Virus record (IMG/VR): IMGVR_UViG_3300021962_000569 | Location: 1 to 26,019 of that record | Reading direction: 5' to 3' (one strand) | DNA: 26,019 bases | DNA from: a virus | Shown: in pieces, positions 1 through 26,019 of the stretch | How the letters are laid out: each line of letters begins with the position of its first letter | Numbering within the stretch: the stretch's first letter is position 1 | Translations under genes and position numbers: made by a program | The notes under the pieces: model-generated | The model's database searches: none | Told to the model about the DNA's origin: nothing | The model's input: only the letters and a program-made list of their open reading frames with translations

Positions 1-1645
1 CGTTTGTGATGTTAGTTGACGCTTCTCTAGCAAGAATAAATTGGTTGTTGGCTAGTTTCACATCAAGCGGATAAGCCATTGATGTAACCCCAATCCCCAC
101 GTTGCCAGCGGAGTTGATACGCATGCGCTCGGCGGCATCAGTCCAAAACGTCATGTAATTGGATGTGTGGCTATAAGAAACAATCCCACGATACGAATCT
201 GTTGTTGTTGTTCCGTCAGCAAAATGAATAGAGCCGCTTGCCGCAGTCCCACTATAAATAGTTAACCCTGTATTTCCAGAGCCAGAACCAACGACTAATG
301 GCAAGCCAGCCGCATTAAATGAACTAGCCGAAGTATTCCCAATCCCTACGTTGCCGGAGGAGTCGATGCGGGCGCGTTCTGTAGCGGCACTGGTGTTATT
401 TGAGGCGACACCGAATGCTAGATACGGATTCGCTCCACTCAATGTGATGGTTGCCACCGCTTCATTCGCTTCGTTACCGAAGTTCAGAACGGACGAACCG
501 CTTGATCTACTCAGGATTGATACATTCGCGCTGGCGCTGGCGGTGTTGTTATACGAGAAGATGCCAACGGTGCTAGCAGATATCCCACTGACGCTAGGCA
601 CAACATAGGAATTTGAGGCGTGTAGCTTTGCTGCTGGACTACTCACCCCAATACCTACGTTGCCTGCGGAGTCGATGCGCATGCGTTCTGTGGCGGCGGT
701 GTTAAAAATCATTGCATAGCTCTGATTCATATTTAGCAGAGCATTTCCAGTGCCATCTCGCCCAATATAAAAAGAACCAACGCCGTCTTGAATCCTCATT
801 TGCGGCGCAGAGGCGGCGTAGATATGTAAAGGGTTGCTAGGAACATTAATCCCCAGCCCCACGTTCCCAGCAAAATAGTTCTGCGCCGTCCCACTAGCGT
901 AGATGTTCCATTTGTTAGTGCCGCTGGAGACTGTTGACTCAACGCCGATATTTGTTGTTCCCCTTGTTTGGTCTGGAATCCACACTCCACGTTGTGTGGT
1001 AATAGCAGAGCCAGCCCCTAGCGTTGGGTTTGAAGCCTTAAAACCAGTCCACGTTGACAATGTAAAAGACGCCGCCGCTGTTGCTGCTTGTGCCTCAAAC
1101 CCAGCGTAACTGCTGGTTGTACTAGACGGAATTGTTCCACCAGAATAAGCACCAATGTGATACGTCGAAGTGTTTGTTGGCTGAATTTGAAGTGAAACAC
1201 CATTATCAGCATTAGCACCCCCCACCCCCATATACCCATTCACCCGCACGGTGTCGGTGGAGGCATTTCCAAGCGTAGCGTTACCGTCAACGGTTAGAGC
1301 ACCAGTGGTTGCCAGCGTAGTTCCATTAAACGTCAGAGCACTACCAGAGGTCGCAACCTTAGACCCGTTCAAGTACAGCACACCGTTGGCTGTGCCACCG
1401 GAGAGGGTGACAGACGATGATGCTGACAGGGTGGTGAAAGCACCGGTGGATGGCGCTACAGAACCAATTGGGCCATTAAAAGAATCCCCTACAGCCCCTG
1501 TTTGGAAATCTTTTAGCTGGGCCATTAACTCGCGGATGGCGTTGTTAATCCCGCTAGGAGCGCAACCTTCTGCGATATTGATGCCGTCGATATCGGTATT
1601 ATCTCCAGGCGTTGCAGAAAATTCAGAAATTTTTGTCTTTGCCAT
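1..1645 (-). CDS. Tail fibre / receptor-binding protein, C-terminus off window
   Basis: Reading the minus strand from ATG at 1645 gives an uninterrupted frame of about 548 codons to the window edge, so the protein is cut at its C-terminus. The start has a good ribosome site (GGAG, 7 bases before ATG). Residues 1-50 (MAKTKISEFSATPGDN..., then INIAEGCAPSGINNAIRELM) match the N-terminal virion-anchoring region often seen in phage fibres. The rest is Ser/Thr/Gly/Ala-rich with beta character and holds three copies of a motif of the type ERMRIDSAGNVGIG, common in fibres that end in an intramolecular chaperone. I infer such a chaperone (peptidase S74 type) lies beyond the window but cannot see it. 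It is the last visible gene of the late block, 12 bases after the preceding gene. The role, contact with the host surface, is family knowledge plus position. Confidence 0.85.
   Translation of the reverse strand, partial: MAKTKISEFSATPGDNTDIDGINIAEGCAPSGINNAIRELMAQLKDFQTGAVGDSFNGPIGSVAPSTGAFTTLSASSSVTLSGGTANGVLYLNGSKVATSGSALTFNGTTLATTGALTVDGNATLGNASTDTVRVNGYMGVGGANADNGVSLQIQPTNTSTYHIGAYSGGTIPSSTTSSYAGFEAQAATAAASFTLSTWTGFKASNPTLGAGSAITTQRGVWIPDQTRGTTNIGVESTVSSGTNKWNIYASGTAQNYFAGNVGLGINVPSNPLHIYAASAPQMRIQDGVGSFYIGRDGTGNALLNMNQSYAMIFNTAATERMRIDSAGNVGIGVSSPAAKLHASNSYVVPSVSGISASTVGIFSYNNTASASANVSILSRSSGSSVLNFGNEANEAVATITLSGANPYLAFGVASNNTSAATERARIDSSGNVGIGNTSASSFNAAGLPLVVGSGSGNTGLTIYSGTAASGSIHFADGTTTTDSYRGIVSYSHTSNYMTFWTDAAERMRINSAGNVGIGVTSMAYPLDVKLANNQFILAREASTNITN
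90..700 (-). repeat. Three dispersed copies of a fibre motif coding repeat
   Basis: Near-identical stretches of about 50 bases at 90-140, 340-389 and 650-700 each encode (A)ERxRIxSxGNVGIG within the fibre gene. A weaker, shorter relative lies near 850-870. The copies keep a nearly constant DNA sequence while the segments between them differ, so they could serve as exchange points between fibre genes. The recombination role is inference. Confidence 0.7.
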
Positions 1646-1657
1646 TTATTTACTCCG

Positions 1658-3238
1658 TTAATTAGCAACTCGCCATTGATACTGCTGTTCTTCGCTATCT
1701 GGAATCCCAAGCAAGCCACGAATAGCTGTAGCTGGAACTGCGCGAGTCACGCCACCAATAGCTTGAGGCCGACGACCAAGCGCCATCATATCTCGTAATT
1801 CTTTAATTTGTCTCATAGAAAGCACTTCTGCACCTTTTTTACTAACCAACCCAACTGCTGGGGCAATAAGCGCACCTTGTGGGCCAAGTGTTTGCGCCCC
1901 CCAATAGCTTCCCAAACCCATTGATACAACCGCAGAAGGGCTAAATTTGCCAAGCCAACGCATTACATTTTGCACAGGCCCGCCCTTGGCTGCGGCCTTA
2001 ATAGCGGCTTGTTCTGACTTAGAAAAAAATCTCATTTCATCAGAAGTTGCAAGATTAACTAATTTTCTACGGATGGCGTTTTCAAGGCCAGATTGAGAAT
2101 AATTGTTAGATCGCAATTCAGCATCCGACATTAAATCTTCAATAACTTCTGTCTTGCTTTTCCGCTTCCAGGCATCACGAGCGGCTTTTAATGAGCCAAC
2201 TGCTTTTTGTGGATCGCCAGAAACAATATCTTTTGCGCCCAATGTATCAATATAGTCATCAAACTCTTTTAACGCTTTTTTAGCAAAGGTGGCGCTTCGA
2301 TTATCGCCTTTGGCTGAGCTTTGAATAAATTGACGAGTGAGGTCAAGCTCTTCTAGCGTTTGAGGACGATTGAATGACTTTTGCAATCTATTGATAACAG
2401 CTACAGCTTCGGTATCAACTTGTGGGTCAATAACAATTTGATTAGAAATTTTGTTAACAATATCTTGGCCCGCTTTTTTTAGGGCTTTTTGACTAATTAG
2501 TACGCCTTGGTCGTAAGCTGTTTTGTACCCGCCAGCCGCGTATTCTTTTAGCATTTCACTCGTTGGTGCGGCTTCTTTTTTCGGCGTTTTTAGGCCAGCC
2601 ACACCGCCTGTAGTTATTGCCGCCAACATACCGAGCAATGGGTTATCTGTTTTTTCTGTAACCGCCTGCCCAACCCCAGTCGCCAGCGGCGCTGCAGTTA
2701 TTTGGGTTATAGGCTCCGCAGCCATTGTTTTGGCTAACTCGCGCCCAGCCACTGTTTGGGCTCCAGTTTGAAGCGCCTGCAGAGCGGGGAGGCTTCTTCC
2801 GGTTGACGCCAAAGCCTCAATCGCTGCCCCACCAACACGTTCACTAGGTGTTTGTGTCTCCGGCGCTCCAGGCATCCCAGCCATTGTCATTAAATTTTGT
2901 ATAGACTGACTTGCCATTGGAAGTTGGTAATCAACACCAAGTTGCTTTAGGCCAAGATTTAAAGCCGTGTTAAGCAAATCGCCAGCAGGAATAGCCATTG
3001 AACCAGCCAACGCACCTGGGGCGCCAGCCAACGCACCGCCAGCATAAGCGCCAGCAAGGGTGGGGGCAGCAGCCCTGGTCGCAATTGCAGCCCCGCGAGA
3101 CAGCTTCTCTCCGGCTGTCATTTGATCTGCTTGCTGCTTGGCGTACCTGTAAGCCTCTTGATCTGTTAACTCCTTGTCCGATTCGACAACAAATGTCCCA
3201 GAACCAGGAATAATGATCTCGTATTCGTATTCATTCAT
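1658..3238 (-). CDS. Probable internal virion / DNA-ejection protein, 526 aa
   Basis: The protein begins with a short acidic domain (MNEYEYEIIIPGSGTFVVES) followed by a QEAYRYAKQQAD helix, then a long Ala/Gly-rich hydrophobic tract (about residues 45-110), a charged helical middle (about 250-400) and a second Ala/Gly-rich hydrophobic tract (about 430-475). No enzymatic motif is visible. This mix of charged helices and membrane-compatible segments, together with its place between other Ala-rich proteins and the fibre, is typical of podovirus proteins that leave the capsid with the DNA and line the channel into the cell. Its ATG follows the previous stop after two bases. The ribosome site is poor, which suggests translational coupling. 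The function is inferred from composition and context, not from a named family. Confidence 0.75.
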   Translation of the reverse strand: MNEYEYEIIIPGSGTFVVESDKELTDQEAYRYAKQQADQMTAGEKLSRGAAIATRAAAPTLAGAYAGGALAGAPGALAGSMAIPAGDLLNTALNLGLKQLGVDYQLPMASQSIQNLMTMAGMPGAPETQTPSERVGGAAIEALASTGRSLPALQALQTGAQTVAGRELAKTMAAEPITQITAAPLATGVGQAVTEKTDNPLLGMLAAITTGGVAGLKTPKKEAAPTSEMLKEYAAGGYKTAYDQGVLISQKALKKAGQDIVNKISNQIVIDPQVDTEAVAVINRLQKSFNRPQTLEELDLTRQFIQSSAKGDNRSATFAKKALKEFDDYIDTLGAKDIVSGDPQKAVGSLKAARDAWKRKSKTEVIEDLMSDAELRSNNYSQSGLENAIRRKLVNLATSDEMRFFSKSEQAAIKAAAKGGPVQNVMRWLGKFSPSAVVSMGLGSYWGAQTLGPQGALIAPAVGLVSKKGAEVLSMRQIKELRDMMALGRRPQAIGGVTRAVPATAIRGLLGIPDSEEQQYQWRVAN

Positions 3239-3240
3239 GG

Positions 3241-4893
3241 TTATTTCTTTCTAACTCGAACTCCAGAAGGAACCCCTGCTGCTGGTGGTGTACCTACTGG
3301 TATGAGCATAAAGTTAGGAGAGCCGTATGTGCGAGCATAAGCGTTTATTGATATGTTTTCAGTTTCATCAAGTGCTTTAATCAAGTTATCAACTTCCCGT
3401 TTTGCTTCGTCAGGAGATTGCGACTGCTTTAAAGTTGAGTAGGCTCGTTGTAATTTATCGCCTTCCCTTTCAGTAACGCTACCAACAGCCGCGCCAGTTG
3501 CAGACGCATTTCGCATATCGCTGATAGACGTAATAAAAGCCTTGCCTTCAATTTGCTCAAGAATCGCTTTTGCATTTGCAGCGTCTGTTCCACTAACTCC
3601 TGAAACAAGACCACCGCCAAAACCAAACGCAGCGGCAAACCCAGGATGATCGCGTAATTGAATAAGTGAACGTTTTAATTTTCTATTTGAATTTAAAGCT
3701 GTTTCAACTGCTTGCGTTGTTTTGGGTTTATTTTTTGCAAGCTCATTTTTATCTTTTGCGCTTAGTGCCTCACTTTGGATTAGCGGAACTTCTTTCTCAC
3801 CCATCGGTTTAGCGGCAAATTCTGAAGTAATTTGCACATTGCCAGACTGATCTCTTGTGAAAGGTCTTTTAACGGCTGGCGCTTGACCCACTTGAGGAAC
3901 TCCAGGTTGTGCGGGAGCTTGCGCCAAAGTGGGTTGCTTCGCAAACAATTTAGTAATATTGGCTGCGACTTGAGACTTACTTAACGGAAGTTGGGAAACA
4001 AATCCTGGTGTTTCGTATGCTGCTTGAGCGTATGCTGGAACCAACTGAGCAACATCTTTTTCAGATGGCGCTTGCTCATAAGAAAGGATGGCTCTTTGTT
4101 GATCGCTAGTTAGTTTGTTGAAGTCTTTTGTATTAAAAAGATTTTGCATCAACGCAACAGAATCATCTGACAATTGAGCTTTGCCAGCTAATTCTTGCAT
4201 TTTTTGGTTGATGGCACTTAGTTCGGTTGGCGTATATTGGTTTGCATTTTTTCTTTGATACCCAAGAGCATCAACAGCGGCAGAAAAAGGAGCAGACATT
4301 TCTATGTCAGGAGCACCTTGAGCAACCGTTTCTGGTTGACCAGTAAACGGGTTAAGGCGAGCCAGCGTCGCCCCTTTAGCCAATGTAACCGTGTCGCCCA
4401 GCATCGCCTTCTGAGACGCAAGAATGTCACTCAACGCACTCCGGCCTTCTGCCGTTTGCATTAGTTGTGGCGCAATGGCCTGGAGATCAAATCTAGCTGG
4501 CTGTGCCGGTTGTCCAACACCAATAGGTGGCGTGGTGGCTGGCCTCGCTGGGCGATATGCCCCTTGAATTAAACTTTGTGCTTCTGCCGCACGTTTTTGT
4601 GCGTCCAATGCTTGCTTAATCTTTTGCGCGCTCAGCTTTTCCTCAATAGAGCCCTTAACCGCACCCTGATACGCTTGAGTGCCAGACAGCAATGCGTTAG
4701 CTACACCTGACAACGTAGAGCCGCCTGGGGTTTCTCTTGGAGCGCCAGCCTCGTAAAAAGACTTGCCCATTTGCAGCAAAGCGTTCGACCTAGCGCGGGC
4801 CTTTGCCATGTCCAATTCTTCCTCAGACAGCAAGCCAGAGGCGTAGCTAGGAACAGTGCCAAAAATATCAAGTAACCCACCCAAATTAGCCAT
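3241..4893 (-). CDS. Probable internal virion / ejection protein, 550 aa
   Basis: Starts MANLGGLLDIFGTVPSYASG with GGAG six bases before ATG. An N-terminal helical region (about 25-110, rich in Ala, Lys, Gln and Glu) is followed by a Pro/Ala/Gln-rich linker (about 113-135), a mostly helical middle, a second Pro/Ala-rich linker (about 315-340) and a C-terminal domain (about 385-535) with GFAAAFGFGGGLVSGVSGTD, a KAFITSISDMRN helix and a TEREGDKLQRAYSTL helix. I recognise that C-terminal pattern from large phage structural or ejection proteins, but I cannot name the family. There is no lysozyme or transglycosylase motif. It lies between two other candidate ejection proteins, and the three probably act together. 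Alternative: a tail-associated structural protein. Confidence 0.75.
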   Translation of the reverse strand: MANLGGLLDIFGTVPSYASGLLSEEELDMAKARARSNALLQMGKSFYEAGAPRETPGGSTLSGVANALLSGTQAYQGAVKGSIEEKLSAQKIKQALDAQKRAAEAQSLIQGAYRPARPATTPPIGVGQPAQPARFDLQAIAPQLMQTAEGRSALSDILASQKAMLGDTVTLAKGATLARLNPFTGQPETVAQGAPDIEMSAPFSAAVDALGYQRKNANQYTPTELSAINQKMQELAGKAQLSDDSVALMQNLFNTKDFNKLTSDQQRAILSYEQAPSEKDVAQLVPAYAQAAYETPGFVSQLPLSKSQVAANITKLFAKQPTLAQAPAQPGVPQVGQAPAVKRPFTRDQSGNVQITSEFAAKPMGEKEVPLIQSEALSAKDKNELAKNKPKTTQAVETALNSNRKLKRSLIQLRDHPGFAAAFGFGGGLVSGVSGTDAANAKAILEQIEGKAFITSISDMRNASATGAAVGSVTEREGDKLQRAYSTLKQSQSPDEAKREVDNLIKALDETENISINAYARTYGSPNFMLIPVGTPPAAGVPSGVRVRKK

Positions 4894-4905
4894 TTAGCTT
4901 CTCCA

Positions 4906-5685
4906 TCAAAATAACTGGCCAAGCCAATTAGAGCCGCCCCAAGCGGAGCCAAGGGTATTAGCAATACCGGCAAGGGTTGACAAATTACCAAGCGTGTTTT
5001 GAGTCGAATCGGTGTAGATTGGTTTGGTTGTTGTTCCAGATGTGCCGCCAGGGATGCCCTGGATACCAGACAAGAAGCTGCTCAAAGCCTGCTGCGGTTG
5101 ATTGTAGGCCGCTTGTTGATACTGCTCACCTAGCTGACCAACACCAAGCAACTTTTGAATATCTTGGTAGTCAGCCATGCCCAATTGAGGCGCCCCAGTT
5201 GCAGCGGCTTCCTGACGAGCGCGCTCCTGGGCATAATTTTCATAGGCCAGCCGACCAGCCGTATTTGTTAGGCTTTGCGCCAATTGACCAGCCGCCTGCG
5301 TCTGCAGATCACCCATCGCGCCAGAGCCGTAACGACCGGCGCGTGAGGCTTGTGACGCGATATTCCCGATGGCTTGGTTAAATGCGCTAGTAGCCTGTTG
5401 CGCGGCAGGAGCAAATGCGCCCTGGAAAAATGGGTTCCCAGACAAATAATTGCCTTGAACCGTGCCTAGCTGTTGAGCTTGAGCCGCCCCCAATAAAGGA
5501 GAACCCTGCAAAGCGCGGGTTTGGAGCGCCTGCATAGCCTGCTGAGTAGCAGTAGAAGGCCCAACGACGGGAGTGCCGCCAGCCTGATATAGCCGCTGCG
5601 CCTCCGACAAACCATACTGCAAATACGGCTTTAGAACCGCACTTGGCTCGGTCGTTGTGGTTACTGTTTGATAATCGACTGCCAT
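4906..5685 (-). CDS. Probable DNA-transfer / ejection protein, 259 aa
   Basis: Starts MAVDYQTVTTTTEPSAVLKP. The segment YLQYGLSEAQRLYQAGGTP is a recurring N-terminal pattern in phage proteins of this position. It is rich in Ala, Gln and Gly, with many predicted helices and a Gly/Ser-rich C-terminal third ending GGSNWLGQLF. Length and composition resemble small podovirus ejection proteins such as P22 gp7, though I see no direct sequence identity to claim. The ribosome site AAAGGA precedes ATG, and its own extended -10 promoter lies in the 66-base gap upstream, so it appears to head a sub-operon of three ejection proteins plus the fibre. Confidence 0.72.
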   Translation of the reverse strand: MAVDYQTVTTTTEPSAVLKPYLQYGLSEAQRLYQAGGTPVVGPSTATQQAMQALQTRALQGSPLLGAAQAQQLGTVQGNYLSGNPFFQGAFAPAAQQATSAFNQAIGNIASQASRAGRYGSGAMGDLQTQAAGQLAQSLTNTAGRLAYENYAQERARQEAAATGAPQLGMADYQDIQKLLGVGQLGEQYQQAAYNQPQQALSSFLSGIQGIPGGTSGTTTKPIYTDSTQNTLGNLSTLAGIANTLGSAWGGSNWLGQLF

Positions 5686-5733
5686 AATAAGTTCCTTTCA
5701 AAAATGGACTCGTAGGCGGTCGTCCTTTGAGCC

Positions 5734-5762
5734 ATTATACCAACCAAAATACTATCCAACAA
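5734..5762 (-). promoter_or_regulatory. Internal sigma70-type promoter before ejection block
   Basis: On the minus strand TATAAT (5734-5739) is preceded by TGG (5740-5742), an extended -10 element, and by TTGTTG (5757-5762) with a 17-base spacer. The -10 is perfect and the -35 matches three of six. The start would fall around 5727, about 40 bases before the ATG at 5685. It is the clearest promoter inside the tail part of the late block. Confidence 0.6.
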
Positions 5763-6543
5763 CCACATACGCATACGTTTTATTAGCCGTGTCATTGGCA
5801 TAATGCGTAATGGTAGCAGACCCTTTATCTTGTGCGCTAACGTAAATATTTGAATACGCCATCGGAGCTACATAGTTAACCGTAAAAATTACTGCTGGGA
5901 TAGCTGGCCTTGGAATTCCAGCGTCAGCAGCCAAGTATTCCAATTCAACAGATGCATTTGACACAGAGCCAGCAATTTCTATGTAATCTCCTGCGTTCAA
6001 ATCTATAAAAAAGTTCATTGCGCCAATCAAGTGGCTAGGATCACCTGTTGATTTCCGTGCTGGCAACCCAAAACGGCTGGCTGAGTTTGCAATATCTGTC
6101 CCGTTTTTACGAAACCATACATCTGCGTACTCAAAATCATTGTTTGAATTTTTCAGTTGCAACGAATATTGAAGGTTGTAAACACCAGGATTTCTTACAT
6201 AAATGCGTGTTGTATTGCTTAAATAAACGCCATTGCTGTACTCGGTTGAGTCAAATTCAACAACATCTGTGGTCGCCGAGCTTGTAGCCGTCTGACCGTT
6301 GTTGTTAGAAAATGCCCCATACGGGGCAGAATCGGCCTCCGCAGCGTCTGAGAACGGGATTAAGATAATCTTGCTGTTCGGGCTGATCCGCTCGTCGTAA
6401 AGCGTCGTTGTTGTGGCGTATCCAGTCTGCAGGGTAATTGTCCCTGTATTGTTGGTCTTGCCATTCATAATTCCATTAACAACTTCAGCCACGTTCCTTG
6501 GATCGTGACCGAAAGCTGGTAATACTCTAAACATTACTGACAT
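5752..6543 (-). CDS. Virion protein with C1q/TNF-like jelly-roll, 263 aa
   Basis: The N-terminal 50 residues contain DPRNVAEVVNGIMNGKTN, a helix found in several phage fibre and neck proteins. Residues about 65-195 look like a C1q-like jelly-roll: a run of beta strands with GVYNLQYSLQLKNSNN and FRKNGTDIANSASRF, as in the family pattern of a Gly-Val-Tyr-x-Leu strand followed by a charged strand and an NG turn. The C-terminus is another beta-rich segment. C1q-like domains in phages usually trimerise in tail spikes or head decoration, and its place just after the hub protein favours the tail. Its ATG overlaps the TGA of the upstream gene by one base (TGATG), so translation is probably coupled. 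Confidence 0.7.
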   Translation of the reverse strand: MSVMFRVLPAFGHDPRNVAEVVNGIMNGKTNNTGTITLQTGYATTTTLYDERISPNSKIILIPFSDAAEADSAPYGAFSNNNGQTATSSATTDVVEFDSTEYSNGVYLSNTTRIYVRNPGVYNLQYSLQLKNSNNDFEYADVWFRKNGTDIANSASRFGLPARKSTGDPSHLIGAMNFFIDLNAGDYIEIAGSVSNASVELEYLAADAGIPRPAIPAVIFTVNYVAPMAYSNIYVSAQDKGSATITHYANDTANKTYAYVVVG

Positions 6544-7991
6544 CAGCGGACACCCTGCCCAATCAAATCAACATCAATGCTGACAGCCGTTTCCCAATTA
6601 TCTCCGGTTGGAACAATTTTAAACCTATGGTAATACCCATTTGATCGCAAAGAAACACGGTTTTCGGAGTCTGCAGCCACGGCAGAGCTAAATGACAGAC
6701 CTTCGCTTAAAAGTTTTCTTGATGCGACAGAGACAGTTGCGGAGCCGCCGTCCACTTGCGGTCTTGCAAGAATTACAACAGACCTACCGCCAGCGTTTAA
6801 ATCACCAGTAATTATTTGCCCAGTAGATGGAGCCCCGTTATATGTGACTACATAAGCGCCGGAAGTGCCGCCAAGGAAATACTTGCCGCCCATATACAAA
6901 ATTGAATCTAAGCTCGCCGGCAACGCATCAATGCTTGCGGAAATGGAATCCAATTCTTCAAGAGAAACAACGGCGGTTGAGGCGTCTGAAATGTAATCAG
7001 TCCCAGCGTCGCCATAAGTCCATTTTTGCGTCTTAAAGTTGTAAATAATAAGCTGGCGCTGGGCAAAGATAGTCTTAAAGTTCCAAATAACCAATTTGCG
7101 AACAGGATCGACGGCGGCGCTCATTGTGCTAAATGCGCCTTCATCTGCGTTTGCAAAGAACCAACGGTCAACTTTTTCAGCGCCAATTGCGCGTACTTGT
7201 TGCCCGTCGCACATATAAAACCCGTCGTCTGATAAGAAAAACGATACGCCTTCGGTTTGTGCAATTGATCCGTCAGCGATGCAGCCCTTGCCGCGAGAGA
7301 TGTTGTCAAACTGGAAAATGAACGGCGTCCCAACATAACTCATTCGGGCAATAGCTTTTTCAAGGAACACCAGGCCAAATTCACCCCCTCGGATGCCAAC
7401 GATCTGGCCTCCATCAGCGATGTCTTGATAATCGGCCTGTGTTATTTGGCTTGACCCCCATGCGGTTTCGTCATTGATGCCAGACCAACGGACTCGTGTC
7501 GGATAAACAACGGAGCTTTCATTGGTAAAGGCCGTAACAACAAAGTCACGGACAACTGTCAAATACTTTGAAATTGGCGCAGACGCAGAAAGATTGGCGA
7601 ATTGTGAAGATGTGCCTAGCGTATAGGCCTGCATTGGATCATTAAAATTAGTCCCAATGATTGAATTTCCAAATTGAGTAAACCTAAAACGATCACCATT
7701 GGAATTTGGCGTGTAACCGCCAGAAACAGACACATCGGTCAAAACTCCGACGCCAGAAACATCATAAATTTTTGTTGACCCAGCAGCAAATAGTTTTGTG
7801 GTGCTTGTTGGTGTTTTCCCAGCAACCAATGTTGTCAGGCTTTCCGAGGCGGCTTGTGAAAACGTCGCGGCGCTGCTAAGTGGCCCATAGCCAATGGCCT
7901 GTGGAACAACATTCTTTGCATCGCTTAAAGCGCCAGAAATACCTGGCTGGTCTGGCATCCATTCGCCAAATGTTAATTTTGTTGTTGCCAT
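6543..7991 (-). CDS. Tail hub / DNA-stabilisation protein, P22 gp10-like
   Basis: At 482 residues this beta-rich protein is close in length to P22 gp10 (472). It opens with a short segment on the virion trace (TFGEWMPDQPGISGALSDAK) and continues with repeated strand-turn units of a propeller-like kind. It includes GIRGGEFGLVFLEKAIARM, then RGKGCIADGS and FFLSDDGFYMCDGQQVRAIG, which resemble blades of gp10-like tail hub proteins. These close the portal channel and hold the packaged genome in place. The assignment is by pattern and position, without a computed alignment. The gene overlaps its upstream neighbour by 19 bases. Alternative: a T7 gp12-like tubular protein. Confidence 0.7.
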   Translation of the reverse strand: MATTKLTFGEWMPDQPGISGALSDAKNVVPQAIGYGPLSSAATFSQAASESLTTLVAGKTPTSTTKLFAAGSTKIYDVSGVGVLTDVSVSGGYTPNSNGDRFRFTQFGNSIIGTNFNDPMQAYTLGTSSQFANLSASAPISKYLTVVRDFVVTAFTNESSVVYPTRVRWSGINDETAWGSSQITQADYQDIADGGQIVGIRGGEFGLVFLEKAIARMSYVGTPFIFQFDNISRGKGCIADGSIAQTEGVSFFLSDDGFYMCDGQQVRAIGAEKVDRWFFANADEGAFSTMSAAVDPVRKLVIWNFKTIFAQRQLIIYNFKTQKWTYGDAGTDYISDASTAVVSLEELDSISASIDALPASLDSILYMGGKYFLGGTSGAYVVTYNGAPSTGQIITGDLNAGGRSVVILARPQVDGGSATVSVASRKLLSEGLSFSSAVAADSENRVSLRSNGYYHRFKIVPTGDNWETAVSIDVDLIGQGVR

Positions 7992-8860
7992 GTGTTATTT
8001 CCGCTTGTTTGTTGCGTCCACAAATTGCTTGAGGCGGCAACATTTGTCCATGTGTTATCTGATAAAGCTATTTCAGTCCATGTGTTTACATCATACGGAG
8101 TAATAGTCCAAACATTATCAGACTCAACAATATCAACCCAGCTACGCCCATTTGATCCGTTTGCTACTAATGTAGCTCGCCCATTGAACGAGCCGACGCC
8201 AGCATAAATCGCACGAGCCGAAGCAGTTACATTGGCAAAACATTCAACAGACGATTCCCCGTCCGCAACAACACCACCAAGCGCAGAAACTGTTGTTTCG
8301 CAAAGAATGGCGGCGTCAGCCATGCGAACCCTTACGGCATCGGCGCTCACATCCGCTGTAACTGTTATGTCTGCAACAGCATTAGCAACAATACCTCCAA
8401 GCGCAGAAACTGTAGCCGCACCAGTTATTTGTGCGTCGCCAAATTGAACCCGTGTGCCGATAGCATCTACGGCTGCGCTTGCCTCAACGCTTGCGTCTGC
8501 GTATTGGACGCGAATAGCATCTGCTTCAACGGTAGCGTTTGCGGTAATGCTTGCGTCTGCAAGCCTAACTCTTGTGCCGTCGGCGACGACATCTGCATAG
8601 GCCGATACATCTGCGGAGGCCAGCAAAACTCGGATCGCGTCTGCAGTAACTGCAGCATTACAGGTTACGGATGCAGAGGCGCTTTGGACGCGGACTGCAT
8701 CGGCTGTTACGGTCGCTGCCGCATTAACGCTTGAATAGGCATCCCATAGCGTTACTGATGTTTCGTAAAGCTCGCTGTCAAGCGTGAGCGTTAGATCGTC
8801 AAGACTAGCCTTTAGCTGGTCAAGACTGTCTATCGACCACGGAGGCAGCAAATCAGCCAT
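7973..8860 (-). CDS. Repeat protein: nine 20-residue units plus Trp decapeptides
   Basis: After a 45-residue leader (MADLLPPWSIDSLDQLKASL...) the protein consists of about nine consecutive 20-residue units (about residues 52-232) of the form ADAxRVxxADASVxAxAxVx, alternating small hydrophobic and polar residues as in stacked beta strands. The last 50 residues hold five units of exactly ten residues ending in NxW (DNVW, VNTW, DNTW, NLW, NNTW). No catalytic motif is visible. The likely role is a tail or fibre component, with the 20-residue array as a solenoid or triple-stranded rod and the Trp units as a binding tip. That role is inferred from repeat design and from its place between the gp80-like protein and the hub. 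The start overlaps nothing and follows the previous TGA by one base. Confidence 0.7.
   Translation of the reverse strand: MADLLPPWSIDSLDQLKASLDDLTLTLDSELYETSVTLWDAYSSVNAAATVTADAVRVQSASASVTCNAAVTADAIRVLLASADVSAYADVVADGTRVRLADASITANATVEADAIRVQYADASVEASAAVDAIGTRVQFGDAQITGAATVSALGGIVANAVADITVTADVSADAVRVRMADAAILCETTVSALGGVVADGESSVECFANVTASARAIYAGVGSFNGRATLVANGSNGRSWVDIVESDNVWTITPYDVNTWTEIALSDNTWTNVAASSNLWTQQTSGNNTWQQQN
7976..8722 (-). repeat. Coding tandem repeats, 60-nt and 30-nt periods
   Basis: Within the 295-aa gene, a 60-base period runs from about 8722 to 8155 (nine units, diverged at DNA level but keeping the A-D-A-x-R-V and A-D-A-S-V positions). A 30-base period (five units, each ending in Asn-x-Trp) runs from about 8125 to 7976. 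The divergence between units shows they are old and selected at protein level. Confidence 0.75.
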
Positions 8861-8861
8861 A

Positions 8862-9248
8862 TCAAGCCAATGTTACGCTCAATGAACCAATAGCTACACG
8901 AAATACATCGCCGGTTGCAATTGTTTTAGACGCATCCAATGGCGAGTGATACAGAAGGTTGCCAGCAGAGACATCATCACGGATTCCGATGTAGGCAATA
9001 GTTCCCCATGCTCCAGTGGCCTGCGGAAATTCAATCGCCGCGCTGTTGGTCGATACACCATCAGACGGAGCGCCGAAAGTAATAGACTGCCGAGCATAAG
9101 CGTTCCCGCTTACCTCCGAGCCGGTGTCTGCATCCGTCGGGTCACTTGTGTAAAGGGCCAAGTACACGGTCGTTGGACTTGTGTACGACGTATTACGCAA
9201 GGTTGCGTTAATCAATGCGTTTTCAAGATAGTTGGACATTTCAGCCAT
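8862..9248 (-). CDS. Gp80-like phage tail fibre/structural protein, 128 aa
   Basis: The sequence fits a widespread small phage structural family: an N-terminal helix NYLENALINATLRNTSYTSP, a strand TVYLALYTSDPTDADTGSEV, then GNAYARQSITFGAPSDG, a GAWGTIAYIGIRD strand and a C-terminal GDVFRVAIGSLSVTLA. I know this family as gp80-like or 'tail fibre protein'. Its exact place in the virion is not settled. Length is full for the family. The first ATG has GAGGT ahead of it and is preferred to the Met at residue 4. It sits between the adaptor and the repeat protein, in the head-tail junction part of the block. Confidence 0.8.
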   Translation of the reverse strand: MAEMSNYLENALINATLRNTSYTSPTTVYLALYTSDPTDADTGSEVSGNAYARQSITFGAPSDGVSTNSAAIEFPQATGAWGTIAYIGIRDDVSAGNLLYHSPLDASKTIATGDVFRVAIGSLSVTLA

Positions 9249-9256
9249 GATTTACC

Positions 9257-9874
9257 TCACAGAGTTGTTTTGATTACCAATGGCACACCAGAATATTGGC
9301 CTTGCTCATCAGATCGGTTAATGGACGCCATTGCACGGTCAAACATATTACCCCATGTATTAACTCGTACATCGTTCATTAAATACGGTTCGGCCTCAAG
9401 CAATGTTGCGTAAAGCAAGGCGTCTGGCGTATTTGCCAAAAAAGCATTACTTGTATTTGCGTTACTTAAGAAAGTTGGTGCGGCAAAATAAAAAAGCTGA
9501 AGCGTATAAACAGAATCTGGGATTGGCGACAGTTGGAAATCATTTGCCAATATTGTGTAATCAACGGGTTTGCCGCTTTCCCACGAACGAGTATTGCGAT
9601 TAAAAGCCGATGGGCTGTAATAGTTTAATGGTTGTACAGGATTCCCAACAACAACAAAGTCGCGCACCTCAATAAAATCACTTGGCAACTCAACAGTGCT
9701 ATCTGCTGCAACAGTCGCGGTTGTCACGCTTTTTAGCATTTGACGAATACGAATATCTCGCCGCAAACGAGTTTCAGCCAAACGAATAAAGTCTGGAATT
9801 TGCGTCGTTAGATCAGAACGGGCCAGATAGCCTGCTACGGCTGTCTGTAAATCAGAGTAGCTGGTAAAGCTCAT
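9257..9874 (-). CDS. Head-tail adaptor protein (SU10/gp4-like), 205 aa
   Basis: The opening (SYSDLQTAVAGYLARSDL, then IPDFIRLAETRLRRDIRIRQ) is the hallmark of the short-tailed-phage adaptor family that binds below the portal ring. The rest also fits: an ELPSDFIEVRDF strand, YTILANDFQLSPIPDS, and a C-terminal helical part with TPDALLYATLLEAEPYL. The protein is expected to form a dodecamer connecting portal to tail hub. AGGAG lies eight bases before the ATG. The upstream stop and this ATG touch (TAA immediately followed by ATG). Confidence 0.82.
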   Translation of the reverse strand: MSFTSYSDLQTAVAGYLARSDLTTQIPDFIRLAETRLRRDIRIRQMLKSVTTATVAADSTVELPSDFIEVRDFVVVGNPVQPLNYYSPSAFNRNTRSWESGKPVDYTILANDFQLSPIPDSVYTLQLFYFAAPTFLSNANTSNAFLANTPDALLYATLLEAEPYLMNDVRVNTWGNMFDRAMASINRSDEQGQYSGVPLVIKTTL

Positions 9875-10180
9875 TTAGATCACTCCTGGCCTTGTGCGCC
9901 AAACTCGATTTTCTGGGTCATTTAGCCACATTGCAAATTTAGCGTCGTCAACAACATGAAACCCGCGCATGATACCTTTTTGGTTTAGCTCATCAATAGC
10001 TGTAAACGGAATAGATGCAACTTTATTTCCATAAAGCTCATCAGACCATCTGGCACGTTCATCATAGCTGTTGAATTCTTGCTTATTACTTTCAATAAGT
10101 CCAGAAACATCTTGGCTAGTTTGAATTACCAGGCCTCCTTCACCATCGGCGTGTGCAACGGATTTGCGAAAGTTATTCAT
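9875..10180 (-). CDS. Conserved small phage protein after capsid gene, 101 aa
   Basis: A soluble, mixed-charge protein with no recognisable catalytic motif, containing YDERARWSDELYGNKVASIP and an aromatic, acidic C-terminal part (FAMWLNDPENRVWRTRPG). I have the impression of similar proteins beside capsid genes in related phages but cannot name a family. The ATG has no Shine-Dalgarno sequence. Instead an extended -10 element ends seven bases before it, so the message may start at the ATG itself. It lies directly after the capsid terminator and just before the adaptor gene. Confidence 0.75.
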   Translation of the reverse strand: MNNFRKSVAHADGEGGLVIQTSQDVSGLIESNKQEFNSYDERARWSDELYGNKVASIPFTAIDELNQKGIMRGFHVVDDAKFAMWLNDPENRVWRTRPGVI

Positions 10181-10186
10181 GTTTAA

Positions 10187-10195
10187 ATTTTAACA
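10187..10195 (-). promoter_or_regulatory. Extended -10 promoter for possibly leaderless gene
   Basis: The minus strand reads TGTTAAAAT, a TGn extended -10 with one mismatch to TATAAT. No good -35 is seen. Six bases separate the -10 from the ATG at 10180, which places the start of transcription at or next to the A of ATG. Confidence 0.45.
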
Positions 10196-10203
10196 TTCAA
10201 TAA

Positions 10204-10238
10204 ACAAAAAAGCCCCCCAAGGTTTCCCAAGGGAGGCT
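10204..10238 (-). terminator. Rho-independent terminator after major capsid gene
   Basis: The minus strand has AGCCTCCC pairing with GGGGGGCT (eight pairs, one G-U), an inner GG-GAAA-CC mini-stem, then six T. It begins 15 bases after the capsid stop codon. It would limit expression of the tail genes relative to capsid, with the next promoter placed right behind it. Confidence 0.85.
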
Positions 10239-10253
10239 TCTAGCTACATGAGA

Positions 10254-11198
10254 TTAGCTAAGGTCAGCAACAATGCCGCAAGCAGCTTCGTTCTTGACTT
10301 CAAGAGTCAACTCAGCCAAAAGCTGGGTTTTCTCGCTGTCGCCTGTTTTAGCCAGTTCGATAGTCTGGAACGGGCGCAGATAAGCAACCGCCAGCATATC
10401 GGGATCGACCACAAAGGCCACTTCGTCGCCGTCATTCACGCTGTTCATAAAGCGGTTCGGTACAACAGAAATCGTGCCGAAATCGCTCATATAAACATCA
10501 GCCGCGCCGATGATGGTAGTTGGCTCGTTAGAAGGAGCCATGTAACGCTGGGCAGCGATACCGGCAAAAGCCGATACGGTTTGCTTGTGCGTGGGGTTAA
10601 CCATCAGAACTTTAGGCGAGCCGCCGGAGACATAAACCTCGGCAACAACGGTCTTCAGCAACGCTTCCGTAAAGGTGCGGTTCGAGCCGTCAGTGCGGGC
10701 GGTAGTACCACCCGAACCAGCCGAGCCAGAAGCACCAAAGTCGCCGTTGCTGGACAGCCAAGCTTGGATTCCACCCATAGTGCGGGCGGTGCTGGAGTTA
10801 CCAGCGGCAGAAACTTGGTTAGATAGCAGAGTCAATTCGATATTGCGCTTCAACTCAGACGAAACTTTCGCCAGTTGATATGCTTTTTCGGATTTCCTGC
10901 CTGCCTTGTCAACAGCTTCCAGAGTGCCAGCGACAGCAACAGATTTCGTAAAAATCTGAGTGCGGTTGCCAACACGCGATGTGGGCGATGCGGTGATCGA
11001 AGAAGCGTCGGCCCCTTCAACAGCGCCTCCCAAAGCGGCGGCGTCGAGACTATCGGTTTGCCACTCGTGGTAGGTAGCCGTAGCCTTCGATTTGCCGATA
11101 GACGACATCATCGGCGTATCGGTCGGGCTGATGTTATAGATTACGTCGGACAGGTCTTCGCGCTGACCGACGGCGGTATAGGTTTGATAAGTTGCCAT
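10254..11198 (-). CDS. Major capsid protein, SU10 / DUF5309 type, 314 aa
   Basis: The sequence follows the SU10-like capsid family (DUF5309): an N-terminal arm MATYQTYTAVGQREDLSD, the IYNISPTDTPMMSSIGKSKA segment, a HEWQTDSL strand, GNRTQIFTKSVAVAGTLEAV, then a spine helix with KRNIELTLLSNQ and a Gly/Ser-rich loop (about 145-170). The C-terminal half carries KVLMVNPTHKQTVSAFAG, VPNRFM, VAFVVDPDMLAVAYLRPF and a final ETL-type strand region. An HK97-like fold is expected. Length is full for the family. The ribosome site is GGAG seven bases before ATG. A TATAAT string overlaps the upstream stop codon but lacks a -35, so a private promoter is not proven. The strong terminator behind it fits a highly expressed gene. 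Confidence 0.9.
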   Translation of the reverse strand: MATYQTYTAVGQREDLSDVIYNISPTDTPMMSSIGKSKATATYHEWQTDSLDAAALGGAVEGADASSITASPTSRVGNRTQIFTKSVAVAGTLEAVDKAGRKSEKAYQLAKVSSELKRNIELTLLSNQVSAAGNSSTARTMGGIQAWLSSNGDFGASGSAGSGGTTARTDGSNRTFTEALLKTVVAEVYVSGGSPKVLMVNPTHKQTVSAFAGIAAQRYMAPSNEPTTIIGAADVYMSDFGTISVVPNRFMNSVNDGDEVAFVVDPDMLAVAYLRPFQTIELAKTGDSEKTQLLAELTLEVKNEAACGIVADLS

Positions 11199-11214
11199 TT
11201 TTTAACTCCAAAAA

Positions 11215-12153
11215 TTATAGGAACCGTTCAAATGCTGCTGCCGCGTCACGGACTTTGCCAGTTTGACGTAGCCGCTGCATCACTTGTTTATCCTGCGATG
11301 ACTTGGTGTTTGGAGATGAATTCCCAGGTTTCAGCATTTTTGGGGCTTGTTGGACTTTCTTTAAAGTCTCCGACTTGCCCTTCTGAAGTTCCCTAAATTT
11401 CATTCCCTCATACAAAGTCAGCACAGCCTTGTGGTCATACACTGAGGAGAGTTCTTGATCTGACCAACCTAAAGATTTTGCATATTCACGAATTTTGCTT
11501 CGGATTGCATCGCCTTTTGGTGTCGCCAGTTCTGGGATAACAGAAATGAGCTTATCAGCCTCAGATTTAATATGGTTTTGCAGTGCCTGCTGTTGTTCCG
11601 CTTGTTGCTGTTGTGCAATGCGGGACTGTTCAGCACGAATAACTGCTAACTGTTTCTCTCGCTGAGTTTGCTCTGCCACCTTTACGGCATAGCCGATGGG
11701 GTCTGTTTCCTTTAAAACTTCTAAATCCTCACCCTTGTTTTGCTGGCTCAGGAAGTTATCCAATGCCTGCAACCTTTGGGCGTATGCCGTTCGCTCTTGT
11801 TTAGCTTGCTCTATTTGAGCGCGTTCGGCTTCAACGGCTTTACGCTGCTCGGCTAGAACCTGAGATTTTTGGGTGTAATCCTTGCTTCGTTGGTAGCCGC
11901 TAATAAGTTCGTCAAGTTCTACCTCAACTTCCTCACCATTGACTTTGGCCTTGTATCGGGGTTTTACTTCCTCAACAGACTCATCCTCCAATAAATCAGA
12001 TTCCTCAACTTCGCTATTGGCTTCAAGTTCTTCGGTTGATTCTTCCGGTTGGCCCTCTGGGGCTCCTTCGTTATCATCCATCATTCCAAGAAACGCATCA
12101 GCGGCCTGGTTTACGTTTAGGTTTTCACTCCCGCTAGGGTTGGTGTTTTCCAT
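11215..12153 (-). CDS. Capsid scaffold protein, 312 aa
   Basis: A strongly acidic N-terminal third (about residues 25-65, Glu/Asp-rich) leads to a short motif (VELDELISGYQRSKDYTQKS), then a long Gln/Glu/Lys/Ala coiled coil (about 95-210) and a basic C-terminus. The ISGYQRSKDYTQK pattern and the acidic-coil-basic order are typical of scaffold proteins encoded directly upstream of SU10-like capsid genes. The basic C-terminal end normally contacts the inner capsid surface. No protease domain is visible in it or nearby, so removal without processing or by an unseen protease is open. The gene ends 16 bases before the capsid ATG. Confidence 0.85.
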   Translation of the reverse strand: MENTNPSGSENLNVNQAADAFLGMMDDNEGAPEGQPEESTEELEANSEVEESDLLEDESVEEVKPRYKAKVNGEEVEVELDELISGYQRSKDYTQKSQVLAEQRKAVEAERAQIEQAKQERTAYAQRLQALDNFLSQQNKGEDLEVLKETDPIGYAVKVAEQTQREKQLAVIRAEQSRIAQQQQAEQQQALQNHIKSEADKLISVIPELATPKGDAIRSKIREYAKSLGWSDQELSSVYDHKAVLTLYEGMKFRELQKGKSETLKKVQQAPKMLKPGNSSPNTKSSQDKQVMQRLRQTGKVRDAAAAFERFL

Positions 12154-12171
12154 GTGTCATCTCAGTTTTAC

Positions 12172-12205
12172 CCAGAAACCGTCTGGTGCGGGTGAGTTTC
12201 CTCAC
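12172..12205 (-). other. Two small hairpins in the scaffold gene leader
   Basis: The minus strand has GTGAG-GAAA-CTCAC (12192-12205, overlapping the upstream stop codon) and CCAGA/TCTGG with a five-base loop (12172-12186). Neither has a T-tract, so they are not terminators. They may be processing sites or protect the scaffold-capsid message. The role is inference. Confidence 0.35.
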
Positions 12206-12438
12206 AGAATCTTCCACTTCTTGTCTTTTATCATTGGCTCTGCGGCAATTCCCTGCAGATGCCCGACAAGAAGGTCTATTACTCGGACATTTCGATAAGC
12301 ACTTTCTCGCAAATCAAAATCATTCTCATTTGAGTTAATAATAACATCAATTTGTTGCTTTTTCAACACATTGATTACTTCTTGGAAAAACTCATCGTCT
12401 AGTAATGTTTGCGCTCGCTCAGATTTGTTTTCGATCAC
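12202..12438 (-). CDS. Small conserved late protein, 78 aa
   Basis: The translation starts at GTG (MIENKSERAQTLLDDEFFQE) one base after the previous TGA, with GAAAG as a modest ribosome site. It looks like a small helical protein: an ERAQTLLDDEFFQEVINVLKK helix, an Asn/Asp-rich turn, and ESAYRNVRVIDLLVGHLQGI. Phage late operons commonly carry a protein of this shape between portal-region genes and scaffold. I do not recognise a function. It ends 48 bases before the scaffold ATG. Confidence 0.65.
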   Translation of the reverse strand: MIENKSERAQTLLDDEFFQEVINVLKKQQIDVIINSNENDFDLRESAYRNVRVIDLLVGHLQGIAAEPMIKDKKWKIL

Positions 12439-12439
12439 A

Positions 12440-14014
12440 TCAATCTTTCAAAAAAATACCCGTTACAAAAAACTGTATTGACCGCCAAATAAATGTTTTT
12501 GCGGTCTTTGCTGTGCGCTTTGTTTTTGTTGCAAAACGCACAAAATCTCTAAATTCTTCGTAATAATTTTCGGCCTTGCCCGCCTTAATTGCGCGCAGGC
12601 CATAAAAGCGGTATCCCCTGCGGATAGCCTCTCCCCACCATTTATTGTGGAGTGTTTTGGTACACCACAAAACAGCTTTGCGCTTTTCTCGTGGTGTAAA
12701 TGAGCCATTGGCTACGGCGTGGGTCGCAATAACACAGCCGCCACCGCCGCTACCACCGCCGCCGCCGCTATCGCCGCCAAAAGAGACTGCATTGCCGCTG
12801 CTATCTGATACAACGCCGCCGCTGCTGGTGCCCACATAACCACCACCTTCCGCGCCAGAGATGCTGTCTGCGTACCCAGCGTCCAGCCCCGCACCAGAGA
12901 AGCCGCTACCCATCAGCCCGCCGGAGTCGGTTGCGCCACCGCCGCCATAGCTTTCAGCGCCGGAGATACTATCGACGTACCCTGCATCAAGTCCAGCGCC
13001 AGCAAAACCCGTCCCCATTAGACTTCCTGGGTCTGATACTGCTGCGGGAGCTTCGCTTACAACATTTAGATTGCTAATCAATTGTCCTAGCGGGTCTTGG
13101 GTGTTTAAGTTTGCAGCCATAGCCGCAGCCTCGCCCGCAGGGATTCCATAGCCCTGTGCTGCCGATTGAACGGCGTCATTTAACGAAAGCCCGTTTGCGA
13201 CAAGAGAATTAACTTGCTCGCCAATAGCGTACCCAATAGAGCCAACTTGATTGGCGTTTAGAGTACCGCCGCTTCTGCCAATTAGGGACTCTGCAATTTG
13301 TGAGATAGCTGGGTCTGTCGCAGCAGCCATGTACCCGTACAAGTTCTGTGGGTTGTCAAATTGGCTTGCAAGAGCTTGTGCGTTTTCTACGCCTTGCGGA
13401 GATTGACCAATAACACCCATTAAAGCCGACAACATCGGGTTTGCCGCCGTATTCGGTTGACCGCCGTAGGCAGACAGCGCAGTTTGCATTGCGTTTGCGC
13501 CAATGGCGTTTTGGTAGCCTTGCCCAGCGCCGATAAGCATCCCAGCGCCTGGGATAAGCTGATTGATGCCAGCCCTTACTAAGCCAGGAATTGGGTTAAA
13601 TAGACTGTAGTATGGGTCGCTTTGCCAAGCCTGAGACTCGGCACTGGAAACGGGACTGTAATCGCCGCCACCGTATAGTTCTCCGGTTGCAACTTGTTCG
13701 GCTACCTGTTCTGGCAAATTTGCTTGGTAGTCCGCTAAATTGAACTCGCCTGGGGTAAACCAAGATGGGGCAGCGCCGCCTACCGAAGGAAGTCCGATAG
13801 GGCCAGCAGAAGGGTCAATAAATCGTTGAGCGCCATAACTTCCTCCAGAATGTGTGAATGTCTGCGGGGTATATTGAGACTGGATGGCCTCAATGATACT
13901 ACCCAACTCCAATGGCTGCGGGGACTGGCCCTGCACCGCCTCAGCACCAACCATTGGATTAGCTGTGCCGCCTGTAACGGCTACAGGGAAGTAGGAAGAA
14001 AAATAGTCTGCCAT
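12440..14014 (-). CDS. Virion-region protein with CVIATH C-terminal domain, 524 aa
   Basis: Most of the protein is low in charge and rich in Gly, Ala, Ser, Asn and Gln. Residues 1-330 include a hydrophobic stretch near 140-160 (LVRAGINQLIPGAGMLIGAG). Two copies of a 26-residue unit with GxGLDAGYxDSISGAE follow (about 328-390), then a Gly linker and a distinct basic, aromatic C-terminal domain (about 427-524) beginning GGCVIATHAVANGSFTPREK, with LHNKWWGEAIRRGYRFYG and YYEEFRDFVRFA. The sudden change of composition suggests a fused domain. The Cys-Val-Ile-Ala-Thr start recalls the CFI-box-like C-terminal segments that follow Gly-rich linkers, but I cannot assign it firmly. It lies between portal and scaffold, so a capsid-internal or portal-associated role is likely. 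Confidence 0.72.
   Translation of the reverse strand: MADYFSSYFPVAVTGGTANPMVGAEAVQGQSPQPLELGSIIEAIQSQYTPQTFTHSGGSYGAQRFIDPSAGPIGLPSVGGAAPSWFTPGEFNLADYQANLPEQVAEQVATGELYGGGDYSPVSSAESQAWQSDPYYSLFNPIPGLVRAGINQLIPGAGMLIGAGQGYQNAIGANAMQTALSAYGGQPNTAANPMLSALMGVIGQSPQGVENAQALASQFDNPQNLYGYMAAATDPAISQIAESLIGRSGGTLNANQVGSIGYAIGEQVNSLVANGLSLNDAVQSAAQGYGIPAGEAAAMAANLNTQDPLGQLISNLNVVSEAPAAVSDPGSLMGTGFAGAGLDAGYVDSISGAESYGGGGATDSGGLMGSGFSGAGLDAGYADSISGAEGGGYVGTSSGGVVSDSSGNAVSFGGDSGGGGGSGGGGCVIATHAVANGSFTPREKRKAVLWCTKTLHNKWWGEAIRRGYRFYGLRAIKAGKAENYYEEFRDFVRFATKTKRTAKTAKTFIWRSIQFFVTGIFLKD
12851..13034 (-). repeat. Old in-frame duplication within the glycine-rich protein
   Basis: The stretches 12957-13034 and 12851-12927 encode nearly the same peptide (LMG[TS]GF[AS]GAGLDAGY[VA]DSISGAE) but differ at many third codon positions. 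This points to an old duplication with the protein sequence maintained. Confidence 0.7.
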
Positions 14015-14018
14015 AGTA

Positions 14019-16154
14019 TTACCCTGGAATTTCTATGTTAGAAGTAATGCCCGCACCTACCTTCAACGCTTTAAGTCTTGCCTCGGCCTCAAACTCCTGC
14101 TGTTTGAGGTTGAAGTGCATTTCCAACTTCTCCCGCTCAAGCTGCAGTTTTGACGCCTCTTTTTCTCGCATAATTTGCAATTCGGCGGCTGATTTTTCGC
14201 GTTGCAATTGCATATCAAGGGCGGCTTTTTGACGCTCAAACTCAAGGTCAGACTGCATCTTCTGCTGCTGCATTTGCATATCTGCCTGAAACTTGGCTTG
14301 CTGCGCCTGGATGTCTGCCTGCGTCTTTTGCATCATCATTTGAATTTCTGGCGGCATCTGCGGCTCTTGCGGCTGTGCAAGTTGCTGGTCTTGCTCTGGG
14401 CTGATGGGCTTAAAGAACTCGGCAGAGTCCTTGAACCCAGCGGCTTCGACCATACGACCGAGGACGCCCCTGTACTGACCAAACGACACAAACGGGTTGC
14501 CTGGGCCGTACTGGGCAAGCATCTGCTCCTGCTTAGCCAAAACCATCTGCAGCATCGCCATCTGCTGGTCGCGGTTGCCGTTACCCAGCCCGACGTTGAT
14601 CGAGATATCAAACTTATTGGCCCAGGTACGCGGATCGACACTGATGTAAGTTCCGCGCAAGCGAATGATCCGCTCTTTTTGCTGGTACTTAGACACCAAG
14701 TGCATGATGCCCTCAAACATCTCTTTTACGCCTGACTCAGCAAAGATGCGAGCAATCAATTCAATCTTGCCGGAGCCAGCCTGCTGCATCGAAGCAATAG
14801 CCGCAGCGGTGACGTTTTGCAAGATGTTGGCATCCAATCCTTGTGACATTTCTGTCACTCCAGTACGCTTCGCTTGCACCGAATCAAGGTACTGAAGCAT
14901 TGGGAACGACTGCGCCGCCATGTTTTGCACAGCCAACTGCTGAACAGCGCCAACAGATTTTGTGCGGATAACGCCGCCTGCCGTGGATGTCAGCAGATCG
15001 TCTAGGTTGACCTGGCCCTCAACAGCAGTGACCCTTGCGTTGTTGGTCAGATACATATTGTCCAGCATCTGACGAGTAATCGTGGTCTTAATTAGTTGCA
15101 GATCAACTGTGCGGTCTGCCAGAGAGTTGCCAAAGAACTTATGCGGAATGGGCAGCGGGCAGATTGAGTAGAACGGAACGTAATCTGTTTCCTCGTCACT
15201 CAGAATTTCGTTGCCAGAATAGAACACTTGATGAAGTTCTGCGATGCCGTCTTCATCTGCATCAAAGCGGATGTAGCACTCAAACACCTCGATTTCTTCC
15301 ATCGCGGTGTCGTTGCCTTGATTGTCTGGTTGCTCACCTGGGCTAAATCGGGCCACACGCTCCGGCGTATACGACAAATCGTTACTTGCTGGTAAAGCGT
15401 TGACTTGATCCTCATCAAACCCCATAGCGATCATGTCGCTTCTTGGAACCATCCGGCGATGAGCGCAAAACGGCGTGGTTTTGATTGAAACGCCAGATTT
15501 AGAAATCAAAAATTCTTCTGGCGGCACATTGTTTATTACAACTTTTCCAGAATCTATTTTTTTCTTAATTGTGATGTCGTGAATGTTGTAAGTAGCCGCC
15601 ATTCCAAATTGATCAAATACCGGAGCGCCAGTAGGATCAATGATTGGCTCAGTAACAGTGTCTTGCTCTACAACCTCAATGTCTTTATCTTGAAGTAACA
15701 GAGCGAGTTCGTCGTCTGAAAGACCTCGGTATGTCTCTTTGGTGACATCTTCCTTTTCTTCCCATACGGCTTTAACAATACCATTCTTCTGCAGCAACGC
15801 ATCAAAGAACCAATTATGCAGGATGGTTATGCCTGAATTATCTTTTAGGAAAATGTGATTAAGGTAGTCGGTGGCTTGTTTTGCACCAGCCTCATCACCA
15901 GGGCCAACTGGGTCAGCGACTACTATTTGATCTGAGCTTGTGAAAATTCGGATAAGCGACGGCAGAGCGCCATCAATAGCTTCGGCTACTTCGCCGGTAA
16001 CGATTTGTGATTTACCTTCGACTTCGTTGCCGTAAGGTTGGCGCAAGTATGCTTGAAGTGCCTGTTTGCGCTGCTCTACAGTTTCGCTTTCGATGAAACC
16101 GATGGAATCATCAATTGCTGCTTGAATCGCTGTTTTTAATTGATCCTGGCTCAT
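14019..16154 (-). CDS. Portal protein, SU10/P22-like, about 711 aa
   Basis: The start MSQDQLKTAIQAAIDDSIGF is chosen because GAAAGG lies five bases before this ATG. An in-frame ATG eight codons upstream (16178) has no such site. The N-terminal part has the portal pattern YLRQPYGNEVEGKSQIVTGE and then EAIDGALPSLIRIF. A middle stem region contains DNMYLTNNARVTAVEGQVNL and GVTEMSQGLDANILQNVTAA. Later come RLRGTYISVDPRTWANKFDI and GLGNGNRDQQMAM. The last 110 residues are an almost unbroken Gln/Glu/Lys coiled coil, as in the barrel of long P22-type portals. The protein forms the dodecameric ring for DNA packaging, working with the terminase encoded upstream. It overlaps the preceding small gene by 44 bases. 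Confidence 0.9.
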   Translation of the reverse strand: MSQDQLKTAIQAAIDDSIGFIESETVEQRKQALQAYLRQPYGNEVEGKSQIVTGEVAEAIDGALPSLIRIFTSSDQIVVADPVGPGDEAGAKQATDYLNHIFLKDNSGITILHNWFFDALLQKNGIVKAVWEEKEDVTKETYRGLSDDELALLLQDKDIEVVEQDTVTEPIIDPTGAPVFDQFGMAATYNIHDITIKKKIDSGKVVINNVPPEEFLISKSGVSIKTTPFCAHRRMVPRSDMIAMGFDEDQVNALPASNDLSYTPERVARFSPGEQPDNQGNDTAMEEIEVFECYIRFDADEDGIAELHQVFYSGNEILSDEETDYVPFYSICPLPIPHKFFGNSLADRTVDLQLIKTTITRQMLDNMYLTNNARVTAVEGQVNLDDLLTSTAGGVIRTKSVGAVQQLAVQNMAAQSFPMLQYLDSVQAKRTGVTEMSQGLDANILQNVTAAAIASMQQAGSGKIELIARIFAESGVKEMFEGIMHLVSKYQQKERIIRLRGTYISVDPRTWANKFDISINVGLGNGNRDQQMAMLQMVLAKQEQMLAQYGPGNPFVSFGQYRGVLGRMVEAAGFKDSAEFFKPISPEQDQQLAQPQEPQMPPEIQMMMQKTQADIQAQQAKFQADMQMQQQKMQSDLEFERQKAALDMQLQREKSAAELQIMREKEASKLQLEREKLEMHFNLKQQEFEAEARLKALKVGAGITSNIEIPG

Positions 16155-16296
16155 TTTTACCTTTCGGTGGTCGCCCAACTCGTGGCTTTGAGTCCGATTG
16201 TACTTCTTTTAACATATTTTCAAGCATTTCGATACGGCGCTCAAGATCATCGACACGCCTCGAATTTGTAATATCGCCTTGTTTCATTAAGTACAT
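16111..16296 (-). CDS. Small coiled-coil protein with AT-hook-like tail, 61 aa
   Basis: I place the start at the ATG in TAATG at 16296, where it overlaps the terminase stop by one base, with a GTGGGTGG stretch ahead. An ATG 14 codons earlier (16338) would overlap the terminase more deeply. The protein has a charged coiled coil (NSRRVDDLERRIEMLENMLK) followed by a basic RVGRPPKGK segment like an AT-hook and a Ser/Asn-rich end. Small coiled-coil genes between terminase and portal occur in related phages. A packaging accessory role is inference. It overlaps both neighbours, which supports coupled translation. Confidence 0.65.
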   Translation of the reverse strand: MYLMKQGDITNSRRVDDLERRIEMLENMLKEVQSDSKPRVGRPPKGKNEPGSIKNSDSSSN

Positions 16297-17546
16297 TAGA
16301 CCACCCACTTCGCCGGTTTGTTGATAGATTTGCTCCATGTAGATACATTTTCGTCTAGCCCAACAGCCGCGTAACGGAAGGCGTCTGCGGCGTGTGAATG
16401 TTGGTCATGCAGCGGCTTATTTGAAAACATCTTTGTGTTCGGGTCAACGTCGTACCTGTAGTGACGCAGATTTTGAATACCATCGGCGCAATTTGTTTCG
16501 TGAATATAACATCTATCCAAAAGTGTACGCGCCGAGTTAATGCCGTCAGCAACAGATAACTTTGGTGTAATTCTAATCGGCTTACCCATCGCCATAAGAA
16601 TATCCTTGACGGATTTGCCTGTCATATTCTTATTTTCAGCGTCGTGCGGCAACCACCAATCTTTATATACATAACCTTTATTTTCTAAAATATGCACATA
16701 ATGGTCAATAGTTTTTTGACAATTTTGATAAAAATCAACGATTCTGACCTCGCCGCCAGCGATGTACTGGATAAACCAGATAGATGTCATATCTGCCCAA
16801 CCCAAGTCCCAAAAGGTCTGGATCGGGATTGTCTTGTCAATTAAGAAGTCCCTGACCCTGTTTTGTTCCTGAGCTTTCCGTAACTCGTTGGCGTAAACAG
16901 CGCCATCCAGCATTTGGCGGGTGTGGCCTTCCCAGACGTTTAGGTAGGCGTCAATATCCTTTTGTTTTAGCTGCTCAAGCTCGTCTTTTAGGACTTCTGG
17001 GAACCAGGGGTTGTCGTCCCAATTAACCTTGCGAACAACAGAGTTCGCCGGAGGATTGACCACGAACCGCCGGTAAGTCTCATCGGTATCCAGGTCTGGG
17101 TTAAACGTCACCCAAATCTCTGACCCTGGCTTACGGACAGTTGGAATAAGCGTCTCCCAAGATGTCTTTGAGATTGCTTGGCCCTCCTCGCACCAACAAA
17201 TGTCAACCCCCTCAAAAGACTTAATTGAGGTGACGTTGTGCTTCAGGCCGACAAAACTGAACTCAGAGCCGTTTTTTCCATAGATGGCTGTGCGCTGCAC
17301 ATCGAAGAACGAGTCCAAGTCCATAGCCCTGATCTGGTCTGCCAACAAAGCGATTACGGAGTCAGAAATAGAGTTCTGCAGTTCACGGGCGCAAAGAACA
17401 CGCACAGGCGTCTTTACCGCCTTGGCGATCAATGCCCGAGCCACACCCCAGGATTTGCCGGAGCCTCGCCCGCCATAAAGGATTTTGTACCTGGACGGCT
17501 CGAACAGAAAATCTAGCTTTTCAGGGAAATCTAATTCAAGTTTCAT
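16296..17546 (-). CDS. terL: Terminase large subunit
   Basis: The ATP-driven packaging motor and genome-cutting nuclease. The Walker A motif GGRGSGKS is at residues 25-32, and a Walker B-type strand VDICWCEE is at 114-121 with the catalytic Glu. WVTFNP (145-150) fits the coupling motif. The C-terminal RNase H-like nuclease is marked by FWDLGWADMTSIW (about 240), LPHDAENKN (about 300) and HSHAADAFRYA (about 385-395), which supply the metal-binding Asp residues. Length (416) and motif spacing match the PBSX/terminase_3 type. The ATG overlaps the small-subunit end by 11 bases, the standard small-large-portal order. Confidence 0.95.
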   Translation of the reverse strand: MKLELDFPEKLDFLFEPSRYKILYGGRGSGKSWGVARALIAKAVKTPVRVLCARELQNSISDSVIALLADQIRAMDLDSFFDVQRTAIYGKNGSEFSFVGLKHNVTSIKSFEGVDICWCEEGQAISKTSWETLIPTVRKPGSEIWVTFNPDLDTDETYRRFVVNPPANSVVRKVNWDDNPWFPEVLKDELEQLKQKDIDAYLNVWEGHTRQMLDGAVYANELRKAQEQNRVRDFLIDKTIPIQTFWDLGWADMTSIWFIQYIAGGEVRIVDFYQNCQKTIDHYVHILENKGYVYKDWWLPHDAENKNMTGKSVKDILMAMGKPIRITPKLSVADGINSARTLLDRCYIHETNCADGIQNLRHYRYDVDPNTKMFSNKPLHDQHSHAADAFRYAAVGLDENVSTWSKSINKPAKWVV

Positions 17547-17874
17547 CAGGGCGAATCAGCTTGATTGCGATCTCGGAAACCTCGACCGGCCCGCCATCCT
17601 GACCAGTCACCTCGGTTCGAGACAACTTCGGGGCGGCATACTCAGCGAGCTTTGCCAACAAATCAAGCGCCCGATACGGGTCTGGCCTGCGGTCGTGCTT
17701 TTCGTCGCCATCCGCAACCGATTGGAGCCAGATAGAGACGTTTTCCTTGTTACCCTCTAGTAGAGCCCTAATGGTGTCCCTAAAGTCGTTGGTGACCCGA
17801 TTAGCGGCCCCCTTGGGCCTTCCTCGACCTCGATTGGTCAAGTTTGCAGAATTGCCGCTCTCTATTTTATTCAT
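17536..17874 (-). CDS. terS: Probable terminase small subunit, 112 aa
   Basis: The N-terminus has a basic RGRGRPKGAANRVTNDFRD segment, then a helical region with ALLEGNKENVSIWLQSVADG and DPYRALDLLAKLAEYAAPKL, ending SRTEVTGQDGGPVEVSEI. That combination (GRPKG..N motif, an eYaaPKL segment, TEVTG tail) is common in small proteins encoded just before PBSX-type large terminases and taken to be the DNA-recognising subunit. AAGGG lies about eight bases before ATG. It is the first gene of the late block, so the region upstream should contain the late promoter. A candidate on the minus strand (TTAACA, 15 bases, TAAACT) is weak. Confidence 0.8.
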   Translation of the reverse strand: MNKIESGNSANLTNRGRGRPKGAANRVTNDFRDTIRALLEGNKENVSIWLQSVADGDEKHDRRPDPYRALDLLAKLAEYAAPKLSRTEVTGQDGGPVEVSEIAIKLIRPDET

Positions 17875-17915
17875 GTTTGAATCCCTTACGGGTTGTTCAA
17901 GTAAAGTTTAAACAA

Positions 17916-17943
17916 TTGACTATTGTGTTAAGTCTATCATAAT
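17916..17943 (+). promoter_or_regulatory. Sigma70-type promoter for small acidic gene
   Basis: TTGACT (17916-17921) and CATAAT (17938-17943) are separated by 16 bases, each one mismatch from consensus. The expected start near 17950 lies only a few bases before the ribosome site AGGAGA. It sits in the 91-base gap between the first late gene and the plus-strand gene, so it may interfere with or balance the late promoter. Confidence 0.65.
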
Positions 17944-17965
17944 GGTGGATACACAGGAGAAGCTA

Positions 17966-18124
17966 ATGAAAATTGTAATAAACAACCCTTCAGACTACAT
18001 TATTGACGTTGAGCTTGATGATGACGCACTTGCTCTTTCGGATGACGATTTGGCTGGGTTTATTGATGATGCTATCCGCAACCTTCAGTCCATGCTACTG
18101 ACTATGCAAAATTCAATCGAGTAG
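17966..18124 (+). CDS. Tiny strongly acidic protein, 52 aa
   Basis: AGGAGA lies six bases before this ATG, so I start here and not at the ATG eight codons earlier (17942), which overlaps the promoter. The 52 residues contain ten Asp and two Glu but only one Lys and one Arg, with two acidic clusters (LDDDALALSDDDLAGFIDDA) and a hydrophobic C-terminal helix. There is no known family that I recognise. It is the only plus-strand gene left of 22.8 kb and stands back-to-back with the late operon, converging on and overlapping the end of the 503-aa gene by 12 bases. Acidic small phage proteins can be DNA mimics or inhibitors of host proteins. That role is inference. Confidence 0.7.
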   Translation: MKIVINNPSDYIIDVELDDDALALSDDDLAGFIDDAIRNLQSMLLTMQNSIE

Positions 18125-19624
18125 TCCACGCTTCTTTTGGTCAGCCAGGTAACGGTAGTACCGTTCTATCATTGGCTCATCAATAATTTGTGACACATCT
18201 TCTTTGCGTTTTTCAAGCGCGCCGAGAACCATGTTTCTGATGTCGCCTTTTTTCCCAGCAAATTCTTTGGAAAGAAGGCCAAACTTATCTGCCATCAAGA
18301 CTTCAGCGGGTATGCTTTGCCCCAACGTTCCAAGGTAATCGCCCGTAAAGTTTGTGTTGTAACTTCTGTTAAGTGATGGGAGTAGGCGCATCCCATCTGG
18401 CGTTGTCATTATCATAGTGTTGCCAACGTATCCTTTGGGGACATCCCGCAAGGCATCATCAGTCAAAGCTGCGCTCACATCTTCAGCATTGAAGCCAAAC
18501 CTTTCTTGGTTTGCTTTCATGTAAAAACGATCTGCGATGGCTTTTCTTAACTCTCCAGGGGTCGAGTCAATGCCTTCACCAGAATACATTTGGACTCGCC
18601 CTTCATCACTCATTATTCCTTTAAAGCCTTTGAATGGCTGGGTAATTTTTCTGTTTTCCCCAGTTCCTTTTGTAACTTTAAAGTTTCTAACGCTATCATC
18701 AAATGCTTTTATTTCAGATTTATTTAAATTTGCCTTGTCTGCAAAATTTAATAGAATTTCTGTGGGCATAACAGAAAAGTTTTCTGATAATGGCCCCATT
18801 GTGGTTGGCAAATGAATAATCTCGCCAGTACCTCCGGCGTTTATATTTTCCATTCTGGCAATAGCATCACGGTCTAAAATTCGTTTTGCTATACCAAGAT
18901 TCGATGCGCCAGCAATCCCTTGCTCAATATGGGCTAAATCTCTGGCGTAGTCTTGACCGCCATGTGTAATTACGGGCCGCGACAATAATTCATCAGAAAT
19001 GCCAGTAATTTTGTAATTTCTACTTGTGCTGTCCCAAGGCATTAGCATAATGCTTGCGCCTTGATAATCTTCAAGTTTTAGTGGCTTTTTTTCAGCCAAG
19101 CCACCAAGGAATTCTTTTTCAAATCTTGTTCCGACCGATGGGTCTGGCTTTAATGGAGTCGATGGCCTATAAACATAGCTGCGCGATCCTTGCGCCAGCC
19201 CCTCAAGCAAGCCAGCAGGCATACCGCCACGCTCCATGATTCTTGTGACCACAGGCTCTGCAGCTTTTTCAATATTCATGCCCTGGGCAATATACGCCTC
19301 TTTTGGCATTAAAGACATCGCCAACAATGGCTGCGCTTCTGGGATGATTGGTGGCAACTTAGATGCCTCAAAAGCCTTTCCAAGCAACCCAGCCATCTCG
19401 CCAGCAGTTTGAGTCCTCGGAGTGTATGTCAAAGCATTTGCAATGCGTTGCGCCTCTTTTTCTGCCTCTCGCGCACCTTCTTGTGTGCCGTATTTGTCAG
19501 CAGATTTAAGCAACCCAATAGGCACTCCAGCCAATTGACCACCCAAACCAGTAACTCCAGTTGTCAACAACTCAAGTAACCCAAGCGGGTATTCGATAGG
19601 ATTCCTGAAGTTAAAGATTGGCAT
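18113..19624 (-). CDS. Probable ejected/polyvalent virion protein, 503 aa
   Basis: The N-terminal 90 residues (GLLELLTTGVTGLGGQLAGV, then QRIANALTYTPRTQTAGEMA) match a hydrophobic-plus-helix pattern found at the front of very large phage internal proteins, often followed by enzymatic domains. The middle (about 180-330) has MPWDSTSRNYKITGISDELL, ITHGGQDYARDLAHIEQ and MPTEILLNFADKA, a pattern I associate with large polyvalent-protein domains. No protease, lysozyme or transferase motif is evident. Most proteins with this front end are far longer, so this may be a reduced version. It ends against the acidic plus-strand gene, outside the main late block. The ejection role is inferred. Confidence 0.7.
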   Translation of the reverse strand: MPIFNFRNPIEYPLGLLELLTTGVTGLGGQLAGVPIGLLKSADKYGTQEGAREAEKEAQRIANALTYTPRTQTAGEMAGLLGKAFEASKLPPIIPEAQPLLAMSLMPKEAYIAQGMNIEKAAEPVVTRIMERGGMPAGLLEGLAQGSRSYVYRPSTPLKPDPSVGTRFEKEFLGGLAEKKPLKLEDYQGASIMLMPWDSTSRNYKITGISDELLSRPVITHGGQDYARDLAHIEQGIAGASNLGIAKRILDRDAIARMENINAGGTGEIIHLPTTMGPLSENFSVMPTEILLNFADKANLNKSEIKAFDDSVRNFKVTKGTGENRKITQPFKGFKGIMSDEGRVQMYSGEGIDSTPGELRKAIADRFYMKANQERFGFNAEDVSAALTDDALRDVPKGYVGNTMIMTTPDGMRLLPSLNRSYNTNFTGDYLGTLGQSIPAEVLMADKFGLLSKEFAGKKGDIRNMVLGALEKRKEDVSQIIDEPMIERYYRYLADQKKRGLLD

Positions 19625-19627
19625 GAT

Positions 19628-19900
19628 TTACCACTTAACGCGGTTTGCCCAGTACGCAGCCGACATTTTGCCTTTGGCGATGTTTGCGGCGTGGCGAGAT
19701 TTAAAAGACTCGCGCCTACTTTTGTCGGCCTCTGACTCGCCTTCGCGTTTGGGCGAGCCGCTTACACCTTGCTGACCAAACCGAATTAGCTTTACTTCGT
19801 CACCAGACTTAGCCAGCACCGCATGGCTTTTGGTTGGATGACTAGGCGTTTTTTTGGGCTTGTTAAAGCCAGCAAACTCCTCCTTGCCGCGCTTAATCAT
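19628..19900 (-). CDS. Small basic conserved phage protein (DUF6321-like), 90 aa
   Basis: A Lys/Arg/Ser-rich protein: FNKPKKTPSHPTKSHAVLAK, then KLIRFGQQGVSGSPKREGES, and SFKSRHAANIAKGKMSAAYW followed by a short WANRVKW-type end. These landmarks agree with a short conserved phage family that I recall as DUF6321, function unknown. Its high positive charge suggests nucleic acid or virion DNA contact. The ATG overlaps the stop of the 53-aa gene by four bases (ATGA), and it lies three bases before the 503-aa gene, so these three are read together. Confidence 0.8.
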   Translation of the reverse strand: MIKRGKEEFAGFNKPKKTPSHPTKSHAVLAKSGDEVKLIRFGQQGVSGSPKREGESEADKSRRESFKSRHAANIAKGKMSAAYWANRVKW

Positions 19901-20058
19901 TTTTTCCTCTTACGAGCTTCGGACAACGCAATGGCGATGGCTTGCGCTGGGCTTTTTACAACTTTGCCGTCCTTGCCGCTGTGCAACGTACCGGCCTTGT
20001 ACTCGCCCATTACTTTCTTGACTTTGGATTGTTTAATCTTCTGATTCGTCGTCCCCAT
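19897..20058 (-). CDS. Small basic protein (DUF6496-like), 53 aa
   Basis: The open frame extends up to 20382, but only the last 54 codons look like a gene. GGAG lies six bases before the second of two adjacent ATGs, which I take as the start (the first is at 20061). The residues KVKKVMGEYKAGTLHSGKDG and KSPAQAIAIALSEARKRKK fit a small phage/bacterial family with a VMxExkxGxLxSG and QAIAIALSEA signature (DUF6496-like, from memory). Function unknown. The high Lys content suggests DNA association. It overlaps the Cys-rich gene by 26 bases. Confidence 0.75.
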   Translation of the reverse strand: MGTTNQKIKQSKVKKVMGEYKAGTLHSGKDGKVVKSPAQAIAIALSEARKRKK

Positions 20059-20479
20059 CATATTCTCCGTTTGAGTAATCTTCACCTTCTTCGGATCGAA
20101 CTTCGGCCTTTTCCCAGGCTTGGCAAGTACGCAAATTGTGGCAAATAAATTCAAATTTGCCGCACCAACCACGCCCGCCGCCATCCTTGTCGTAAGCATC
20201 TTCTGGGACTGCTTCCATTTCGGCAAGCATATCGGGAGAATCGTTGAAGTATTCGCAATTGGCGCACAAGTTGCGCTTGGCCTGCTCTGGGCTGATGCGC
20301 CAGACAGTTGCAATTTTTCGCCAGAAATCGGAGTTCGGTTGTTGTGTTTTTTCAGGCCCAAACATCCAGTGCTGCTTAACAAAGTCGCGGTTTTCGACGA
20401 CTTCTTTTTTCTTGATATCGCTTGATTTGTCTACAGCAATGATTTCAATAGAAATACTAGAGTCAAGTAGTCCTTGCAT
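20033..20479 (-). CDS. Cys-rich phage protein, possible metal or Fe-S site, 148 aa
   Basis: GGAG lies six bases before the ATG at 20479, so the extra 17 codons of the open frame upstream, which also overlap the next gene, are left out. A C-terminal module carries Cys at about 72, 75, 106, 113 and 119: LCANCEYFND, then WCGKFEFICHNLRTCQAWE. The CxxC...C...C...C pattern could bind zinc or an iron-sulphur cluster. I recall similar small phage proteins described as high-potential iron-sulphur-like, but this is unverified. The tail is very acidic (SEEGEDYSNGEYDGDDESED). Function unknown. It is placed between the HNH protein and the small basic genes. Confidence 0.72.
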   Translation of the reverse strand: MQGLLDSSISIEIIAVDKSSDIKKKEVVENRDFVKQHWMFGPEKTQQPNSDFWRKIATVWRISPEQAKRNLCANCEYFNDSPDMLAEMEAVPEDAYDKDGGGRGWCGKFEFICHNLRTCQAWEKAEVRSEEGEDYSNGEYDGDDESED

Positions 20480-20507
20480 GGTTTTCTCCAATTTGCCCCA
20501 TTTTATA

Positions 20508-20813
20508 TCAGGATTTTTTTTGTAAATCAAGTTCTTTCAATAGATTTGATGTTTTTTGATAGGCTCGCATCCACATCTCTTTTTTCTCGTTGCTGCTCAT
20601 TTTCCCCTGGTCTAGCTCGGCGTGGCACAAGAAACAAAGCGCCGCAACATATTCGTCGCTGGCCTTAATCCCTCGGCCCTTGCCATGCTCGGCCCAGTTT
20701 GAGTGTGCAGCCACAACAGTCCCGTCGTCTGCGCCGCAATTTTGGCAGGCAAGCAGTCTGCAAGCCTCAAGTCGCTTTTTGTTTCTAACGTACTTGGTCT
20801 TTGGGAACATCAT
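20508..20813 (-). CDS. HNH-type nuclease, YbcO/DUF1364-like, 101 aa
   Basis: A small zinc-finger-like nuclease: CQNC (Cys23, Cys26), VVAAHSNWAEHGKGRGIKAS with His37, and ALCFLCHAELDQG (Cys60, Cys63, His64). The order CxxC, A-H-S, CxxCH and the following E-L-D match the YbcO family (DUF1364) of phage recombination-associated nucleases, including an RGIKASD-type loop. The first of two adjacent ATGs overlaps the end of ninB by four bases, so the two are translated together. As in lambdoid nin regions, NinB and YbcO-like genes are neighbours and are thought to help recombination of phage DNA. Confidence 0.82.
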   Translation of the reverse strand: MMFPKTKYVRNKKRLEACRLLACQNCGADDGTVVAAHSNWAEHGKGRGIKASDEYVAALCFLCHAELDQGKMSSNEKKEMWMRAYQKTSNLLKELDLQKKS

Positions 20814-21217
20814 AGGTCAATCCCAGCCTCTGCCGCCCAAGCATGGAGGAATTCGATAAACTCCGAGCCTTGCTCCTTTGTGAACTTCCTGGTTTGCATA
20901 CCAAGTTGAACAATACCATCTCCCGTCAGATTCGGAATGACTTTTGCAGGATTTATTCCGGTGTCTTTGCAAAACTTATCCACCAGCAACCGTTTCCAGC
21001 TTTCCGCATCCCACTTTGCTCCAAGATGAGTGGCCTGTTTTGCTATCTCATCAATCAAAGCATGGTACATACTTTCTTGGTCGCGGCTTTTGCTTTCTTT
21101 TTCAATAATTAACCTTAGCTCATTACCGCTAGACAAATAACTTTGTATTTTGGGAAAAATGTTATTCCATACAGATTTTGCCTGCTCTGGACTTGTTAAC
21201 CTACGGGTGAACGCCAC
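20810..21217 (-). CDS. ninB: NinB-like recombination protein, 135 aa
   Basis: The sequence follows the NinB family: a helix with RLIIEKESKSRDQESMYHAL, an IDEIAKQATHLGAKWDAESW segment (W-x-x-E/D-x-W-K-R-L-L), PNLTGDGIVQLGMQTRKFTK and the C-terminal EFIEFLHAWAAEAGID. NinB (Orf of lambda) binds single-stranded DNA-binding protein and single-stranded DNA and helps recombination mediators. Length is normal for the family. The start lies inside the 3' end of the VRR-NUC gene (17-base overlap). Confidence 0.88.
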   Translation of the reverse strand: MAFTRRLTSPEQAKSVWNNIFPKIQSYLSSGNELRLIIEKESKSRDQESMYHALIDEIAKQATHLGAKWDAESWKRLLVDKFCKDTGINPAKVIPNLTGDGIVQLGMQTRKFTKEQGSEFIEFLHAWAAEAGIDL

Positions 21218-21479
21218 TTAGAACTCCAATCATGCGTAATGCGGCCTCTGGGCCATCGATCCTAGCCAATGTACCTCCGGCCCAATTTTCAAAAAACTCG
21301 GCTTGTAGCTTCGTTAAACGCTTTTTAGGGCCATCCTTGATCTCCACCAAGAAGGTGTGGCCCTTGTACCCAACCAAGAGGTCAACTGGCAACCCAATGA
21401 CCCAGACATAAGCACCAGCAGCCCGCAGCGCACTGATGATCTGTGCTTGATTGGCATCTACCCGTTTTGCGTATCTCAT
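21201..21479 (-). CDS. VRR-NUC / PD-(D/E)XK phage nuclease, 92 aa
   Basis: A single compact nuclease domain: an N-terminal helix MRYAKRVDANQAQIISALRA, a strand with GLPVDLLVGYKG (catalytic Asp33) and HTFLVEIKDGPKKRLT with Glu46 and Lys48 of the E-x-K signature. LTKLQAEFFENW completes the domain. This matches small phage VRR-NUC proteins that may cut branched or structured DNA. It belongs to a recombination group with NinB and the HNH protein. ATGA overlap with the upstream 68-aa gene. Confidence 0.85.
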   Translation of the reverse strand: MRYAKRVDANQAQIISALRAAGAYVWVIGLPVDLLVGYKGHTFLVEIKDGPKKRLTKLQAEFFENWAGGTLARIDGPEAALRMIGVLSGVHP

Positions 21480-21682
21480 AACAATAACTCCGTATCTGCA
21501 ATTTCACGCATATATTTTCTACACCTTTCATTAAATCCTTGGCCATAAAACTTAGTAAGTTTCTTAATATGTTTGTCAAGCCAATTATTTAAAAACTCTT
21601 TGTCGTGTTTTTTAGCCAATATATAGTAATTTACAACAAGAAATCTTGCTTCTCCTTTTTCAAGCATTACTCTTGAATTCAT
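21476..21682 (-). CDS. Small basic helical protein, 68 aa
   Basis: The sequence is rich in Lys and aromatic residues (GEARFLVVNYYILAKKHDKE, then KKLTKFYGQGFNERCRKYMR) with no motif that I can name. The ATG at 21682 lies within the preceding 54-aa gene. A Met five codons later (21667) would give an eight-base overlap with that gene's stop and could be the true, coupled start. It ends in an ATGA overlap with the nuclease gene. Confidence 0.65.
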   Translation of the reverse strand: MNSRVMLEKGEARFLVVNYYILAKKHDKEFLNNWLDKHIKKLTKFYGQGFNERCRKYMREIADTELLL

Positions 21683-21824
21683 CTGCGGCTCTTAAACTAA
21701 ATTTTTCTAGATCACTTTCTTCGATCTCTCCAACTAAAAACAATGCCATGTTTACAGTGCTTGGAGGAAAAGACACGCCGTCGAGAATTTTGTCTAGGAT
21801 TCGTTTTGCTTGTTCGTAGCTCAT
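21660..21824 (-). CDS. Small protein between DUF1376 gene and nuclease group, 54 aa
   Basis: Direct translation from ATG at 21824 gives MSYEQAKRILDKILDGVSFP and ends ...RAADEFKSNA. The ribosome site is strong (GGAGGAAAGC before ATG) and the ATG overlaps the TGA of the DUF1376 gene, so it is well placed in the operon. It is mostly helical and mildly acidic. I do not recognise a family. The 3' end overlaps the next gene by 8 to 23 bases depending on that gene's start. Confidence 0.7.
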   Translation of the reverse strand: MSYEQAKRILDKILDGVSFPPSTVNMALFLVGEIEESDLEKFSLRAADEFKSNA

Positions 21825-22609
21825 GCTTTCCTCCGTAGTGCGGCAAGTTTTTCAAGCTCAGCAAGCGATGGTGGCCTGACAAACTTTTCCTCTGCCTTCA
21901 GCCTTTCTAGCGTTGGGTCAGGCGTATTCCTTGAGGGGACTGTCATCCTTACAACGTCGGCCTGAATCTTTGGCGCGACCCACTCTGCCTTAAAAGCCTG
22001 CCAACCACGGACACAGCACTCAGTTAACGCCGCCTCAACCGTCCAACCAGCTTTCTTCGCCTCTTGAACAATCCCGTCAATGGCCCTCTGGGTGATGGGT
22101 GCGCGCTTTGCCTTACGCAGTGCCTTGAAATCTTCCCAAACAGAATCAGAAACGCCGTCAGGCGTTGCGACGGTAGTCGCTGTATTCTTTGGTTTATGGT
22201 TATTGGTTATTGGTTGTTGGTTATTGGTTGGTTGCACGGTCGTTGTACGCACCTTCAACGGGTGTTCAACGGGCGTTGGATTTTTGTTCAATGCTCGTTT
22301 AGCTGCAGATGCCTTCCCAGCCCTGGACGCAGCGTCTAATTGCTGGTGGTAATGCTCGATCTCTTTGTCGCACCGAGTGTGATGCCACTCATCTTCCTGC
22401 AGGGTAAAAAACATCTTCAGGATGCCAGAAATCTGATCCTGGCGCTCCCTCGCATTTACCTTCATGGAAAGCTCAAACAGAGAATTTGGCAGCGGCTGCT
22501 CTGTGTCGTAATAAAGCCACAGTAGCTTCAAGTAGATGCCAACTTCCTCGTTTGTCAAAAACGAAGTGTCCTTGATAAAGTCACCGATGTGATGCTGATA
22601 GTAGTGCAT
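21821..22609 (-). CDS. DUF1376 (YdaU-like) replication protein, 262 aa
   Basis: I start at ATG 22609 because AGGTGG lies four bases ahead and the family begins with this residue pattern (MHYYQHHIGDFIKDTSFLTN). A GTG six codons earlier is less likely. Residues 1-95 are the DUF1376 domain: EEVGIYLKLLWLYYDTEQPL, then DEWHHTRCDKEIEHY. A Gln/Asn/Thr/Pro-rich linker (about 115-145) is coded by a heptanucleotide repeat, and a second helical part follows (WEDFKALRKAKRAPIT, ECCVRGWQAFKAEWVAP). Such proteins sit beside helicase loaders in phage replication modules and probably help initiate replication. That function is inferred. It is the second gene after the Cro-like gene on this strand. Confidence 0.82.
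   Translation of the reverse strand: MHYYQHHIGDFIKDTSFLTNEEVGIYLKLLWLYYDTEQPLPNSLFELSMKVNARERQDQISGILKMFFTLQEDEWHHTRCDKEIEHYHQQLDAASRAGKASAAKRALNKNPTPVEHPLKVRTTTVQPTNNQQPITNNHKPKNTATTVATPDGVSDSVWEDFKALRKAKRAPITQRAIDGIVQEAKKAGWTVEAALTECCVRGWQAFKAEWVAPKIQADVVRMTVPSRNTPDPTLERLKAEEKFVRPPSLAELEKLAALRRKA
22195..22232 (+). repeat. Heptanucleotide repeat inside DUF1376 linker
   Basis: TATTGGT occurs as three exact copies and one single-base variant (TGTTGGT) in a row between 22201 and 22228, with shorter relatives on both sides. It codes for the Asn/Gln/Thr-rich linker. Seven is not a multiple of three, so gain or loss of one unit would shift the frame. Confidence 0.75.
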
Positions 22610-22711
22610 GAGTCCACCTTTTTTCACCCCTTGAAAGGAAACAGCGGCAGGAGAAGGGGAAACTCTTTTCGGTCAGGGGATCAATCCCAACCTAGCCGTG
22701 TCTCGAAAAAT

Positions 22712-22870
22712 TTAACGTCTAAACCACTCCGGCTTCAGCACCATAAGCTGCCAAAGCCTAGCCTGCGGAACGCCGAGCCCCCACTGGCTGATGGCCTGCG
22801 GAGTTATGCCAAGAATTTTAGCTAACCCAACTGCAGAGCCAGCCTTGTCTATCGCTTGTGCTTTGTCCAT
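22712..22870 (-). CDS. Cro / YdaS-like repressor, 52 aa
   Basis: Translation from ATG 22870 gives a 52-residue protein, MDKAQAIDKAGSAVGLAKIL then GITPQAISQWGLGVPQARLW, ending in PEWFRR. The order helix, turn (VGLAKILGI), recognition helix (TPQAISQWG), then VPxxRxWxLxxLxPEWF matches the YdaS/Cro family of phage helix-turn-helix repressors. The start codon has no convincing ribosome site. A -10-like element ends seven bases before the ATG, so the message may be leaderless, as the cI message from lambda PRM is. It is first in the leftward early operon and probably regulates the divergent promoters next to it. Confidence 0.8.
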   Translation of the reverse strand: MDKAQAIDKAGSAVGLAKILGITPQAISQWGLGVPQARLWQLMVLKPEWFRR

Positions 22871-22876
22871 GACCCA

Positions 22877-22905
22877 ATGTTAAGCCAACTTTCGCAAAAA
22901 AGCAA
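22877..22905 (-). promoter_or_regulatory. Promoter of the Cro-like gene, probably leaderless
   Basis: On the minus strand TTGCTT (22900-22905) and TAACAT (22877-22882) are 17 bases apart. The -10 is followed by six bases and then the ATG, which would put the start point at the A of the codon. Confidence 0.5.
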
Positions 22906-22918
22906 CTCATCGCAAAAA
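22886..22918. promoter_or_regulatory. Two operator-like direct repeats
   Basis: CAACT..CGCAAAAA (22886-22900) and CAACT...CGCAAAAA (22903-22918) repeat with a 17-18 base period across the -35 and spacer of the Cro-like promoter. Their position and spacing fit repressor binding sites. Confidence 0.45.
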
Positions 22919-22922
22919 TTTT

Positions 22923-22931
22923 TGTTACACT
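22923..22931 (+). promoter_or_regulatory. Extended -10 promoter for candidate small RNA
   Basis: TGTTACACT is an extended -10 element, with no clear -35. The same core TACACTGCAG recurs in the downstream promoter at 23291-23300. The expected start, seven bases on, is G22938, which is exactly the first base of a hairpin. Confidence 0.5.
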
Positions 22932-22937
22932 GCAGCC

Positions 22938-23001
22938 GCCACTTAGTGGCATATCTCCTTGATCTTTACCCCGCCCTGGGCAACCTTGGCGGGGTTTTTT
23001 T
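22938..23001 (+). ncRNA. Candidate regulatory small RNA, about 64 nt
   Basis: The predicted transcript begins with a hairpin (GCCACTTAGTGGC, 22938-22950), continues with an unpaired linker containing UCUCCUUG (22954-22961) and ends in a strong terminator hairpin with seven U. There is no plus-strand gene upstream for the terminator to serve, which is the main reason to propose a short RNA. The linker complements AAGGAG-type ribosome sites. It matches eight bases at 24849-24856 (CAAGGAGA, before the 58-aa gene) and eight at 23698-23705 (AAGGAGAT, before the 51-aa gene). The place next to a Cro-like gene recalls the OOP RNA of lambda, though no sequence relation is claimed. Confidence 0.5.
22969..23001 (+). 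terminator. Strong rho-independent terminator
   Basis: CCCCGCC (22969-22975) and GGCGGGG (22988-22994) form a perfect seven-pair stem followed by seven T. The opposite strand has no T-tract after the stem, so it acts on plus-strand transcripts. Confidence 0.88.
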
Positions 23002-23013
23002 GTCCAAGTTTGC

Positions 23014-23220
23014 GGGGGGGCGCAATAGCAAACCGCAAGGGGTTGCGCTAGGGGTTGCGCCCTAGCGTTTACCAATGAAAAGTGCCCAAAACCGCAAGGG
23101 GGGCGCAATAGCAAACCGCAAGGGGTTGCGCTAGGGGTTGCGCCCTAGCGTTTACCAATGAAAAGTGCCCAAAACCGCAAGGGGGGCGCAATAGCAAACC
23201 GCAAGGGGTTGCGCCCCCCC
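23014..23220. repeat. 83-bp tandem repeat array with internal hairpins
   Basis: Two identical 83-base units (23021-23103 and 23104-23186) are followed by a 28-base partial third unit. Each full unit contains CGCAA-GGGG-TTGCG, able to fold into a five-pair hairpin, and CGCTAGGG...CCCTAGCG with a six-base loop, plus further CGCAA/TTGCG words. The whole array is bounded by a perfect 12-base inverted repeat, GGGGGGGCGCAA (23014-23025) and TTGCGCCCCCCC (23209-23220). It is much richer in G and C than the flanks. An AT-rich stretch follows at 23228-23266. The design would fit an iteron-type origin, a protein-binding array or a REP-like element. I cannot choose between them from sequence alone. Confidence 0.85.
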
Positions 23221-23268
23221 TAACAGTCAGTCAAGTTTTATCTTTACAAAACTTTACAATTCAAATGC

Positions 23269-23296
23269 TTGACAGCGTGCAACACTGTGCTACACT
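23269..23296 (+). promoter_or_regulatory. Rightward early promoter
   Basis: A perfect TTGACA (23269-23274), a 16-base spacer and TACACT (23291-23296) preceded by TGC (extended -10). The start near 23303 gives a short leader with AAGGGG before the first ATG at 23328. It probably drives the whole rightward operon. Confidence 0.75.
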
Positions 23297-23327
23297 GCAG
23301 TCATCGTAACAAACCAAGGGGAACAAA

Positions 23328-23513
23328 ATGACAAACTTAACCAACATCAAACACAACATATATGACATCAAGAAAATTATTTGCAATGCTCAATGCTTGA
23401 TGGAAATTGGTGTTGAACCAAAATCCGCTATCAAGCAAGCGGCATCTAATTGTGGTGTGCCTTATGGTAATGAGATGGGTAAGGTTGTAAAAGCAGTGTT
23501 ACGTTTGATTTAA
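23328..23513 (+). CDS. Small first gene of rightward operon, 61 aa
   Basis: A clear ribosome site (AAGGGG, six bases before ATG) and a strong promoter support this gene. The product (NIYDIKKIICNAQCLMEIGV, then EPKSAIKQAASNCGVPYGNE) is basic and helical, with two or three short helices that might form a small DNA-binding fold. I do not recognise a family. As the first early gene next to the control region, a regulatory role is possible, but this is inference. Confidence 0.72.
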   Translation: MTNLTNIKHNIYDIKKIICNAQCLMEIGVEPKSAIKQAASNCGVPYGNEMGKVVKAVLRLI

Positions 23514-23529
23514 TAAACCAAAAAGAACC

Positions 23530-23733
23530 ATGAGTAAATCAAACCCAATGCACCACGGTGGCATCCCACCGCCGCCGCCGACCAAGGCGACAGGACTTCG
23601 CCTACCTGTCGCGCTCCATGCCAAGCTAGGGCGCATAACGCTCCAGCAACACAGGACGTTCAGCAACCTTGTCATTCACATCTTGCAACAACACGTTAAG
23701 GAGATCGAGATCGATGAAAACTCAGGCACTTAA
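23530..23733 (+). CDS. Arc/CopG-like ribbon-helix-helix protein, 67 aa
   Basis: A proline-rich leader (GGIPPPPPTKATG, residues 10-22) precedes a strand-helix-helix pattern: GLRLPVALHAKLGRITLQQH, then RTFSNLVIHILQQHVKEIE. The strand with alternating residues and the SNLVIHIL second helix fit the Arc-type repressor fold, which binds DNA as a dimer. The ribosome site is weak (AAGAA). Start at Met1 is preferred; Met7 is possible. Likely a transcriptional regulator of the phage, by fold alone. Confidence 0.68.
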   Translation: MSKSNPMHHGGIPPPPPTKATGLRLPVALHAKLGRITLQQHRTFSNLVIHILQQHVKEIEIDENSGT

Positions 23734-23869
23734 ACACGTTCGCCAACTGTGGAGCAATCCGCTTGCCCCTCAGTCCCTCAACAGAGCCAACCAACGCAAG
23801 TGGGTCAAAGCCATCAGGCAACTGGGTGACCGCTGGCTGCTGGCGCAACAAGTAGTGAGGAAAGCATGA
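23714..23869 (+). CDS. Small conserved protein with NQRKWVKAIRQLG motif, 51 aa
   Basis: The open frame begins further upstream, but AAGGAG lies ten bases before the ATG at 23714, and the remaining sequence fits a short family: VRQLWSNPLAPQSLNRANQR followed by KWVKAIRQLGDRWLLAQQV. I recall this RxNxxxWxxAxRxLGxxWLLA pattern from many proteobacterial phage proteins of unknown function. It overlaps the previous gene by 20 bases and the next by four (ATGA). The ribosome site fully matches the linker of the candidate small RNA. Confidence 0.75.
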   Translation: MKTQALKHVRQLWSNPLAPQSLNRANQRKWVKAIRQLGDRWLLAQQVVRKA

Positions 23870-23958
23870 GAGAAGAAACATTAGCTGAAAAGGTCTTGGT
23901 GACGTTCGCCTTCCTGCTGGCGCTCTCGGTGCCGTTTGCTTTGTGGTGGGTGTTTTGA
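23866..23958 (+). CDS. 30-residue single-pass membrane protein
   Basis: Direct translation gives MREETLAEKVLVTFAFLLAL ending SVPFALWWVF. A short charged N-terminus is followed by one hydrophobic helix (about residues 10-28) ending in an aromatic cluster. The ribosome site GAGG lies five bases before ATG, which overlaps the previous stop (ATGA). Its own TGA is directly followed by ATG of the second-frame ORF and overlaps candidate starts of the methyltransferase, so its translation could feed both. No family is known to me. Confidence 0.65.
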   Translation: MREETLAEKVLVTFAFLLALSVPFALWWVF

Positions 23959-24866
23959 ATGAGTTGGCTCTTTTCGCAGGCGCTGGTGGAGGCATTCTCG
24001 GAGGACACCTCCTTGGATGGCGAACCGTCTGCGCCGTCGAATGGGAACCCTACCCAGCAAGCGTACTTGTCGCCCGACAAAATGACGGACTTCTCCCGCC
24101 TTTCCCGATTTGGGATGACGTTCAAACCTTTGACGGCAGACCGTGGCAAGGCATTGTTGATGTCGTATCTGGCGGCTTTCCCTGCCAGGACATCAGCGCA
24201 GCCGGAAAAGGCGCAGGCATCGATGGAGAACGATCAGGAATGTGGCGAGAAATGGCACGGATCATTCGTGAAGTTCGACCCCGATACGCATTTGTGGAAA
24301 ACTCACCAATGCTCACTTCTAGGGGACTTGGAACCGTTCTTGGAGACTTGGCCTCAATGGGGTTTGATGCGAAATGGGGAGTGTTGGGAGCAGCGGACGT
24401 TGGAGCAAACCATCAGAGGGACAGGATTTGGATTGTCGCCCAATGGCGTGGACAGCTTTCACACGCCCAACACGACAGGATTAGACGGTGGGAGCAACAG
24501 CAGGAAAGCGTTGAAGAAACGTGCGGAAATATGGCCAACACCAAGGAGTTGTTCAGCAATGGCAGCAACCATAACGCCAGAATCAGCATGGAACGAAAAG
24601 CGAAACCCGAATTTGGAAACAATTGTAGGGAAGCGACTTTGGCCAACACCAACATCACACAACTCGAAAGAAACAAACGCACCAAGCGAAGCATTGCGGA
24701 ATACGCCGACATTAGCGGCACAAGTTGGTGGCAAACTGAACCCGACATGGGTCGAGTGGCTCATGGGGTGGCCGCTAGGGTGGACAGACTTAAAGCCATT
24801 GGAAATGGACAAGTACCACTCTGTGCCGCAACAGCATGGAGACTAATTCAAGGAGACAAACAATGA
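23943..24866 (+). CDS. C5 cytosine DNA methyltransferase, 307 aa
   Basis: It transfers a methyl group from S-adenosylmethionine to carbon 5 of cytosine in DNA. Motif I is LALFAGAGGGILGG (about 8-21), motif IV is SGGFPCQDIS with catalytic Cys81, motif VI is FVENSP (about 118-122), motif VIII is QRDRIWIV (158-165) and motif X is AIGNGQVP (about 285-292). The target-recognition part lies between about 170 and 270. The start is uncertain: GTG 23943, GTG 23946 and TTG 23955 are in frame, and homologues usually begin close to the last. Nearly the whole gene also reads open in another frame. No restriction enzyme gene is visible next to it, so self-protection from host restriction or a regulatory role is likely. 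Confidence 0.93.
   Translation: MVGVLNELALFAGAGGGILGGHLLGWRTVCAVEWEPYPASVLVARQNDGLLPPFPIWDDVQTFDGRPWQGIVDVVSGGFPCQDISAAGKGAGIDGERSGMWREMARIIREVRPRYAFVENSPMLTSRGLGTVLGDLASMGFDAKWGVLGAADVGANHQRDRIWIVAQWRGQLSHAQHDRIRRWEQQQESVEETCGNMANTKELFSNGSNHNARISMERKAKPEFGNNCREATLANTNITQLERNKRTKRSIAEYADISGTSWWQTEPDMGRVAHGVAARVDRLKAIGNGQVPLCAATAWRLIQGDKQ
23959..24846 (+). CDS. Second-frame ORF overlapping the methyltransferase, 295 aa
   Basis: In the +1 frame relative to the methyltransferase an ATG follows directly after the stop of the 30-aa gene, with a GGTG six bases before it. The protein opens MSWLFSQALVEAFSEDTSLD, continues with SRLSRFGMTFKPLTADRG and WPQWGLMRNGECWE, has WPTP twice, and ends with LNPTWVEWLMGWPLGWTDL. 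These phrases look like real protein, and I recall them from proteins predicted in other phages next to or over methyltransferase genes. If real, the pair is a case of overprinting. Other frames here are also unusually open (two minus-strand ORFs above 100 codons), so chance and shared constraint must be weighed. Function unknown. Confidence 0.55.
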   Translation: MSWLFSQALVEAFSEDTSLDGEPSAPSNGNPTQQAYLSPDKMTDFSRLSRFGMTFKPLTADRGKALLMSYLAAFPARTSAQPEKAQASMENDQECGEKWHGSFVKFDPDTHLWKTHQCSLLGDLEPFLETWPQWGLMRNGECWEQRTLEQTIRGTGFGLSPNGVDSFHTPNTTGLDGGSNSRKALKKRAEIWPTPRSCSAMAATITPESAWNEKRNPNLETIVGKRLWPTPTSHNSKETNAPSEALRNTPTLAAQVGGKLNPTWVEWLMGWPLGWTDLKPLEMDKYHSVPQQHGD

Positions 24867-25039
24867 ACTGCTGTGATGACTACGGCAACTGCCGTCAAGG
24901 GCGTGACTGCCCTGTGCGAAAAGCCAAAGAACTGTTGAAGAACGAAGACAAGAATCCGGAAGAAAGCTCTGTTGCTCTGGTTGCTTGGATATTCATTGTC
25001 CTGATGCTTGGCCTGATGACACTGAGGAGTTGTTTATGA
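24863..25039 (+). CDS. Cys-rich small membrane protein, 58 aa
   Basis: AAGGAG lies seven bases before the ATG at 24863, which overlaps the methyltransferase stop (ATGA), so the longer frame from 24836 is not used. The N-terminus has four Cys within 16 residues (MNCCDDYGNCRQGRDCPVRK), perhaps a metal site. A charged linker is followed by one membrane helix (about 36-54, VALVAWIFIVLMLGLMTL). The cytoplasmic or outer position of the Cys cluster is not known. I recall similar short phage proteins with a C..C..G.C.QG..CP.R pattern but no function. Confidence 0.75.
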   Translation: MNCCDDYGNCRQGRDCPVRKAKELLKNEDKNPEESSVALVAWIFIVLMLGLMTLRSCL

Positions 25040-25779
25040 CAACACAACTTGTTCGTTCATCCATGAAATTGATGGCTGATGCCGGGGTCGATATTGTTGA
25101 CATGAAATGGTTTGATATGACTGGTGCAGTTGAAGACAAGCAAAAAGCCAATTTAGACCCGGTGATGACGCATAGACCGCCGTTTGGCAAATGTTTTGTT
25201 GCTTGGCAAGGCAAGACCCATCACCACCCAAGCTACGAGGTTCTGATGCTGGTGGCGGGAGAAGACCCCGATGAAGGGATTTCTGTGTCCATGTGGAAAG
25301 GGCCATCTGGAACACGCTTGCGCCCTATTCCTGCAATGTTTTACTTCATTGAAGGTGACGAGATTCGTTATGGTTCCGTCAACGAAGATGAGCCGGTAGA
25401 CAAAGAACTTGCTGAGTTGATGCTGGCGCAGATTGGAGCTTGGTACAGCGGAATGGATCGCCGTATGGAGGCATACATTCCATCGGTGCGCGACACGTTC
25501 ACCAACCGCCGAAAGATTCAGCAGGGCAAGCTGCCGACCTACGACTGGACAACGGTCTGGATTGAGCCAGCCAAGCCTCGATCAGAGAACAAGGGGGGCA
25601 CACACGCATCACCTCGCTTGCATGACCGCCGTGGTCATTTTCGGAGGCTTGCAAGCGGAAAGAATGTTTGGGTCAAGTCCTGCAAAGTGGGGGACGCCAG
25701 CAAAGGTGTGATATTTCACGACTACGCCATTAAAGGAGAACAAAATGACAAAAGACGAAGCTCTCGACTTAGCGCTTGA
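25036..25779 (+). CDS. Conserved phage protein of unknown function, 247 aa
   Basis: AGGAG lies seven bases before the ATG at 25036, which overlaps the previous stop (ATGA); the frame upstream to 24985 is not needed. The first half is mixed alpha/beta (TQLVRSSMKLMADAGVDIVD, then MLVAGEDPDEGISVSMWKGP). The C-terminal part has LHDRRGHFRRLASGKNVWVK followed by CKVGDASKGVIFHDY, a Gly/Arg/Lys-rich pattern common at the end of phage proteins of this type. It probably contacts nucleic acid, but no function can be stated. The last 35 bases overlap the next gene and contain that gene's ribosome site. Confidence 0.78.
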   Translation: MTTQLVRSSMKLMADAGVDIVDMKWFDMTGAVEDKQKANLDPVMTHRPPFGKCFVAWQGKTHHHPSYEVLMLVAGEDPDEGISVSMWKGPSGTRLRPIPAMFYFIEGDEIRYGSVNEDEPVDKELAELMLAQIGAWYSGMDRRMEAYIPSVRDTFTNRRKIQQGKLPTYDWTTVWIEPAKPRSENKGGTHASPRLHDRRGHFRRLASGKNVWVKSCKVGDASKGVIFHDYAIKGEQNDKRRSSRLSA

Positions 25780-26019
25780 GGCGTTGGATTGGATTTCGCG
25801 GGTCAATGCAATGGACTACGAATACCAGCAAAAAGCTAAAGCAGCCATCACCGCCATAAAGCAAGCCCGTGCCCTCGACAAGAAGGCAGAGAACGCCAGA
25901 GAGTTGGGGCTGGACTATGAGCCTGTGCCGGAAAACTTCATGGACGCATTGAGGTTTGATGTGGCAGCGCGTGATGTGCGTGAGTGGGAGAGGGTTGATA
26001 TGCGTGACCATGCAGAAGG
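25745..26019 (+). CDS. Early protein with MTKDEAL start, cut by window edge
   Basis: ATG at 25745 with AAAGGAG ahead gives an open frame of 91 codons to the edge. It begins MTKDEALDLALEALDWISRV and continues with a coiled-coil-like stretch (AKAAITAIKQARALDKKAEN). The opening MTKDEALxLALEALx is a familiar start of short phage helical proteins of unknown function. The rest, acidic and helical, continues outside the window. It overlaps the 247-aa gene by 35 bases. Confidence 0.75.
   Translation, partial: MTKDEALDLALEALDWISRVNAMDYEYQQKAKAAITAIKQARALDKKAENARELGLDYEPVPENFMDALRFDVAARDVREWERVDMRDHAE

Follow-up and report, generated by a model that had tools for sequence, protein, structure and literature searches.

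A hairpin-rich 83-bp tandem array between the divergent early genes of a freshwater-type phage, and a candidate origin in the neighboring replication gene

Introduction

What does a perfect tandem repeat built of hairpin-forming words do in the early control region of a bacterial virus? The window analyzed here, a linear virus record 26,019 bases long, belongs to a freshwater-type bacterial virus and carries such an array at 23014-23220, between two oppositely facing early gene sets. A sequence-only reading of this DNA had proposed that the array could be an iteron origin, a multi-site protein target, or a REP-like element acquired from a host.

Construction of the Array

As that reading had described, the array (61% G+C) is made of two exact 83-bp units followed by a partial third of 34 bp. 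TRF reports a tandem repeat of period 83 at 23015-23214 with 2.4 copies and 100% matches, and a repeat search finds two identical 83-nt copies, starting at 23015 and 23098, and a 34-nt sequence that recurs unchanged at 23015, 23098, and 23181. A 200-bp perfect tandem repeat is not attributable to chance. A CRISPR-like repeat array does not fit, as the entire 83-bp unit is identical, with no differing spacers. Each unit (23015-23097 and, with the same sequence, 23098-23180) consists of a 34-bp segment A and a 49-bp segment B, and the layout of the whole is G-A-B-A-B-A-CCCCCC. The G+C content of the unit is 58%, against 48% for the window.

The nested inverted repeats of CGCAA/TTGCG words noted earlier are located within the array as CGCAA-GGGG-TTGCG (three times), CGCTAGGG-GTTGCG-CCCTAGCG (twice), and GGGCGCAA...TTGCGCCC (twice); the dyad CGCTAGGG-N6-CCCTAGCG occupies 23046-23067 in its first copy and 23129-23150 in its second. 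Starts of CGCAA/TTGCG words number 14 in the bin 23001-23500 and 0-4 in all other 500-bp bins, a clustering that is partly a by-product of tandem repetition. The only matches to TAGGG-N4..8-CCTA in the window are the repeated TAGGG-N6-CCCTA dyads of the array. Shorter repeats are nested inside the unit, namely the 12-bp AAGGGGTTGCGC/TAGGGGTTGCGC and the 13-bp AAACCGCAAGGGG, the latter present twice per unit.

The two ends of the array (23014-23025 and 23209-23220) had been taken for bounding inverted repeats. Their 12-nt arms, GGGGGGGCGCAA and TTGCGCCCCCCC, are indeed 100% complementary, but the partial third copy and the C-run that follows it (23181-23219) already form a hairpin of their own, with an 11-bp stem and a 17-nt loop (GGGGGGCGCAA-17 nt-TTGCGCCCCCC), so that the arms are a consequence of tandem repetition, and pairing of the array's two ends is not required for hairpin formation.

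The Early Control Region

The array is placed in the spacer between a Cro-like regulator gene (22712-22870, minus strand; P22_Cro, 8.8e-12) and a predicted divergent early promoter; counted from the start of cro up to the first start codon on the rightward side, this spacer spans 457 bp (22871-23327). An O-like replication initiator or primosomal gene with DUF1376 is also on the minus strand (21821-22627). Between the array and the rightward promoter is an AT-rich stretch (23221-23268, 27% G+C); the predicted promoter itself (23269-23296, plus strand) has the consensus-like form TTGACA-16-TACACT with a TG before the -10, and small genes and then a C5 cytosine methyltransferase follow rightward of it. 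The setting claimed by the sequence-only reading, between divergent operons and beside a replication gene and an AT-rich stretch, is upheld.

Upstream of cro are two direct TCGCAAAAA repeats, 18 bp apart and the only two in the window (22892-22918, plus strand). An intrinsic terminator with a 7-bp GC stem, a 12-nt loop, and T7 follows at 22969-23001 (plus strand); its loop exceeds the maximum of the terminator scan, and it was called by reading the sequence. A possible second extended -10, TGTTACACT, was picked out by eye at 22923-22931 (plus strand), and the 13-mer at 22923-22935 recurs at 23288-23300 with 12 of 13 positions matching. Together, the extended -10 and the terminator (22923-23001) may produce a short rightward transcript, in the manner of a small-RNA unit. 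Farther rightward, 25036-25776 encodes a 247-aa protein that has no family match in PHROGs or Pfam and has relatives in many viral contigs, at up to 97% identity over 233 residues.

The Spacer in Related Loci

Related loci were examined in sets of 80 by DUF1376, 80 by terminase, and 80 by the 247-aa protein, together with two phage records; one pass over the DUF1376 loci took in 41 of the 80. A Cro match was present in 27 loci (25, plus 2 from a later set), from which L111 and L118, whose contigs start inside cro, were dropped, and the 25 loci used represent 22 distinct spacers. The distance from cro to the first start codon that a regex finds preceded by a ribosome-site-like motif is usually about 130-165 bp in these loci, with outliers of 24, 84, 85, and 85 bp in four, 171 bp in one, and none in one. 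The CGCAA-N4-TTGCG hairpin occurs in 0 of the 25 spacers, and TRF finds no array like the 83-bp one in 162 related loci; the arrays of period 60-111 in L149, L155, L201, and L223 are of sequences other than that of the window's array.

What the relatives' spacers do often carry is a central TAGGG...CCTA or CTTA dyad, in 20 of 25 by a loose pattern and in 13 by a strict one. Exact TAGGG-Nn-CCCTA was counted by locus (these counts, like those for iterons and codons below, are not deduplicated and do not represent independent phages): in the 80 DUF1376 loci a spacing of 5 accounts for 16 matches, spacings of 6 and 8 for 1 each, and a spacing of 9 for 2, and in the 80 terminase loci a spacing of 5 accounts for 7 and a spacing of 4 for 5, with zero in both sets at the remaining spacings within 0-12. 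The window's dyad, CTAGGG-N6-CCCTAG, resembles that of the relatives, but its spacing is 6 rather than 5 or 4; moreover, the relatives' dyad lies close to the -35 box, on its upstream side, whereas the window's array is 50-250 bp away.

The TAGGG-N4/5-CCCTA dyad also stands upstream of many phage promoters in the freshwater group, across loci L062-L310 (for example, L106 near 5697 and L136 near 4313). Cro was rejected as its reader, the dyad persisting beside Cro proteins with different recognition helices. Given its presence at many other promoters and with varied Cro helices, the relatives' dyad is probably not a Cro operator, and a host or other factor is the likelier reader.

A Possible Multi-site Target or a Neutral Expansion

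The reading that we tentatively prefer, judged from position and from comparison with these relatives, takes the array for a lineage-specific block that was recently duplicated within the early control region and that would act, if it acts at all, as a multi-site DNA target. The hairpin-forming segment A (about 34-40 bp) and the adjoining 49-bp segment B would have been duplicated recently in tandem, perhaps via the two 13-bp words in each unit. If functional, the array would most likely work as duplex DNA, with the CGCAA/TTGCG half-sites and the CTAGGG-N6-CCCTAG dyad binding several copies of a regulator, either phage Cro or a host protein, and regulator bound there, some 50-250 bp ahead of the rightward promoter, might then modulate or insulate both early promoters.

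Several observations count for a multi-site target: the array lies where an operator array would, between cro and the divergent early promoter; the two direct repeats at the cro promoter accompany the CGCAA/TTGCG cluster; and the dyads are unique in the window while the relatives' spacers often carry a similar one. The terminator and the promoter put the array outside the transcripts of both predicted operons, which favors a role at the level of DNA. Counting against it are the spacing of the dyad, by which the array lacks a site matching the one conserved in relatives, the closer approach of that conserved dyad to the -35, the lack of any relative with the array, and the perfect identity of the units, which suits a recent neutral duplication equally well. 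The earlier suggestion of a multi-site protein target therefore survives in part, its position and repeated dyads being compatible and its dyad spacing discordant; position argues for an early-control role, and the missing conservation counsels caution.

The close rival, itself a realistic possibility, is a neutral or transient tandem expansion, in which slippage or recombination multiplied a hairpin-prone, GC-rich insert that has no function and varies in copy number. Beyond the identity of the units and the lack of the array in the relatives' spacers examined, this explanation draws on the shorter repeats nested in the unit, on the failure of either segment to find a match in IMG/VR (a 25-mer of segment B and a 17-mer of segment A each gave 0 exact matches), and on the tandem occurrence of GGGGTTGCG in unrelated viral contigs, mostly in long open frames and in several reading frames. 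It accounts less readily for repeated dyads that are well formed and for the precise placement of the array, in a compact phage genome, within the early control spacer, next to the promoters and not over them.

With respect to these short words, tandem GGGGTTGCG, often with a 12-bp period, was seen in coding-looking stretches of unrelated viral contigs L003-L060, and the several frames in which it is read give AQPL, VAQG, and ATP repeats. The tandem word GGGGTTGCGC, which occurs in 33 viral stretches, looked like the mark of an element family, but its clusters are mostly within long open frames, and no such family is claimed for it.

A more elaborate proposal, and an improbable one, is that the early-promoter spacer is a tunable switch, in which hairpin-bearing operator units would be gained and lost by tandem duplication and their copy number would set the balance between the replication operon and the divergent early operon.

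A Candidate Origin in the Replication Gene

That the array is itself a replication origin or an accessory replication region, its units serving as iterons or as single-strand initiation hairpins, is unlikely. The O-like gene adjoins it and an AT-rich stretch lies alongside; a check by cumulative GC skew, suggested with the original claim, gives a minimum at 22501-23000, which is near the array but coincides with the switch in gene strand and is near both candidate sites, and hence does not discriminate between them. The repeats of an iteron origin would be kept with their cognate initiator in relatives, and the array was not found in relatives that keep the same Cro and O-like pair (0 of 25 spacers, none in 162 loci), which tells against the iteron origin of the sequence-only reading. 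A conserved block of iterons inside the O-like gene, about 0.7 kb away, explains an origin better, and with this better-conserved candidate start site in the neighboring gene, the array is probably not the origin.

The evidence for that block, at about 22178-22312 (minus strand) in the DUF1376 gene, is of two kinds. It contains 22-bp and 21-bp iterons, and in the DUF1376 genes of relatives a period-22 array precedes one of period 21; TRF detects one or more arrays of period 20-22 or 33 inside this gene in 63 of 80 loci, and arrays of period 18-24 number 90 inside it (1.60 per kb) as opposed to 6 outside (0.0098 per kb). Synonymous conservation is raised as well. When only residues identical between the window and a relative are counted, the codon is the same as that of the window at 1799 of 2271 positions (0.79) within residues 106-150 and at 3626 of 8639 (0.42) elsewhere, and identity is higher inside this segment in 80 of 80 loci, with a peak of 0.94 at residues 136-150. 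Such conservation is not readily accounted for by constraint on the protein alone and points to a cis-acting DNA element, and iterons and synonymous conservation together place a likely origin, a lambda-type intragenic candidate, at about 22178-22312. Among the papers listed in a literature search, none was seen to describe the 83-bp array or to place an origin within a DUF1376 gene; PMC5795418, in the part of its text available, only lists the DUF1376 domain.

Other Explanations of the Array

Less probable still is that the array is transcribed and works as a string of RNA hairpins, whether as a decoy, an attenuator, or a leftward terminator bank. Folding z-scores are -4.06 and -1.85 for RNA of the plus and minus strands and -1.80 and -2.95 for the corresponding DNA, and the first of these values, together with three weak terminator-like hairpins on the minus strand, speaks for structured RNA. 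Tandem palindromes, however, fold well by construction, and the array has no match in Rfam, no promoter able to drive its transcription turned up, and a strong rightward terminator stands just before it and a rightward promoter after it.

A REP- or BIME-like element taken from a host genome is very doubtful, although the array is palindromic, intergenic, and tandem. Among 398 Pseudomonadota genomes, a sample outside which the host may lie, the array matches one, and that match is the phage contig itself. The hairpin word CGCAAGGGGTTGCG occurs in 36 of the 398, at 38 places and at most two per genome, whereas the controls gave about 17 places for the reversed pattern and 6 of 398 genomes for one matched hairpin; the word is somewhat commoner than the controls and is not dispersed like REP elements, so the REP-like element entertained earlier finds no support in these genomes. 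By blastn the array has no match in phages and three weak records in plasmids, and in IMG/VR the dyad 16-mer has a single match, to a stretch of an unrelated contig that looks coding.

The 22-mer GGGGTTGCGCTAGGGGTTGCGC is found in only one genome_contigs record, of the same phage, a contig filed under an alphaproteobacterial MAG. Over 16,465 bases this contig shows 100% identity to window 6627-23091, and its end falls 77 nt inside the array; window 23180-26019 matches none of the other contigs of that MAG, its sole match being the repeat on the same contig. These features fit the binning of a phage contig into the MAG, together with a break in assembly at a tandem repeat, and they name no host. 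At about window 6627-6638, the far end of the contig (L229) contains a stretch of N and is longer than the window by about 70 bases, which may reflect a scaffold gap or a repeat difference. A de Bruijn assembler with a k-mer shorter than the repeat unit would stop at such a place, and the break in the second assembly indicates that the locus is repetitive there and that the copy number of the array is uncertain. That the copy number is an artefact, the real unit count being below or above that of the window, is the least probable explanation of all. The break itself indicates more than one copy and hence a real repeat, and the two assemblies may not be independent.

Significance

Taken alone, this phage-specific tandem repeat of the early control region is a modest curiosity. 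The main value of checking it is that it exposed a conserved candidate for an intragenic origin across a large freshwater phage family whose members have a DUF1376 replication protein. This candidate is directly testable and, if true, would tell where many uncultured phages have their origin.

Comparison with Known Systems

In the pR operon of lambda, cro and then O lie on one strand, with operators upstream of cro. The array resembles a lambdoid early operator region in its place, a spacer with a Cro gene and then an O-like gene on one side and a divergent early promoter on the other. It differs in consisting of identical 83-bp units rather than short related operators and in having no overlap with the predicted -35 and -10. 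With the dyad of the relatives, described here from freshwater phages, it shares a G-run/C-run dyad in the same spacer, but with a spacing of 6, within a tandem array, and farther from the promoter. REP and BIME elements are likewise arrayed, GC-rich, intergenic palindromes, yet they occur as many dispersed copies, and the array's word is not dispersed in any genome sampled. The lambda-type intragenic origin is a different case. OriLambda lies in the middle of the O gene, according to the available part of PMC3985674; the array stands outside that kind of gene and did not turn up in relatives, and the likeness belongs instead to 22178-22312, where conserved iterons are found in the middle of an O-like initiator gene.

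Follow-up and report, generated by a model that had tools for sequence, protein, structure and literature searches.

The virus record IMGVR_UViG_3300021962_000569 is a 26,019-base fragment (hereafter the window, meaning the whole stretch analyzed) with P22-like portal, scaffolding and terminase genes. A cytosine-5 methyltransferase frame, here called alpha, is open across 23943-24866, and a second ORF of 295 codons, here called beta, lies fully inside it in the +1 frame, running from an ATG at 23959 to a stop at 24844-24846, 20 nt ahead of the methyltransferase stop, with GGTG six bases before its ATG. A first-pass annotation had drawn attention to this 295-codon ORF overlapping the methyltransferase, and both ORFs, their coordinates, the GGTG spacing and the 20-nt offset were confirmed. 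Its placement of the methyltransferase start at 23943 held in that the frame is open there, continuing upstream of a TTG at 23955 with GTG starts at 23943 and 23946. However, in 59 of 80 homologous contexts alpha starts 4 nt ahead of the beta ATG (at ATG in 38, GTG in 13 and TTG in 8), and TTG 23955 rather than GTG 23943 is therefore the likely start in the window. The beta start was ATG in all 80 contexts, and the paired starts 4 nt apart read NTGAATGAG in homologues. A single ribosome loading site serving two starts would be the simplest reading of these contexts. The features of the locus are listed below.

23943-23961, + strand: shared translation start region with GGTG, alpha TTG at 23955 and beta ATG at 23959, 4 nt apart (homologue contexts)
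23955-24866, + strand: alpha, putative large subunit of a cytosine-5 DNA methyltransferase bearing motifs I-VIII and X, 303 aa if started at TTG (PF00145, PHROG 363; start from homologues)
23964-23993, + strand: alpha motif I, LALFAGAGGG (homologue alignment)
24171-24197, + strand: alpha motif IV with the catalytic Cys, GGFPCQDIS (invariant alignment columns)
24297-24305, + strand: alpha motif VI, ENS (homologue alignment)
24411-24437, + strand: alpha motif VIII, HQRDRIWIV (homologue alignment)
24453-24716, + strand: alpha segment between motifs VIII and X, poorly conserved, without motif IX, a passenger of beta (identity test and alignment)
24786-24818, + strand: alpha motif X, RLKAIGNGQVP (homologue alignment)
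23959-24846, + strand: beta, 295-aa +1-frame ORF nested in alpha, PHROG 1008 family (profile match; selection tests)
23959-24408, + strand: beta N-terminal half opposite motifs I-VI, with conserved FVKFDPDTHLWKT...WGLMRNGECWE (alignments; +1 identity 0.67 vs 0.39)
24409-24732, + strand: beta variable modules (HTPNTTG..., WPTPRSCSAMA..., WPTPTSHNSKE...), proposed target-recognition region (alignment; mosaic combinations)
24736-24783, + strand: beta motif-IX-like block, LNPTWVEWLMGWPLGW (nearly invariant in 119 homologues; aligns with canonical IX)

Two minus-strand ORFs, 24413-24748 and 24459-24812, had no match in a PHROG search. Upstream, between a leftward primosomal gene and the rightward operon, a perfect 83-bp direct repeat occupies 23015-23214 in 2.4 copies, with TTGCG...CGCAA stem-loops. 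A good promoter match (TTGACA, 16 nt, TG before TACACT) was found at 23269-23296 on the plus strand, upstream of the rightward genes including the methyltransferase.

Selection on both reading frames

When the synonymous codons of alpha were permuted in the window alone, a mean of 3.5 stops was obtained in the +1 frame and P(no stop) was 0.0038. The chance of roughly 1e-6 put forward in the first-pass annotation is thus too strong for a single sequence once the alpha protein is held fixed, and the open +1 frame of the window by itself is only mildly surprising. Among 73 homologues, no +1 stops were observed vs 418 expected with the alpha amino acids fixed. Because these 73 loci had been picked by similarity to beta, the test was repeated on 80 loci fetched with alpha alone, correcting for the beta-based selection. 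A beta homologue was present in all 80, whereas the +2 frame held 11-29 stops in each of them. Scattered +1 stops in homologues that keep an intact methyltransferase had been named beforehand as an observation that would speak against overprinting, and in 79 of the 80 alpha-fetched loci the core of the +1 frame was free of stops. Individual stops were recorded in alpha at L008, L009 and L015 and in beta at L013.

The +1 translation is itself conserved. Its identity to the window, with the 73 homologues, was 0.67 over motifs I-VIII (0.39 expected, median z 8.7) and 0.73 at the C-terminus (0.39 expected). Silent change was compared with that of terminase and portal genes from the same kind of phages. 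At 85-90% protein identity, four-fold-site identity reached 72% in the overlapped methyltransferase vs 41% in terminase and 54% in portal, so that unsuppressed synonymous change, also named in advance as contrary evidence, was not found either. The ratio of first- to third-position silent differences was 0.20 in the overlap, 0.13 in terminase and 0.06 in portal, a shift toward first positions that is expected where the third base of an alpha codon is also the second base of a beta codon. Across homologues, these comparisons argue decisively against slow silent change as the cause of the open +1 frame. Judged from the alignments, both frames are under selection and linked in the +1 register, and the earlier suggestion that one stretch yields two functional proteins is supported by the +1 stops and the synonymous-change tests alike.

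Methyltransferase motifs in alpha and a motif-IX-like block in beta

Alpha matched PF00145 (E=4.6e-32) and PHROG 363 (E=3.1e-71), and motifs I, IV (PCQ), VI (EN), VIII and X were all found in it at invariant columns. Motif IX, sought in the same chain between the target-recognition region and motif X, was not found, and alignment of 28 homologues revealed no conserved block between motif VIII and the WW..EP..GRV/X region. When beta was kept constant, the identity of alpha was 0.88 vs 0.40 expected over motifs I-VIII and 0.83 vs 0.45 around motif X, but 0.29 vs 0.22 between VIII and X (median z 1.5); in this last segment beta is the constrained frame, with 53% identity. An alpha-frame stop was seen around motif VIII in L186 (4507-4509), L188 (1937-1939) and L207 (4468-4470), leaving motif X in a separate open frame and beta intact; these stops may be errors, decay or a three-part split.

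Beta has none of the catalytic motifs and matched PHROG 1008 over residues 32-279 (E=6.4e-28), a 329-aa family named "DNA methyltransferase", a name that derives from annotation, which was also matched by Chickaboom gp42 (E=7e-74) and by the beta of Paenibacillus phage Bloom (6e-72). Searches of Pfam, NCBIfam and PADLOC returned no match to beta, and a sequence search of the PDB gave two chance-level matches only. A Vsr endonuclease, as overlaps dcm, was considered and rejected, given the lack of a Pfam, NCBIfam or PADLOC match. The near-invariant block LNPTWVEWLMGWP of beta is preceded by variable modules that start with PTP and occur in differing combinations, which suggests that they are target-recognition modules. 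In addition, RLSARFTEWMMGQPAGW of beta can be aligned with RKLTPRECWRLQGFPDW, the canonical motif IX, and both are equally far from motif X; the direct profile match between the block and the canonical motif is weak (E 0.006, probability 6%). In mycobacteriophage Corndog, HHpred matched 53 C-terminal residues of gp6 to C-terminal helices of the HaeIII methylase (PMC4351075). We regard Corndog gp6 as a beta-type protein, and its HaeIII match as independent support for a motif IX in beta.

AlphaFold models of beta alone were poor, with pLDDT of 45 using 51 homologues and 60 using 119, and Foldseek found nothing in the PDB for the beta model. The poor model fits a subunit that needs a partner, without showing that it does.

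Linked, re-split and fused relatives

Of 245 scored loci, 244 have the IX-like block in the +1 frame relative to the catalytic domain, and 237 have motif X in frame with alpha. In the sole exception, L227, the catalytic frame is disrupted by what looks like an indel. In L216, L219, Arthrobacter phage Chickaboom (gp41/gp42) and ArV1 (067a/067b), motif X is instead read in frame with beta. Elsewhere motifs I-VIII, PTP modules, IX-like block and motif X are all carried on a single chain, as in the mycobacteriophages Hamulus, Shauna1 and Babsiella and in prophi_GD43-6. Profile comparison with the Hamulus chain aligned beta residues 138-275 (E=1e-9) and alpha residues 6-170 (E=1e-30). Part of the beta N-terminal half can still be read in the +1 frame of the single-chain genes, a remnant from which it follows that the forms would have been interconverted by a change of frame within the PTP region. 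The single-chain methyltransferases with such a readable beta-like N-terminal +1 fragment were L250, L251, L253 and L256, the fragment being gp55 in Babsiella.

The M.EcoHK31I described by Lee, Kam and Shaw in 1995 reportedly has its small gene embedded in the large one in a different frame, encoding a polypeptide said to be about 176 aa long. In this enzyme, motifs I-VIII and X are on the large polypeptide and motif IX on the small one, with the target-recognition domain on the large subunit (PMC3404938). The window pair shares the motif division of this two-polypeptide C5-methyltransferase (YGGCCR), subject to the weak profile match of its motif IX (E 0.006), and its beta is likewise nested +1 in alpha; the two are likened by description, not by sequence. 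In contrast to M.EcoHK31I, the VIII-X segment of alpha is nearly unconstrained (z 1.5) and the variable modules are conserved in beta, which is 295 aa long, wholly nested and very widely distributed. Because the placement of target recognition differs, we treat the window pair as a variant that would work like M.EcoHK31I rather than file it as a member.

In M.AquI (CYCGRG) the natural break follows motif VIII, and a second polypeptide carries motif IX (PMC3404938). L085, L088, L089, L216, L219 and L254 resemble it in dividing I-VIII from IX-X, with overlapping frames. The window differs in keeping motif X on alpha and in the near-complete overlap of its two genes; motifs IX and X were not found together on its second chain, and motif X in the beta frame occurs only in relatives (L216, L219 and L085 among them). 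In the methylase pair of the cluster O mycobacteriophages (Corndog gp6/gp7, Catdawg gp5/gp6) the N-terminal part is in one frame and the C-terminal part in the other; coding potential in the overlap and similar arrangements in other phages were noted, and whether one or two products are made was left open (PMC4351075). That pair carries motif X on beta and overlaps partially, whereas the window lineage is fully nested with both frames selected. In our literature searches for a prior account of the fully nested phage form, only this cluster O note was found; an out-of-frame HNH insertion (PMC11855218) is a different case.

The methyltransferases L248 and L249, on Citrobacter plasmids, belong to a distant second C5-methyltransferase lineage. 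Their +1 frame at 1297-2307 likewise has an extended ORF that contains PTP modules and LNPHHSRWLMGLP, which suggests an architecture broader than the family studied here.

A proposed two-subunit enzyme and its occurrence

We consider it highly probable that the locus encodes one two-subunit C5-methyltransferase from overprinted genes with two starts 4 nt apart. Alpha (frame 0) would supply the catalytic domain, with the SAM-binding motif I, the motif IV Cys, motifs VI and VIII and the C-terminal X helix, while beta (frame +1) would supply the small domain, with PTP modules probably reading the target and with motif IX. Ribosomes probably load once and start at TTG 23955 or ATG 23959, so that both chains would come from one mRNA; the chains would then assemble to methylate the DNA of the phage itself, probably as protection from restriction by the host. 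From sequence comparison we infer that beta is translated and assembles with alpha, that the PTP modules recognize the target and that the enzyme counters restriction. Beta is thus probably the part that alpha lacks, contributing target recognition and motif IX to one enzyme, an identity that the first-pass annotation had not proposed and that would make the locus a split enzyme instead of a case of unrelated overprinting.

Beta might instead be a real but independent accessory protein, such as a regulator, an anti-restriction factor or an inhibitor, that shares the DNA. Selection on beta was established without reference to function and beta has no Pfam or PDB match, both of which would suit such a protein. 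It is nevertheless unlikely, given the almost constant pairing of the IX-like block with the catalytic domain (244 of 245 loci), the missing motif IX and unconstrained VIII-X segment of alpha, and the C-terminal half of beta, which is fused to alpha in single-chain homologues and joined with motif X in others. A single fused protein made by programmed frameshifting from alpha into beta, in place of two separately started chains, finds its best case in relatives with motif X in the beta frame (L216, L219, Chickaboom, Catdawg), where one +1 shift completes the enzyme, and this option was raised and left open for the cluster O mycobacteriophages (PMC4351075). It is disfavored for the window because motif X lies in the alpha frame there and two opposite shifts would be needed; moreover, beta has its own ATG in 80 of 80 contexts, mostly 4 nt from the alpha start, and selection also acts on its N-terminal half, a part that a shift late in alpha would skip. 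We therefore consider frameshifting very improbable.

The possibility that there is no second protein, and that the +1 frame is open through composition, slow silent change or an RNA-structure constraint, draws on the window alone, where P=0.004 could be the luck of a single sequence. Against it stand the 73 homologues without a stop (0 vs 418 expected), the normal silent divergence of control genes from the same phage type, the conservation of the VIII-X region in beta and not in alpha, and beta homologues, 26-45% identical, from phages that infect other hosts and from genome contigs titled as many bacterial phyla. For practical purposes it is refuted.

The two-subunit reading of the window could extend to a whole class of phage C5-methyltransferases, which would be fully overprinted two-subunit enzymes. 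In these, motif IX and the target-recognition module would be on beta, whose N-terminal half would have arisen as a protein domain through overprinting of the catalytic domain; the paired starts 4 nt apart would set the subunit ratio; the arrangement would be old enough to span many bacterial phyla; and changes of frame would convert it to and from single-chain and partially overlapping forms. We hold this wider claim to be evenly balanced.

Beta is encoded in at least 598 IMG/VR stretches, in 319 in GTDB genomes and in 79 annotated phage records, and both frames are intact in 74 of the 80 genome loci kept. Carriers include culturable Salmonella, Acinetobacter, Pseudomonas and Klebsiella phages as well as E. 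coli prophages, the copy of E. coli PT62 being 94.6% identical to that of Salmonella phage S9-5 (accession MW722521). What seemed an oddity of few enzymes would accordingly become a widespread gene architecture, one of the clearest examples in bacterial viruses of two conserved proteins overlapping nearly in full, and the question of one or two products in cluster O (PMC4351075) becomes directly testable.

Annotation of the pair is uneven. Both genes are annotated in Paenibacillus phage Bloom, the alpha frame alone in Acinetobacter phage ABMM1 and in phiBT1 (noted as possibly inactive), and the beta frame alone in Gordonia phage Geodirt and in two Pseudomonas phages, phPA-G and Shamal. With one or the other putative subunit left out by gene callers, many methyltransferases would be mis-annotated. 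In phage phiBT1 (L255, 726-1226), the alpha half is gp9.1, whose annotation describes a possibly inactive DNA methylase, and an unannotated +1 ORF carries PTP modules, the IX-like block and motif X.
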